Positions 1 to 64,000 of a stretch of DNA of 64,000 bases are shown in pieces. Source of the stretch: Parietichytrium sp. I65-24A (Eukaryota > Sar > Bigyra > Thraustochytrida > Thraustochytriidae). Both the position numbers and the translations under genes were made by a program. The notes under the pieces were generated by a model. That model saw only the letters and a program-made list of their open reading frames with translations. It made no database searches and was not told the DNA's origin. The stretch's first letter is position 1, and each line of letters begins with the position of its first letter. Location: assembly GCA_012862575.1 (NCBI GenBank), contig BLSF01000001.1, positions 1,226,002 through 1,290,001 on the forward strand. Direction: 5' to 3'.

Positions 1-783
1 CAGAGAGACAAAATAGCCTATCAGGTACAAAATAACGCCCGGCGGGACGTTCACCACAAGCGTTGCTACGGTTATCAAGTATGGGATGTAGATTTGCGGT
101 GGTTTGTGATCAAACTTGTGGAGCCAGTCTTGCGGGATATCAGCCCAAAATTCATAACACATGTTAATGTTCATAGTCTTCACCTTGTGCCCTTCATCGA
201 CAGCAAAAGGAGTTGTGATCCTCGCGCAGATTACCAGCAGGGACGCAAATATCACGCAAAAAGGGTAGCTGAAGAGCGGCATGCCTACGCCGCGAAGTGC
301 GTAGAAACTAATCGGGAGGAACCAAAAGTGGTGGAAACCTGTGTAAAAGTGCAACTTGGACGTGGAAGGGTCCAACATGTACTTTGCCGCGCCGATAGGG
401 AACTTGCCGGTCAGAAAGTACCCCGCAAAGTCGATGTACCAGCTCATCTGATCCAGCCCGACAGTGCAGATGGACATGCCAATTAACAGAGGCTGTCCCG
501 TGACCATGCCCCACCCGGCAAAGAGCATAGACGCGTTGCACGCCCACAGGATCTCGCACACATAGTGCGTGCCCAGCGCAATCGCTCGCGATGCAATCAG
601 CATGTAAGTGTAGATCACCATAAACCACCCCACACCGGGCATCATCGTCTTGCTATCTCGCAGCTCCACGGTGTCGCAAGCATGCACGCCGACCCACAGC
701 ACAGCATGAAGCAGCACCACCGACAGCACTTTGTTCCTCCATAGCGGCACCTCCGCCGCCGGCACCGCTCGCGGTTTGCCCAT
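1..783 (-). CDS. Multi-pass membrane protein, unknown family, truncated by window edge
   Basis: Reading the minus strand from an ATG at 783 gives 261 codons open to the window edge. The frame upstream is closed by a TGA at about 908, so this start is well placed. The product has several long hydrophobic stretches: one soon after residue 18, then others around residues 45-60, 65-75, 85-105, 165-185 and at the truncated end. Short polar loops lie between them, which suggests six or more membrane spans. A histidine-aromatic patch (HFYTGFHHFWF) sits between two spans. I do not recognise the family and infer no activity beyond being an integral membrane protein. It is divergent from the small + strand gene starting at 1373; the roughly 590 bp between them hold two GA tracts. 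Confidence 0.68.
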   Translation of the reverse strand, partial: MGKPRAVPAAEVPLWRNKVLSVVLLHAVLWVGVHACDTVELRDSKTMMPGVGWFMVIYTYMLIASRAIALGTHYVCEILWACNASMLFAGWGMVTGQPLLIGMSICTVGLDQMSWYIDFAGYFLTGKFPIGAAKYMLDPSTSKLHFYTGFHHFWFLPISFYALRGVGMPLFSYPFCVIFASLLVICARITTPFAVDEGHKVKTMNINMCYEFWADIPQDWLHKFDHKPPQIYIPYLITVATLVVNVPPGVILYLIGYFVSL

Positions 784-955
784 ACCTCTCGCGCAATCCA
801 CCGCCTCAGCCTCACTCGAGTCGACCCAAACTCCACTTCTTCTCGACCCTTCTTTCCCCGCACTTCCACCTCCGCTTCCACAGTCGATGCAATACAATGA
901 GGCCAATCACAAGCCGCTGCTCCACTGCTCCACTGCTCCACACTGCCTCGCACGC

Positions 956-1000
956 GAGAGAGAGAGAGAGAGAGAATGAGAGAGAGAGAGAGAGAGAGAG
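956..1000. repeat. (GA)n microsatellite
   Basis: Almost pure GA dinucleotide tract between the divergent membrane-protein and CX9C genes, interrupted once by an AATG. Confidence 0.95.
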
Positions 1001-1277
1001 GTTGGGACCCGCGCGTTGGGTTCCTCGACCCATTCCAGTCCTCGCGGAGCAATTCGTTGCTCCCTGAGCGAGCTGTTCACAGTTCACAGATCTGTGAAAC
1101 AGCTGTAGTAGGCCTGCGAGCTACCGCCATTGTGCAGGTGATCTGTCTCGACGTATAGCCATGCTGTGGATCAAATAAATCAGCCGACAGCTGTGTTTGT
1201 ATGTTAGTTTGTTTTGTTGGCTTGGTTTGCAAGGTCTCGCGCTCACGCTTCAACAAGTCAAGATAAGTCACGCAACG

Positions 1278-1299
1278 GAGAGAGAGAGAGAGAGAGAGA
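1278..1299. repeat. (GA)n tract upstream of the CX9C gene
   Basis: Uninterrupted GA dinucleotides on the sense strand, ending 74 bp before the ATG at 1373. Its position fits the promoter or 5' UTR. Confidence 0.9.
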
Positions 1300-1372
1300 T
1301 TTGGTGAAAGAGCAAAAGTGTCTTCGGGCGGCAAAAGATAGCTCGAGTTGCGTTCAGGGCCAAGCAAGACAC

Positions 1373-1573
1373 ATGGGAGCGTCGCAAAGCTTTGAAGACC
1401 CGTGCTCCGGTCTTCTGGAAGCGTACGTGGCGTGCGCGCAACGACACGAAGGCGTGGCTCCGGAAGAATACGAGGAGTATTGCGTCGAAGAGCGCGAAAA
1501 GTACGTTAATTGCCGCAAGGACTGGATCAGTAGGCTCAAGGCGATTAAGGAAGCAGGAAGCGGGAGCAAGTAG
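1373..1573 (+). CDS. Twin CX9C (CHCH) protein, COX23/CHCHD7-like
   Basis: A 66-residue protein with cysteines at 11, 21, 37 and 47, which form two CX9C motifs 15 residues apart. This is the hallmark of CHCH proteins, which are imported and oxidised by the MIA40 relay in the mitochondrial intermembrane space. The second motif is followed by RKDW, as in the COX23/CHCHD7 branch of cytochrome c oxidase assembly factors, so that is the best guess within the family. The frame extends upstream to 1214, but that part is low-complexity sequence translated from a GA tract. The ATG at 1373 gives the compact family-sized protein. The stop is only 19 nt before the ATG of the next gene, which is in a different frame. 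Confidence 0.8.
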   Translation: MGASQSFEDPCSGLLEAYVACAQRHEGVAPEEYEEYCVEEREKYVNCRKDWISRLKAIKEAGSGSK

Positions 1574-1592
1574 AGCTTAGCTGGGCGGGGGC

Positions 1593-3329
1593 ATGAGGAA
1601 CAAGGTGCTAGACGCGGCCGTGGTCGCCGCGACGGCGTTCGAGGAGATGGTGCTGGCGAGCTTTGGGCCGATGGGATATGACCAGCTGGTGGTGGACGAG
1701 GTGGGTGGCATGGTTATCTGCAGTCACGGTGGCACGATGATCTCACAATTGCCTCTGGATAGGGTTCGCGACCCGGTCGCCAAATTGGTCTTGCGCTGCC
1801 TAAAGTCGTTTGGAGAGCGGAACGGGGATGGAGTGTCCGGACTGGCTGTCCTTTTGGCGGCGGGACTCGAGCTCGTGAAGCAGCGCTGGGACACTTTCCC
1901 GGACGCTTTTGAACTTGCTGCCTTTGGGGCTGCTCTTGGACAAGTGCGTCAGGAAGCTGTCTCATCAGCTCATCTAATTTGGCCGTCATGCGCTCTACCA
2001 TCACAGAACAAAGGTGGTGGCCCGAGTGTCTCAGGCCTTCTTCACAGAGCAGAGTTGTTGTCGAGAACGTGCCTCAGCGGGCAGTTCAGTCCAAAGGTTG
2101 AGAACGAGCTGGCAGCATTCACCCGTTCCTGGGTGGAGGAGGCTCTGCGAATGAATGGTGGCGACCAAGTTTTGGGTGGTCAGGACTTGTGTAGACGAGT
2201 AATTACAGAGTTGAGCACGGGCTTGAACGGGCGATGCGTAATTTGTGCACCGTCAACATCGACTTCAATTTCGCTGGTGGAAGATGCTTCATATCTCATT
2301 GACCGCCCCCCGCTTCATCGCATACAGGGAAAGGAGCACTTTGGGCTTCATGGTGCAGCGAGTGGGGACTCAATTTCGATGCTGGTACTCTTGTGCTCTC
2401 TATCGCCCATCAGAGCCTCCGATGATCAAGCGGTGAATGTCCGATCCGCGGAGGAATTGCAGAAGTTAGTTCTGTATCGCTCATGTCGAGTACGGGAAAA
2501 TCTGGAGGCCATTTTCAAAGCAGTCCCAGACCTGAGAGTTCTTGTCAGCACGGAAGCACTTGATGATCCTGTCTTGGAGATGACTCTGGCGAAGTCATGC
2601 GTTTCAGCACAGCTTGTACCTCCGCGACAAGCTGTTGAGCTTTGTCGCCGTGCTGGCGGTCGTCTAGTTGGAGATATCAAAGAATTTCTCCAGGATCCAA
2701 AGGAATACACTTGCCAGATCAGCGGCTGGGACGAGGTTCATCTCGGGGCAGGGAGTTTCGCGATTCGTTTGCGGGGCCTCACACGGCGAGACGGGGTTCA
2801 GAACGGCGGCTCCCCGCTTTGTCCTCAGTTCCTCCTGCGAGCCACCAGCGAAGGTCTCGCGCGGCAGTATAAATACTCGATTCGGCGCTTGCTTAAGCTC
2901 CTTTCCTTGTGGATCAACGACTTGGACATGGTCCTTTTGATGGGCGGCTGTGCCCCTGAAATTGCAGCATTCCATTTCTTTAAGAACCGGTGTAAGGAGG
3001 AGCGTATCCAACAAAAGACTTTGAGCACTGCGTTTGAGCTCGTTTCTCACGCCATGATGCGAGTGCCACTACGGTTGGCACGTGCTAGGGACCAGCGTGG
3101 TCTACCCTCCCGTTCCAACGCGCAGCTAATGCACAACATCCAAAATGCACGTTCTTCACAACTCGCTTTGCGGGACTGGGATTTGGAGTGGGTTCCAAAC
3201 GCCGTTGACGACCATGCCATTGAGCCTGCCGCGCTCAAACTTGATCAAATAGTAACTTTCGTTCAGCTCATGGAGCAAATTTGCCGCATCGACAGAGTGT
3301 GTGTTTTGAAACCGAAAGGTGTCCCATAG
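1593..3329 (+). CDS. Divergent group II chaperonin (TCP-1/CCT) superfamily protein
   Basis: 578 residues, close to the length of a CCT subunit. Landmarks in order are an equatorial GPMG loop (residues 25-28), a region matching the usual TNDGATIL but reading CSHGGTMI (43-50), NGDGVSG (77-83) where CCT has GDGTT, a poorly conserved apical domain, and MGGCAPE near residue 450 matching the C-terminal equatorial GGGA-E motif. The metal-binding Asp of NDGAT and the Thr pair of GDGTT are replaced, so ATP hydrolysis is probably impaired or lost. The degree of divergence recalls the MKKS/BBS10/BBS12 group, which serves BBSome assembly in ciliated cells, but I cannot assign it there. A highly divergent CCT paralogue is equally possible. 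It starts 19 nt after the CX9C stop. Confidence 0.72.
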   Translation: MRNKVLDAAVVAATAFEEMVLASFGPMGYDQLVVDEVGGMVICSHGGTMISQLPLDRVRDPVAKLVLRCLKSFGERNGDGVSGLAVLLAAGLELVKQRWDTFPDAFELAAFGAALGQVRQEAVSSAHLIWPSCALPSQNKGGGPSVSGLLHRAELLSRTCLSGQFSPKVENELAAFTRSWVEEALRMNGGDQVLGGQDLCRRVITELSTGLNGRCVICAPSTSTSISLVEDASYLIDRPPLHRIQGKEHFGLHGAASGDSISMLVLLCSLSPIRASDDQAVNVRSAEELQKLVLYRSCRVRENLEAIFKAVPDLRVLVSTEALDDPVLEMTLAKSCVSAQLVPPRQAVELCRRAGGRLVGDIKEFLQDPKEYTCQISGWDEVHLGAGSFAIRLRGLTRRDGVQNGGSPLCPQFLLRATSEGLARQYKYSIRRLLKLLSLWINDLDMVLLMGGCAPEIAAFHFFKNRCKEERIQQKTLSTAFELVSHAMMRVPLRLARARDQRGLPSRSNAQLMHNIQNARSSQLALRDWDLEWVPNAVDDHAIEPAALKLDQIVTFVQLMEQICRIDRVCVLKPKGVP

Positions 3330-4102
3330 CGCTCCACGATATTCGAAGATAGACTTTTTCGCTCGTGCTAGTCTGAATTATCTTTTCCGGTAGAAATGGC
3401 TTGGGACGAGAGTCCCATCCGCGGGATAGAAGATTTCCATAAGACCGCCACCTGGACCCCCACCCTTAGACGGTTCTATTGAATTGTCTGATCATTTTTT
3501 CCCCTGCAGTAACGCTGGTACTCTATCAACTAATGCAGAATAAGCTAACATAGCGCAACGCGTATCGCAATCCTGGAATGTTCTGGACTTCTACTCCCTC
3601 ACTAAGCGCCTCACTATCATCCTCATTACCCAAATTCAAACTCAACCGCCCATCCCGCATCCTATCCACTCCTACAGACCTCCCTACCATCCAATCCTCC
3701 TTTTTCTATCTTTCCACCACCCTACCTCAATCCGCTACCCACAACCATAATCCATACCACCACCCACCACCAGCACTAACCCCCATCCCAAAGTTATCCT
3801 TAACCACCCTTACCGGGGCAGTTCTTTGACGCCACTGAGCGTAGCGACGGGTAGCATAAACGGTAGGATTGCGTGTGGCGAGTGGGCGGGTGTGATAGAT
3901 AGATACATAGATACATAGATACATAGATTGAGATTGATTGATTGATAAAGAGAGAGAGAGAGAGAAAGAAGGACAGCAGAACCCTAAAGCGAGAGAGGCA
4001 GCGGAGACGCGGAGTGTAACTGCGGCACGAGAGGAGAGAGAGAGAGAGAGGAGCACGGCGGAGACAGCAAAGAGGAAAGCAAACAAGCAAACAAAAGGCA
4101 AC
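3330..4102. other. Intergenic, promoter side of the RNA helicase gene
   Basis: No convincing coding frame. It holds a C/T-rich, A-rich low-complexity stretch (about 3600-3820), a TAGATACA-type microsatellite (about 3894-3945) and two GA tracts (3949-3965 and 4034-4051) just before the helicase ATG at 4103. Confidence 0.7.
3894..4051. repeat. ATACATAG / GATT / (GA)n microsatellite cluster
   Basis: Three 8-bp ATACATAG units, then GATT repeats, then two GA dinucleotide tracts. The GA strand is the sense strand of the helicase gene. Confidence 0.85.
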
Positions 4103-6212
4103 ATGGCTGGTGAGTGAATGAGTGAATGAACGCCGCGGCGAGTGGCATATGGTTGCAGAAGAATGGGTAGTTGGATAGATAGTTGGTTGCACGATGAGGA
4201 CGAGGATGTGGAATGAAGAACGACGGATTAGTGCGGACGCCGACGGTGGATGCGGGCGTTGATGGACGCACCGCTTTCAGAGAAACAGAGAGAGGTGACG
4301 CAGCGGATTCCGGGAGCTTGGAAGACGTAGATCTGGCGACGGATGCGTGATGCTACGAGCTAGAGACAGACCGAGAGTGACGTTCGAGTAGAAGATGTGC
4401 TGGAGCAATGGCGCGCAGTGCGGCGAATGATGGATTTCATGTGCCGTGGACGGCGAGAATGCTTTGTTCTTGTGTGCGTGTGTTTTCTACGATACACGAG
4501 CGCTTTGATGACGATGCGCGTGTGTGGTTCGGATGCCGGGCTTTATGATCGCGAGGGCGAGACGGGTCGCAGTGTGTGTGTCTGTCTGTCCCTTGATGAT
4601 TTTAACGTGCTGGCTTAATCACTCAGAGTCCCATGGCGGCGAGTGGATGGGGCCTCTGTGTGATTCGCGTACACGCTAGGTGCCGTGTTTTTCTTGTTTT
4701 TGGCAATTGGCATCTGTGTTTCAGCCCCGCCTGTCTACTCAGAGATGCTCATGTTTTTATGGTCTTCATTCATTCCTCGTTCCATCGTCTCTCAAGTGCT
4801 ACACCATCGCCCTTCCTTTTTCCAATATATATACTGACTGAATGAATTCAAATCTGCCCTATATTACCATGCGCAGATGACGAACTTCTTGATTACGAGG
4901 AGGAGGCGGTACCTCAGGAGAAGGCAGCTGGCGACAAGCAGGTGAAGAAGGGTTCATACGTAGGTGTCCACAGCAGTGGCTTCAAGGACTTTATCCTCAA
5001 GCCAGAGTTGACCCGTGCTATTGTTGACTGCGGTTTCGAGCACCCATCGGAGGTGCAGCACGAATGTATTCCACAGGCTATTCTCGGTGGAGACATCATC
5101 TGCCAGGCCAAGTCTGGTATGGGTAAGACCGCTGTGTTTGTTCTCGCCACCCTTCACCAGCTAGACCCTAAGGTCAACCAAATTTCGGTGGTTGTGCTGT
5201 GCCACACCCGTGAGCTGGCTTTCCAGATTCACAACGAGTACCAGAGGTTTTCCAAGTACCTCAAGGAGGTCAAGACCGCAGTATTCTTTGGCGGAGTCCC
5301 TGCTGAGGAGCACAGAAAAAGTCTTAAGGAGAGCGTTCCACACATTGCTATCGGTACACCTGGCCGCATGCTCCAGCTTTCTGTCAAGGAGAAGGCAATG
5401 GACCTCAGCCACGTCAAGCACTTTGTGATGGATGAATGCGACAAGATGCTCGAGAAGCTTGACATGCGTCAAGACGTCCAGACCATCTTCCGCCAGACTC
5501 CACATTCCAAGCAGGTCATGATGTTTTCTGCGACCCTCGCAAAGGAGATCCGCCCGATCTGCAAGAAGTTTTGCCAGGATGCTATGGTAAGTTTTTTGTT
5601 TCTCTTCAAGTTGGATTTATCGCAGCCATTTCATCACATTGACACCCACAATCTGACTCCGATCCACCACAGGAAATCTACGTCGATGATGAGACCAGAC
5701 TCACTCTCCACGGTCTTCAACAGTACTACGTCAATCTCGAGGAGAAAGCAAAGAACCGCAAGTTGAACGACTTGCTCGATGCTCTCGAATTCAATCAATG
5801 CATTATTTTCACCAGCAAGGTGAACCGCGCCACCGAACTCGCAAAGCTCTTGGTAGAGTGCAACTTTCCAGCGATCTGCGCAACTTCCAAGATGGCACAG
5901 GAGAAGCGTCTTGAGGTTCTCGAGAAGTTCAAGAACTTTGATGCTCGCATTCTCGTAACCACCGATCTGATGGGTCGCGGAATTGATATCGAGCGTGTCA
6001 ACGTTGTCATCAACTACGATTTCCCTGACAGCTCCGACTCCTACTTGCACCGCGTCAACCGCGCTGGCCGATTCGGAACCAAGGGTCTGGCCGTTTCTTT
6101 CATCTCCACTCCTATGGACGAGGAGGTGCTTAAATCTGTGCAGAGTCGTTTCGAGGTGAGCATCCCAACCATGCCTGACACCATTGACAGCAGTACCTAC
6201 ATGACTGCTTAA
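4103..6212 (+). CDS. UAP56/Sub2/DDX39-type DEAD-box RNA helicase (three exons)
   Basis: Exons 4103-4109, 4877-5586 and 5673-6212 join in frame to 418 codons; human UAP56 has 428. The N-terminus (DELLDYEEE, then [13 protein letters not shown]) and the Q-motif region ([11 protein letters not shown]) are diagnostic of the mRNA-export and spliceosome helicase UAP56/Sub2. Motif I AKSGMGKT, motif II DECD (the UAP56 variant of DEAD), motif III SAT, motif [11 protein letters not shown] and motif [15 protein letters not shown] are all present. It acts in the nucleus, loading on pre-mRNA during spliceosome assembly and as part of TREX. Unusually, the conserved HRG-M segment before motif V reads [10 protein letters not shown]. 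Exon 1 is only 7 nt (ATG GCT G). Confidence 0.96.
4110..4876 (+). other. Intron 1 of the UAP56-like gene (767 nt)
   Basis: Donor GTGAGT immediately after ATGGCTG and acceptor GCGCAG before the second exon. The conserved N-terminal sequence resumes exactly across the junction. It is about nine times longer than the other introns recognised here and holds no convincing ORF. Confidence 0.9.
5587..5672 (+). other. Intron 2 of the UAP56-like gene (86 nt)
   Basis: GTAAGT donor after GCTATG, CACAG acceptor before GAAATCTAC. Removing it restores the conserved stretch between helicase motifs III and IV. Confidence 0.95.
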
Positions 6213-6645
6213 AAGAATATCTGCCCGCGGTGATCAAAGCCCACCACTCACTCTCCTTCACACCAATTTAAAAATATTTTTTAAAATGAATTACATGCAT
6301 TCACAAAGAGAAAAATACAACCTTCTTGCTATCCTGTTCGAGAACCTGTGCTCACAGTCAGTTCAGAGAAAGGGGCGTGTGAACTGTGAAAGTACTCCTT
6401 CCACGCTACGTGGCATTCGGACTACTTCCTGACTCGCAGTTGAGAACAAGAACAAGAAAAAAGACATGCTGGCTGCTGTGCTTTGTGAGAAGGTTTCAAG
6501 TTTCTCATTATCCTTTTTCTTTTTAATGGACGAGATTTGCTCACTGCGCCGCAACTTGAAAACAATCTACCGCCTATACTTTAAATGTCAAGTAGCTACA
6601 CTTCCCACGAATCAGCTCGGGAAAGCCTTTTGCTGTTGGTTTCAT

Positions 6646-8520
6646 TTAAGCGCACTTTGGGCACACCTGATCCTCACGAGAGAGTAATCCATGCTCCTTA
6701 CACCTCTTGAGCGCAAATGTATCGAACAGATTGCAGAGAAATTGCGAGATACGCTTTTGACCAGTGTTTTCGGCCTCCAGTTCATGTCCACAATCATCGC
6801 ACGGCCCAAGCGCTTCCTGTAGCCGACCGCATCGCGGGCACTTGAGCTGATTCAATCGCAAATTGTACTGCGCGATGTCGTCCCATGGGAATTTGCAAAA
6901 ATCCGTGTCTACAGTAATATATTCAAAGTCCTTCTTGAGACTTGCAATCATGTTCAAAAGCTTGTCGACTTGCTGCATTCGGAGGTGGTCGCCTCTGCCA
7001 AATAGCCACATCCCTGCCTCGGGCAATCGAGCATATTCGTTGGCTTGATCCCAGTCCCCCAAAAACATCGGAGACGGCCCAAAAGCTTCCCTAGACTTGT
7101 CGCAAGGTACCTGGCCGCCGCCGACTGCAACATTCGAGTCACCTCGCAGCAGGCCAATAACGTCCCGTGCAACCACTAGGATTTTGCACGAGACTGGGTC
7201 GGTGAGATTGTCCCCGAATTTCAAGAACTCGCGATGTGTATCCGGATCCCTCCAGCTCTGGAATCCTGCGCATTTGAGAAAGTTCGGTGCTCCGTGCATG
7301 GTCACGATGGCCGTCTGAATCGCTTTGTTGTCCAAGGGAAACTTCTCAAACTTTGTCATCTTGGCGCTGTCTCCTAGAAGAACTGCATCGGCCAAGTTGC
7401 TGAGTAATTTGTGCATTGTGACACAAGACTTTTGACGTAAAACTGGGGGGTTGAGTCCATAAAAGTGGACTGCAGCGCGCTTGAGCTTATTGAGAGCTTT
7501 TGAAAGCTTGTTAGGGATAGTCCACTCGAAAGACTCGCCGGGAAGTTTATCTGGTGGGATGTGACAGGTGAATTCCTCTCCGGTTTTGGGGTCGCGCAGG
7601 ACGCATACATCGCCTGGCTTCTTCGTCATTGGTATGTCAATTGTTGTGGTCTGAGAATCTCCATCCGCACGGATGGTCGCATCCATCATCTGCTCGATGG
7701 TTGCCCAGACATCTGGGCACGCCTCTACAACACGATCTGCTAATTTGTCGTCCTCCTCTGCCAACAGGGAGTGTCTGGTGGGGACCACGAGCGACACGAA
7801 ATGATTCTTTTCCGCTCCAGCCCAGCCGATGACGAGCGGGCAAGGCATATTGCCATCGGTATAGAGGCAATCCTGTGGCCGGTGGCGAAGCGGCAAAAAC
7901 ATTCCACACCCGAGAGAGTTTCCGCCGAAGAATTCAGCCTGCTCGTCCAACACAAGAATAGGCCTTCGCAGCAGATTCGCAAAACCCAGGATGTGCTCCG
8001 GCCCTAGCCAGCGGCTGGACCTGTCGGAATGCGTGGGCAGAGCCTCATCGCACACCGAAGCCCAGTAGCCTGAAAAGCTGAGGTCGTCCATGCCCTGGTG
8101 GAACACCGAGTGATAAAACTCCTGATGATTTTTCAACTCAGCGACAAGGCCTTCGCGCAGCACATCATAAAGCACCTCTTTGCCAACCAAGCACCTCGAC
8201 AGCGCGTGCGGCAGGCACGACCCATCGCTGTCCACGGTAATCGGCACGAGCTCCACGCCGAACGACTCGGCGAGCACCGCCAGCGTACCCGCTAGATACC
8301 CTTCCGCAGCGTGGTCCCGGAGGTGCTTGTCCTCGATTTCTAGCACTGTCGGGCAAAAGTCGAAAGCACGAAGCCCTTCAAGTTCTTCCATCGTGCGCCC
8401 AAGGCCGCCTTTCACGCTCAAACCATTTTCGCAGTCGTCGCAGCTCGCGTCTTCCACCTCCTGCACTTTCTCTTCGCCGTCCACAAGCAGCGCCCCAAGC
8501 ACGCGGCACTCAAAGCACAT
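6646..8520 (-). CDS. OTU-family deubiquitinase with PUB-like domain and zinc-binding tail (VCPIP1-related)
   Basis: 624 residues. An N-terminal CFEC...CDDC pair (residues 2-30) may bind zinc. The OTU core runs from about 88 to 246. It has the catalytic loop VDSDGSCLPHALSR (Asp97 and Cys102) and the catalytic His240 in EKNHFVSL; the spacing and the GFANLLRRPILVLD segment resemble human VCPIP1, the p97-associated deubiquitinase. Residues about 362-458 look like a PUB domain, which in other proteins binds the C-terminal tail of p97/Cdc48. The C-terminus has CPRC/CDDC (561-577) and a second C607-H610-C620-C623 site, both likely zinc ribbons. Inferred role: ubiquitin editing on Cdc48 clients in cytosol or ER. 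No intron is needed. Confidence 0.85.
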   Translation of the reverse strand: MCFECRVLGALLVDGEEKVQEVEDASCDDCENGLSVKGGLGRTMEELEGLRAFDFCPTVLEIEDKHLRDHAAEGYLAGTLAVLAESFGVELVPITVDSDGSCLPHALSRCLVGKEVLYDVLREGLVAELKNHQEFYHSVFHQGMDDLSFSGYWASVCDEALPTHSDRSSRWLGPEHILGFANLLRRPILVLDEQAEFFGGNSLGCGMFLPLRHRPQDCLYTDGNMPCPLVIGWAGAEKNHFVSLVVPTRHSLLAEEDDKLADRVVEACPDVWATIEQMMDATIRADGDSQTTTIDIPMTKKPGDVCVLRDPKTGEEFTCHIPPDKLPGESFEWTIPNKLSKALNKLKRAAVHFYGLNPPVLRQKSCVTMHKLLSNLADAVLLGDSAKMTKFEKFPLDNKAIQTAIVTMHGAPNFLKCAGFQSWRDPDTHREFLKFGDNLTDPVSCKILVVARDVIGLLRGDSNVAVGGGQVPCDKSREAFGPSPMFLGDWDQANEYARLPEAGMWLFGRGDHLRMQQVDKLLNMIASLKKDFEYITVDTDFCKFPWDDIAQYNLRLNQLKCPRCGRLQEALGPCDDCGHELEAENTGQKRISQFLCNLFDTFALKRCKEHGLLSREDQVCPKCA

Positions 8521-9305
8521 TTCTCTCCGACGCCACTCCTCTCGGCAATACTCCGCCGCCCACTGTTACGCTAATTCCCCGCGAGGACACCTCGCTCCCT
8601 CTGCTCGCCTCGCGTCTACACACGTATGTGTATGTGTATGTGTACAACTACACTCAATCTTCCACCACAAACACAAACACCAACACAAACACCTGCTGGC
8701 GTCACTACACCAATGCCTATCCGGACCCTAGGCCAGCGAGGACTGGGACGTGAGGGGACGGTACACACCCGCAGCACCTACCACTTGTATAGCTGTTCAA
8801 TAAGGCCCCGTACGTCCTCGCGAAATTGGCCGAAGAGTGTGAGTGTTGTGAGTGAATTGTTCCTGGAATCTTGTCACGGTTCCTAGTGCGCCGTATAACG
8901 AAAAGTGTAGTGCCGCGTGGACGGGAGTGCGAGCGAGACGGCGCTACAATATACGGTAGTGCGGCGGTAGGAACTCCCGTTTTTGCGATGGACAGTGGTG
9001 GCCGCGAGGACACTTTGGCGTCGTTGGGTGAGCTCGCTGGCACTCTTAGAAAGAGAAGAGAGCGACTGCAATGAAAAGAGAGAGGGCGAGTGGGTGAGCT
9101 GTTGCAATCGACTCGGCCATAAAGAGGTCGGCGAGAAGATCAAGATCAAGAGAAAGAGAGAGAGCTCAAAAGCTCAAAAGCTGGAAAGCTGGAAAGACTC
9201 AAGTGGAAGAAGATCGGTCGCCAAAGGAAGCGGGTTCTTTGTTCTTTGTTCGACGGACGCTCGGACGCTCGGACGCTCGGAAGTGCGGGGTCGGTTGGGC
9301 ACGGG
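8521..9305. other. Divergent intergenic region between OTU and REV1 genes
   Basis: Contains a TATGTG microsatellite (about 8622-8643), A/C-rich tracts (about 8655-8695) and a purine-rich stretch (9145-9210) before REV1. No supported gene. The REV1 frame is open upstream to 9246, but that extension is repetitive (GGACGCTC units). Confidence 0.6.
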
Positions 9306-11471
9306 ATGAGCTCGCACGACTTGGGGCAGGAAAAGTTCTTGGACAGGTTCTGGCTCAGGTCCCGCCTCCATTTCATTGGCACGTGGCGCGAGAGGTACGA
9401 GGCTCTGCTGGCAACTCTAGAGCTGGAAGCAGCACAGGCGCTTCGTCAACCGCAAAATGACAACCAAGTAGGGTCCACAACGGACGGTGAACGGGACCAC
9501 GAGCATGCAGAGGATGCAATCGATTTGAAAAGAGCGCGAGTCGATCATGAGTCGCCCAGCAGAAAACGCCGCCGCGTGCAGTTTGCGGAGAGGAAGAAGA
9601 TCTTAGCGCAAGGGCCAAAGGAGTTGCAAGGGGGAATGAAAGTTGTCTTGCATGTGGACATGGATTGCTTCTTCGCGAGCGTGAGCCTGCGAAATCGTCC
9701 AGAGCTACGCGATAAACCGGTGGTTGTCGCTTCCAGTGATCGGAACGATGCGTCAGAGGTTAGTTGTCCGAACTATCCCGCAAGGAAATTTGGGATTAAA
9801 GCCGGTGTTTCTCTGCGACGAGCTCGCGAGTTATGCCCAGAGGTGATCAGTGTACCGTATGAATTCGAAGAGTATATGGAAGTCGCCGAGGCAATGTATA
9901 GAACTCTGTTTAGCGCGTCGCCCTTTGTATGCGGCCTAAGCTGCGATGAAGCCTTCGTTGATGTAACTCACTTGATGGAAGGCGCATGCGATAGCGTTTT
10001 AGAACGGGAGGCGCAAGCGAGACAGATTGCGGAAAAACTTCGTGCGCGGATATCCAAAAGGACCGGAGGATGCACAGCCTCGATAGGTATCGGGGTGAAC
10101 ATGCTTTTGGCCAAATTAGCTACCGCCAAAGCGAAGCCAGACGGCGTGTACGCACTCTCTTTGGATGATCCCCAAGGAAAAGCTCTGCTTGCAAGATTGC
10201 AGATTAAAGAAATACCTCAAATCGGTTGGTCATCAAGCAAGGTCATTCATGAACAGCTTAATGTTTCGACGTGCGGAGAGCTTCAAAAAGTCTCTCTCGG
10301 AAGGCTTCGAGAACTATTCGGTCCGAAGAAGGGCGAGACAATTTTCAAACATTGCCGAGGTATTGACACCCGTGAAATGACGCACGACGCTGCTGCGAAA
10401 CAGAGACAGTCAATCGGCGCACAAAGTTCGTGGGGCGTCCGCATGCAAACCGAAGAAGAGGTTCAAGAATTTCTCGGAAGACTCGCTAAAGAGGTAGCGG
10501 AGCGAATGGCCTCGAGTACCACAGTGATTGGGAAGGGTGGACGTCGAGTTACTCTAACGGTTTGGAAGGCTTTGCCAAACGCCGACCCGGCCCGGAGAAA
10601 AGGATTTCTCGGGCATGGGCAATGCGACATTGTAAGCCGTTCGCAAAGTTTGGCGACAGGGATTCACACACCACAGCTTATTTTTGACATAGCAGCTAAG
10701 CTGTTTCGTAAGACCAACATCGAGCCAACGCAAGTGCGGGGACTTGGAATCAGCTGCTCTAACTTCGAAAGTGCAACTGTCGATGGGCCTTCGATCAAGA
10801 CCTGGTTTGGCAAAACAAGTGACAAGCAAAGGGAAACAACGTCGGGTTCGCTAAACCAAGTCGAGAGTCGTCAGAGCCCTGAAGCGAGCGAGGAAACCGA
10901 ACAGAAGGCCAATATCGCATCTGAAAAGCCCACTCCTTCTGCGCCGCAGTCCCCACTAGACATTGTGCTTAGTCACGCCAAGTCTGATGACTATCAGGGA
11001 GAGGCAAAAGCAGAACCGGAGGAACTCAAGCAAGAGGGGGTCGCAGGCGGAAATGACGTTACCTCGGAGCACGAGGTACGGCCATCTGTTTCCGAGGAGG
11101 CGAAGAGAGCATCCTGTGTGGTCAACGCCTTCAAGACCATTCAAGCAAGCTTGAGAGCTAGCTTTGCACAAGGAATTCAGCATCGCTTGAAATTCAGAAA
11201 TGCCGTATGCGCGTCCAGTACGTCTCGGTTTTGTACTGCGGAGAATTGCAATTCGCCAGATTGTGTGCTCAAGCTTCGGCTCAGTGAGGTATGTGAACAG
11301 CTGCTCCAGCTCTGCCACGAGCTGCACGATGCTCAAATGGCATGTATGCTTGTCTCGTCCAGCAGGTCTTTCTGTCAGTTCCAATGGCCAACGTCGCATG
11401 ATTATTTCTCTGACGGCTGTGCTCAAATTTTGTCCCGCTTTATTTCAGAGCAAACGAATCCTGTTGTGTAA
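9306..11471 (+). CDS. REV1: DNA repair protein REV1 (Y-family dCMP transferase)
   Basis: 721 residues from the ATG at 9306. It opens with the REV1 N-digit, FLDRFW then SRLHFIGTW; Arg20 matches the arginine that REV1 uses in place of a template base to select dCTP. Basic NLS-like clusters follow (about 75-96). The Y-family palm has HVDMDCFFAS (Asp118), then CDEAFVDVT (Asp214, Glu215). The little-finger signature LGHGQCD (about 434-440) is diagnostic of REV1 rather than Pol kappa or eta. No BRCT domain lies before the N-digit, and the Pol-interacting C-terminal domain is weak or absent, so the protein is shorter than yeast (985) or human (about 1250) REV1. A KTWFGK motif might contact PCNA. The product inserts dCMP opposite abasic sites and scaffolds translesion synthesis. 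Confidence 0.93.
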   Translation: MSSHDLGQEKFLDRFWLRSRLHFIGTWRERYEALLATLELEAAQALRQPQNDNQVGSTTDGERDHEHAEDAIDLKRARVDHESPSRKRRRVQFAERKKILAQGPKELQGGMKVVLHVDMDCFFASVSLRNRPELRDKPVVVASSDRNDASEVSCPNYPARKFGIKAGVSLRRARELCPEVISVPYEFEEYMEVAEAMYRTLFSASPFVCGLSCDEAFVDVTHLMEGACDSVLEREAQARQIAEKLRARISKRTGGCTASIGIGVNMLLAKLATAKAKPDGVYALSLDDPQGKALLARLQIKEIPQIGWSSSKVIHEQLNVSTCGELQKVSLGRLRELFGPKKGETIFKHCRGIDTREMTHDAAAKQRQSIGAQSSWGVRMQTEEEVQEFLGRLAKEVAERMASSTTVIGKGGRRVTLTVWKALPNADPARRKGFLGHGQCDIVSRSQSLATGIHTPQLIFDIAAKLFRKTNIEPTQVRGLGISCSNFESATVDGPSIKTWFGKTSDKQRETTSGSLNQVESRQSPEASEETEQKANIASEKPTPSAPQSPLDIVLSHAKSDDYQGEAKAEPEELKQEGVAGGNDVTSEHEVRPSVSEEAKRASCVVNAFKTIQASLRASFAQGIQHRLKFRNAVCASSTSRFCTAENCNSPDCVLKLRLSEVCEQLLQLCHELHDAQMACMLVSSSRSFCQFQWPTSHDYFSDGCAQILSRFISEQTNPVV

Positions 11472-11481
11472 CTTTGTCAGC

Positions 11482-11487
11482 AATAAA
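11482..11487 (+). promoter_or_regulatory. Probable polyadenylation signal of REV1
   Basis: AATAAA begins 11 nt after the REV1 stop codon. Confidence 0.5.
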
Positions 11488-11555
11488 AATGTGCTTAATG
11501 TCTGTCAGAACATTTTTAATGCGGAACAAAAAGGACATTCAGTAGCTTTCGAAAT

Positions 11556-11830
11556 CTAGCGCCGGGGCTCCAATCGACGAAGAACGCTGAGCATCAACAA
11601 CTCCACGTTCAACTGCGCTTGGTTCTTTCGCTCATCGCCCGTGAAAAGGTTTGTGCAATTAGCATTTGAGAGTTCGGTTAGGAAACAGAAAAGATTGAGC
11701 TCTCCAACTCTCCGAACCGCGCCATCACTCACCAAATTGCACGTGATCTGACTGCTGAAAGACCATCCACCAACTCGTATTTGGCATCCAACCAAACCTG
11801 TAAATTGTATCATAAATAAAACCATCCCCA
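11556..11830 (-). other. Coding-like minus-strand stretch, broken or spliced, unknown
   Basis: Two overlapping minus frames look protein-like. One ends at 11556 with ...ELLMLSVLRRLEPRR. The other reads VWLDAKYELVDGLSAV and follows a good TTTACAG acceptor. They are out of frame with each other and I could not find a splice that joins them. This could be a terminal exon of a gene convergent with REV1, or a decayed gene. Nothing is recognisable. The rest of 11830-12458 shows no supported gene. Confidence 0.25.
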
Positions 11831-12458
11831 TTCGAAACCACTCTTTGACTGCGAGTTGAACAAGTTGAACTGACTGTGACACACTGTGACAAATGTACTT
11901 TGAGTACATCTGTAAATGTGAATTACTGGTATGTGTTCATCATTGCTTTGTGTTCCCAAAGTCCCAGATTTCTCTCACCTACTAGCGTACATTACCGGTG
12001 CCCACTATCACTACAACAGAACCTTTGGAGCCGACGACTCCAACTCAGTAGAAAACTATTACCAGACTCGCAATACCCCTCCCATACCGAGAACCGTAAT
12101 AGTAATTTCCGGTAAAAGGCAAAGGAACCGAAGGTCCGCGGGTACGGCTGTTCACGAAATTCATGCCGGCACGTCGCGGCAGGTTTCGCAGCTCGCGTGT
12201 CCAGGTATCGCCTTTGCTAGCATTTAGTATACACCACAGGTGCAGCCTTCGCGTCCGGCGCGGGAGAAAGCAGAAAGGGAGAGCGAGATCTCGGCCCGAA
12301 ATCAGCACACTCGCGAAAGCACGGTCGTCGCGAACGTAACGAAAGTAACGGAAGCACCGAAAGTAACGGGAGCAACGGAAGGAGCGGAAGAAGAAGAAGA
12401 AGGCGGGCAGGAGGTCTCTGTGCGAGTCTGGTGCGCGGCGGTGGATGCGGACGGGCGG

Positions 12459-14306
12459 ATGGCGGCGTGGCCAGGAGCGCTGCGCAGGCAGAAGCGCCCC
12501 GCGCAGGAGCGGAAGAGCAACGACTTTGGTGCCTCTGTGTCTGCGCCGTGGGGGCGAAAATGGTTCGTGGCTGGTCCATCGCGAGGCCTAGTGGTCTTGA
12601 TGGTGACCATGGCGATGCTGGGGTACGTGAGCTTGCAACGCGCAATGTGGAAAGTAGACAGCGGGGCGGTGCTGTCGACGCCGAAAATGAAGTCGAAAGC
12701 TCGGGAAACGCCGAATGAATCGGTTTCCATGGGAGATGAGGAGGAGGACGGGGGGATGGTAGCATCGGCGCAGGAGCATGGGCCGGTGCACATCACGCAT
12801 GTGTTTAATACGTTCAAGGTGAAGCCTGACTCTGCGCTGTGGAGCGAACATGAGCTGGTGCAACTATCTTGGCGAGCGGCAGCGGAGTATGCCAGGGATC
12901 GAGGCATTGTGGTGGACTTTCTCGATGCTGTGCTTGAGAAAGACATTAGCTCCGTTCCTAAATTTGCCAGAACGCACATCCTCACGGACCACGTTGTTGA
13001 CCCTTTCAACAAACATCTACTTCCTACGATTGGGGAGATTTTCGGTGCTGGCAAAACACATGGACGAGGAGAGTACCTCGTGTACACGAACGCTGACATT
13101 GGCGCTATGGAGGACTTTTATGTCAAGGTGTGGGAGCTTGCTCATCGCGACACAGCATGTGAGCACGCGCAGAGGAGGTTGTTTCACAAGATTACAGAGA
13201 TGTTGAACTTTTGTTTGAACTTCCATGGAGAGGACAGCAAAGTTTCCAACCCCGAGCTCTGCCGGGCAGACATGGACGAGTACTACAAGCTCCACGGCGG
13301 AAGCCTCACACTATACCCCAAGGTGAAGAGGGCAGCAGCGATTTTGTACGTCCAAAGCAAGCTGAAGGCAATGAAGTCGCCCTCCACCGACTTTTTCACC
13401 TTGCAGAATTGGTACGAGGATGCGGGGGGTCTTGCGGAAGATGCCGAAACTGACATAGAGTCGATCGACGCCGTGATGGCCTACGAGTACAAGCCCTTCA
13501 AGGTATCGGAGCCTGATATTCAAGAGGCAGCTTTCACAATAACCCGCCTCGACTTGGTCGTCGATCGAAACAACCTTCCCCCAAGTGCTTCGGGGCTGAA
13601 AGCTTTTTTGCAATCCGCAAAGTCCCAAGTTCATCCCGGTAACGATTGCTTCGTCATGCCAAGAAGCAAAGTTCCGGATATGATCATTAAATCCCGCCAC
13701 CCACTTTCGTGGCGGCCGTGGGGAATGTGGATCCCCCCGGCCTTTGAGTGGGAGTTTGGCGATGAAGGCTTAGTTTGGCAGCGATTCGAAGGAACGAGCA
13801 CTTTGAACTATACTTTTCACCTTGGCGTGTCTGGACGTGTGGCGAAAGGCTGGATTGATCTCTTTAACCAACGTCCTCTGTTTATTCTCAAACTTGTGGC
13901 AGAGTGGAATCACGTAACGAATGGCAAGTACGCGAGTTTGTACTCGGGCCCAGCGTATTGCCAGGATGAGCGCTTGTACCGGCATTTTCATTTCTGCCAA
14001 AAATCCCCTAATGATATGCAATTTTGCCAAGGCAATGTACGATATGCGTGCGCAAAATATAACAATCCGCATCTACGTGATCCGTATAATTATGTACTTG
14101 CTTGTGAACGTATGATGCGTCGCGCTACTGAAAAGAGAGGCCAATACATGGTAGAGCCTTACTGCACTTTCTGCTCCAGCATTCTTGAAGCGCGGGATGC
14201 TCCAGCTACAAAGATTAAGTCTTTTCAAGCGAAATGCAACCCCAATTTTGAGCTGGTAGACTGCGTGCAGACTGGGAGGTGTATTTTCAGACACATCATA
14301 AACTAA
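12459..14306 (+). CDS. Type II membrane protein, possible Golgi glycosyltransferase
   Basis: 615 residues from the ATG at 12459. That start places a single hydrophobic anchor (about residues 34-52, GLVVLMVTMAMLGYVSLQ) after a short basic tail, the usual arrangement of a Golgi type II enzyme. The frame is open upstream to 12240 with a low-complexity acidic/Thr-rich leader. The luminal part contains a YLVYTNADIG segment, which resembles the strand-plus-acidic motif of nucleotide-sugar transferases, and later PLSWRPWGMWIPP and many Trp/Tyr/Cys residues near the C-terminus. I do not recognise a named family; the glycosyltransferase idea rests on topology and the TNAD motif. Sulfated-galactan-making algae need many such enzymes, but that link is inference. 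Confidence 0.6.
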   Translation: MAAWPGALRRQKRPAQERKSNDFGASVSAPWGRKWFVAGPSRGLVVLMVTMAMLGYVSLQRAMWKVDSGAVLSTPKMKSKARETPNESVSMGDEEEDGGMVASAQEHGPVHITHVFNTFKVKPDSALWSEHELVQLSWRAAAEYARDRGIVVDFLDAVLEKDISSVPKFARTHILTDHVVDPFNKHLLPTIGEIFGAGKTHGRGEYLVYTNADIGAMEDFYVKVWELAHRDTACEHAQRRLFHKITEMLNFCLNFHGEDSKVSNPELCRADMDEYYKLHGGSLTLYPKVKRAAAILYVQSKLKAMKSPSTDFFTLQNWYEDAGGLAEDAETDIESIDAVMAYEYKPFKVSEPDIQEAAFTITRLDLVVDRNNLPPSASGLKAFLQSAKSQVHPGNDCFVMPRSKVPDMIIKSRHPLSWRPWGMWIPPAFEWEFGDEGLVWQRFEGTSTLNYTFHLGVSGRVAKGWIDLFNQRPLFILKLVAEWNHVTNGKYASLYSGPAYCQDERLYRHFHFCQKSPNDMQFCQGNVRYACAKYNNPHLRDPYNYVLACERMMRRATEKRGQYMVEPYCTFCSSILEARDAPATKIKSFQAKCNPNFELVDCVQTGRCIFRHIIN

Positions 14307-14726
14307 AAGAATAACGCTGACTATATGCGCCCATCTGACAAATATTCTCGCCACCCCTTTACTTTTTGTTAAATTGCGAAGGAACTGTCCCTCGTCATGC
14401 AACTCCTTTACGGGGCCGAGGAACGACAGCAAGCAGCTGTAAACCTTCCTTTAATGCGCAAGAAGATAAATGCCACTTGATCGAACTAACATTTGGAAGT
14501 TTGGCTTTTCGTTTGGCGCTTTTTTCTGATTCTACAGTTATGGAACGTGAATGTGGGGGCCAAGGCAAAGGCTGCGAGGGGGCGCTCTACGTTTGACCGC
14601 AGGCTCGCAATATGCACGATTCCTCGAGGTATCGAACTTGCAAGAAGGCGTCTCGCGCATGATTGCCGCTCGTTCGCGAGTTTGCAAGATTGTGCAGCGT
14701 CTCAAGTGAATGCTTAGGTTAGGTTC
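14307..14726. other. Intergenic region between convergent genes
   Basis: 3' flanks of the type II membrane protein gene and of the spliced minus-strand gene. No supported gene. A TTAGGTTAGGTT sequence occurs at 14714-14725. Confidence 0.55.
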
Positions 14727-15356
14727 TCATGAAATCCCTTTCCCAGGCAAGCCGCACACGCGATAGTATTCATTGTAGTAGACTTCGGTGTCAAATGGAA
14801 AAGCGTGTGGTGAGCGCTGATCGAAGTTTAGCACCCGCTGTGCCGTCTTTCCGAATGGATGTGCAAGATCTTGCTCAAGGCTCTGCTCCGCACGCTTTTA
14901 AGCTGCCGCCAAGACTCACTTAATTACGCAGCGGACGAAGGCGTCCACGGCGAGCGGAAATGTTTTCATGCTGTCGACAACATACACTCCTTTCATTTCC
15001 TTCACCACAAGGGCGACCTCCAAGTTAGACCCAAGCTTCACCACCTTCTGGCGTCTTTGCGATGCCTTTGCCACCGGTGCGGTCCAATCGTCCTGCTGCT
15101 TTTGCTGCCTCTTCTTCTCTTTATCTTTGTTTTGCTCCTCCTCTGCCAACTCGACAGCTCTTTCCAGCACCTTTTCCAATATCTGATCAATCCCGCCAAA
15201 CACATCCTCCTCGCTAGGAGCGAATACGTCCTCACCCAACGCGTCGCCAGCTGCTTGATCGCCCGCAATCGCCAGAGCGTCCATCGAGGACACTCTCAAC
15301 TTGACCGCGCACGCTTTTCCGCAGCTGGTCACCGCGTGAAGCCTCCGCGTTGGCAT
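14727..15356 (-). CDS. Small spliced gene of unknown function
   Basis: Two exons on the minus strand: 15356-14928 and 14837-14727, joined over a 90-nt GT-AG intron, giving about 179 residues. The first exon has an acidic region (ALGEDVFAPSEEDVFGGIDQ), a charged helix likely to form a coiled coil (ILEKVLERAVELAEEEQNKD), then a hydrophobic patch (LEVALVVKEMKGVYVVDSM). The second exon encodes FPFDTEVYYNEYYRV and CGLPGKGIS, which is plainly protein-like and continues in phase. Without splicing the frame ends just past 14918. The frame is also open upstream to an ATG at 15473, so the N-terminus is uncertain. I do not recognise the family. The donor GTAATT is not the usual GTAAGT; an overlapping GTGAGT exists but breaks the phase. 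Confidence 0.5.
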
Positions 15357-15599
15357 GTCTCCCCAAGCGCTTACCTCCTCCTTTTCCCCACAGATCAATA
15401 CGCCAATCGTACGCGCTCGACTACAGTGTGTCTCTCTCAGTCTGCCCTCCGTGACATCGCAAAAAAGTCGCAAAATGGAAATAGAAACTCGCTTACAGTA
15501 AGTACTGTCACTCAGTACCTACCGTACCACGCAGCCCTATAAAACGCAAATGGAAGACACATAGTACAGCAAGAACCAGATTCATTCGGTGGTTTCCCG

Positions 15600-16190
15600 A
15601 GGGCCTGCACGAAAGAAGGACAAAGCAGCTGATTTGGTTGTACTTGTCATACCCGTATTGAGCGGCATTCCTTACAAAGAATTTCGTTCTGATCTCGCAG
15701 AAGCCTCTTCGAAGGCGCGCCTGGACTGGATGATGCAGAAAAGTTGCACAGCTTGCAGAGAATCTCAAGAAAGCCGCAGAAATACCTACAAACATGAAGA
15801 TTGAGAACCTTGAGCGCATCTTGCAGGCCTTTGGCGGATTTCCCCGTGTGTACATGTGGCTACTGGATCACTTCATCAACTATAGCAATGCCCATGCGAA
15901 AAAAATTATTGCGGATTTGCGAGAAGGTGTGCTCCCTCTGGACCATGCAAGGTATTTGTACGACTCGGCGGTGACCGCCTACAGAGATTTTTACAATATC
16001 GACACTTGGAGAAATATGTTTTAAGCAAGATAAAAACGAGATTGCCGACAAGCGCTTCAGCGACCGGACCGAAAACCTTACACAGAAGTCTTTTTGCAAT
16101 TTTTGCAACCGGAATCGGGAGAACAAGGATCTGTTCGTCAATAAGACCGTTACGACCCTTGGAGCTCAAGAGTCGGTCAGGTCATACACA
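15600..16190 (+). pseudogene. Frameshifted remnant of an unknown protein gene
   Basis: Three consecutive + strand frames each read as good protein and meet end to end. The first runs to ...SKARLDWMMQK (about 15735). The second reads KVAQLAENLKKAAEIP...LQAFGGFPRVYMWLLDHF to a stop at 16024. The third reads QDKNEIADKRFSDRTENL... from about 16027. A run of four A at the first junction and TTTT at the second would explain single-base slips. Either this is a decayed gene or the assembly carries two indels. The GGFPR segment followed by helices faintly recalls the STAND/RHS/Crinkler type of ATPase, but this is weak. Confidence 0.45.
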
Positions 16191-16497
16191 TACACACACC
16201 AAGTTCCGCGTCTCGTAGTCTTTCACTACGCCCTCGCTACCGCTCCGCGAGGACAGGCGCGAGGACCAACTGCGAGTCTCCTACTGCGGGGCCGTGCTGG
16301 TCTCAAGGTATTCGCTAGACAAGTGCAGACAACCCGCAGTGAGGGGAAACTACGACCCTCGAACTTACTTTTGGCTTTGGCAATCTCAGCGACGAAAGAG
16401 CGGAGAACGGCAGATCTTCTCGAGGCTTTGGAGAATTTCGCGGTGTTGGTGTTGAATAATTAGGGTAGATTCTACGTGTGCCTATTGGAGCAGCAGA

Positions 16498-19400
16498 ATG
16501 TCAAACTCATTCGCGGTGGGAGACCGGGTCGAGGCGCTGCTGGACGGTTGGCCGCAGTATTATGCGGGAAGGATTGCTAAGGTCAGCGGCGAAGGAGTGT
16601 TCGAAGTGCACTTTGATGACGGGGAGGTGGTCCCAGCAGTCCCGGTCAAGTGCATGCGCTGCGTGAAAACGATTGTGCCTGCAAAAGATGCCGCGTTTCA
16701 AATTGGCGATCGCGTCTCTGCAAAGGTGGGAGATTGGACGGAAGCTTTCAAAGGCATCGTCACCTCTGCTGCAGAGGAGCCCAAGTGCTACAAGATCAGC
16801 TTTGATGACGGTGAGGTCTTAAATTCTGTGGCAGAGGCTGAAATGAGCATAGATCCCCAGCAAATTCAATTTTCGCCCGGAGACAGGATAGAAGCAAAGC
16901 TAGAAGGATGGAAGAAGTATTTCCCGGGCAAGATCGTCAAAATAGCAGGCCGAGGCACATATGAGGCTCTCTTCGATGACGGGGAACATGTAGAGTTTCT
17001 TCCTTGGGACATGTGCAGAAAAGCGCGTCCAAAATTGTTCGGCCCGAATACTAGAGTCTTTGCAACAATACCGACGTGGAAGGTATATTACAAAGGGACT
17101 GTTCAGTCTGCCAATCTAAACGGAAGCTATGATATATTATTCGATGACGGAGAGATGAAGGAGGGCGTTGATGCGAGTTGTGTTCGCCAACTAGATAAAG
17201 ATGAGTCTATTACGCCTTTGTACAAACCCGGAGATAGAATAAAGGCTCAGCTGGCAACATGGAACGAGGCGTACTGGGGCGTCGTCACGGAAACAAAAAA
17301 TGACGGCACATATGGGGCAAAATTTGATGACGGCGAGATAGTCAAGGCATTAAAAGAGTGTGAAATTGTTCAGGTTGAGGAGCAAGCAATGGGTGACCAG
17401 TCTCTTCCTGTACCAGAACATGCCTACTTGTCCGGAACTAGAGTATCAGCGAAGATCGACGGCTGGGACCAGTTTTACGATGGCGTCATTACGAAGCTGA
17501 ACGAGGACGGGACATATTGCATCAAATTTGATGACGGTGAGGTCGTAGAGTCAGTGAATGAGGCGCAGATGAAGTCTCCACACCCAATGAAACCTGACGC
17601 TCCAAAAGTTAGCTCTAGAAGCCCCTCAGAAGCGGTCAAGCCTCATGCCTATGGATTCGGGAACCGCGTGTCTGCAAAGATCGACGGTTGGGACCAGTTC
17701 TATGATGGCGTCATAACGAAACTGAACGAGGACGGGACATATTGCATCAAGTTCGACGATGGCGAGGTCGTTGAGTCAGTGAACGAGGCGCAGATGAAGT
17801 CTCTACAGCCCAAGAAGCCCGAGGCTCCCAAAAGTATCCCTCGAAGCTCCTCAGAAGCAGTCAAGCCTCATGCCTATGGGTTTGGAAACCGCGTGTCTGC
17901 AAAGATTGACGGTTGGGACCAGTTCTACGATGGCGTCATAACAAAACTGAACGAGGACGGGACATATTGCATCAAGTTTGATGATGGCGAAGTCGTAGAG
18001 TCAGTGAATGAGACACAGATGAAGTCTCTACAGCCCAAGAAGCCCGAGGCTCCAAAGAGTAGCACTCGAAACTCCTCAGAAGCGGTCAAGCCTCATGCCT
18101 ATGGGTTTGGGAACCGTGTGTCTGCAAAGATCGACGGTTGGGACCAATTCTACGATGGCGTCATTACGAAACTAAACGAGGACGGGACATATTGTATCAA
18201 ATTTGACGATGGGGAGGTCGTTGAGTCAGTCAAGGAGGCACAAATGAAGTCTCTACAGCCCAAGAAGCCCGAGGCTCCGAAGAGTAGCACTCGAAACTCC
18301 TCAGAAGCGGTCAAGCCTCATGCCTATGGATTCGGGAACCGTGTGTCTGCAAAGATCGACGGCTGGGACCAGTTCTACGATGGTGTCATAACGAAATTGA
18401 ACGAGGATGGGACGTATTGCATCAAATTTGACGACGGCGAAGTCGTAGAATCAGTGAATGAGGCGCAGATGAAGTCTCTACAGCCAAAGAAACCTGACGC
18501 TCCAAAAAGTAGCTCTAGAAGCCCCTCAGAAGCGGTCAAACCTCATGCTTATGGATTCGCAAACCGTGTGTCTGCAAAGATCGACGGTTGGGACCAGTTC
18601 TACGACGGCGTCATAACGAAACTGAACGAGGACGGGACATATTGCATCAAGTTCGACGATGGCGAGGTCGTTGAGTCAGTGAACGAGGCGCAGATGAAGT
18701 CTCTACAGCCCAAGAAGCCCGAGGCTCCCAAAAGTATCCCTCGAAGCTCCTCAGAAGCAGTCAAGCCTCATGCCTATGGGTTTGGAAACCGCGTGTCTGC
18801 AAAGATTGACGGTTGGGACCAGTTCTACGATGGCGTCATAACAAAACTGAACGAGGACGGGACATATTGCATCAAATTTGACGATGGCGAAGTCGTAGAG
18901 TCAGTGAATGAGGCGCAGATGAAATCTCTACAGCCAAAGAAACCTGGCGCTCCAAAGAGTAGCTCTCGAAGCTCCTCAGAAGTGGTCAAGCCTCATGCCT
19001 ATGGGTTTGGAAACCGCGTGTCTGCAAAGATCGACGGCTGGGACCAGTTCTACGATGGCGTCATTACGAAGCTGAACGAGGACGGGACATATTGCATCAA
19101 ATTTGATGACGGTGAGGTCGTAGAGTCAGTGAATGAGACACAGATGAAGTCTCTACAGCCCAAGAAGCCTGAGGCTCCAAAGCCAGAGTTGAAAAAGTCT
19201 GTAGAAGCGGTCAAGCCTCATGCCTATGGATTCGGGAATCGCGTGTCTGCAAAGATCGACGGCTGGGACCAGTTCTACGATGGCGCCATTACGAAACTGA
19301 ACGAGGACGGAACCTATTGCATCAAGTTTGACGATGGCGAAGTCGTAGAGTCAGTGAATGAGGCACAGATGAAGTCTCTACAGCCCAAGAAGCCCGAGGC

Positions 19401-22400
19401 TCCAAAGAGTAGCACTCGAAGCTCCTCAGAAGCGGTCAAGCCTCATGCCTATGGATTCGGGAACCGTGTGTCTGCAAAGATCGACGGCTGGGACCAGTTC
19501 TACGATGGTGTCATAACGAAACTGAACGAGGATGGGACGTATTGCATCAAATTTGACGACGGCGAGGTCGTTGAGTCAGTCAAGGAGGTACAAATGAAGC
19601 CTTTGCAGTCTAAGAAGTCTGAGACTCGAAAGGCAGACTCGAAGAAGTCTGTAGAAGCGATCAAGCCACATACGTACGGATTCGGGAACCGTGTGTCTGC
19701 GAAGATCGACGGTTGGGACCAGTTCTACGATGGCGTCATAACAAAATTAAACGAGGACGGGACATATTGTATCAAATTTGACGATGGCGAGGTCGTTGAG
19801 TCAGTCAAGGAGGCGCAGATGAAGTCTCTACAGCTCAAGAAGCCTGAGGCTCCAAAGTCAGACTTGAAAAAGTCTGTAGAAGCGACCAAGCCACATACGT
19901 ACGGATTCGGGAACCGCGTGTCTGCAAAGATCGACGGTTGGGACCAGTTCTACGACGGCGTCATAACGAAACTGAACGAGGACGGGACATATTGCATCAA
20001 ATTTGACGACGGTGAGGTCGTAGAGTCAGTGAATGAGGCACAGATGAAGTCTCTACAGCCAAAGAAGCCCGAGGCTCCAAAAAGTATCCCTCGAAGCTCC
20101 TCAGAAGCGGTCAAGCCTCATGCCTATGGATTCGGGAACCGCGTGTCTGCAAAGATCGACGGTTGGGACCAGTTCTACGATGGCGCCATAACAAAACTAA
20201 ACGAGGACGGGACATATTGCATCAAATTTGACGATGGCGAGGTCGTTGAGTCAGTCAAGGAGGCACAGATGAAGTCTTTGCAGTCTAAGAAGCCCGAGAC
20301 TCGAAAGTCAGACTCGAAAAAGTCTGTAGAAGCGACCAAGCCACATACGTACGGAATCGGGAACCGCGTGTCTGCAAAGATCGACGGCTGGGACCAATTT
20401 TACGATGGCGTCATAACGAAACTGAACAAGGACGGGACATATTGCATCAAGTTCGACGACGGTGAGGTCGTGGAGTCAGTTGAAGAGGCACAAATGCAAC
20501 AAATTAATAAGGGGACTGTGCAAGATATGCGCGAAAATACGGGGGAAGCAACGAAAGTGCCTCAGCCCGCCACCAAATCGGCAATTGAGGTACAAAAACC
20601 ATCGTTAAATGGCGCCTCGGACGCAACAGCATCTAGTATCAAGACTGTTGAGGAAGCTAGCCAGATAAGTTGCTCCCCTATATTTGCAGTTGGGGAGGAG
20701 GTACACGTTAAGCTTTCTGACTGGCCAGAAAAGCAGATGGGCAAGATTTTGAAGGCAAATGCTGATTGTTCCTATCGGGTCGAATTTATGGATGGGCAAA
20801 AGGTGGATCGTATTTCCCAACATTTTATCAACAAAGTATCATCTGAGACCAGCTCACAGCTTAGGTTTGACGAGACGAGCTCAGGAGACCAAGCAATACC
20901 TGATGTGAGGACTCCGCAAGTCAGCACTCCCAAAATGCCGAAGGTTGAATATAAAGCTCCGCAACCAGAATCGATTGCCGTGCTTTGCATTCGCTTTCAG
21001 GGGATCATGAAGGCTAAGGCTCGAAATAGGGACGGAGGTATGGATCCATTGCGCACCTGGCAATTCGTTCAAAAATGCACGAAAACCAAGGGTATAGAAT
21101 CAATGTCGCAAGACACATTTGGGCTCCTACTTGAGGAGGTGGGTTTAGGCTCCACAAAGGAAAATGAAAAACTTGCCCTTGCGAAGTCAATTGGAGTAGA
21201 CGAGTCTTGGTCAATTCCGTCAGAATCATTTAAAGCGTATTTGGAAAACATCTGTGGCCCACAGTCCCCAGCAAACGATTTGGAGGTGAAATTTCGGAAA
21301 TTGATTGCCAGTGGAGCAAGTATTCCACAAACTTTCCGAGACATTGATACGGATGGTTCGGGGACTGTGACAGCCAGGGAGCTCATAGAACTTTTTAAAC
21401 GGGTTGCGAATGAGCCAATAACGATTTGCGCTGCCCAGGCATTGATTGCCGCTTTCGACACTAATGGCGACAAATTGCTTGACGAGTCAGAGTTTGTCAG
21501 ATTATGTTTCCCAGACTACGGCATGCATGTAGCCACACCATTTGGTCCTCTCTTCATTTCATGCGATGCAAACATGTCCGTAGGGGACCTGAAATCCATC
21601 ATTCGCAAACGAGCAGGAATTGTTCTTGGCGCGAAAGCTGCTCAAGCTCTTTCGGGATCAAGATTTAAGCTTTTCAAACATTTTGGGACCACCCCTCTGG
21701 AACCGCCGTTTTGCTATTCTGCAGATAAAGTTGTCAGTGCCATTGAATGCGGGGAACAGATATTCCTAGTCTTGAACGAGCAGAAAGGAGACTTTCGGTA
21801 TGCTCCTTTCACTGATAGGGAGCAGAAAGCAGTCGTAGCAGAGCAGAAAGAGGAAAATGACCAGACACTTCACCGAGATACTGGTCTGAAGTCTGCGCGA
21901 GATCGCCCGAAACCCAAGACTCCTCAGCTCGGCAAGAAGCGCTGGGAGCTTTTGTATAAAGGTGAGGATAAGAGCCTCAAAATAGCCCTACAAAGGGTGG
22001 AACAAGTGTTTGACGTGCTTGATGACAATAAGAGCGGGTTGTTATCGAGGAAAGAAATACTTGCTGGCGTGCAGAAACCTCAAGTCAGAAAGCTTCTCCG
22101 AGGTTCCCAGCATCTGCAAAGATTTTACGAGTCTCCGAAAAAGGTACTCCAAGATGTGGACAGGGAGCTAGGCTTTGTAGAATTTGCAACCCTGATCATC
22201 CCATCTGCAAGCTCTGCTTCCAGTTCATCAAGTGGAGAAGCAAAGGCGAAAGATCCGAAGAAGGGAACCCTTCCTCGAAACGCTCAGTTAGATGAAGAGA
22301 GAGATACCTCTTCGAAGTGGAAAGCGTATGTAGATCGGGCCAAAACTGTACAGGCGTTTAAGGCAGAATATGTGCAAACCGGGGCTCAGGAGTTGAGTAT

Positions 22401-24276
22401 GCGTTTTGAGAAGAGTCTAGGCGCGGAGCAGATGAAGACACTTTCACAGGCTGGACGAGCTCGGTTGTTGAGCACTGCGGATCCAGCAAGAGATATGAAA
22501 GTTGGCACCGAGTGGGAGGATGAAGAGCAAAAGCGGATCTTACAAGGCGAAGATCCCAAGGAGACGCAGCAGTGGGTCAATTCACTCTCAAGCAAGCGAT
22601 GGTTAGGGCTTCGAGAAGATACTCAGACAAATGAGAGTGAAGACATTCGCAAGGAGTTTGAAAAGCAGTTCGGGCTCAGCTCTGACGCCTCTCTATGGAA
22701 GCCTGAGGATGTGAGGCTGTGGGTCTGCAAACGGCTCGAGCTCGGAGATTATTCAGGGTTCTTCGCGTCATTTACAGGTGGCGACCTTCTCCGCATCGAG
22801 ACTAGAGACGATCTCGTGCAGCTTGGAGTCAACGGATACAAGCATTTGCCAAGACACGGCTTACACGTGAAAAAGATCCTCGCCCATATTTCCCAACTTC
22901 GAGAGTGGCGCCGGCTCAGCCGGGAGAGTTCTGGGCAAGGTCCTGAATGTTGGCTGGTTGGCGATGTTCTCGATTGGCTGAGTCGAGACCTAGAGGTTGA
23001 TTCAGAAGTACGCAAGTCATTTCGCGAAAAGTCTGTTGATGGTTGTCTTCTGGGCACTTTAGAGGATTCCGATTTGGAGACTATCCTGGAAATCCAAAAT
23101 CGTGGCGTCCGAATGAAGATTTTAGAAGGAATCAACGAGCTTTTCCCAAAACGCCGGAGAGGACAGGCAAAGAGTTCTTTTGTGCACGAGAGGCGCCCGC
23201 GATTTTGGACGAGCAGCGAAGTCTGTGCATATTTAGACTCTTGCTGCCCATCGATCAATGCTAAGGCCTTGACTTCAGACCCTGACGCTCCGCTTACAGG
23301 TTCACGCCTGTTCGAGGTGTACTCTGTCCGTGACCTTCTCGAGCAAGACCCGTTTCGTCAACATGTGCACGATGTGCGGGTAGCAAGGGAGCTTTTAAAG
23401 GCAATATTCCAGCTACGCGAGGAAGATGATGGCGAAAGGAGCGTAAATAAAGTTGTACTTGATGCAAGGCAGCACCAAGACCCTGACGCAATGATTTTGG
23501 AAGACATTCATAATGATCAAGTTGAAAACACCCCACGTGGGTCAGGGTCTAACGCCGTGAGAGCTCTCAAAAGCCAGAGTTCAAATCAGAACTTGATCTC
23601 GGACGTTTCTCGTCAGGAGGCGAGCGAAGCCATTCACGACTTACTTGAGCTGGTTTCTCCGCAATCCCGAAGTGGTCCAAGAGCTTCACGTGGTCCACTT
23701 CATGTGCCTGCTGGTGTGCCTGGCGTCAAGTGCCTCAAGGTTCTTCAAAATCATTTGAAAAGTCGGCAAGATACCGAGCAAGTTCTCGACACTTGGTTCG
23801 ACGAGTATCGCGGGAGCATGTCTCGAGACGAGCTGTGGTCGTGTTTGACTCATAATCTTTTCCGCCCAAATGGAAGTGTTTTACCCCATGGAACTTTTGA
23901 TCGGATGTGGCGGGACTGTTTTAATCTTGACGACGATGATTCGATCCAGCTTTGGGAATTCAAATCGATGATTTTAGAGTTACCCAAACCAACCGAGGAG
24001 GTGCTACGTGCCGACAGTTGCAACGAAGCGTATCGGCGGTATTCAGCAACTCTGTCTGCTGCAATAAGCAAAGTTCGATTTGCGGATTACAAAGCTGCTG
24101 CAAGGCCGAAGAGTCAGGAGCATGCAAAACTCGTCAACCGTTTAGCACAGAAAGTTCAAAGCATTAAAGCTGAGGCCATCAGCTCTGGTGAGTTGAAGCA
24201 CTGCGCTGATCGTAGACTCGTACGAGATATTCCAGTTTTAGAAGCAGAGTGGGACAAAGCGCTGCTTGGAGTGTAA
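16498..24276 (+). CDS. Giant repeat scaffold: 20 Tudor/SH3-like repeats, EF-hands, three SAM-like domains
   Basis: A single uninterrupted frame of 2592 residues. Residues 1-315 hold five diverged copies of a barrel motif (GDRVEA...GW..YY.G.I....G.Y...FDDGE). Residues 316-1335 hold 14 nearly identical 75-residue copies. One more diverged copy lies near 1395-1445. The motif resembles Tudor/Agenet/DUF4537-type SH3 barrels. After a linker come two EF-hand loops (1617-1628 DTDGSGTVTARE and 1654-1665), a possible ubiquitin-like fold (about 1682-1765), a third EF-hand (1842-1853), and three SAM-like domains (about 2065-2135, 2150-2215 and 2236-2310). A degenerate EF-hand (DDDDS...E) lies near 2477. 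Inferred role: Ca2+-responsive oligomeric scaffold, possibly binding chromatin or methylated proteins. I know of no described protein with this architecture. Confidence 0.9.
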   Translation: MSNSFAVGDRVEALLDGWPQYYAGRIAKVSGEGVFEVHFDDGEVVPAVPVKCMRCVKTIVPAKDAAFQIGDRVSAKVGDWTEAFKGIVTSAAEEPKCYKISFDDGEVLNSVAEAEMSIDPQQIQFSPGDRIEAKLEGWKKYFPGKIVKIAGRGTYEALFDDGEHVEFLPWDMCRKARPKLFGPNTRVFATIPTWKVYYKGTVQSANLNGSYDILFDDGEMKEGVDASCVRQLDKDESITPLYKPGDRIKAQLATWNEAYWGVVTETKNDGTYGAKFDDGEIVKALKECEIVQVEEQAMGDQSLPVPEHAYLSGTRVSAKIDGWDQFYDGVITKLNEDGTYCIKFDDGEVVESVNEAQMKSPHPMKPDAPKVSSRSPSEAVKPHAYGFGNRVSAKIDGWDQFYDGVITKLNEDGTYCIKFDDGEVVESVNEAQMKSLQPKKPEAPKSIPRSSSEAVKPHAYGFGNRVSAKIDGWDQFYDGVITKLNEDGTYCIKFDDGEVVESVNETQMKSLQPKKPEAPKSSTRNSSEAVKPHAYGFGNRVSAKIDGWDQFYDGVITKLNEDGTYCIKFDDGEVVESVKEAQMKSLQPKKPEAPKSSTRNSSEAVKPHAYGFGNRVSAKIDGWDQFYDGVITKLNEDGTYCIKFDDGEVVESVNEAQMKSLQPKKPDAPKSSSRSPSEAVKPHAYGFANRVSAKIDGWDQFYDGVITKLNEDGTYCIKFDDGEVVESVNEAQMKSLQPKKPEAPKSIPRSSSEAVKPHAYGFGNRVSAKIDGWDQFYDGVITKLNEDGTYCIKFDDGEVVESVNEAQMKSLQPKKPGAPKSSSRSSSEVVKPHAYGFGNRVSAKIDGWDQFYDGVITKLNEDGTYCIKFDDGEVVESVNETQMKSLQPKKPEAPKPELKKSVEAVKPHAYGFGNRVSAKIDGWDQFYDGAITKLNEDGTYCIKFDDGEVVESVNEAQMKSLQPKKPEAPKSSTRSSSEAVKPHAYGFGNRVSAKIDGWDQFYDGVITKLNEDGTYCIKFDDGEVVESVKEVQMKPLQSKKSETRKADSKKSVEAIKPHTYGFGNRVSAKIDGWDQFYDGVITKLNEDGTYCIKFDDGEVVESVKEAQMKSLQLKKPEAPKSDLKKSVEATKPHTYGFGNRVSAKIDGWDQFYDGVITKLNEDGTYCIKFDDGEVVESVNEAQMKSLQPKKPEAPKSIPRSSSEAVKPHAYGFGNRVSAKIDGWDQFYDGAITKLNEDGTYCIKFDDGEVVESVKEAQMKSLQSKKPETRKSDSKKSVEATKPHTYGIGNRVSAKIDGWDQFYDGVITKLNKDGTYCIKFDDGEVVESVEEAQMQQINKGTVQDMRENTGEATKVPQPATKSAIEVQKPSLNGASDATASSIKTVEEASQISCSPIFAVGEEVHVKLSDWPEKQMGKILKANADCSYRVEFMDGQKVDRISQHFINKVSSETSSQLRFDETSSGDQAIPDVRTPQVSTPKMPKVEYKAPQPESIAVLCIRFQGIMKAKARNRDGGMDPLRTWQFVQKCTKTKGIESMSQDTFGLLLEEVGLGSTKENEKLALAKSIGVDESWSIPSESFKAYLENICGPQSPANDLEVKFRKLIASGASIPQTFRDIDTDGSGTVTARELIELFKRVANEPITICAAQALIAAFDTNGDKLLDESEFVRLCFPDYGMHVATPFGPLFISCDANMSVGDLKSIIRKRAGIVLGAKAAQALSGSRFKLFKHFGTTPLEPPFCYSADKVVSAIECGEQIFLVLNEQKGDFRYAPFTDREQKAVVAEQKEENDQTLHRDTGLKSARDRPKPKTPQLGKKRWELLYKGEDKSLKIALQRVEQVFDVLDDNKSGLLSRKEILAGVQKPQVRKLLRGSQHLQRFYESPKKVLQDVDRELGFVEFATLIIPSASSASSSSSGEAKAKDPKKGTLPRNAQLDEERDTSSKWKAYVDRAKTVQAFKAEYVQTGAQELSMRFEKSLGAEQMKTLSQAGRARLLSTADPARDMKVGTEWEDEEQKRILQGEDPKETQQWVNSLSSKRWLGLREDTQTNESEDIRKEFEKQFGLSSDASLWKPEDVRLWVCKRLELGDYSGFFASFTGGDLLRIETRDDLVQLGVNGYKHLPRHGLHVKKILAHISQLREWRRLSRESSGQGPECWLVGDVLDWLSRDLEVDSEVRKSFREKSVDGCLLGTLEDSDLETILEIQNRGVRMKILEGINELFPKRRRGQAKSSFVHERRPRFWTSSEVCAYLDSCCPSINAKALTSDPDAPLTGSRLFEVYSVRDLLEQDPFRQHVHDVRVARELLKAIFQLREEDDGERSVNKVVLDARQHQDPDAMILEDIHNDQVENTPRGSGSNAVRALKSQSSNQNLISDVSRQEASEAIHDLLELVSPQSRSGPRASRGPLHVPAGVPGVKCLKVLQNHLKSRQDTEQVLDTWFDEYRGSMSRDELWSCLTHNLFRPNGSVLPHGTFDRMWRDCFNLDDDDSIQLWEFKSMILELPKPTEEVLRADSCNEAYRRYSATLSAAISKVRFADYKAAARPKSQEHAKLVNRLAQKVQSIKAEAISSGELKHCADRRLVRDIPVLEAEWDKALLGV
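17443..20500 (+). repeat. Coding tandem array, 14 units of exactly 225 bp
   Basis: The marker GTGTCTGCAAAGATCGACGG (with variants) recurs at 17443, 17668, 17893 and so on to 20368, always 225 bp apart with no indel. Units differ mainly at synonymous sites and in the linker (SRSPSE, TRNSSE, LKKSVE and similar). Blocks 900 bp (four units) apart are more alike than neighbours. Confidence 0.97.
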
Positions 24277-24376
24277 ATGTTCTTTTGTTTTGACCTTTCT
24301 TGTCCATAGCATAATTTACCACTTTGAAATACTTTATCACAGTCAATTCATTACATATTTGTCGCAGGGCGAGGCC

Positions 24377-24382
24377 AATAAA
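24377..24382 (+). promoter_or_regulatory. Probable polyadenylation signal of the scaffold gene
   Basis: AATAAA about 100 nt after the stop codon, in the short gap before the convergent HECT gene. Confidence 0.45.
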
Positions 24383-24470
24383 ACCGTTTAAATTTAGCAC
24401 GATGCTACTGGGGCCAAAACGACACGTCGATCGGCTAGAACGGCATGCTGATTACTGAACCGAATCCCGT

Positions 24471-26987
24471 TCAGCCAAGCAAGAATGAGTCGGTGTTTTC
24501 GATTGCGTACAAGATTTTGCTCCGCATCACTTCTTCCGATATGTACTCCGGAAAGACCAGTTGGTTGAAACAAGAGTGTGCTTTGCACAAGCTCGTTGGA
24601 TCAAGGTCCTTATTCAACGTCAAATTGAGAGGCGGGTCCAACCCATCCACTGGCAACTTTGACGTTCCAGTTGCGAAACGTAGCAGCAAAGCTTTCTCCT
24701 TTGCTTCCATTTCTTTGAAAATTCGCCAAAACCAGTGTACTATAATGTGGTTGGCATCAAAACCTCCCTGAAATACACAGGTCTTTCGAATACTCTGAAT
24801 GTCGATAACGGGGAGGCCATTCCAGAGCATATCAAGTTCAGGAAGCTCAAAATTCGCTATCCGCAGGGTTTCCTCTGGAACCACCTCAAAAAGGCCATAG
24901 CGAATCGCCTCAACTTGGGATTTACAGGACTCAACAGCTCGCCATTTTAGCATGAGGTCAACATACTGCGCCTTGTTGTCGTCGTCCACCTCAATGTTCC
25001 GCCCACCAGGAATGAGGTCTACGATGACTTTCTCTTTGCTCGACGAACCCGGCAAGGGGTCTGTGGTAACACAAAACTCCTCAAAGAGAATGCCATCTAT
25101 AGAATTCTCAAGCATCCACTCCAAACTCTTCACAAACGTTGGATCGGTGTGACGAAGGTCTCCAATGTCAATTTGCAAACCGAATATTTGCTTGAACAAT
25201 GTGACACTAAAGTGCACATCCACAAGCTGTCTATCAATGATGGCCTTACCCAAGAAGCGGCCAACAAAATAATACCATGAGCTCAGCAACTCTGCGGAGT
25301 TTGGAGTACCATCTAGCGAATCTGGACCTTTGGCATTCACCTTGATGTCACGAGCATGGTCATCACTGACCTTCTCAAACAGGTTTGTCGTAGGAGAAAA
25401 GAGAAGTCTGGATATTTCCAAAAACCAGTCCTTGCCTATTCCGCCCGCATCGATACCCTCTTCTCCAACATACTCAACTTTGATCCGCTTTGTGAGATCT
25501 TCGTACGGAATATGCATGAGCTGATAGAATGAGTCCCACAGCATTTGTTGACGGTTTATGGAGAGACGAGTGACATGACCCGGACCTTTCGGAATGTCCT
25601 TCAGCATGATTCGATTGAACTTGAAGCGCTTCTTCTTAAACTCGACGATTGGGTCCACGGGGCCGTCCATAATCGCTGGGCGCTCAAGAACAGTTACCTG
25701 TGTCATGATGTTGACATACACTGGTTGGTCGCTGACGAGTTCATTCCAAACTTGCGCCCAATCAAGAACAGGCTTCTCTGGATCAGATTTCGGCACCGGA
25801 GGGGTGCGAAAGTCAACATATTCGCTGAAAGGGCTCTTTCCGATAGAATTGGACGCAAGAACCTTGTAATGATATGGTGTCTCTGGCTCAAGCCCGGTCA
25901 AGATCAAGAAATTTTCAACTCCTCCATGAACAAAGTGAATTTGTTCATCTTTTACCGCGCCACCGTAAAGTTCAAAGGACTCGACCGCACTGCCATTCGC
26001 CGCGGGGGTAGCCCACTGTAGGAGAACCCGGTCCGGCCGAAGAAAACCCGTCTGAATAAAGGGAGCTTTCGGCCTTCCAGGTGGTTCTGGAAGCGTGGCG
26101 ATCACGGCAGATTGCGGGGAGAACTCGCTCCAACCTTGTCTGTTACGGCCTCGGACTTGAAATATATATGGGACGCCGCACTGGATGTTGTTCACTTCAT
26201 ACTCTAGCGTATCGGCGGAAATGTGCCCAAGGGACTCCCAAACCCTGGACACTTTTTTCCTGGGGTCAAGCCTGCAATCCTGGGCCGCTGGCCTGGTTGC
26301 AGCGCACCCGTCGCAAACGCCAGAGTCTTTCGAGTTTCCGGTCTCGCATGCCAGGCATTGCCATGCCATCTCCTGCTCGGGTGCAACGCGATATCGCACT
26401 TCGTACACGTCAACAAGCCCCAGCACCGCCTGCCACTCAATTTTAATCGACTCGGCATGCTGCTTGCCCTTTGCAACGGGGCTCTCTGGGACAGCTGGAA
26501 TCGTCAAGCTGGCCATGACGTCATCCGAAGAAATGTCGGTTTGTTTCCCTGCAGCTCCGCCATGTACAATTGTTACATTGCCGACCTTATCGACTCGTAC
26601 TCCAGTCGGGAAGCCAGTTCCTTGGTTGTTGCTCATGCTCCCGCTGCTCGTATGCTGATTCGTTCCTCGACGATTCTGCGGGCTGGCTGGGACGCCGCCT
26701 CCAAGTCCCTGCTCTGCCAGCATCTCCTGCTGTTGCATCTGAGCTACCTTGATTGCAGCTTCGTCCAGCTCGATCCAAATAAACTTTTCACGCTTGGGGC
26801 CATCCTCGACTCGCACTCTGACCGGCGCGCAGTAATATACTTCATTTACTGCAAAATGCACAGAAACCTTTTGCCGCACGGCATCGCCGCCACGAAGTCG
26901 AACATCGCTGCCGCTCTCCCCGCTCCTCTTGTCCGATGCATCGTCCGATGAGGCGTATGCATCCGCTTTGCTGGCCCCGCCGCCCAT
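24471..26987 (-). CDS. HECT-type E3 ubiquitin ligase with myristoylation signal, FN3 and RanBP2 zinc finger
   Basis: 838 residues. The N-terminus MGGGASK fits the N-myristoylation consensus (Gly2, Ser6, Lys7), suggesting membrane attachment. Residues about 165-300 form a fibronectin-III-like domain that encloses a RanBP2-type zinc finger (W209, C211, C214, C225, C228; WQCLAC...VCDGC). A second FN3 domain covers about 303-397. The HECT domain fills the rest, with LSINRQQMLWDSF, the YVGEEGIDAGGIGKDWF segment of the N-lobe, and the catalytic Cys806 in LCKAHSCFNQLVFPEY near the C-terminus. HECT enzymes take ubiquitin from E2 onto this cysteine before passing it to substrate. It is convergent with the scaffold gene, 194 bp away. 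No intron is needed. Confidence 0.93.
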   Translation of the reverse strand: MGGGASKADAYASSDDASDKRSGESGSDVRLRGGDAVRQKVSVHFAVNEVYYCAPVRVRVEDGPKREKFIWIELDEAAIKVAQMQQQEMLAEQGLGGGVPASPQNRRGTNQHTSSGSMSNNQGTGFPTGVRVDKVGNVTIVHGGAAGKQTDISSDDVMASLTIPAVPESPVAKGKQHAESIKIEWQAVLGLVDVYEVRYRVAPEQEMAWQCLACETGNSKDSGVCDGCAATRPAAQDCRLDPRKKVSRVWESLGHISADTLEYEVNNIQCGVPYIFQVRGRNRQGWSEFSPQSAVIATLPEPPGRPKAPFIQTGFLRPDRVLLQWATPAANGSAVESFELYGGAVKDEQIHFVHGGVENFLILTGLEPETPYHYKVLASNSIGKSPFSEYVDFRTPPVPKSDPEKPVLDWAQVWNELVSDQPVYVNIMTQVTVLERPAIMDGPVDPIVEFKKKRFKFNRIMLKDIPKGPGHVTRLSINRQQMLWDSFYQLMHIPYEDLTKRIKVEYVGEEGIDAGGIGKDWFLEISRLLFSPTTNLFEKVSDDHARDIKVNAKGPDSLDGTPNSAELLSSWYYFVGRFLGKAIIDRQLVDVHFSVTLFKQIFGLQIDIGDLRHTDPTFVKSLEWMLENSIDGILFEEFCVTTDPLPGSSSKEKVIVDLIPGGRNIEVDDDNKAQYVDLMLKWRAVESCKSQVEAIRYGLFEVVPEETLRIANFELPELDMLWNGLPVIDIQSIRKTCVFQGGFDANHIIVHWFWRIFKEMEAKEKALLLRFATGTSKLPVDGLDPPLNLTLNKDLDPTSLCKAHSCFNQLVFPEYISEEVMRSKILYAIENTDSFLLG

Positions 26988-27798
26988 GCGGGTTTCGCGC
27001 TCAAGCTCAGCTCAGATCCGGTGATATACCGGGTCGTTTCGCAGGAGAGACGGATTCAATCACCGCACTCGGCAACTTGCGACTTCCAGGACTAAATTTT
27101 ACACCACAGTCTCCACAGTCTCCTCAGAGCTCGGCTTTGTTCAGTTTGTTCAGTTTGTTCACTGTTCTATCGGCGGCGAGACGGGGACCAGCTTGTGCTT
27201 TCGCACATACTGAGTACTCACAGCACGTACGTACGTTTACGTTTACGTTTACGTCTCCTCCTCTCTTCGTCGCATATATTCTATACATTCGCGACATTCG
27301 CGTCCAGTTGCATACGGTAACACTGTCGGTGTTACTCAAGGGGACCTGTCGTTACGCACAAAGTGACGTAGAAGGTCTGAACGTGACGCGAATGTGTCGG
27401 TTACGACCGCTCCGGGCACATTGGTAGAGAGTCTTAAGGAATAGATTCCACTCGGGCAATCCCAACGCAACGGCGAAACTTGGGATGCCAGTAATTAGAC
27501 CGAGACCTGTCGCGCGATTCGCTCCGTGGCCCCACTCCGGCGTCAGTCCTAGTGACTAATTACCAAAAAGGATAGTGCGCTGCAAAGATTCCACTTGGCC
27601 GCGAGAGTCACCGCGAGTTGCCGGAGTATTGAGCTTCAAGACTTGGAGCGAAGCGGGGACACTCGCTTGGTGCATGTTGGTGCGGGGGAGGACTGCTAGA
27701 GATAAGAGCCAAGAGGAGACAGAAAGAAACAAAGAAACAGACAAAGAAAGAAAGAAAGAAAGTGGGAGAAAGAGTAGGAGTGAGAGTGAGAGAAGGAG
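26988..27798. other. Intergenic region with hairpins, upstream of the phosphatase gene
   Basis: No supported gene. It contains a TACGTT/TACG microsatellite (about 27226-27252), two inverted repeats at 27455-27563 and a purine-rich tract (27707-27798) on the sense strand that runs right up to the phosphatase ATG. Confidence 0.6.
27455..27563. repeat. Pair of inverted repeats (possible structured element)
   Basis: GGCAATCCCAA (27455-27465) pairs with TTGGGATGCC (27480-27489), leaving one bulged A. GTAATTAG (27491-27498) is the reverse complement of CTAATTAC (27555-27562). Function unknown. Confidence 0.4.
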
Positions 27799-28428
27799 AT
27801 GATGGACGGTGCTTCGGCAGAGAACAGGTTGTACGACGACGAGGCGAGGAAGCTGTTCGCGAGTCTGGGTTTGCAAGATGCGCCGCTGCGAAAGTACAAT
27901 GATTTGGACCCGATTTGGGAGCACCCGGTGACGAAGGCGAGGGTGTTCGTGGGGAACCAGACGGCTGCTGCCAGCCGCGAGAAGCTACTGGATAACAAGA
28001 TCACCGCCGTGGTGAACTGCACGGATAGCATGCCGCTGTACCATCAGACGGACCCGGCGTTCAGGTATTTTAGGTTCAATATTAGTATGTGGATGTCCAC
28101 GATGAAGTCGCCGTACAAGCCTGAGGACTTTGTGCAGTTCTTCCGTCACGTGTGGCTGTTTGTGGAGGATGCCCTAGAGTCCGGCAACTCAGTCCTGATC
28201 CATTGCCTGGCTGGTGCGCATAGAGCTGGCACAACAGGCGTGGCGTGGCTCATGTACAAATGCAACTTTAACTACGCGGACGCGACTCGAGTTGCCAAGA
28301 TGTGCCGGCCAATTATCAATCCTATTGGGCTGCTTCGACAGCTAGCAACCAATTACGAAAAGTCGCTCTCATCTCAGGCAGTCTCAGACACCTCTCAGGC
28401 AGTCTCAGACACCGCAGAGGCTTCATAG
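27799..28428 (+). CDS. Dual-specificity protein phosphatase
   Basis: 209 residues. The signature HCLAGAHRAG holds the catalytic Cys136 and Arg142 of the HCx5R loop, preceded by the beta strand SVLIH. Upstream are VFVGNQTAA and ITAVVNCTDSMPL, the usual first strands of a DSP fold. The AGAHRAGTTG loop marks a small DSP group known from protists and algae. The loop that normally carries the general-acid Asp (after FRFNISMW) has no obvious Asp, so catalysis may differ. The C-terminus ends in a short repeat (SQAVSDT twice). The gene starts directly after a purine-rich tract; either ATG of the MM pair could be used. Likely substrates are Ser/Thr/Tyr phosphoproteins such as MAP kinases (family knowledge). 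Confidence 0.88.
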   Translation: MMDGASAENRLYDDEARKLFASLGLQDAPLRKYNDLDPIWEHPVTKARVFVGNQTAAASREKLLDNKITAVVNCTDSMPLYHQTDPAFRYFRFNISMWMSTMKSPYKPEDFVQFFRHVWLFVEDALESGNSVLIHCLAGAHRAGTTGVAWLMYKCNFNYADATRVAKMCRPIINPIGLLRQLATNYEKSLSSQAVSDTSQAVSDTAEAS

Positions 28429-28598
28429 AGCTGAACCGCGCGGAGAGGAATTGGTGTCACTGGGAAGTAAACCGTAAAGGAGAAATTGTGCATATGACGT
28501 ATTATTTTTATAGGGAACGGAATTGCAAAAGGAAGTAAAAACGAGACTTTTATCTTATCTTGAACTGTGAATTGACTTTGGAAGAACACTATGTACTG

Positions 28599-30434
28599 TC
28601 AATAAAGGAAGATGAGTCTTTTGCCATCGTATTGGAGCTGCTCTATATTGTGCGCAATGGCCTCCTTCTCATACGCGCACTCGGTGAGTGCTAAGCCTTG
28701 CTGGAATCGCTCTCTAGCGCCATCCACGGCGTCATTGTCCTCAACTAGAAGACACGCCCCCAGATTATTGTACAAGTGAGCCCAAGCATCGTCCTGTGTG
28801 TCTATTGGTGAGACAGTCTGCTCTACTTGGCGGTAAATCTGACAAGCAAAGTCAGCTCCCGTGAGTAGTGCGACTTGGGCACATTGAACTGCCAGTTTGA
28901 CGTCGCGTACGCGCTCGTTACCGGTGAACTCGTCTAAAATCGCTTCGAGTTGGCGGAGTCTGACCTGATGCTCGGGAGGAAGCGGGTTCATTTTCCCGTA
29001 AAAGGTAAGCAACCACATCAGAACCCTCCAGTCCCTCGGAGCATTTCGGGCGGTATATTCAAACAGAGTCTTCGTGTTCCGCCACCGTTCAATATGCAGT
29101 ATGCTGCACTCACTGAGACACCCGAGCGTCAGCGCACAAAGTGCAAGTAAGAGAGCAACCTGAGCGTAACCTCGGCCAGAAAGGTTCTCAATTTTTAAAG
29201 ATTGGGAGGTTAGAACTGCGAACAAGATGCACAGCGGGGGGCTTGCAAAGTATGAATATCTATCAGATCCCAGGCGAGCGTAACCGTGCGCAAAGGCGCC
29301 ACTGCCTGGGACTAGAGCAATAAGAAACCAGAGCAAAAGAGCTCCGTAGTGCCTTTTCGAGCGACTTGAAAGCAGTAAGGCGACTACAGCTAGAAGCCCC
29401 AGTGTCTGTACGATCGCAAGCTGCAGAGTGTCTGAGTTCCGCAAATCGAAGTCATCAAGCTCCACCATGTAGTTGGGCAATAATTTTGCTGGCCAGACAA
29501 TGCAACGAATCATGTTGGACAAGGAGAGATGAATCATTGCCACTCGGTCCTTCCATGAGAGGCGAAACAACTCAATCGAACATCTCGATGTCGTACCGAA
29601 TGTATATACCATTTGAAGTGCGATCGGGACAATGAAAGTCATTCGCCTCATGGCAAGGCAAAACAGCTGCCTGAGCGACTTTTGGAGTGGATTGAAGTCC
29701 AGTATCCAGATCTCTAGAATCGCAATCACAATTGGTGTGAATACACTGTAGCTCTTGCTCGTGCAGGACAGCAGGAAGAATACAGACGAGAGGCAAATCT
29801 GGACGAGTGATGCGTCCTCCCATTCAGGCAATGGTTTGGATGACATGCGGGAAGCGCAGCAGGCATACACACAAGCAAGCTGAAAAAACAGTGCCACGGG
29901 GTACGGCATCGCGCTTGCCCATGCAATGGGCTCCACGGCTACAGGGTGGAGCGCGAACCAAAGCGTTGCAGCTAAGGAAGAATACCGCACTGTAAAGGCG
30001 CTTTTCTTTTCCCCCGATTCTTTGCGCAGATATCTGCAAGCGATGATCACTGAAAGGTGGTAGACGAGCAAGCAGGAAAGGCCATGGGCGAGTAGAGCCA
30101 GGCGACGGTAGTGCAACGCTTCGCACCCAAAATAATATCCCACAGCCGCCTTGAGTAACCACGCAAGAGGCTCCCATACCTGCACAACAATTTGGTTCCA
30201 GGCCCACGCCCAGGTATCGATAGCAAGCGGGTGCTTCGTCTCGAGCTCTTCCTTCTTGAGCACATAGTTTTCAGTGTCATCATACTCTACGAACGGCCAG
30301 TCCTCTGTGCTGCGCGTCATCGACGGTCCCCAAGTCCTTGCCAGGGCCGCCCCAATCGCGCACGCAGCAACCATGTCGAGCCACGCACCTCTGGCATCGA
30401 AACGCCGCGGCCGCGCTCTCGCCTCTGCGCTCAT
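28599..30434 (-). CDS. TMTC-like GT-C membrane mannosyltransferase candidate with C-terminal TPR-like helices
   Basis: 611 residues from the ATG at 30434; the frame extends to 30497, but that part is translated from a C-rich run. The YDDTENY motif (Asp52-Asp53) in the first luminal loop is the GT-C catalytic signature. It is followed by about ten membrane spans and the FALHPVAVEPIAWASAMPY segment, which matches the HPV-x-E-x-(V/I)-AW motif of TMTC and related O-mannosyltransferases that use dolichyl-phosphate mannose in the ER. The last 150 residues look like TPR-type helices (AWAHLYNNLGACLL). Human TMTCs have longer TPR arrays. Membership of the wider PMT/ArnT superfamily is well supported, and TMTC itself somewhat less. 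Confidence 0.75.
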   Translation of the reverse strand: MSAEARARPRRFDARGAWLDMVAACAIGAALARTWGPSMTRSTEDWPFVEYDDTENYVLKKEELETKHPLAIDTWAWAWNQIVVQVWEPLAWLLKAAVGYYFGCEALHYRRLALLAHGLSCLLVYHLSVIIACRYLRKESGEKKSAFTVRYSSLAATLWFALHPVAVEPIAWASAMPYPVALFFQLACVYACCASRMSSKPLPEWEDASLVQICLSSVFFLLSCTSKSYSVFTPIVIAILEIWILDFNPLQKSLRQLFCLAMRRMTFIVPIALQMVYTFGTTSRCSIELFRLSWKDRVAMIHLSLSNMIRCIVWPAKLLPNYMVELDDFDLRNSDTLQLAIVQTLGLLAVVALLLSSRSKRHYGALLLWFLIALVPGSGAFAHGYARLGSDRYSYFASPPLCILFAVLTSQSLKIENLSGRGYAQVALLLALCALTLGCLSECSILHIERWRNTKTLFEYTARNAPRDWRVLMWLLTFYGKMNPLPPEHQVRLRQLEAILDEFTGNERVRDVKLAVQCAQVALLTGADFACQIYRQVEQTVSPIDTQDDAWAHLYNNLGACLLVEDNDAVDGARERFQQGLALTECAYEKEAIAHNIEQLQYDGKRLIFLY

Positions 30435-30685
30435 TCCTCTACGGAGAGAGTTTGCGTCTCTTTCGACCCCTCCCCCCCCCCAACTAAAGATCACCACCCC
30501 TTCCGCTTGACTCTTCCTCGTCCCGTATCACCAGATTTACCGCGCGAGGACCCTGTCAGTAGCCAAGCCTTAGTGCCAGCATGGTACTCGGGTACGCACG
30601 GTGAGTACGTACGTACTTTTGGGGTTGGCCAAGTGTGTTGTCGAAGTGCAACTAGTGCCGTAGGGGTTGGCTGAAGAGTGAAAAG

Positions 30686-30717
30686 ACAAAACCAAAACCA
30701 AAACCAAAACCAAAACC
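30686..30717. repeat. (CCAAAA)n short tandem repeat
   Basis: Five perfect 6-bp CCAAAA units in the gap between the mannosyltransferase gene and the secreted-protein gene. Confidence 0.85.
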
Positions 30718-30886
30718 AACAAAACGAAGGTATTGAGGTCCCGGAAAAGACGGAGGTGGGAAGCGGAATAGAATATAAAAGACACGAAAGAAAGAAGTCG
30801 TTAGATAACAGTATGTTTATCGCGGACGCTCTACTACATTTGCGTCCGACGAAAGGCTGAAAAGTAGTGGTGAGGCGGGAAAGAGC

Positions 30887-31534
30887 CTATGTAAGTCTGG
30901 AAGCTGTGTCCGAGTCGCTGACTTCTCCAAACTGGATGAACGCAAACGTTCCCGCCCCGCTGGTTGAGCTCGAGGAGGTGATATCGGAGGTTGCCCACCG
31001 AGAGGCTGTTGGAACAGTGACGGTAATGGTGACCTGATTTGCGCATTCTGCGTTCGCACCATTTGCAAGAAAGAGGGCCCCGACAGCCATGCTTCCATAC
31101 ATCGCAGCTGGAGCGTGCTGGTTCTGAGCAGCCAGAGCGATAATTCCTGAGCAAAGTGCTGCCTTGGAAACTTGTGCGGACGAAGCTCCCGACACCTCCT
31201 TGTAGTTAATGCCAATCGCAGAGGTAGAATCCGCCACAATCACCTTGAGGACGTTTCCTTCGAGAACGACGCTTGAGGTCGACAAGTCGTGCGATACGCT
31301 TGCTTCCGAGCTGATGGCCACTGTATGCTCTGTGCCCTCCTTCTTCACCACCACATTCACGTCGATCGTTGCGCCGATCTCAACCTGAAGCAAGTTGATG
31401 CGCGAGTAGTCTGTCTCCTCGATACCCGCTGCAAGTCCCTCATACGAAACGGCAGCCGTGTCCTGGAAGCAGTCTTGGGCATTTGCAAGCGCAAGCCAGC
31501 TCGCAGCGGCAGCAACAGCTGTGGCAACCTTCAT
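30887..31534 (-). CDS. Secreted or luminal protein of unknown function
   Basis: 215 residues from the ATG at 31534, which exposes a clean signal peptide (KVATAVAAAASWLALANA, cleavage likely before QDC). The frame runs 21 codons further upstream, but that extension would bury the signal. The mature part is rich in Val, Thr, Ser and Ala with a beta-strand pattern (VEIGATIDVNVVVKKEGTEHTVAI). A second hydrophobic stretch (MYGSMAVGALFLANGANA) might anchor it or act as a second signal-like helix. Three cysteines (22, about 128 and about 161) lie in the mature part. No family recognised. Its short size and composition fit an extracellular or thylakoid/vacuolar-lumen protein. Confidence 0.6.
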   Translation of the reverse strand: MKVATAVAAAASWLALANAQDCFQDTAAVSYEGLAAGIEETDYSRINLLQVEIGATIDVNVVVKKEGTEHTVAISSEASVSHDLSTSSVVLEGNVLKVIVADSTSAIGINYKEVSGASSAQVSKAALCSGIIALAAQNQHAPAAMYGSMAVGALFLANGANAECANQVTITVTVPTASRWATSDITSSSSTSGAGTFAFIQFGEVSDSDTASRLT

Positions 31535-32401
31535 GATGATGGCAGCGTTTTTGAGCAAAGTATCTTCCGCTTCCTCGGGTACTGAGCCCTGTGTCAATCA
31601 ACGCAAGCAAAGGCCGTGCCCACTTCTTTGACTCGGACCAATTGACAGTGAACTATCCTCGACCGAAAGGGTTTTGCTCGCTTCCCGTTCCAGCCCGCTC
31701 GACGACAACGGGAAGAAGAGGTCGATCGATACACGTAAATGTCTCTAAAAGATCAAGCTGGCAACTAACTCGCCACACTTCCCAATCCTACTCAACACTT
31801 ACGCTCCCGGGTAGCAAGTGGCGTTTGCACAATCCCATTCCAATAGCACACTTTTACTTGCACTGCTAAGTCAAATTTTCGTGCATCGGGAGTATTGTAC
31901 AGTGTAAGTGCGCGCATAAGAGGGGGTGTGCAATGCCCTCGAAAACGGGCACGAGACAGAAAATATCAGAGTTGGCGATGGCACGCAATGGCCGCGTATT
32001 TGCGCGATCTTCTGGGATGGAAAAGTGAGCATGGGAAGACGCGAAAGCGGGGGCTGATTGAGCTGTTTTGGTCCACAACTTGGGCATGGGGGCTAACCCA
32101 AAGCCCCCATAACTTATTGGTGATGGTGAGGTTGAGCTTGGCGCCAAAAGGTTGCCTTGACAAATCGCTTGCCTTGAAAGAGGGCTTTGCTGAGCTTTCA
32201 TTCCAATTGACATGTGCGTGCATGGAGGAGGTGGTTGGTTTGATGATTCTTGATCATACCCCCCAACACAACGCCAGGAAGGAAAGTGTGAAAGACGACT
32301 GATTAGAGACAGTTGCACAAAAGCTCCACCAAAAGTCTGGCCTATTGTTTTAAGGAATAAAACGCTACGTTATTTGGTACCCTTCCTCAAATTTCCTCAA
32401 A
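31535..32401. other. Intergenic region, no supported gene
   Basis: A 135-codon + frame (31895-32302) and a 150-codon minus frame overlap here, but neither shows recognisable motifs or clean codon bias. I see nothing else. Confidence 0.5.
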
Positions 32402-33997
32402 TCAAAATGTCTCCATACCAAATGACGCGATAGGATGGGTAACGCGTTGGGGCCTACCGTACAGCTCGACCGTGCCATCTCCACGCGACTTGAAATCTTG
32501 TGCAAGAGCGGCGAGCGTGGGCACTTTTGCGTTTGGAATGACTTTTCTTGCTAGGGGGAGGGGGGATGACACGGACTCTGATATTTGTAGCTGTTGTTGG
32601 TGCGTGTCGGCTTGGTCCCATGGAACGAAAGTCGGGTCTTTCATTTGCTCGTGGAGGTCGGCAACGTATTCGCCGATTCCGCTGGATGCTGTAAGTCCTG
32701 TGCTGCGGATCCCAGCTACGGTGATCCAATTTTGAGCCGGTTCGGCTCGGATCTGGTAGTCTACAAATTCGGTGGCAGGGCGTAGTCCAGAGTAGGTTCC
32801 AACAATATCTGCGTCTTCAAGGACAGGGAGAATTCGTCTCCCGAATTCGGCAAGCTGTCTGATTGTCGCAATGTCTGTGGATCGGTCCGTTCGCGAGGAC
32901 TGGTCAACTGCAGTTGGCCCAACAATAATATTCCCGTACACTGATTCCCAAGCTATAACGCCTCTTGTAATGGGCGTGGGGACTGGCTCTATGATAAATT
33001 GTGGCATCCGTTTTCGTTCGCTAGACGCAGCCGTTGGTTTGAAGACTATAAATTGACCTTTCCTTGGGGTCACTCTGAATTCGACGCTTGTCTTGTCGGA
33101 TCTGCTCGCTTCGACATGATCGCCGTACAACCCGCCGCAATTGATGACAACTGTAGCTTGGAAATTGTGCATTGTCGGGGAGGAGGGCGCCTGTTGGGCA
33201 CAGAGTTCTTTATTTGCGTCTTGAACTGGAATATTCACCAAGAGGTTGCCGTTTTGCGACCGGCCTACGGAAGCCTCGTCAGTTTCCTCCGCATGAATAT
33301 TCCATACCCGCTCTTTCGGAAGGAATTCCGTTCTAGTCACGCGGCGATTGTTGAGCAGCTGTGCTCCATGCAGCCGTGCGCTCTCGGCATAGCCCATCGG
33401 TACTAGCCATGGCTCCACGACAGCTTCGTAAGGCATAAGAAGTGCGCCGAGAGCGTGGTCAGCGAGCGCTGGCTCAAGTTTAGCTAGCTCTTCTTGATCG
33501 AGTATCTCGGCCTCCATGTCTCCGACGTGTCGATTCTCTTCCAGCAGCTCAGGAAGCTTCTCGAGCTCGGCTTCATTCCAAGCAACGATCAGCGAACCTG
33601 ACTTGCGCACGTGATCATGCGATAAGCCAAACGAGCGGTACAGGTGTTGATGCAGCCGAATACTTCTCAAAAGCAGCTTCCTTTCCAACGATCCAGCTGG
33701 GGCGTCATAGCCCGTGCACCCGATGCCGCTATTTCCCGAAGACGCCCCCGCCGCAAAAGCATCCTCTTTCTCCAAAACAAGAACTGAGTGGCCCCTTACC
33801 GCGCACTCTCTCGCCACTGCCAGGCCCACCACGCCTCCACCGATTACAGCAACGTCAAACCTCTTTGTCTTCTGCTTGCCGTCCGCCTCCTTGAGCCGCG
33901 GCATGGCCTCGGTCTCGCGCCCATTCTGGCAAACAGCGTACACTTTCGCACTCGCCGCCAAAGCTGCGGCGCCGCCGAACGCTCTTCGCCACCACAT
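32402..33997 (-). CDS. FAD-dependent oxidoreductase, DAO/GlpA-like (glycerol-3-phosphate or 2-hydroxyacid dehydrogenase family)
   Basis: 531 residues from the ATG at 33997 (553 if the ATG at 34063 is used). The Rossmann motif VAVIGGGVVGLAVAREC and the following strand VLVLEKED bind FAD. SSGNSGIGCTG matches the second FAD contact of DAO-family flavoproteins. GNIIVGPTAVDQ and AGIRSTGLTASSGIGEYV at the C-terminus match the bacterial anaerobic glycerol-3-phosphate dehydrogenase (GlpA)/L-2-hydroxyglutarate oxidase branch. The N-terminus (WWRRAFGGAAALAASAKVYAV) may be a transit peptide or anchor. The exact substrate cannot be told from sequence. I prefer the inner ATG because the first codons of the longer frame run into the 115-bp minisatellite. 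Confidence 0.85.
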   Translation of the reverse strand: MWWRRAFGGAAALAASAKVYAVCQNGRETEAMPRLKEADGKQKTKRFDVAVIGGGVVGLAVARECAVRGHSVLVLEKEDAFAAGASSGNSGIGCTGYDAPAGSLERKLLLRSIRLHQHLYRSFGLSHDHVRKSGSLIVAWNEAELEKLPELLEENRHVGDMEAEILDQEELAKLEPALADHALGALLMPYEAVVEPWLVPMGYAESARLHGAQLLNNRRVTRTEFLPKERVWNIHAEETDEASVGRSQNGNLLVNIPVQDANKELCAQQAPSSPTMHNFQATVVINCGGLYGDHVEASRSDKTSVEFRVTPRKGQFIVFKPTAASSERKRMPQFIIEPVPTPITRGVIAWESVYGNIIVGPTAVDQSSRTDRSTDIATIRQLAEFGRRILPVLEDADIVGTYSGLRPATEFVDYQIRAEPAQNWITVAGIRSTGLTASSGIGEYVADLHEQMKDPTFVPWDQADTHQQQLQISESVSSPLPLARKVIPNAKVPTLAALAQDFKSRGDGTVELYGRPQRVTHPIASFGMETF

Positions 33998-34055
33998 CTC
34001 TTCCTCCCCAACGCACTGCACTTCAGCGCAGAGCCTCGACTTCCGCCAAGAGCGT

Positions 34056-34405
34056 CGATTCACGCACGTCGCAGGAGCTTTGTCTGCTTGAGCTCAAGTC
34101 GGAGTTGGCGAGATGGCCACAAGAGCTCCAGCGTCCTGTACTCCACAGAGGGATCCGCAACTTGCCAGCTCGATTCACGCACGTCACAGGAGCTTTGTCT
34201 GCTTGAGCTCAAGTCGGAGTTAGCGAGATGGCCACAAGAGCTCCAGCGTGCTGTACTCCACAGAGGGATCCGCAACTTGCCGGCTCGATTCACGCACGCC
34301 ACAGGAGCTCTGTCTGCTTGAGCTCAAGTCGGAGTTGGCGAGATGGTCACAAGAGCTCCAGCGTGCTGTACTCCACAGAGGGATCCGCAACTTGCCTGCT
34401 CGACC
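34056..34405. repeat. Minisatellite, three copies of a 115-bp unit
   Basis: AGGAGCTNTGTCTGCTTGAG recurs at 34073, 34188 and 34303, exactly 115 bp apart, with few mismatches. The unit length is not a multiple of three, so the array is not coding. It lies upstream of the FAD oxidoreductase start. Confidence 0.95.
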
Positions 34406-34422
34406 GACCGAGCGCCGCCCCA

Positions 34423-34454
<32 letters not shown>

Positions 34455-34500
34455 GTGTCTCTCTCTTTCTTTCTCTCTGTGTCTCTCTGTGTCTTCTCTT
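34423..34500. repeat. (CT)n microsatellite
   Basis: CT-rich tract with GTGT interruptions, directly after the 115-bp minisatellite. The purine strand is the sense strand of the minus-strand oxidoreductase gene. Confidence 0.9.
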
Positions 34501-35254
34501 CTCTATGTATTGCACTCTGCTCAGCTCAAGGTTCAATGCTTTGCCCAAGTGTAACAGTCATTTGCGCACCAAGTTTGCGTCGCACACCTCCACAGCTCCA
34601 ACACGAAAAGTACAATTATTGGTGTTTGTGCTAGTGCATGTACTCTACGTACTCCCTACCACATCGGGGGAGCTACTACCATCCACGTTAACCGCCTTCG
34701 CTATCCTTTCGTATCGTTTGGTACTAATCAACAACTGGGTAGACGAATGAGTGATTGTTGTTAAGGAGCAGGTAGTAGCGCCATAGGACCTGAGCGAGAT
34801 TCTGTGCTCTGGTGTAGTTGCGAATAATAAAAGACGAAGGAATATGATGATGTGAAAAGACGGAAAAACTCGCCGTGTCGTGTATTTGATTGGAGCGTCG
34901 CCAGGACCGGTAGCGAGGGCGGTGGGAGTGGAAGGGTACGCGAGGACACTTTTTCCAATAGCGCGGGACAGTAGTCGTCGCCAGTAAATGTGTCACTAAT
35001 CCGACGACACTTTCTCGATCATGGAACTATAAGCTGAGAGGTGTTCATCACAAGGCACGTGGGTTCAAGTTTACATGTACAGGAACGTACTTGGTTGACA
35101 ACAATATCTTTTTAGAAAAGGGCTCGGCGTTGGTTGTATGACTCCACAAGTGGCACGTGGATAATAATTTCTTTTCGTGTTCTAGCAAGAGTGGTAGAAT
35201 AGGTATCTTGCCCAATTCGTCAAAAGGAAAAATACTCACCGCGGGACAGGGATC
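34501..35254. other. Intergenic region, promoter side of the unknown gene at 35255
   Basis: No supported gene or RNA. Only short unconvincing frames on both strands. Confidence 0.5.
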
Positions 35255-36097
35255 GTGTGCGAGATGCGTGGCACGAGGGTGCTGAGGAACGTGGGCCTGC
35301 ATGTGGATAAGCAGAGATGGGTAGGGCGGCGCATTCAGCCAGAAGACTGCGCGTTCACGGTGCTCCCGTGGGGTCTAGTGCCGCAGCAGATTGTCAAGGA
35401 GAAGATCGTGCCACTGGCACTCAAGAGGAAAGCGGACACAGGACACGCCGGGTTGTTTGCTCCTGAAAGGCAGCTGAGGATTTTCGGATCGAGCGTGGCT
35501 GACATGCAGGAGGGAACGGAGCTGGCGTATAGATTTTTGGCGAGTACATTCAGCGCGGGAGAGCCGGTTATGGAGGAGAAGTACTCGACTCAGGTGGACC
35601 GGCACCTCGGAGCGTGTTTTGACATGCAACTACGTCAGATTGAGCGTCCCCTGGTTGAGGTGCATGCTGTGCACGAGGTCGTGATAACTTCGACGTTCCC
35701 GTTGCTTTTGTGCGACCCGACCAATCCAGAAAATCTTGCCGAGTCGCAGTTCCTGTGGAAATATTTTGGCGTGAACGCGGTGACGGCTCAGCTTCACTTT
35801 GCAAAGCTGATGCTCTCGCGGGTGTATCGACAGCTTACAGAGGCGGAGGACTATGGCTTACGCGTGGCGGTGGAAGCGATCATCAGAACATCAGAAACCA
35901 GCCATTTTGGGCCGCAGGCTGGCGTGCGCATGGACGACGCAGAGCACGTCTTGTGGTTTTACGGGGGCAAGGATCAGGATATCATTTCCACCCAGGATAT
36001 TAACTTTCAGCTCGTCAACATGAACGAAGCCCTGTCAATGATTCAGGACACGGCGTCTCCTGAAGCGTGGGCGCTCAAAGAAGCTGCTGACACCTAG
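35255..36097 (+). CDS. Conserved-looking protein of unknown function
   Basis: 280 residues in one clean frame, with no signal peptide or membrane span. The N-terminus is basic and arginine-rich (RGTRVLRNVGLHVDKQRWVGRR), compatible with a mitochondrial presequence. The body mixes helices and strands (LAYRFLASTF, HAVHEVVITSTFPLLL, FLWKYFGVNAVTAQLHFAKLML) and ends in an acidic helix. I do not recognise the family. A weak likeness to Tim44/MBA1-type mitochondrial domains crossed my mind but is not supported by any clear motif. A second in-frame ATG at codon 4 is also possible. AATAAA lies 82 nt after the stop, and a convergent minus-strand exon ends 146 bp away. Confidence 0.65.
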   Translation: MCEMRGTRVLRNVGLHVDKQRWVGRRIQPEDCAFTVLPWGLVPQQIVKEKIVPLALKRKADTGHAGLFAPERQLRIFGSSVADMQEGTELAYRFLASTFSAGEPVMEEKYSTQVDRHLGACFDMQLRQIERPLVEVHAVHEVVITSTFPLLLCDPTNPENLAESQFLWKYFGVNAVTAQLHFAKLMLSRVYRQLTEAEDYGLRVAVEAIIRTSETSHFGPQAGVRMDDAEHVLWFYGGKDQDIISTQDINFQLVNMNEALSMIQDTASPEAWALKEAADT

Positions 36098-36178
36098 TAG
36101 CCCTGGTGATCCGCTTCGTAGTGATAGACTCTCCTCAGTCTAAAATTTGTAGAATTTAGTACTTGGTACCTCCTCGCA

Positions 36179-36184
36179 AATAAA
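36179..36184 (+). promoter_or_regulatory. Probable polyadenylation signal
   Basis: AATAAA, 82 nt downstream of the stop of the unknown gene at 35255-36097. Confidence 0.45.
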
Positions 36185-36242
36185 GATTGATTGTATGTAC
36201 ACTTGTTGCACCTGAATGCCTCTTTCCCCTCGAGCTCCCGGC

Positions 36243-36533
36243 TTACAGCTTGTCTTGCCAGAGTTCTGCAAACAATTTGTTCGTGAAAAAGTTGGGATTC
36301 ACACAGTTTGTCTGAAGGACTTGGTTTTGCAATGCAAATGATTCTTTTGCAGGATCTCGAAACTTGGCGTTTGGACCCGGAGAGACCGCTTGTTCATCGA
36401 TCCTTCGGTTCCAAATCAGAGTGATTGACGACGAGACAGAATTCAGGCGACAAACTTCCTCGAATATGTCTCCTTGGAGAATTTGGTGGTCAGAACCGAT
36501 GTATGTCGCGCCCAGCGTGTCCGTGTCGGTGCT
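36243..36533 (-). CDS. Terminal exon of a spliced gene, unknown product
   Basis: The minus strand is open for 96 codons from just after a CTTAG to a TAA at 36245-36243, with no ATG at its start. Its protein-like reading includes LGATYIGSDHQILQGDIFEEV, ITLIWNRRIDEQ, FALQNQVLQTNCVNPNFF and a hydrophobic-charged end (LFAELWQDKL). A stop (TAG) lies immediately upstream in frame and overlaps an AG acceptor, so the sequence must be reached by splicing. A GTAAGT 14 nt further upstream may belong to an alternative splice using a later acceptor. The 5' exons should lie between 36534 and about 37080, but I could not place them. No family recognised. It is convergent with the + gene that ends at 36097. 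Confidence 0.5.
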   Translation of the reverse strand, partial: STDTDTLGATYIGSDHQILQGDIFEEVCRLNSVSSSITLIWNRRIDEQAVSPGPNAKFRDPAKESFALQNQVLQTNCVNPNFFTNKLFAELWQDKL

Positions 36534-37080
36534 CTAAGCTTACTTACCGCCGTCTTCGGGACCGAGCTTGGTATGTCATACCGGTACCTAGTTTTTCTTT
36601 CTTCTCAACTTTTCATTTGACAGTCACGGTCCCTCGAGTATACCACTGTGAATCTTCGTTTACGAGTCAAAACCATTTTGCAACGAGGTTAGGGGAGAGG
36701 AACCTTTACGGGGAGGGTGCTACACGAAAATGGTATATGCGCTATCCATCTGGCCCCAGTATCTTGCCCGTGGGGTTTGTGCTGCAGTGTCACAGCGGCG
36801 GAGCTGTTGTGGTAGTACCTGGAGGAATAGTGCTAAACCCGCAATAAGAGATGAACGCGAAAACGCGGTGTTATGCCTCCGAGACGGACGGCGCGCAGGA
36901 CTGTCATTGAACAGACTCTGCTCTGCTCTGCATTTGTTTGTTTTTTTGTTTCTTTCCAGACTTTCTTTCACAGCGTCGGGCCAATTCCGTTGCGCAGTGC
37001 CATGCAGCATAACTTACTAGCTTCCTTCTGCATCATGATTGTACTACCACTACAGTCTCTCTGCGCTTGCCGCACTGCAG

Positions 37081-37414
37081 GGCACCCTCTACATCCCTCT
37101 ACCAGCGAGCTGGGAGTCCAAATACGAACCGGGAAACGCCACTCAAAAAAACGCCAACTCGGTAAACTCGTTCGAGTACCGGTACTATGCCAAGTACTGC
37201 CTGCGCATTTTGCTCGACAACTCGAATCGCCGCTGCTGCGGTTTGATCGAAGGCGGTCAGAAATGGCAGTTCCAAGGCACGAAGAAGCGCAGGCCACTCT
37301 CTGTCTGTCTTTTTCCGCAGGTCGCTGCGCGGTGGAGACACGCTGAGGCACTACAAAAAGCAAAAGTCTGCAGGCAACTGCTTGAGCCCGTTTCGCCCTA
37401 CCATGGCGGCGTGA
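37081..37414 (+). CDS. Probable last exons of a spliced gene, unknown product
   Basis: Two + strand blocks, 37081-37268 and 37321-37414, join over a 52-nt intron (acceptor CTTTTTCCGCAG) into 93 codons ending in TGA. The reading includes YIPLPASWESKYEPGN, FEYRYYAKYCLRILLDNSN, CCGLIEGGQKW and then SLRGGDTLRHYKKQKSAGNC. Third codon positions are strongly G/C (about 75%), much higher than in any competing frame, which supports this strand and suggests a highly expressed gene. An acceptor-like GCACTGCAG precedes 37081, so earlier exons are expected upstream, possibly after the pyrimidine-rich TTTCTTTCCAG at about 36959. The donor (GTTCCA) is poor. I do not recognise the protein; a phycobilisome-linker-like protein is only a guess. 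Confidence 0.4.
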
Positions 37415-38368
37415 TGCAATGATGCAAAAGAATGCAGAAGAAATCAAAAGAATGCAAGAATGGAACCCGAGCCAGTCTTCGAGGCAACCAGAGTTCTGAA
37501 TAAAATCCACCTAAACGAAGGAATCCAGCGTCTCGCATTCGCGTTCAGTCATGAATTTATATCATATCCAAACGCAAGACAAGCAAGACAAGCAAGACAA
37601 ACATGATAAGCGGGGCGGACGGGACGGGCCTGCTGTGTGATGTGCGATGTGTGATGCGTGTTCACTGAAAATAATAATGATCATGTTCATTGAGCAGACA
37701 ATGCATGAATTTGTTTTAGAATCGAAAAAGCCTTCAAATTTTGGCCGAGCAAATCAAGAATGAACTTGGACGAACGATTTCTCTCTATCCACACACTACT
37801 TAGCGCCGAGTCCTACACCCCTCGCTACCGACCCTTCCTCTAGCCGCTCGCCTAGCCGCATTAAGACCCTCTACCTTTGCCATTAGGCCTCTAGGTTTGT
37901 TTCTGCAGCAACTTTCGGAGTATTAACGATTATCCTAGCCACTCCTATCCGCATCGGAGTGGCAGACCAGAGACACTATCACTCCGTTCTACCAAACTCT
38001 CTAGCCCAGCCTACCCATACTACCCATACCCTCCTCCTCCACAGCCTTCGCTTCTTACCCTCGCGTCTACCCATTCGCATAGCACCGGTCGATCCCAGCG
38101 AGGGGCAAAGATAGGGCGAAAGATAGCCAAGACAGAGCCCACTCCTACGCCGGCGGCTAGCCCCCTCCTACGCCCGCGTGGATTCTTGTACCCCTCCTTA
38201 CACAACATAGAGAGAGAGAGAGTCCACACAGAGAGAGAGAGAGAGAGAGCGAGAGCGCGGACACGTGGCACATCGCATAACAGCAGGAGTGTCCCCGAGT
38301 ACCCCCCGGCAGGCATACCACTAGGAGCAACCAGCGAGAGCATATCAAGCATAGCAAGCATAGCAAGC
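37415..38368. other. Intergenic region, promoter of the Stm1-like gene
   Basis: No supported gene. It contains AAGACAAGCAAG-type short repeats (about 37570-37603) and two GA tracts (38209-38222, 38230-38255) about 115-160 nt before the ATG at 38369. Confidence 0.6.
38209..38255. repeat. (GA)n tracts upstream of the Stm1-like gene
   Basis: Two GA dinucleotide runs on the sense strand, separated by TCCACACA. Confidence 0.9.
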
Positions 38369-39322
38369 ATGGCGGACCGGTTCAACTCATTCGCAGCCTT
38401 GGACGAGGACGCGCCCAAGCACGCAGCGGCCGCCCCATCTGCGCCTGCGAAGGTGGCAGTGTCCGGTTCGGCAGTGTCCTCGAAGCCAAAGAACCAGCAG
38501 CGCGCGAGCGGCAAGCCCGTGCAGCCTCTGGAGCCGTCGGCAGTGGCGCCTGCGAAGGTGCGTCCTCCGCGCCGCGGGGACACGCACGCGCGCGGTGGCG
38601 ATGGCGCCGGGCGGCCGCGCGGGGGCAAGCGCGAGTTCGACCGGCGCTCGGGCACGGGCCGCGGGCGCGAGATGAAGAAGGACGGCGCCGGCGGGCACAA
38701 CTGGGGCAAGCCCGGCGACGAGCAGGCGGGCGAGCTGGCCGCGGCCAAGGAGGCGGCCACGGAGCTGAGCGCCGAGGAGCAGGAGGCGCTGGAGGCGGAG
38801 GCGGCCGCCGCGGCTGCTGCGCTGGCCGCCGAGGAGGAGGCCGCCGCGCGCGAGAAGACGCTGGAGGACTGGCAGCGCGAGCAGAAGAGCAAGAGGCAGG
38901 GCGAGCTGTTCGAGGAGGTGGAGCTGCGCAAGGGCTCCGAGGTGAAGGAGGGCGTGGCCTACAAGAAGAAGGACGCGGACGAGAACGAGAGCGAGTCCTT
39001 CATCCAGTTCGGCGCGGCGAAGAAGGACCGCAAGCGCAAGGAGAAGCAGGGCAAGCGCATGCTGGACGTCAACTTTAGCGTCAAGGACACCAGCGCTCCA
39101 CCGCAGTTCGAGGACCGCCGCGGCGGCTTCAGGGGCGGACGTGGAGGACGCGGAAGAGGGGGCCGCGGCGGCGCATCCGGACGCGGACGCGCGGAGGGCG
39201 GCGCACCGCAGGGAGAGCGCGGCGGCTTCAGGGGCGGACGCGGAGGACGCGGTGGACGCGGAGGCTCCAAGCTGGACACCATGGACACCAACGCGTTCCC
39301 TACGCTCGGCGCCGCCAAGTAA
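38369..39322 (+). CDS. Stm1/SERBP1/HABP4-family ribosome- and RNA-binding protein
   Basis: 317 residues from the MADRF start; the frame is open upstream to 38186 but through GA repeats. The N-terminal MADRFNSFAALDED is typical of Stm1/SERBP1. The family core is FDRRSGTGRGREMKKDGAGG followed by HNWG (about residues 90-113). An Ala/Glu-rich helix comes next (about 128-165), then SFIQFGAAKKDRKRK and LDVNFSVKD, and a C-terminal RGG region (about 250-298), where arginine methylation is usual. Proteins of this family sit in the mRNA channel and P site region of idle ribosomes and protect them during starvation. Third-position G/C is extremely high, as expected for a highly expressed gene. The long antisense frames here are shadows of this bias. 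Confidence 0.92.
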   Translation: MADRFNSFAALDEDAPKHAAAAPSAPAKVAVSGSAVSSKPKNQQRASGKPVQPLEPSAVAPAKVRPPRRGDTHARGGDGAGRPRGGKREFDRRSGTGRGREMKKDGAGGHNWGKPGDEQAGELAAAKEAATELSAEEQEALEAEAAAAAAALAAEEEAAAREKTLEDWQREQKSKRQGELFEEVELRKGSEVKEGVAYKKKDADENESESFIQFGAAKKDRKRKEKQGKRMLDVNFSVKDTSAPPQFEDRRGGFRGGRGGRGRGGRGGASGRGRAEGGAPQGERGGFRGGRGGRGGRGGSKLDTMDTNAFPTLGAAK

Positions 39323-40560
39323 GCGAATGAGCCGCCACTGGACTGGCGCGGCGGCGGGGCGGGGTGGTTTGAAGCGGTGTTTGGTCTGCTCTTTTTTTCT
39401 TTGCGCGGGAAGCAGGGTGGACGCTCGTGTGCGGTGGAGGAGAGAGCCGGGATGATTGAATGGAGGGAGGAATGAGAGATGTACGCACTCGAGACGAGCT
39501 ATAAACGAAGAATGATCATGTTGGGCCTTGCGCACGTTTGTTTTCTCTTTGCTGAGAAGAGGAGGGTGTGCCTGCTTGGGTATATCACTCGGTATATCGT
39601 CTGTGTGGTGGTGGTGGTGGTGGGGGGGTGGTGTATCTGCGTCGTGTGGTGTGCAGGGAGAGGAGATGCGGGAGGCTGCCTCGTGAGAGATTTGATGCCG
39701 ACAGGGAGAGAAGGGACGTTGCCCGCAGAGAGAGCACTTCCAAGGACGAAGATTTGGGGAGGGGGAAAAGGGCGGAGGGGCTCAGAATTTTGAACTGCGA
39801 GATGCTCTCGGGATGATCATTTTTTTGTGTCATCCCACTTTTTTTCTCGCTTTCACTTCTATTCTCTCTCTCTCTCTCTCTTTAGCCTTCTATCTTTTTC
39901 GTTCCTTGTTGCACTCTTTCTCGCTCAAGGCTCTTTTCAAATTGTCGTCATCATTCTTTCACCGCACCTCCATTATTTCTTTCTACTCTTTCAAAAGCTA
40001 TTCACGACGCACTTCACACTCTTCACGCACTGTCGAATACTCTTCTTGTCTCATCATCCTCCTCCTCCTCTCTATTCTTGGTCTTGCATTTCTCTTTTCT
40101 TCCACCTCTTTACCATCTCGGGCTTTTGCTCCTTCTTCCTGTCTGCATAAACATCCGCCGCCCGCATCTCCGCCTACTTCTTTTCACCTCGACTCGCCGC
40201 TGTCGCCTTCAGTCGCTCCTCTTATCAAAATCGCTTACACCCATGCATCTCGGGAGGTAGTGGGTTATCTTTTTATTCAACTCTTTCCCCTCTAAACTGT
40301 TGACGTTAGATTCCAGAAAGTGAAACAAAAAAAACGCCACGTACACTTATAATAATATAAAGCTATAAAAAAAAAAGGTACCTATTATGAACTCTTTGCC
40401 TCGATTTCCATGCAAGAAAGCAAGACGTTGCCGTCATCGTCGTCGTCGTTGTTGTTGTTGTTGTCGAGCTTCAGGTTCTGGAAAGCTCTGGCCTTGGTTT
40501 CCATGTAAACATTCGATGTCTTTCAGCAAAGCAAGTAAAGCGAGAGCTGTGGGCGGCCTG
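39323..40560. other. 3' flank and pyrimidine-rich intergenic region
   Basis: GT-rich (39600-39640) then C/T-rich sequence (39830-40200) with a (CT)n run at about 39863-39881. The C/T-rich part reads through as Ser/Leu/Phe-rich pseudo-protein in several frames, but no frame is convincing. Confidence 0.6.
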
Positions 40561-40955
40561 CATGGCACCCATTTTAGGACACAGAAACTCGTTCGCTCGG
40601 CAATGGCTAGCAGCATTGCATGCAAGAAAAAGGCGAAGAGAAAAAAGTCTAGGATGGAAAGAACAGCACATTTTTGGTTCACAGGGGTGGTTATACTTTC
40701 CTCTGAGGAAAGTGTTTTGTTTAGAGGCACGTTTTTCTGAAATTGGCGTTGGTACAGCAAGGATGGCATCCTTTTTGGGACGCAGAAACTCGTTCGCTCG
40801 GCAATGGGTAGCAGCATTGCATGCAAGAAAAACGCGAAGAGAAAAAAATTTAGAATGGAAAGAACAGCACATTTTTTATTCACAGGGGTGGTTATACTTT
40901 CCTCTGAGGAAAGTGTTTTGTTTAGAGACAAGGTTTTCCGAAATTGGCGTTGGTC
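40561..40955. repeat. Tandem duplication of a unit of about 200 bp with an internal palindrome
   Basis: Copy 1 (about 40561-40760) and copy 2 (about 40762-40955) are roughly 90% alike. Each contains ACTTTCCTCTGAGGAAAGT, a near-perfect palindrome that folds into a 7-8 bp hairpin, followed by a T-rich stretch. The spacing is 201 bp, so three frames stay open through both copies. No recognised protein; a pair of small RNA genes is an alternative. Confidence 0.85.
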
Positions 40956-41009
40956 AGGAGCAGGGACAGCAAGGACAGCAGGGTTTTGTAAATCTTATGT
41001 TCTGGTCGC

Positions 41010-42152
41010 TCAGTTGTTCTTGACCGCCTTGGAGGTCTCTGGGCTGAGATTGTAGTCCTTTGTCAGCTCCTCCATTGCCTTTTGGTACGCAGCAGCGGCC
41101 TCCATCTCATCGTCAAAGTACCCGATGTGAGCACGGATATTTTGCTTCTTTACCTGCACGACCCACTTTTTGGTGCGCTTGTACCAGCAGACGCCCTTGA
41201 ACCTGCTGGTGAGCGGTGACTTCTTGGTGCTCAGAGAAAAATCAGCAACGTCTTTAGCTTCGCCTGCCTTTGCCGCGAGCTTCGTTTTAATCGCTGCAGT
41301 GCGAACCGTTGTCACCTTTGGCTTGTCAGAGCTGGTCATCGCAGAGCCAAGCGAGTCCGAGCTAGGCACCTTGTCGAGAATGGACTTTTCCACGACACGA
41401 CGGCGCTTGTTAGCAGCGGTTGGCTTGCTGGTTTTGGCAGTGTCCATGGTGGCCCGGGCTTGGCTGAGTGGCCACTGAGTGGTATTTCTTGGGGAAATGC
41501 AAGCCTGTGGGTGGCCAGCTGTGGTTGGCGCCGGGCGCTTGCGCTTAAGCGAGGAGGCTGGCGCTTCCTGGGTGAGGGAGAAGGAGCTAATAGGGACGGT
41601 CATGTTCGATGGGAAGGAAGGGTAAGGGATGCGAAGGGAGTTTGGTGTCTGACCGTACTTGCTGAGGTTTCCGCGCTGCTGGCGCTTGGCCTTGTACTCA
41701 GAGTCATCCACGTCGTCGTAGCCCTGCTCCTCCACCTGCTGGGCCATCGAATCGTCAAACTCGGTGACGGTGTACTGTGGAAGCTTGTAAAAGCCGCGGG
41801 GGGTGCTGAAGCTGTCCATCTTGTAAAAGCTGTTTCCGGTCTTCTCGGTGCGGTCGTCGCACACGTAGTTGTCGAAGTCCGGGACCACCTCATCGTGCTG
41901 GAGGGACGGGTTCCCATGTGGAGCGCTGCCGAGCGGGCGCACGGGAGGGTAAGCAGTGGGATTGTGTGCGCCGCCAAAGTATGGGCGAGGACTCTCCAAA
42001 AGTCCGAGCCCCAGGAAAGGGCTGGCCATGCCGGCAGAGCCGAAGACGTCGAGGTCGTCCCAGTTGTCGCCGTTCGCGGCGCCGTATTGGTGAGGAACCC
42101 CGGCTGCTGCGCTCATGATTGGCTCAGTGCCGACAGTGTATCTCTGGAGCAT
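41010..42152 (-). CDS. Single AP2-domain DNA-binding protein
   Basis: 380 residues from the ATG at 42152 (368 from 42116). One AP2/ERF-type domain occupies about residues 316-368: SRFKGVCWYKRTKKWVVQV, RAHIGYFDDEMEAAAAYQKA. The YxG-like opening, the WVVQV strand and the final amphipathic helix are all present. The long N-terminal part is low-complexity and acidic/Ser/Pro-rich with no other domain, typical of an activation region, and contains several KR-rich patches that could be nuclear signals (LKRKRPAP, NKRRRVVEK). AP2 proteins in algae are transcription factors or derive from homing-endonuclease-type AP2 domains. Targets are unknown. The frame continues upstream to 42284 with a less likely start. 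Confidence 0.88.
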   Translation of the reverse strand: MLQRYTVGTEPIMSAAAGVPHQYGAANGDNWDDLDVFGSAGMASPFLGLGLLESPRPYFGGAHNPTAYPPVRPLGSAPHGNPSLQHDEVVPDFDNYVCDDRTEKTGNSFYKMDSFSTPRGFYKLPQYTVTEFDDSMAQQVEEQGYDDVDDSEYKAKRQQRGNLSKYGQTPNSLRIPYPSFPSNMTVPISSFSLTQEAPASSLKRKRPAPTTAGHPQACISPRNTTQWPLSQARATMDTAKTSKPTAANKRRRVVEKSILDKVPSSDSLGSAMTSSDKPKVTTVRTAAIKTKLAAKAGEAKDVADFSLSTKKSPLTSRFKGVCWYKRTKKWVVQVKKQNIRAHIGYFDDEMEAAAAYQKAMEELTKDYNLSPETSKAVKNN

Positions 42153-45100
42153 TCTGCGTTTGATCTTTGTTGGTTTGGGTTTTGGACGGGAAGCGAGTGA
42201 GTTAGAACACTTGTGTGGTGTCTTCAAACGGTGTGAAAACACAAAGGTGATTCGCTGTTTGCTGTTTGTGTTTGGTGATTGCAAAAGCAGAAAAATCTAT
42301 CTTGGCCTCCTCTCAGCTGATTGCGTCGCTGGTAAGTTGGCAGGAGTGCGAGTCGAGAATTTCAATCTGAGCCCCTTAGGTCCGTAAGGAATCTAGACCG
42401 GTTTTGCCTCTTCGCAAGCAGAAATGCGCGATGTGGTTGTGAATTCTCGGCAAGCAAGAAGCCTCCCTTTAGATCGCTTTAGATCGCTTTACGTCCTTTA
42501 GGAAACTCGCAACCTTCCGATAATCTTGAGCGCTTCGTCACAGGTCACGAAAAGGTAAGCACTGAGAGCTGAGATTCTCGACTGCAAAAGGCGAACCAGA
42601 CAGAGGAAGATCAGAACTCAGAACTCTGCACTATGCAAACCAGGGGTGGGTTTCGCCTAGGTCGCCTGGGCCCTTCTACTGGTTGCTGGGTGCTGAGCCG
42701 TGAATGGCGTGTCTAGCGGTCCCTAGCGCGCTGCTATTGCTCGCGGGAGGTTGGTTTTGCACGTGCGACGAGGATTGGCTTTGATTAGCAACGCTGGCTT
42801 GCAACTCTTGGCAACCAAAGCTCGGGTGTGCGTTCGTATGGAGCGGATATTGCTCGCAAAGGCCGACCGTATTCGGGTATTGCGGGATATTCGCTGGTTT
42901 GTTTGGCTTTGCAGGCGTGGCTCGAGTCGCTGCTGTTTGTTGTTGTCGGGTTTGGGATCTGCCGACTCGAAAGATGGCGTTGAGGAAAAACGACTCTCCT
43001 TGCTCGCCTGTGCGCTGCTGAGTGTGCAGCCTCGATGTCGATGTGGTTTATGTTTATGGAGTTATTGGTCTTCGTCCGTGAGTGAGAATCGCGTTGAGAT
43101 CCTTTGATCTTTAAGTTTGATGATGAGTTTTAATTGATCGACTTTGTGAGAGGCAAAGAATAGAAAATATTGAAAAAAGATTTCACGGGTCGACGTGTGT
43201 CAACCTATCGAGTTGTGTGTTGCTGTAAGGCTGCTCAGGCTCTGCTCGCGAGAGAGAGAGAGAGAGACAGGATAGACGGGAAAATAGTAGTTGCGTCAGT
43301 GTCCCTCTCCAGGGGTACTAGAGGAGTTGGCTCGGAAAATGCGCGAAATGGAAATATTGCGCAACAAGTTGTGCCACGCTCATCTCCATGAACGCGCGTA
43401 CAAAAATTGAGCAAGTCGGCGCGCACACGCACACACGCGATTTCCACATCTTGCAACTCTTGCGAGCGTTGATACACCGGGTGGTAGCCAAAAGCCAAAA
43501 ATGCACTGCTCAAGGAAGTCGCCCATTCCAAGCTACGTCTTCCATAAGTTGGCGAAGAGGATCTTGCGCGAACGATCGATTAGGAAGAATACGCAACGAG
43601 CTATTGCTCTTTTTGGCACAAGTTTACAGCGTGCCGGATACTGAACCCCACTCTCCTCCTCACCATGCGCATCCGGCGAACATCGATGCTAACAGGACCA
43701 TCGCGAGGCTCCGCCAAGTTAGGGTCCGAGGATAACCCGCTAATGATCCGACAATTGAAAAATGACAAATGGCACACTCCCCCTCTCCTCCAAAACAATT
43801 TATTTTATTTAAAGATTCAACAATCAATAATGGCGCTCATGCTGCACAAGAGCAAAGTCGAGGCTGATTAGCGGCATGCACTGAAATTAGAAATGAGAGA
43901 GAGAGAGAGAGAGACCGGAAAGCTATGGTGTGATGATGCAGAAACAAAAAAAGTTCTTTTCGCAAGCACGCAAGAGACCGTGGCACATGCACCAAATTGG
44001 GCAGCGATTAGCCAAGAGTCTGGGCCGCCTCTAGAGGCTAGAGGAGAAGCGAGCTGCGCTTCTTGCATAGCACAGCGCATACGAGGTCACTCTCGGAGAA
44101 CGGGCCAACACATAGTGGCCACATTGGTCGCATTAATGATTCCCGCTGAGGTGTGGCCCTCTTTGGCACTCAAAATTCGTCAACCCGCTCCCAAGGAGTG
44201 CCGCTCATCAACACCGAACAAGCTCAGTCAGTTCCCCCTGACGAGGCCAAGTCGCAAGCCCAATTTATACCCAAGTCCCTCATTTCTCGGCCAGGATCCA
44301 CTCGCACAGCACTTGCTTTTTTTGCGAATAGCACTTGCTCTTCCTCTTCTCCCCTCTTCCTTCTTCCTTCCTTTGACCGATTTTTATTGAGGAGTCGAAC
44401 ACACCTTTTGCCCAATTTTAGTGAAAAATGAAAACCACAAGTCCCAGACTTAGCCTTTTATGGAAGCAACTGTTAACGCATGGTCCCAAAGCTTGCAGTA
44501 AGCTCACTCTCTCGCTCGTACGGACTGCTAACGCGGCGAGTAGCTGCGGTCTAGTCTCTGCCTCGCAGTGCGAACCTCCATCTCTCCCTCGCTCTCTCTC
44601 AGCGCTTCATCTGGCCTATCTGGCCCACGTTGGAAATAAGCGCGCGAGATTTAGCTCCTCGCGACCCTTATCAAAGCGCCTGGCAGGACGCTAGCCTCGG
44701 CACAATGCCCGTCCAAATTGTCCAAATAGCGCCGTTGTCATCCGTTATGTATCGCTCTTTTACCATAGCAATAGATAGTACAACGTAGCACATGGCAGCA
44801 CACACCCCTTGGAAATGGGATTGACTAGCGCTGCGTAGAAAAGCATAGTAGAAATGAGTGTACCACTGTAAGGTCGAGAGAGAGAGAGAAAAGAAAAGAA
44901 AAAGCAAAACTTTAGAATTTAGAACTTCAAATTTAATAATATCGAAGCGAGTCATTGACTCGCGGGACTTTTTGGTGCAGGCGCCTAGTGGTGCTGGGCT
45001 CGTTAGAGGTGGGCCTCCTTGTGTGTTATAGTTTGTCACTTGGCCACTTCTAGCACCAAGTTCCGAATGAGCGAAAAACCAAGCGCGGGTCAACTTTTGA

Positions 45101-46559
45101 GCCATTCGCCGTAGTTGCTAGCTAGCTAGCGCTACACCTGCATGAGACTGGGAGCTTGTTAGGCAGCTGGAGGAGTGCCTCGATTTGCTTGCGAAAAAGG
45201 GAATGTCAATAGCAAAATGGCAGTAACTTTTGGGGGAACAGTTTTTAATGAGTTAAAATATATTCAAATGGTGTGACACGAGCAAGGCGCGGAGGCTTTG
45301 TCGCGCACACAAACCAAGGCTTGGCTTTGATTGTGCTGCAATGTGTTTACACCGATTTCCAATTCGCCTCGAAATCGGCTGGCGCGACGATGCGGTTCGT
45401 TGTTCGCGGTAGCTGCCGCTATGGAAGACCTAGCGCGTCTCGAGCATGCCAAAAGGCCACGGGATCAAATTGCAAAATTAACTTTTTCGCCAAAATAAAG
45501 GAGTTGCAAGGTGGTGCGCCAAGTGGCGAGAATGGTTTGAATGAATTGACATTCGTTGCGCTTTTTTGCAAGTCCAAAATGCCGCAATTATAATTGAATA
45601 AATCGAGGTGGATGAAATTGCTTTCGACGATTGCACATTTGTGGGCAGGATGGAATGCGAGCCAGGGGCTTCAGACAAGTGGCGAGATGGATGGAAGCTT
45701 TGAGTTTCAATAAGATATTGCTCGCGCGCAAGGCTTCACTATTTTCTTTTGGCTCGCAGTAGCCTCAAGAAAAGGGCCAGCGAGGTGGTGGAACAACTGC
45801 CCTGCACGTCTCCCTAGCGAGCTTTACCATTGGCAGATCGGTCTGACAGTGTCATCTCATGTCCGGACCACCGTCTCTTTCGCTGGCTTCTATGCACTTG
45901 TTAAAGAGGGCGAGGGAGGTGAAGGGAGAGAGAAAGAGAGAGAGAGAGAGAGAAAAAGACCCGCAAAACCTGTCTCTGCTATCTCTGCTAGGCATTCGTA
46001 CGTGCGCGCGCCTACACGCAGGCTTTGTCCGTCCGGGATATTGTGGGGTGAAGAATAGGAATTGAAAAAGTTACAACCGACAATTGGTTTCGGTTGCGTG
46101 GAACCAAAACCAATGCAATGCCCTGCGCCAGCGAATTTGATGCGTGCGCATCATCCGAGTCCACATTGCTGCAAACGGTCAGATTCGTGTTCGAGTACGA
46201 ACAGTCACATGTCAGCGCAGGTATGCAAAGTACTACTGTATGTACCTACTAGTAGTCAACCAGGATAAGTTTAGTGTCATTCTGACCTGGATCAGCTTGA
46301 GATTCTTCCCTGTTTGACATGCGAGTCTCGGCTTGCACATCTCTCGGACACATCAGTCTTACTCATAGCTTTGACTTGCTTCGAAATGGTTTGCAGAATA
46401 GACTCAAATCTAACGAATCGAGGCCAATGCGTGGTCTCGAAAAAGGGTTGAATTTGCAGTCTCAACATGACTTTTGTTTACTTTCTTGATTTTATTTTCA
46501 AGGTACAAGTTCCTCTCCCTGCCCCCTTCCCCTCCGCGCCCGTCCAAACCACTTTGCAA
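42153..46559. other. Gene-poor region of 4.4 kb
   Basis: No supported gene. It contains four (GA)n tracts (about 43249-43267, 43896-43914, 44876-44889 and 45925-45953) and several frames of 60-165 codons that look accidental. A reading near 44150-44290 (FGTQNSSTRSQGVPLINTE) might be a retroelement scrap, without proof. Confidence 0.55.
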
Positions 46560-47650
46560 GGTTTGAATAAAATTCATCGAGGGATGCGGAGGTTTAGACC
46601 TCATGTCTCAGTCTCATCTGGCGTTCGAGACTTGGAGTCAGAACCAATGGGCGATATCTGTCATTTGCACTTTGAAAAGTATGACGCAGTTTTGGCAGTT
46701 GCTACCACACAGATGGAACAAGCACGTGGAAACCGCGAAATTCATGAAGGGGCTCTATACCTTCTTCAACAACGTCTTGGGGGGAATAAATTGACCTAGT
46801 TAATGTGGACTTGCGTGATTTGAAACCGTTAAACGACACGCATGCCATTTGCGCTGCTTGGGGCGAGTTTGGCGAAAGTGACGTTCGCGGCGGTTCACGA
46901 AACGGTTCCAAATGTCACTCCGACGCGTGCGTAGCACGCGGCCTCAACTCCGCCAATACCTATTCACCAATTTTGGGCGTACTTGCATTCTGAACAGATA
47001 GAGAAGTTGTATCTTGATCACGTCGCCCGCAACTGCGTTGGCCGCTGGCAAAAAACAAGGTGAAAAACTCGTTGTCGAACCGCGGCGGCACAAGTCTGCG
47101 ACGAAGACTATGCTGAATTGTAAGAGTGCCTTGGTCGTCATTTCTTGGTTACCAAGCGTTCGCCGAGTTCTTGTGTCGTAGACAAATGGCCACTCGTGGC
47201 CGATTCGCGCGATCGGGAATCTTGCCGAACTCATCCCCAACCTTGAACTCGATCTTCTCGATTCTGTCTACTTTCATTTCCTGAGTTCACCTTGGTCTCG
47301 TCCTGACTTGCGTTGCTGTTTCTCTTGCCGGCCTTCTTGCGTGTGCTGGCCGTGCTAGCCAGGACATCGTCCTTCATCACGCGCATCATCGGTGGCCCGA
47401 AATATGACAGAAGACAACTGGTCGTTCACATTGCCAAGTTTCCGCCTCCGATGGATCCTCGTCTTCTTCGTGTGAGTCAGACAAGCGATGAATGCATTGT
47501 CGCTACGTGCTAGACACCGCAACTTGCACCGACGAAGCACCTGGCGAGTTCTTTGTGTACTCCAACTACAGTCGCACGGCGCCGCTATCCACCTTTGCTC
47601 TTGTCAGGAAAAATGAAATCTGAGCGCCAACGTTGTGACCGACTTTGAGG
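46560..47650 (+). mobile_element. Probable decayed Ty1/copia-like gag-protease remnant
   Basis: Broken + strand frames follow the order expected of a copia gag-pro region. These are a helical block (DICHLHFEKYDAVLAVATTQMEQ), an AWGEFGESD block at about 46856, a Ser-rich stretch with GRASQD...HHRWPE where a zinc knuckle would lie (about 47345-47400), and RYVLDTATCTDEAPGEFFVYSN at about 47503-47565. The last resembles the copia protease start, where DTG/DSG is followed by a T-x-H pattern. Many stops and frameshifts separate the pieces, and the Gly of the protease triad is Ala. No LTRs found. The identification is tentative. Confidence 0.3.
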
Positions 47651-47919
47651 GAATATCGGTGAGAAATTTCTTCTCGACATTTGACGTTTCCGGAGCTTGG
47701 AGAACCAAATGAGGCGACTGCCATTGGTTGCCCATCGAGGTGAGCATAGGAATGGAGGACCTAAGCGGCTCGAAATCCTCGAAAATTTTTACCGGTTCTA
47801 GTACCCACTTTGAGAGATATTATTCGGTGACGCGGTTTTCTCCCTTTGCACTTGGATGGCGAAAATAGGTGCAGCCAAAGAAAGGGTGTTCAACTAAGCA
47901 GTTAAAAAATTCTAAATAC

Positions 47920-49536
47920 TTATCTTTGTTGTTTACGCTTTTGCACGCAGACATAAACAAGAACAAAGGCGAGAAAAACGCCTAGCAGGCTCCCGCCAAC
48001 TGCAAGGCCAGTTTTCAATTCAAGGTTTTCTCCGGATGGTGCTGACGACGTATTGGGAAGGGTCGGGGTAGCTGTCGGGCTAGAGGTGGAGGAGGTGGTG
48101 TCGTGTGAAGGCTGTGAAGTTGGGGCCAGCGAATCTTGCGAGGCACCTCTCTTCAGTGCTACGAATGCAACGGCGTTGTTGAAGATCTTGCTCACCCCGC
48201 CGCCGGAAGAGAAGTCGATTGCGGAAGAGTTCCCGCCCTCCCATTTCGAGCCCCAGGTCAAAATCGTACCATCGCGTTTCAACGCAGCATACGCAGAATT
48301 GGTGCTGTACACAAGATGAACCCCACCGTTGGAACTAAAATTTAAAGGTGGAGTAACATCGCCAGTGCTCTCCCAAACCGCCAATGAACCGTCGAGCTTG
48401 CTAGCTAGGATTGATTTGGGAGTGGAGCTGATGGAGGCCACAAATCTCAACTCCGCCTCGCCAATGGAAATTGAACCCCACGCCACCACCGAGCCGTCAT
48501 TGCGTAGTGCAGCGATTGCTGTATCTGTTGCGACAAGGAACCGAGCTCGTTTGTCCTGAGCAAAGTCTATGTGCGAGCTATTCCCGCCCTTATCAAGCCT
48601 ACCCCAGGACACGACAGAACCGTCGCTCTTTCTGGCCGAGAAGGCACTTCGAGACGCAACGACTTGCTCAACCTGGGAAGATAGCTCGGCTTGCACAGAG
48701 GCGGAGTTGCCGCCAAAGTAGAGGTCTCCCCATGTGACTACGCTCTGGTCCGACAGGTAAGCTGCGAACCCTCTTTCGGTGACGATGATATCCATGGCTC
48801 CGCCCCGCTCAGTAATGCGACCTTCCGGAAGGGGGTAGTCATTATGCTCTTCTCCCCACATTTGCACGGACCCGTCCAGCATGATGGCAACGAACGTCCC
48901 CGCGTCGTTGGAGAAGACCTTGCTAACGCCACCCCCTGCCTTCTCATTCACCGTTGTAGAATCCCCGCCTTCGTAGAGGTTTCCCCACGCAACAACAGAC
49001 CTATCAACCGTGAGGCCCGCAAACGCCTTTTCATTGGAGAAGAGCTGCACGATTCCGCCGCCAGACGAAAAGTCAACTGTGGAAATGTCTGAGGATGGGT
49101 CTACTCCACCCCACTCCACCACTGTTCCGTCGCGAAGGAGGGCGGCGAATGCATGCCTGGTGGCCACGATACTGGTGGCTCCTTTTTCCAGAAGAGGGGC
49201 CACGCTGGTGCTGTTGCCGCCCGAGTTCGCATCCCCCCATGTCAGAACGCGACCCTCCAAAGTAAGAAGAGCGAAGGCAGACCGTGTGGCTATAATCTTG
49301 TCGACCTTGATCCTCTCGTCAATGTCATCCTCCTGCAGAGTCACTGTGGTGTCAGGATCGACGGGTTCTCCGGTGCACTGCCCGCCAGAGTACCGATCTC
49401 CCCAAGTGACAAGCACACTGTCAAACCTATGCGCCAACTCTCTGGATCCGCGTAGCTGCTGCGGTCTCGCCAGTGTCACTCCTGTGCTCGCGCTGCACTG
49501 CCAAGCCAGCAAAGCCAACGTGAACCTCCGCCACAT
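47920..49536 (-). CDS. Single-pass surface protein with RCC1-like beta-propeller repeats
   Basis: 538 residues from the ATG at 49536, which opens a signal peptide (WRRFTLALLAWQCSASTG); the frame extends to 49623 without a better start. About nine repeats of the pattern FAAL..DGSVVTWG..GGNS......GGGV..I follow, the RCC1-like propeller repeat common in algae and bacteria. A Thr/Ser/Pro-rich stalk follows (SLAPTSQPSHDTTSSTS...), then one hydrophobic span (VGGSLLGVFLAFVLVYVCV) and a short basic tail (QKRKQQR). This is a type I membrane layout: propeller outside, seven-residue tail inside. Inferred role: cell-surface adhesion or recognition; a signalling role would need a partner, as the tail is too short for a kinase. 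Confidence 0.82.
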   Translation of the reverse strand: MWRRFTLALLAWQCSASTGVTLARPQQLRGSRELAHRFDSVLVTWGDRYSGGQCTGEPVDPDTTVTLQEDDIDERIKVDKIIATRSAFALLTLEGRVLTWGDANSGGNSTSVAPLLEKGATSIVATRHAFAALLRDGTVVEWGGVDPSSDISTVDFSSGGGIVQLFSNEKAFAGLTVDRSVVAWGNLYEGGDSTTVNEKAGGGVSKVFSNDAGTFVAIMLDGSVQMWGEEHNDYPLPEGRITERGGAMDIIVTERGFAAYLSDQSVVTWGDLYFGGNSASVQAELSSQVEQVVASRSAFSARKSDGSVVSWGRLDKGGNSSHIDFAQDKRARFLVATDTAIAALRNDGSVVAWGSISIGEAELRFVASISSTPKSILASKLDGSLAVWESTGDVTPPLNFSSNGGVHLVYSTNSAYAALKRDGTILTWGSKWEGGNSSAIDFSSGGGVSKIFNNAVAFVALKRGASQDSLAPTSQPSHDTTSSTSSPTATPTLPNTSSAPSGENLELKTGLAVGGSLLGVFLAFVLVYVCVQKRKQQR

Positions 49537-50391
49537 TTCGTGCAAGGACAGCAGCCCTGTCTTCCCGTGCTCTATCCACTTGAGCCTTGCACCGGCAAGT
49601 CCAAGCAACAGCTGGATTTTCAAATGGATGTGAAAGAAAAAATTTTCATTTGTTACTTATGTACACGCAATTCCGTAATTATTTATAAATGTTTCTTGCG
49701 CAGCAGCTGGCTTCCATGCAACCTTTGGCGCATTCTTAGAACCTGCGATTGCGAAATATTTCATCAGCGCACACTCCTTCAAATGCGTTTAGTAGGACTC
49801 CATTACAGTTCACACAAACACAGAAACTGCAGGTGCTTCTTAGTGGCAACACTTAGAGCGCGAGTGACACTGGGAGTGCTCACAATCAGTACTCGGTACC
49901 GGTGAGATCGTGCTGAGTCGCCGATGAATTGTTCGCAAGGAGATCGCCTCGAAGGTCACCTTTTCGCCTCAGTGGAAAATTTTGCGAGAACGAGCTGGCC
50001 ATTAAGCGAGATGCAACTATGTGTTCCAACATCGCTCTGAGAATCGCAAGTCATCGCATCGCATCGCGGAAGGCGCAAGTGTGTTCGAAAGAAACCCCAA
50101 TTGCCAAAAGTCGCCGCGAAAGTGGTCACCTCGCGAAAGACCGGATTAAATATTAAAATGCCTCGTCGACGAGAACGCAGCGAGGTTCGCCATCGCGTCA
50201 GGGAAGACGCACAGCGCATAATTGTGTGATTCATGTCATGTATATTCCTCTTTCCTGCGGGAAGAGTGAGAGAAATCAATAAAGAGCCCAAAATTCAAAA
50301 GTGCCAACTCCGCTGAGGGTCAGGAGACTGCAGGTCTCCAGAATCGTCGATTGGGAGGGCATCCTCTTTGCATTGCTTTGCCACCGCCTGT
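49537..50391. other. Intergenic region, no supported gene
   Basis: Upstream flank of the surface-protein gene. A 111-codon minus frame (49956-50291) shows no recognisable motif. Confidence 0.5.
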
Positions 50392-50670
50392 TTAGTCAAC
50401 CATCGCAATTGGCGACTTTGGCTGCGGCTTTGGGATATCCTCCACCACCTCCACCGACAATCTGGACCTCTTTGTGAATGACACCCTGCGCACGGACTCG
50501 CGCACCGGCGCATCTTGCCTGCCCAAGCCGAAGAACGACGACATCCTCCTCCTCCACACCTTGAAAGGGTTTGCGCGCTCGTCCTGCCCCATCCTTTCGC
50601 CTCTGTTTCCTCTTCCTCTTTCGCTTCTTCCTTTCCGCTTCAAGTAAGCCTTTGCTTTCCGGGTCTGCAA
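50392..50670 (-). CDS. Possible small basic protein or exon with an RVSF motif
   Basis: A 92-codon minus frame. The last 50 residues read like real protein: MSSFFGLGRQDAPV, RRVSFTKRSRLSVEVVEDIP and KPQPKSPIAMVD. RVSF is the classical protein phosphatase 1 docking motif, and RRVS also fits a basophilic kinase site. The first 30 residues are Lys/Arg/Gly-rich and could be an exon continued from upstream, since GTTGCAG lies just before. Possible starts are at 50670, 50592 and 50544. A neighbouring minus frame of equal length is basic/Gly-rich and less likely. Without homology support this remains a weak gene call. Confidence 0.32.
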   Translation of the reverse strand: MQTRKAKAYLKRKGRSERGRGNRGERMGQDERANPFKVWRRRMSSFFGLGRQDAPVRESVRRVSFTKRSRLSVEVVEDIPKPQPKSPIAMVD

Positions 50671-53600
50671 CTCTCACTCTCCTTCAAGTTTAGCCGTGAT
50701 GCAACTTGCAACTTGCACAACGATATCCGTCCTCTCGCGTGTACTTTCGAGACTCGAAAAATCTGCGACCTGTGCGCCAAATCCCAAACTGCACCGCGTT
50801 AGATGACTACTTGTCCTCGTACTTGCGGACGAATTGGATTGATTGATTGACTGTGAAAGCGACACACTCGTACTCGCTGTCAGTACTTGAATGTCGATCG
50901 ATCGACAGGTAACTTGTGTGCTTTCCTTCTTTTGTGCTTGTGTCGAGTTGTCCGGGGCGAAAAAAGAGGGCTCGCGACTGGTATGTGATTGTGATGGTGA
51001 TTCGGGAACTGCCGCAGTTGCTCCTGCTTCACCCTTTCCAGTTGCGCTTTTAAGGAGGAGGAGGAGGAAGGGATAGGAAGCGTTACGAGGTGTGAGGGGA
51101 AATTTCCAGTCTAGCTTATGGAAGATCGTTTCCTGAACAGCGCCCCACACCCGCGCGGAGGATTAAGGTTTAGGGTGGGGGGTGTTAGTGGTGGAAAGGT
51201 TCCTTGGTTGTTTTTCGGGAGTCCACTCACGTGGAAGATTCTGGAATTTGGTTTTTACTGTCAAACCCTCCTCACAAGTCACCTCTATGTAGCGCTGAGA
51301 TTCACTAGCGAATGGTGCGGGCTCTCTCGGGTCCTACTCATTATTAATGTTTAGAGTAAGAGAGATTTGTGAGAGCTGGCTTAGGGGCAATCAATAGCTT
51401 ATCACCGAGCATAAGAGTTTTTCTTCCAGTTCACCCGACCTCTTGCTAGGAGAAAGAAGGAGATGAAATGCTCCAGAAGCCAAAATTGCACCTCTCAGGC
51501 TAGTAGCATTCTTTAACGTCTCTCTAATCCTGTCCCACTTGTTCTGCCCCTAGCAATGGCCATACACGCATATAGAAATAGCAAATAATACCTCATAGAA
51601 CTTTGTCCCATGTGCTCCAGTTGTAGGTGCGCAGATAAGGGAAACCTGAGACGAGAGAAACTGCGAGGGCGATAAGCACAGGTATCGGTTACCGGTAAGT
51701 GTGAACCAGGTAGGAAGACTGAGGAGGGTCGTACGTGAAGGGGGAAAACGCTGCTGGAAATCGCTGGAAAAATTGCGCGAGCCATAGCCTCACTCAACGT
51801 ACGTTAAGACAGGTGTGTTTTTCCTAAAGGCATTTAATCCTTCTATCTAGAGAGTAAGCAGCCGCTAAGACTCACTTGGTTCCTTGCCGAGATCGATGGT
51901 AGGAGAGACTACGAGGGACACTAACTGCGTGTCACAAGAAAGTCGGCCAATTGGAAATTTGGGCTGGCAACCAGCTAGCTTGGTAAGACTCGCATAAGAT
52001 GGCTATCGAGAACAAAGAGCTGCTCTTTAGCAGGGGGGATGTCTTGGTGGGAATTGCGGGGCCGAATCACCATCATTAGTAATAACATGTAAGAATGCAG
52101 ATGGGGGCACCTCCCCATCAAGTCTTTCATTTGCGACTTGGCGTTTGTGGATCTTCAGTTGCTCTTTGATAACGTGGTGTAAGCCTTCTCTGACTAAAGC
52201 TTAGCGCACCAAGTAGAGTCCGTGATAGCCTAATGGGGTAGTGAGGCAGATGTGGTAGGGCGATTAGGTTTCGCGGTAGCGGGATAAAGCTTCAAACACG
52301 ACGTCCAAACTTGTCACGGTCAGAAGGAATCAACGGGTAGTGATAGATTCCTATAGATGCCAGTAGCAAGTTTTGGTTCTCCGAGCAAGTGCGCCATCTT
52401 TTGGATCTTCCCGTTTGGTTTGGACACCATCAACCTCTACTCTCCTTTACCATTTTTCATAAGAGAAGAGTGCCCTACTCGCGCTGAACACTTTTCCTGA
52501 TTTACAGCGAGGATAATTCTTGACTGAGATCCGGCGCTTCGCTAAGAGGCGACTGGCTTGTTTACCATAGTATAGTATTGGTAATGAATGAAGTAGAGCT
52601 TGCACACATTTTAGATTCACTTGCTCACTTTTTCACGGTCAACCACTGTGAAATTATGTGCTCACTTTTTCACGGTCAAGCACAGTGAATTTGAGGAAAC
52701 TGGGAGAATTGGAATAATAACAAGCGCGTTTTACGATGAGCTATTACTAAACCCCTTTTTTCTTTCTTCTTTGGATTTTGAAGTTCTGATTCTGAATTCA
52801 GAAATTCATTCAGAGTTCAGAAATGTTCAGAATTCAGGAGTCAGGAAAACGCAACATGGAGATTATAACACCCTTTTGCCATATATCGTACCGAGGGAGG
52901 AATGGGGACTCGGGAAGCGCGAGTTGGTTGTCAAGCAAGCCTGTTAAATTAGTCATTTCTCTAGCCGACATTGCAGCAATCGCTCACTCTCCAGTGCGAA
53001 TTGTGAACTTTTTCACAGTCAAGTTTTGAAAAAGTTACTGTGAATTCTATGTTCGTAACGGTATCGACAATTAGAAGAATACTAGCTTGGGTAGAGACCG
53101 CGATCAAGTCAAGATAAGTTGTACAATGGATCCAAGCTTTGCCATTGCGGACTTGAAAACGTTGATCCTTCTCCTCGTTTGCTCGGATGTGGCACTTCCT
53201 GTCAAGTAAGAGCGAAATCTCTCTGAAATGGTACTGATAAAGTACCAGTACTTTTGGCTTCTGGATCCACTTCTGTTCAAACACCCCTGGGTCGCTGGTT
53301 TTGTGGACACCGCTACTAGTATCTCACAGTGTCAAGATAATCCTAGCGCTGGAAGATGCTGGAAGTGAGCACCAGAATTCACTGTCAGAAAATCCTTGTC
53401 CTATTAGTACTTGTTAATTTGCGGCTATGAGACAACAGCCACGCGCCGTACGACTAGAGTTAGTTATTTCTATAAGCAGCTTGACGGAGCTGGAACTTTG
53501 TGTGAAAATATTGGTTAAAATCCCGAGGCAGAAAGAATGACCCAGTCACTCGGCATGGAAATGCGTTGATGATTTTCGAAAGAATAGACTACATAAGCCT

Positions 53601-53740
53601 CCTACCAGCTCCAGTGGAATCGAGCAGCGTTAACACGTTTCCAACGTTGAAGAACCCGAGTACCCAAGCACAAGAACCCGAGAACCGAAACTCTCAATGG
53701 TAAATCTCGCGATGCAGGCTTTCCGTATTTGTTTTGGAGC
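50671..53740. other. Gene-poor region of 3 kb
   Basis: No supported gene. Frames are short and stops are frequent. A short repeat motif occurs at 52622-52680 and near 53000. Confidence 0.55.
52622..52680. repeat. Short direct repeat (GCTCACTTTTTCACGGTCAA)
   Basis: Two 20-bp copies lie 36 bp apart. A third, diverged copy (GTGAACTTTTTCACAGTCAA) is at about 53005-53024. Each is followed by a TGTGAA/AGTGAA element. Confidence 0.75.
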
Positions 53741-55485
53741 TTACTCACAGTCAGCAACATTGGCGGTTGGCCACCCCGCGTATTTCAAGTCGAAAAATTG
53801 CTCGAAGTTATTATGCGGGCGGCGCTCAACGATTTTGCTCCAATCGCCGATTTCGTTGCGCTTTTCGCGTAAAGTTTCCTTCTTCGATTTTTTGAACTTC
53901 GGTTCTTCGAAGGGAAGAAGGGCCAAGCACCGACGCGGTGGCATTCTTGATATCCACACTTTCGGGTGACTTTGTCCGCTGGAGCGTCCTTGCACTCCTA
54001 TTGATTTCGGAAATAACTTGGAAGGTTCCATCAAAACAGCACAAGAGACGCAGATATCAGACGTCTCCACCGGGATCTCCCATCAAAAACTTCTAAATTG
54101 ATCTTATTTTCCAGGACAGAGCTTATCATAGTTGCGTTTCCTGGCAGAGAAAAGCTCTACAGCGCGCCCTTCTTCGACGGTCCTCGCTGGCAAGTATTCC
54201 CTGCTTACCCCGGTATGTAGTCTCTTGAGTAGTGTTGCGCTTATTACCGACCCATAGGCTCCTGCTAGCTAGCCTTCTTGTTCTCGGTGCTGCCCTACCC
54301 CTGAGTTTAAATTCTGGGGGAGGTTTCGACCAGAAGGTTCGAACGGGCGTTTCACTCGAAGAGCTAGTGGACACTATCTTATACGCTAGTAGGTTCTCCC
54401 GTCGGAAATGCACTGGTGAGTTTCCGAGGCTCGCTCAATGTTTTCGTTAGCGATTGGTAAGCTATGGAAGTTTGTATCGCTCTGTGGAAATTGTCGGGTC
54501 ATATACCAACATTTACGGTATTTGCTAATATCTGGGACCCAGCGGCAAAGATATGTGCAGAGCTCTCTCTCTCTGTTCATCTTCAACTTTCATGTCCCAG
54601 TTGCTTCCTCTTCTCTTCGATAGATTTTGATGAATATGAAATTCTGTCAGTGATCGGTGAAATGATTAGCTTACTGAGTGGATAGGATTTTGTTCCAAAT
54701 CTCTGTTCTGAAAAAAAAGAGTACTGAGTACCGGTACGTAAGAGATTGGCGCCGAGCGAAATTGAGTCAACGGAATTTTGACAGCGAGGATGTATTCATT
54801 GACATCAGATCGCTCACCAGACGGAGAAGAACAAGCAAAATGGCAAAAGCCGTTACTACGTCAACGCACTGCACTGCACTGCACTGCATGCACAGTGGCA
54901 CAGTGGCACAGTGGCACAGTGGCACAGTGGCACTGCATGCACTCCATGATGATCACCTGCCGTTTTATGACCTTTCTTTTTTCACGAACTCGGAGAGGTT
55001 TACTGCACAAACGTGTCTTTGCCAATGACAGTGAAAGATAGACAATGAAAGTGCACCTCCACTCCTCCACAAAATCTAACCACATCACTCCGCAAAAAAA
55101 GAGGTCACCGGTACTCACAATCAAAATATCTTTCGTTCACCACCAAGAATGAGAACCTGAGGAACCTCAGGAGATCTCAGGAGCCTCAGGTGTCAGAGGG
55201 TGTCAGAAGTGAGAGAAGCATAAATTAAAACACAGCGCTGCTTCTTTTGTATGACTACTAGTGAGAGCGGCTGGCAGTGACTGAGACTGTGGCAGTGGTA
55301 AAGAGAAGCGGTGGGATTCGGTAAAGAATGTACCAATCCATCTATCTATCTGCCTATCAATCCGTATCTTGGAGTCGGAAAAGATACGAGGTGGCCGCCA
55401 CTCTTGTGCAGACCCCAAACTGAAGCAAGCAGACAGCGCAGGAGACAATCGTGCAGACAAGTCGAACAAGAAGCAGAGAAGCAAG
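53741..55485. other. Gene-poor region with decayed coding fragments
   Basis: At 53741-54070 the minus strand is open in three frames. One reads like a broken gag zinc-knuckle region (CGYQECHRVGAWPF), another like FEEPKFKKSKKETLREKRNEIGDW, so a retroelement remnant is possible. Otherwise no gene. The GCACTGCATG/CACAGTGG repeat lies at 54867-54942, and the promoter of the quinone reductase gene at the right end. Confidence 0.4.
54867..54942. repeat. CACTG and CACAGTGG short tandem repeats between direct repeats
   Basis: CACTG units (54867-54886), then five perfect CACAGTGG units (54891-54930), bracketed by GCACTGCATG at 54881-54890 and 54930-54939. The units can pair with each other (CACTG against CAGTG), giving hairpins. 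Confidence 0.9.
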
Positions 55486-56331
55486 ATGCCGCCTCCAAGC
55501 GTCGCAATCGTGTACTATTCCATGTATGGACACATCCTCAAGATGGTCGAGGTTGTGAAGGATGGTCTCGAGGCAAACGGCGTGGAAGTGAAGGTGTTTC
55601 AGGTGCCTGAGACCCTCCCAGAGGAAGTGTTGCAAAAGATGGGAGCTCCCGCAAAAGCCGACCACCCGATCGCCACTGCGGCGGAGTTGACCGAGTTCGA
55701 TGGCATCATGTTCGGAATCCCAACCAGGTACGGACAAGCCTGCGCTCAGATGAAGACCTTCTGGGACTCGACTGGTTCCCTCTGGCAAACCCAGGCCCTT
55801 GCTGGTAAGCCAGCTGGCATCTTCTTCTCCACAGGAACACAGAATGGAGGACAGGAAACCACCGCGCTGACCTGGATCACCCAGCTCACTCACCACGGAA
55901 TGATCTTTGTCCCACTTGGCTATGCATCCCCTCTCGCATTTGACATGGAGGCTGTTCATGGTGGTGGTCCATACGGCGCTGGAACTATTGCTGGACCGGA
56001 CGGAAGCCGCATGCCATCCGAAACCGAGAAGAACATGGCTACAAAGCAGGCCGAGGTGTTCGCCAAGGTTGTCAAGAAGCTACACGCAGGCGCAAGCGCT
56101 GCCGAAAGTGAGTAAATATCTCCTCTACACTTTCCCTCATCACAAACTAATCGACACTAACTAATCTTTCATTTCTGTGCTTTTCCAGAGTCATCCAAAA
56201 AAGCGGAAAGCGGGGCAGCGAAGACAGAAGCAAGCGCGACCAAGGCAGAACCCAAAACAGATGCTCCAGCTGCCCAGCCCGGAACTGCGCCGGAGAAGCC
56301 GAGGAATGACTCTTGCTGTGCGATCAACTAG
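55486..56331 (+). CDS. WrbA-type NAD(P)H:quinone oxidoreductase with CaaX tail (two exons)
   Basis: Exons 55486-56107 and 56189-56331 give 254 residues. The flavodoxin fold is complete: FMN phosphate loop YYSMYGHI near the start, FGIPTRYGQACAQMKTFWD, the FFSTGTQNGGQETT loop, then GMIFVPLGY and GGGPYGAGTIAG, all typical of WrbA/NQR enzymes. These reduce quinones by two electrons using NAD(P)H and FMN, avoiding semiquinone radicals. The second exon adds a Lys/Ala/Pro-rich linker and ends in CCAIN. The last four residues form a CaaX prenylation box with an adjacent cysteine suited to palmitoylation, as in membrane-linked fungal relatives. If the intron is retained, TAA follows AESE and the protein lacks the tail. 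Confidence 0.93.
56108..56188 (+). other. Intron of the quinone reductase gene (81 nt)
   Basis: GTGAGT donor and TTTTCCAG acceptor, with CTAAC-type branch sequences (ACTAACTAATC) about 30 nt before the acceptor. Confidence 0.93.
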
Positions 56332-59224
56332 ATGCCGCTTCGTTCATATGTGCTGAATACTACCCCTTCGTTTCCACGAAGCGCACAACGAAACCAATTC
56401 ACACATGGAAGCTGGTAGTCGTGCCCTTTGCTGCACATACATAGTTCCGCCACTTGCTCCTTGTGATTGGCAAAGTTTTTCTCGCCCTCTCCACGCCATT
56501 TTCCTTAGGCTCACAGCAGAGAGCTATGCAAAATAAAAGTAGTATTTTCTTTTCCTTTTCTTCTACACTGACAGGCACTGATAGAGTGAGAAGAAGGAAA
56601 GGGAAGCTTTTCATTCTTCATTCTTCATCATTGATAGTGAGCAGTGGCGTTCCAGGAGTCACAGTGAGCGCCACTCTGCAAGAACCAACTGAGCGAGTGT
56701 ACCCAGGAGACTATCTCGGCAGGATTCGACAAAAGGAACCGACAAAAGAATTTCCAGCTTCTCGGGCGCCAGCTATGGCTGTAAATGGACGTCTGCTGGC
56801 TGTACGAGGTGAGTCGCTTCCTTCCCACGCGAGGTGGCAGGCAGCTGAAACTGTTCTGGACCTTCGGCGCGGCAAATGACATCGAGCTGTTCAGCAAGCC
56901 AGATCTGCCCCCAATATTTTCGAAGCTCGAGAAATTTTGTTTCTTCAAAAGTGGCTGTTCATATGCAAGTTGCTGAAGGGTGGCGCAAGGCAAACAGTTT
57001 TCGTTTGGTATTCGATGGGCATCCACACACACACACACACACACACAAGAACGTAAGATTGTCAAAAATTCAGCAGCTGATGGCAAATGAATTATGTTCT
57101 CGCAAGGCCAGACATGGTGCTATCTAAGAGCCTATGCACTGAGTAAGCATGACTCTGGGCTTGCACATGTCGGCTGCGCCACCTGTGCTTGTTTGAAGGG
57201 CTCGTAGATCAGTCTCTCTTTAGATAAATGTTCAATCCAAATTTTTACTCTGGCAGGCGCAAATCTCATGCATGAAGAAAACCACCGAAGGTGGCCGCAC
57301 TTTGACTTGTTCAGTCAGAAAGAGTCGAATTTGACTAGACGGTCAGTTCTTCGAAAGCTCACGACAACATACGACAACTACGACAACTCTCAAAACATCT
57401 CAAAACTCAATCAAGCTCGACTACGGTCGTCTGTAGAACCGATCAGCTCCAATACATTGTAAGAACCGTTACCATCAATGAAAAGGATTGGAAAGTGAGG
57501 ACATGTGAATGGACGGAATGCGGTTTGCCAGTGGAAGAAAAGACGATACGAAGGATTCGGAATTGGAATAGCCGACTTTAAATTAACTGTAAATAAGAGA
57601 TTCTTTTATCTCATGTCTTTCCCCGATGGAAAACTAATAAACATAAAATTGAGACGAAATAAATGTACTCCTAACTTTTAAATTTTAAAACCAGGATGAG
57701 AAAATGGCGTGCACTATGACCGCTTCAACACCCAGCTAGCGTGCCATAGAAACAAATAGAAGAGTTGTTCGTTGGTGAAAGCACGAGCTGTGCCTGGAGG
57801 ATTTGCGAGCGACTCAAGCGACCCCTCAAACAACTGCGGCGTTGCTGTGCTTGCCAGCGATGAGTCCATAAATCCACACGGAAATCCGTATGCTCTGTGA
57901 CAGCAGGTTGACTTGGTTCTGAATGAACATCACTGAAGAGTGCAACTGAAAGACACAGAAGAACCGCGACGAGGTCTTGAATACCCGATGGTTTGGCTGT
58001 GCACTCTGTTCACGAACAAACAGTGACTCTGCAAATTTTGAATTCTCAAGATTCTGAAGAGTGAGGAGAGGAAGCGAAAGGAGCCATGACACAGTTCTCA
58101 GCTCTGAAGTTCTCTGAAAGGATCAATGTAGATAGAAGAGGAGAGTGGGTTTGGTGGTTCTTGCTCTCAACCTCACCAAGCCATTTGTCAGCGAGGGTCA
58201 TCAACTACGCTCAGCATTCATGCGCTGATGCGGATGGTCTCCGGGATCGTGTTTTCGCGAATCTCGAGCGCCTTGCGTCGCACGTCGAGGCTTAGGTTGG
58301 CGAATCTGCCGTTCTCTGCTTTTCCAACCATCTCTTCAGATTTGAGTTGCCCTTGGAAGTTCGGTCTACCTATTGTCTTATGTTAGGTTAGGTTAAACCC
58401 CTATCGGAAGGTGTGGTGGGCTATTGCATTTCCATATCGGTACGGTACCCTTCTTAGGGTCTCCTCTCCCGCTTGCTAATCCCCATTAGTTTACTGACTA
58501 GGCTTCCTTGATATATTCTTGCTAACTCGGTTGTAGTAGACAGGGGTTCGGGGGTTCGGGGTTCCCCCCACCTACCCGGTAGTCTTCCGTAGCGAATAGA
58601 AAAAACTTAAGCGGGCGGGCCGCCCGCAACCAGAAGTGCGGGGACAGGATCCTTGGATTTCGATGGAAGTGACATAAGTTTTGTTGATGAAAAGAAATTT
58701 GATTTGACGTGAATGTTGATGATCGAGTGAAGCGTTGGTTGTTATAGGTTGAAATGGTTTTGTCGGACTGGAACCAGGTGATTTTGTCCTGGCGGCCAGT
58801 ACAGATGAGCATCTCGATGTGCAAGGGATAGGCGGTCGCCGAAGTCATCATGGAGCATAAAGTCGTCAATTTTGGCGCGCTGAAAGAAGTCCTTCTGCTT
58901 GTCGTCTGCAAGTGTTTTAAGCTTTTGGATCTCCGAGCGAGGTTCGTTCTGGACGAGGGCAAGTAGGTACAGCCGGGGTGCCTTGTGGGGTTGCCGATGG
59001 AGGTGCCACTGCTGTGAGAGTCGTATTTGGGGAACGAAGCAGAAGGCGGCAAGGATCCTCGACGCCAGGAGATGGCGAAGAGTGTGGAGCTCTCGGTGGA
59101 GTAGGTAGGAGGGTAAACGTGGGTTCAACGGCTGTCGGGTTGGGCGACATCGCACGGCTTCCAGGCAGGCGCTGGAGAAGGGGAGGCTGAGCCGTTACAC
59201 TCGGGCGGACGATATTGGTAGAAA
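56332..59224. other. Gene-poor region of 2.9 kb
   Basis: No supported gene. A reading at about 56650-56880 (VPGVTVSATLQEPTERVYPGDYL) has a protein-like look but no homology I recognise. A (CA)n run lies at about 57026-57046 and TTAGGTTAGGTTA at 58383-58395. From about 58500 the minus strand may continue the Helitron remnant in broken frames. Confidence 0.5.
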
Positions 59225-59959
59225 TTAGTGCCGAATCTGAGTCCGAGTCAACGATTGCAGTTGCTGCTGCTGATGAAGAGTGTGGACCCTGTGACGGCGG
59301 TGCTGAACGAACCTTCTGTCACTACGAGAAAGTAAAAGGCGAAGCCATCGTTCAAGTCCAATCGTTACACGCCCGTTCGCCGCCTTCTCTGGTTCTCCGT
59401 GGCCGTAAACGAAAAGAGTTGGAAAGCAGTTCGACCAAAACCCAGGCGAGAATTCGCTGACCAAGTCTCCGTGGATAAGCACGACGCCGTCTATCTGAGG
59501 AGGACTGCTTTCTACAATGTAACTTGGAGTAGCTCTTAGGGGACCACCAATACTGTCATCGTCGCCACCAACAGAGATTGGGCTACAGTAGTCGCTTGTT
59601 TCGCTGTATCCCGCATGAGGAGCATCTGCTTGCGCGTCAGTCATGGAGTCGTTCAATGTCTGCCTGCCGGGNGGCTTTCGGGCAACAATATACGAGTAGG
59701 CAGCAGAGCCGCGATCAGCGCCAAGGTCGAGAAAAACAGGATGGCCTAACGCGCGTGCACACTCCAGAGAAACTCTCTGAGGTAGAAAAGTCCCTGACGG
59801 CAGCGATTGAGAATGGTGGCTTGCAGACTTGAGGCCGCGCCAAGCTACTGTTTGTTGGCGAGGGACGTGCAGACAAGACTTCCACCTCAGATCCCTGTTG
59901 GGAATGCCGCCAGATTTCACACCGAGTAATAACGGCGTCGATTCGAAAGTGGCCAACAT
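59225..59959 (-). pseudogene. Decayed Helitron-like Rep/helicase fragment
   Basis: The minus frame reads WKSCLHVPRQQTVAWRGLK (compare the RRQ-V-AL-WLK block of Helitron N-terminal regions) and, after an acidic linker, IDGVVLIHGDLVSEFSPGFW, then FPTLFVYGHGEPEKAANGRV and ERWLRLLLSRSDRRFVQH. The block AFP-LFP-G-G-P...W...LL...DRRF-H is characteristic of the Helitron_like_N domain that precedes the rolling-circle Rep and helicase. The frame then breaks into unrelated sequence just after RRFVQH, and an N at 59672 lies inside it. No Rep HUH motif or helicase follows in frame, so the copy is inactive or badly assembled. Confidence 0.6.
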
Positions 59960-61780
59960 TGCAGAACTAGCGCGAGCGAGTAATCGGCGAAACGAGCTTT
60001 AATCGCCAAGTTCACAACCCAACCTAACAAAGAAGAGTATCAACGACCAATCTTTCCTTCTACACCGAAACACAAAATCGTCAAAGAGATCGTTAAGCTG
60101 CAGTGCTCGTAATCCTTACGCTGCAGTGCCCGCCCTGCAAGAAGGCCTTCGTGGACTTTGTCGTGCAGGAAAGTGTAGGCCAAACAGTCAGGCTGCACAT
60201 AGCCATGTAGCGAACCATCCTTCAAACCGATCAAGAGAAAGGATGTGTTCTATGGCGACCACGCCGAGCGCAACGAGGAGATGAAACGCTCAAAGCGGCT
60301 CGGAGAGTATCGGACTGCAGAGATCTCTGGCCAGGCGAGTAAGGAGGTGGAGAATTGTCTAAAGTCTATTCTCGTCGGGTTTCGTGACTCGATTGATTTC
60401 AAGTCTCTGCCGCCTGCACTCACAAGCTTTTTTCGAAGGTAAAGAGAAGGAGACTTGGAAGTCAAGTCATCGAGTGCATTTTTTCCGAAGTACCCGCAGA
60501 AACGAGCTAATTTAATTCAAACGTTTTCTCAACAGAACTTTTCAACAAGCTTCCCCGCTTTCCTGTCTTCGCATCAGGGCCAGGAGCTCGAAGGCGCGAA
60601 CATCAGTACTACTATCTATTTCTCTAGCTGGATTTCTACATGGCTAGGCCGCCAGTTTGCGGTGTGAACGGATACTGCAAGCACGAGAGTTGAAGTGCAG
60701 TGATAAAGGAAGAAAAGAGAGGAGACAGTTGTGGCCAAGGACTTCACTCTTTTTGCATGTCCGGCAGATGTCATGGAAAACCCCACAGGCAATACTACTG
60801 TCCAGACAACCCATGCCAATATCGCGGCACAGCGTCTGGGCACCCGAGTACACCTTCCACAGAGCCGCCAGATACAACACCATACGTTGCCGGTTCCAAC
60901 AGCTCCGGTACTGAACGCGTCTTTCGAATGCGAAAAGTGTCTGGACAGAACAATCTCCGAGGCCGCATGATTTGGAAAAGTTTCAAGACTGTCCACCTTC
61001 TCGAATGCAGCGAGTGGCCTTGAGCTCGTTTTGGAGAATCCTTCCACTTGGTGTTAAATAGCAAAGCCGTTCATCAGCTCTCCAAAGCTTGTCTCTCTGC
61101 GCACGTCTTGCAGCCTTGAGATAGCTGAGACAGGCCAGGGAAGTGGCGAAGGCGCGTCGATAGCCTCGCCATCAACCTAACCTGTGCGGCTGAGCTGTTG
61201 GTTAATTTGGGCGATTTCGAGACTCCGCTCAATTCCGCTCAACTCCCCTCCTACTTCCCTTTCCTCCCACCTACACTCTCTTCTCGGTCAGGTTGTGTCA
61301 CAAGGCATCGGCCCCACCTACTACATTCTCCCGCCCAGGGCCGAGAGGAGATTGTCCACGCCCGTGCGCACCGTCAGCGAGCGCAGCACTTTGCCGCCGC
61401 CGCTGTTATCGCTATTACTCCCACTGTCGCTGTTGCTCCCGCTGCCGCTGTTGTTCCCGTTGTTGCTGCCGCCTTGACCGGGAGAAGAGGCGGTGCAGGA
61501 GCCGGAGCGATCTCGAGTAGACCTTGAACCCTTCCAGTTCCCGCACCGCGGAGCCGGAGCCCAGCCACACCTCCTGGTTGCCGCCCTCGTCCACGCGCCA
61601 CTGGAGGTGCAGCGGGCTGCCGTCAGCCGCGGTTCCGTCAGCGGTACCCGTGCCAGACCCAGGCGGACAAGTCCCCAACCACTCCCTTGCTCGGGGCTGC
61701 CTCTCCGGCGAGTCTCCACTGCGCGCTCGTTTTTTTCTTTTCATTTTGAAGCGAAATGCGCCCGCTGAAGGTAGTATTTA
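59960..61780. other. Intergenic region with short protein-like scraps
   Basis: Short frames such as IGLKDGSLHGYVQPDCLAY (minus, about 60175-60231) and KEVENCLKSILVGFRDSIDF (plus, about 60337-60396) look protein-like but are isolated. They may be parts of the Helitron or of other decayed genes. A TTG/CTG-type microsatellite lies near 61385-61475. No complete gene. Confidence 0.45.
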
Positions 61781-64000
61781 ATGAGCGCTGAAATGACCAA
61801 AAATACCGTAGAAGCTCGCTCATACTTCAAGGCGATGCGCCGCACCCCCAAACGCTCTGCTCCGGGCCTCGATGGTGATCGACAGGACTACTACTCCATC
61901 TGCGCAACTAGCAATATTAAAGACGAGGATCGCGACGTTCAAGAGACTTGCCTTCTCGCCATTACCACATTTGCCCAAAGCATCTGGAGCCGTGGCATCC
62001 TTCCCAAGGCCTTTCGCGTATACTGGAATACCGGTCGGCTCTTCCCACTTGCCAAAAGTGATGGCTCCCCCAGACCGGTGGTTGCGGGCCCGGCTATTGC
62101 ACGCTTTTTCAACCGCATTGAAGCGCAGGTTATGACTGACACCATCAAGAACCAAGTCGAAGCGATTCAATTTGCAGCCGGGTCATCCGGGGGCTGCGAA
62201 AAGGTTGCCCACCTTACCGACTTGTTTTATCACGCCCTGGATAACAATTCCCTGCTCAAGATTGACTACAGCAACGCCTTCAACACATTGGATCTACACT
62301 TTTTGCTGGGTGTCCTCCGCATGTATGCCCCCACCACTGTCCCCGGTTTTCTCCGGGACTACGCGGTACCTGGGTTTGCCGTCTATACGACGCCGACTCC
62401 GACTGCGGACGCTCACTGCTCGGAACCCCGCACTCTGCACTACATCCCAACTGCCACTGGGCTCCACCAGGGCGATCCTCGTGCCATGCTATACTATGCC
62501 CTCGCCAGTTTTCACATGACGCGAATGGTGCACGATATCATGCTCGACCCCACCACCAACCCTCCAGTATCCGACGTCCCATACCAACATTACGGTGACC
62601 AAGCGCACAATCCAGCCTGGCTCACAGACGACCTGCGTGCTACCGTCTTCACTGCTGGTGGCGGCCAGCTCCTTACATCCCATATCGATGCAATCGACTT
62701 TGCCGACGATGGGAATTACGTTGGTCCGGTCCACGACCTCGCGCAGCTCCTCAAAGCTCGCTCTGCCCTATGCGCCACATTTGGCACCACCGTCAACATC
62801 CGCAAATGTGCCGTTCTCGTCAAGGAACCATCCCACCTCTGGACCGCCGCCAGGCGCCACGCGATGGCCACCTCCTTGGGCGACTGTCCCATCATCTGGA
62901 TGAGCCATGACCCTTCCAATACCCTTCCCCGGGACCAGCAGGGTGTCGAGGTGGTTGGCAAACCCGTCGGCTCCCCTGAGTTCACCCAGCGTATCTTACT
63001 GGAGAAGATGGCCACCAAATACACTCCTCGAGCGCATGCACTCAAGGAGCAACCATCCATTCAGGACTCTCTGATCCTCACCCGCGCATCCCTGGCCAAG
63101 ATGCCCGGGTATTTTGCACGGGTGATCCCGCCCACTGCTTTTGAAACTCTTGCTACCCCTTTCGATGCAATGATACTGGATCTGTGCCTTCATTTCACCA
63201 AACAGGACTCCCCACCCATCGGGGAGCATGCTCAACTCGCTCACGAACGGGTTTTCCTTCCCTTCTCCAGTGGAGGTCTGGACATGCAAGCTTACTCCGC
63301 CCGGGGTTCTCTCAGCTATTTGGCTTCCTGGAAAGCGATGGAAACGTATGCCTATGAGCAAGCACACCCTGTCCTGACGGCGCTCTTTCAGGCGGATCTC
63401 CGCGCCTCTCCTCCAGACGATCCAGGCTCACCTCCACATCCAACGTTGCAGGCTCTCCGCGCGCTCATTTTGGACCTGCGTCGAGCTTCTCAAGCGCTGC
63501 CTCAAGAATTAGCAGATGCGCTCAATGCTCCTTTTGGACAAAAGGTGNTTCTCAAGCGCTGCCTCAAGAATTAGCAGATGCGCTCAATGCTCCTTTTGGA
63601 CAAAAGGTGACTTTGGCTTCCCTCCCTTTCTTTCGCCAACATGACCTCGCCAAATCATTCGATGCATCTCGACTCCAGTTTATCCTCGATCGTAGCGAAA
63701 CGCTAGCCCGTAGCACACCTGCTCCTTCCTACAAATCAAAGGTGTTGCTCGTCCATGCCTCGGCTAAATTGGGCACCAATAAGTCCGCATCTGACTTTCT
63801 CCGCGCGCTGCCACTTTCCTCGAAACTGACACTGGAGAACCATCACATGGTCAATGGTTTACGCCTCTACCTTGGGCTTCCAAAACTCCATCTTGAGGTA
63901 CCCCTTGTCCACACCTGCAGTTGTAAGACGCCTCTGGTGACCACCTCGTTTAACAAGTGTCTCGGGTATCATCTCCTCTCTTGTATTCGGGGCCAACACC
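61781..64000 (+). mobile_element. Non-LTR retrotransposon reverse transcriptase, right end cut by window
   Basis: The + frame starts at an ATG at 61781 (an in-frame TAG lies 9 nt upstream), so the 5' part is missing or shifted. RT motifs appear in order: RSAPGLDGDR, KIDYSNAFNTLD (motif A), GLHQGDPRAMLYYALA (motif B), AIDFADDGNYVG (catalytic FADD, motif C, about 62691-62726) and KCAVL (motif D). A thumb-like region follows (LPFSSGGLDMQAYS). The frame ends at a stop in a 61-bp direct duplication flanking an N (63548). Reading past one copy, the protein continues openly to the window end and reaches a C-x-C...H...C zinc motif (about 63921-63984), typical of retrotransposons that carry a C-terminal endonuclease. 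The N suggests an assembly fault rather than a natural stop. Confidence 0.85.
63487..63609. repeat. Perfect 61-bp direct duplication around an N (assembly junction)
   Basis: 63487-63547 and 63549-63609 are identical and separated only by the N at 63548. Removing one copy and the N (62 bp) keeps the reverse transcriptase frame open. Confidence 0.93.

Follow-up and report, generated by a model that had tools for sequence, protein, structure and literature searches.

The window, by which we mean the whole 64,000-nucleotide stretch of Parietichytrium sp. I65-24A DNA analysed here, carries on its forward strand an uninterrupted ATG-to-stop frame of 2592 residues (16498..24276), along which relatives align. 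The label "single-exon" attached to it in the original prediction means an open frame and nothing beyond. In the encoded protein, an N-terminal Tudor half is followed by EF-hands and then by SAM domains, two of them clear and a third, SAM-like one weak. Among the best 25 of 32 Pfam families for the whole protein, Tudor_5 (E 3e-76), Tudor_3 (1.5e-70), EF-hand_7 (3.4e-12), and SAM_1 (1.6e-08) all exceed their cut-offs. A separate Pfam scan of residues 1-300 and 1355-2592 agrees with this result and adds a third EF-hand near residue 1842. CH_2, DUF4988, SLT_beta, and similar matches are taken to be array artefacts, because their cut-offs were passed only by summed repeats and by no single stretch.

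Several other frames lie in the window. On the opposite strand, a HECT ubiquitin ligase that also has fibronectin type III domains (24471-26987) adjoins the 2592-residue frame, and an OTU-type protease-like protein (Pfam E 9e-06) is encoded at 6646-8520. A divergent TCP-1/cpn60 chaperonin (Pfam E 4e-20) occupies 1593-3329, and a 615-residue frame at 12459-14306 has no Pfam match at E 0.001. RCC1-like repeats (Pfam) are encoded on the reverse strand at 47920-49536, and a hydrophobic segment close to the C-terminus of that protein was recognised by eye. A reverse-transcriptase-like frame was also recognised by eye at 61781-63574; an X in its translation indicates an ambiguous base within it.

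Most known Tudor barrels are readers that occur singly or in pairs in proteins of chromatin and RNA. The 2592-residue protein contains 20 of them by a barrel-derived profile, and a motif count gives the same number. All are encoded on the forward strand. Five divergent barrels (residues 5-290) come first: B1-B2 (residues 5-116; 16510..16845, barrel profile), B3-B4 with an RKARPKL-containing linker between them (residues 125-229; 16870..17184, tree, alignment, and AlphaFold model), and B5 (residues 242-290; 17221..17367, barrel profile). They are followed by B6-B19, an array of 14 near-identical 75-residue units (residues 299-1348; 17392..20541, profile and repeat analysis), and by one more divergent barrel, B20 (residues 1396-1444; 20683..20829, barrel profile, 45.6 bits). 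Each array unit consists of an acidic barrel of about 49 residues and a basic K/P/S-rich linker of about 26 residues, and at the DNA level the array is seen as a tandem repeat at 17452-20496 with a period of 225 and 13.5 copies. In Pfam the whole protein scores 251.5 bits for Tudor_5 (cut-off 31) and 233.3 for Tudor_3 (cut-off 25.8), and residues 1-300 alone reach 74.1 bits for Tudor_5. These matches are not due to chance, because Tudor_5 has 57 matches in the organism's own genome and none across 14 control genomes.

Structure prediction could have spoken against the barrel reading; instead, the AlphaFold model of B3-B4 (pLDDT 80.5) matched the Tudor folds of PHF1, PHF19, PHF20, SGF29, and UHRF1, and the unit is a five-stranded SH3-like barrel. 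The best structural matches of the barrels are largely chromatin readers. The repeat unit is therefore a Tudor/SH3-like barrel by Pfam, alignment to 53BP1, and the B3-B4 model, and the predicted number of 20 holds. The expectation of many identical barrels was right as to the 14 units of equal length, but these are near-identical only, with 9 distinct barrel protein sequences among the 14.

The methyl-lysine aromatic cage of 53BP1 is presumably formed by W1495, Y1502, F1519, D1521, and Y1523. By sequence alignment, the residues at these five positions are I, Y, F, D, and E, so that Y, F, and D are kept, W1495 is replaced by I and Y1523 by E, and a full 53BP1-type cage is absent. A tryptophan is conserved in 47 of 48 distinct barrels, and an alternative cage built on it would be possible. 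The modelled arrangement of the two barrels B3 and B4 is also unlike that of 53BP1 (rmsd 9.2 over 99).

Comparison of synonymous and nonsynonymous change indicates how the array has been maintained. The 14 units have 14 distinct barrel DNAs, and across the 91 unit pairs the barrels have a mean Ka of 0.027 and a mean Ks of 0.69 (up to 1.48), while the linkers between units have Ka 0.34 and Ks 0.72. With the edge units left out (B7-B18), 35 of 50 barrel codons vary and only 5 of 50 residues. Varying columns at the three codon positions number 9, 7, and 37 in barrels and 12, 13, and 19 in linkers. The array is thus strongly selected, since synonymous divergence averages 0.69 while barrel Ka is only 0.027, and neutral expansion would not give this pattern of variation. 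Because the fold admits other sequences, as in B1-B5, the units presumably must all display one surface and so offer equal binding sites. The units are related in a mosaic fashion: unit 2 pairs with unit 6, and unit 3 with unit 7, at Ks 0.14, a pattern suggestive of exchange among copies.

Charge alternates along the array. Barrel charge is -4 to -5 in all 14 barrels, and linker charge is +2 to +4 in 13 of 13 linkers; with alternative unit boundaries the ranges are -5 to -6 and +3 to +5. Linker charge is kept though 18 of 25 linker positions vary. In P0002, a protein of the thraustochytrid Hondaea fermentalgiana, the five internal linkers of a six-unit array carry +1 to +3. Averaged over linkers, charge amounts to 0.00 in P0004 and 0.25 in P0005 and falls below zero in P0003 and P0006; P0007 has no negative barrel among its seven. 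Charge alternation belongs to the two long arrays and is not family-wide.

The part of the protein beyond the barrels begins with a mostly helical region (predicted, with weak conservation) at residues 1480-1599 (20935..21294), N-terminal to a canonical EF-hand pair (21346..21492) with loops DTDGSGTVTARE (1617-1628) and DTNGDKLLDESE (1654-1665). The Pfam span of the pair is 1611-1669, and in a model of the C-terminal part its fold matches the EF pair of ACF7. A third loop, DDNKSGLLSRKE (1842-1853; 22021..22056), was located by Pfam and alignment. The Ca2+-binding loops proposed for this protein are borne out: the two loops of the pair are canonical in all four family members (described below), with Ca2+ binding predicted from loop sequence, and the third is retained in three of four, being missing from P0002. 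Between the pair and the third loop, alignment reveals a conserved region at residues ~1672-1776 (21511..21825) with a weak ubiquitin-like signal: its PDB profile match is a ubiquitin variant at E 1.4, Pfam ubiquitin reaches 0.045 in one of four members, and pLDDT is low. A doublecortin-like appearance of the region, which would imply microtubule binding, was noted by eye; doublecortin is absent from its Pfam and PDB profile matches. We claim neither a doublecortin nor a ubiquitin identity for what may be at most a weak resemblance. Further on lies a family motif, ETQQWVNSLSSKRWLGL (2022-2038; 22561..22611), found by alignment of relatives; it sits within a Pfam MgtE_N match at 1976-2055 that scores 24.0 bits against a cut-off of 25.9 (E 5.8e-05).

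SAM domains are of a kind that often self-associates, and in polymerising examples (Ph, DGK-delta, Shank, TEL) the mid-loop and end-helix form the interfaces. SAM1 (residues ~2061-2140; 22678..22917) is supported by Pfam SAM_1 (4.8e-06) and PDB profile matches, and SAM2 follows at residues ~2145-2222 (22930..23163); the Pfam spans are 2066-2135 and 2150-2215. Both match SAM domains by sequence, and SAM2 adopts a clear SAM fold in the C-terminal model, for which the match list of the VIA-align structure search is dominated by SAM2; fold and sequence together identify SAM domains here. The original count of three SAM-like domains stands for these two, but the third (residues ~2226-2310; 23173..23427) is weak and below the Pfam cut-off (SAM_PNT E 0.0027, 18.1 bits against 24). 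Against single TEL/ETV6 SAM chains its three-row profile reaches E ~0.8-1.4 only, and lower values (to 6e-06) were obtained only with fusion or multi-TEL constructs. The protein ends in a predicted helical region (~2409-2592; 23722..24273; terminal sequence LEAEWDKALLGV) with no Pfam match at E 1. This region is common to P0004 and P0005 and absent from P0002, and an EF-like loop in it is unconserved.

Searching with residues 1-345 found 8 proteins, including P0002, P0004, and P0005; the same residues scanned against viral contigs gave two pattern-matching stretches, neither of them confirmed. Homologues of the C-terminal part were sought twice, with only the ~8000 candidates sharing most words being scored, and none emerged. 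Compared directly, the last 1113 residues align nearly end to end with P0004 (E 2e-159) and P0005 (E 2e-107) and at positions 9-751, i.e., the first two thirds only, with P0002 (E 7e-85); they give nothing at E 0.01 with P0003, P0006, and P0007. Like the 2592-residue protein, P0002, P0004, and P0005 have a barrel array with B3-B4, an EF pair, the weak ubiquitin-like region, the motif, and SAM1-SAM2. The B3-B4 module, an ETQQWVN-type motif, the EF pair, and SAM1-SAM2 occur in four of four members, scored on the same four proteins that define the family; the ETQQWVN...WLG motif is likewise present in all four, as a DTQQ variant in P0005. Since these three proteins have the same architecture, this is not a one-off protein. 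Barrel number by the barrel profile differs (20 here, 14 in P0002, 8 in P0004, and 9 in P0005), and P0002 is also unlike the 2592-residue protein in that it is without the third EF loop, SAM3, and the C-terminal tail. The 1825-residue P0002 carries the database name "Calmodulin", which is misleading for a protein with 14 barrels, EF-hands, and SAM domains.

A tree of 52 barrels groups B3 with one barrel from each relative (support 95/90) and does likewise for B4 (100/99), so that both have clear one-to-one counterparts across all four members. Six Hondaea units form a group of their own (99/96). The 14 array units share a branch that includes one Hondaea barrel and is not well supported (97/76), the tree having few columns. 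We read this as an ancestral B3-B4 pair and a conserved C-terminus, with arrays extended separately, which for the 14-unit array is likely.

The original prediction knew of no described family with this domain order. None was seen among the open-licence PubMed Central papers listed for it, coverage that leaves subscription journals mostly outside, but a conserved family does exist in P0002, P0004, and P0005. In the same literature, a thraustochytrid combined with a Tudor domain gave nothing, "Labyrinthul" with a Tudor domain gave only diatom DNA methyltransferases, and stramenopile with a Tudor domain gave no paper on such a protein by title. Judged by sequence, the protein belongs to a conserved and selected family in which known domain types appear in a new combination, undescribed within the literature searched.

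Other barrel proteins are encoded in the organism's own genome (42.5 Mb, 172 contigs). The full protein had at least 16 matches there, including its own gene (18 of 39 candidates were scored). The C-terminal part had six, of which the five besides its own gene were at E 9e-04 to 7e-03, and it has no strong second copy. A scan for paralogues covered ten genomic stretches with 11 frames. One of these frames (L018) combines 21 barrels with no fewer than five EF-hand stretches. Seven barrels occur with TBCC (tubulin cofactor C) in one frame (L019, C34), and one barrel with TBCC in another (L026, C84). A long frame with seven barrels, EF-hands, and PUB (L020) includes the EF-hands of L021; ANAPC10, Cul7, HECT, and two barrels share a single long frame (L022 and L023); and the remainder include a UCH protease with one barrel (L024) and EF-hands with weak barrels (L025). 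A 2238-residue frame (L017, C16:64300-74200) has 17 barrels and a SAM domain, with deaminase-like and EF-like stretches below cut-off. Its domain order differs from that of the 2592-residue protein, and the deaminase-like stretch is just under the cut-off. The barrels in these frames match chromatin-protein models of Tudor and chromo-like type. Barrels excepted, no chromatin domain is among the families listed for the 11 frames (in one list, the best 25 of 26), and the domains listed as partners are chiefly of Ca2+-binding, tubulin-cofactor, and ubiquitin-related kinds. By guilt by association, these partners favour a cytoplasmic scaffold.

The genome also encodes a CEP162 homologue (L027 and L028, C106) with one such barrel, as in CEP162 of Hondaea (P0009), to which it is 47% identical (query residues 752-1515, E 3e-139). 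For CEP162 with a Tudor domain, open-licence PubMed Central papers yielded only a mouse gene-expression dataset. Radial-spoke matches are present in the genome (E 2e-34) and in none of 14 control genomes. Red algae are not known to have flagella, so the radial-spoke matches lead us to reject a hint in the original prediction that pointed to a red alga; the resemblance of the CEP162 homologue to that of Hondaea contradicts it as well. By these genome matches, a thraustochytrid or a close relation is the likely source.

Comparison with known systems places the protein beside several of them. PHF20, PHF1, SGF29, UHRF1, and 53BP1 are alike in barrel sequence and fold, but have one or two barrels each, unlike the 20 found here. 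53BP1 differs further in its two-barrel arrangement and in its cage, whose W and second Y are replaced in the present barrels; its family has C-terminal BRCT domains, and BRCT is not among the Pfam matches at E 1 for residues 1-300 and 1355-2592. MBT-SAM Polycomb proteins (Scm, SFMBT, L3MBTL), whose barrels are of the Royal-family type, also combine a barrel array with a SAM domain of similar fold, whereas the present protein has Tudor rather than MBT barrels, EF-hands, and two or three SAM domains; MBT is found neither in the Pfam pieces 1-300 and 1355-2592 nor among the best 25 of 32 whole-protein families. The Ca2+ sensors STIM1 and STIM2 have EF-hands and a SAM domain within one protein, and SAM1 and SAM2 have weak matches that include STIM chains (E 0.003-0.044). 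STIM is of transmembrane design with its EF-hand joined directly to SAM, unlike here, where the EF pair (ending at ~1669) and the third loop (ending at 1853) lie ~390 and ~210 residues ahead of SAM1, which starts at ~2061-2066. Consecutive SAM domains, with fold and sequence matches, are shared with the tandem-SAM scaffolds Liprin-alpha, SARM1, and Caskin; none of these is known to have a Tudor array.

We hold, with about as much belief as doubt, that the protein is a multivalent, probably cytoplasmic scaffold with 14 equivalent sites, SAM self-association, and a Ca2+ module, perhaps related to microtubules or the cilium. The 14 equivalent barrels would bind many copies of one ligand, either a cationic or methylated side chain on some partner or the basic linkers of the array itself. 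The tandem SAM domains would join molecules into oligomers, and Ca2+ on the EF-hands would alter scaffold assembly. We infer that SAM polymerisation, Ca2+ tuning, and condensate formation, all raised in the original prediction, may take part. The scaffold would be located in the cytoplasm, most likely at a microtubule- or cilium-related structure, a hint drawn by guilt by association from the barrel in the CEP162 homologues of Hondaea and of this genome and from barrels joined to TBCC in two paralogue frames. Against the scaffold stand the partial 53BP1 cage, a modelled two-barrel arrangement unlike that of 53BP1, charge alternation that is not family-wide, barrel matches that go largely to chromatin readers, and the absence from Hondaea of SAM3, the tail, and the third EF loop. 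A stricter version, in which a polymerising, Ca2+-sensing scaffold uses its 14 Tudor sites to count one modified ligand on a microtubule or ciliary structure, seems to us quite doubtful; if true, Tudor arrays would here serve outside chromatin, and this lineage would have expanded that use into several giant proteins.

Barrel folds closest to methyl-lysine and methyl-arginine readers (PHF1, PHF19, SGF29, and UHRF1 among them) and a SAM2 resembling those of Scm, PHC3, and L3MBTL3 would suit a nuclear reader, whose array binds methylated histones or chromatin proteins and whose SAM domains spread it in the manner of MBT-SAM Polycomb proteins. We regard this role as unlikely, because the 53BP1 cage is kept only in part, PHD, bromo, SET, BRCT, and MBT are not listed by Pfam for residues 1-300 and 1355-2592, and the paralogue frames, barrels aside, list no chromatin domain. 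EF-hands are unusual in chromatin reader proteins. A KRRR at residue 2218, one basic cluster in the 2592-residue protein, may be compatible with a nuclear location.

Variation of barrel number (20, 14, 8, and 9) around a conserved B3-B4 and C-terminal part could instead mean that the barrels are fixed-size beads of a spacer or elastic array, with B3-B4 and the EF-SAM ends doing the work. A spacer would have no need for a barrel Ka/Ks of ~0.04 between units while linkers drift, and the divergent B1-B5 indicate that the fold accepts other sequences, which makes this explanation rather improbable. We give still less credence to acidic barrels attracting basic linkers and driving condensation without an external ligand: the negative charge of all 14 barrels, the positive charge of all 13 linkers despite so many varying positions, and the similarly positive inner linkers of the Hondaea array agree with it, but P0004, P0005, P0003, and P0006 are without such alternation on average, and charge alone leaves the invariant barrel residues unexplained. 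That the frame is not one real protein, being unexpressed or spliced to shorter products, is hardly credible given an array Ka/Ks far below 1 and relatives that align at both ends.

Near-identical barrels, 14 in number and kept by selection in a conserved EF-hand/SAM protein, would offer a natural test of valency, and the protein also gives a lead on protein assembly in thraustochytrids. For the bothrosome and ectoplasmic net of these organisms, 18 candidate proteins are described, none experimentally tested (PMC12221091); the main text of that paper, the part of it considered here, has no match for tudor, SAM domain, EF-hand, or calmodulin. Elsewhere in the genome, a stretch at C22:533204-533314 scores 26.9 bits for Tudor_5, under the cut-off, within an open frame of 11,221 residues.
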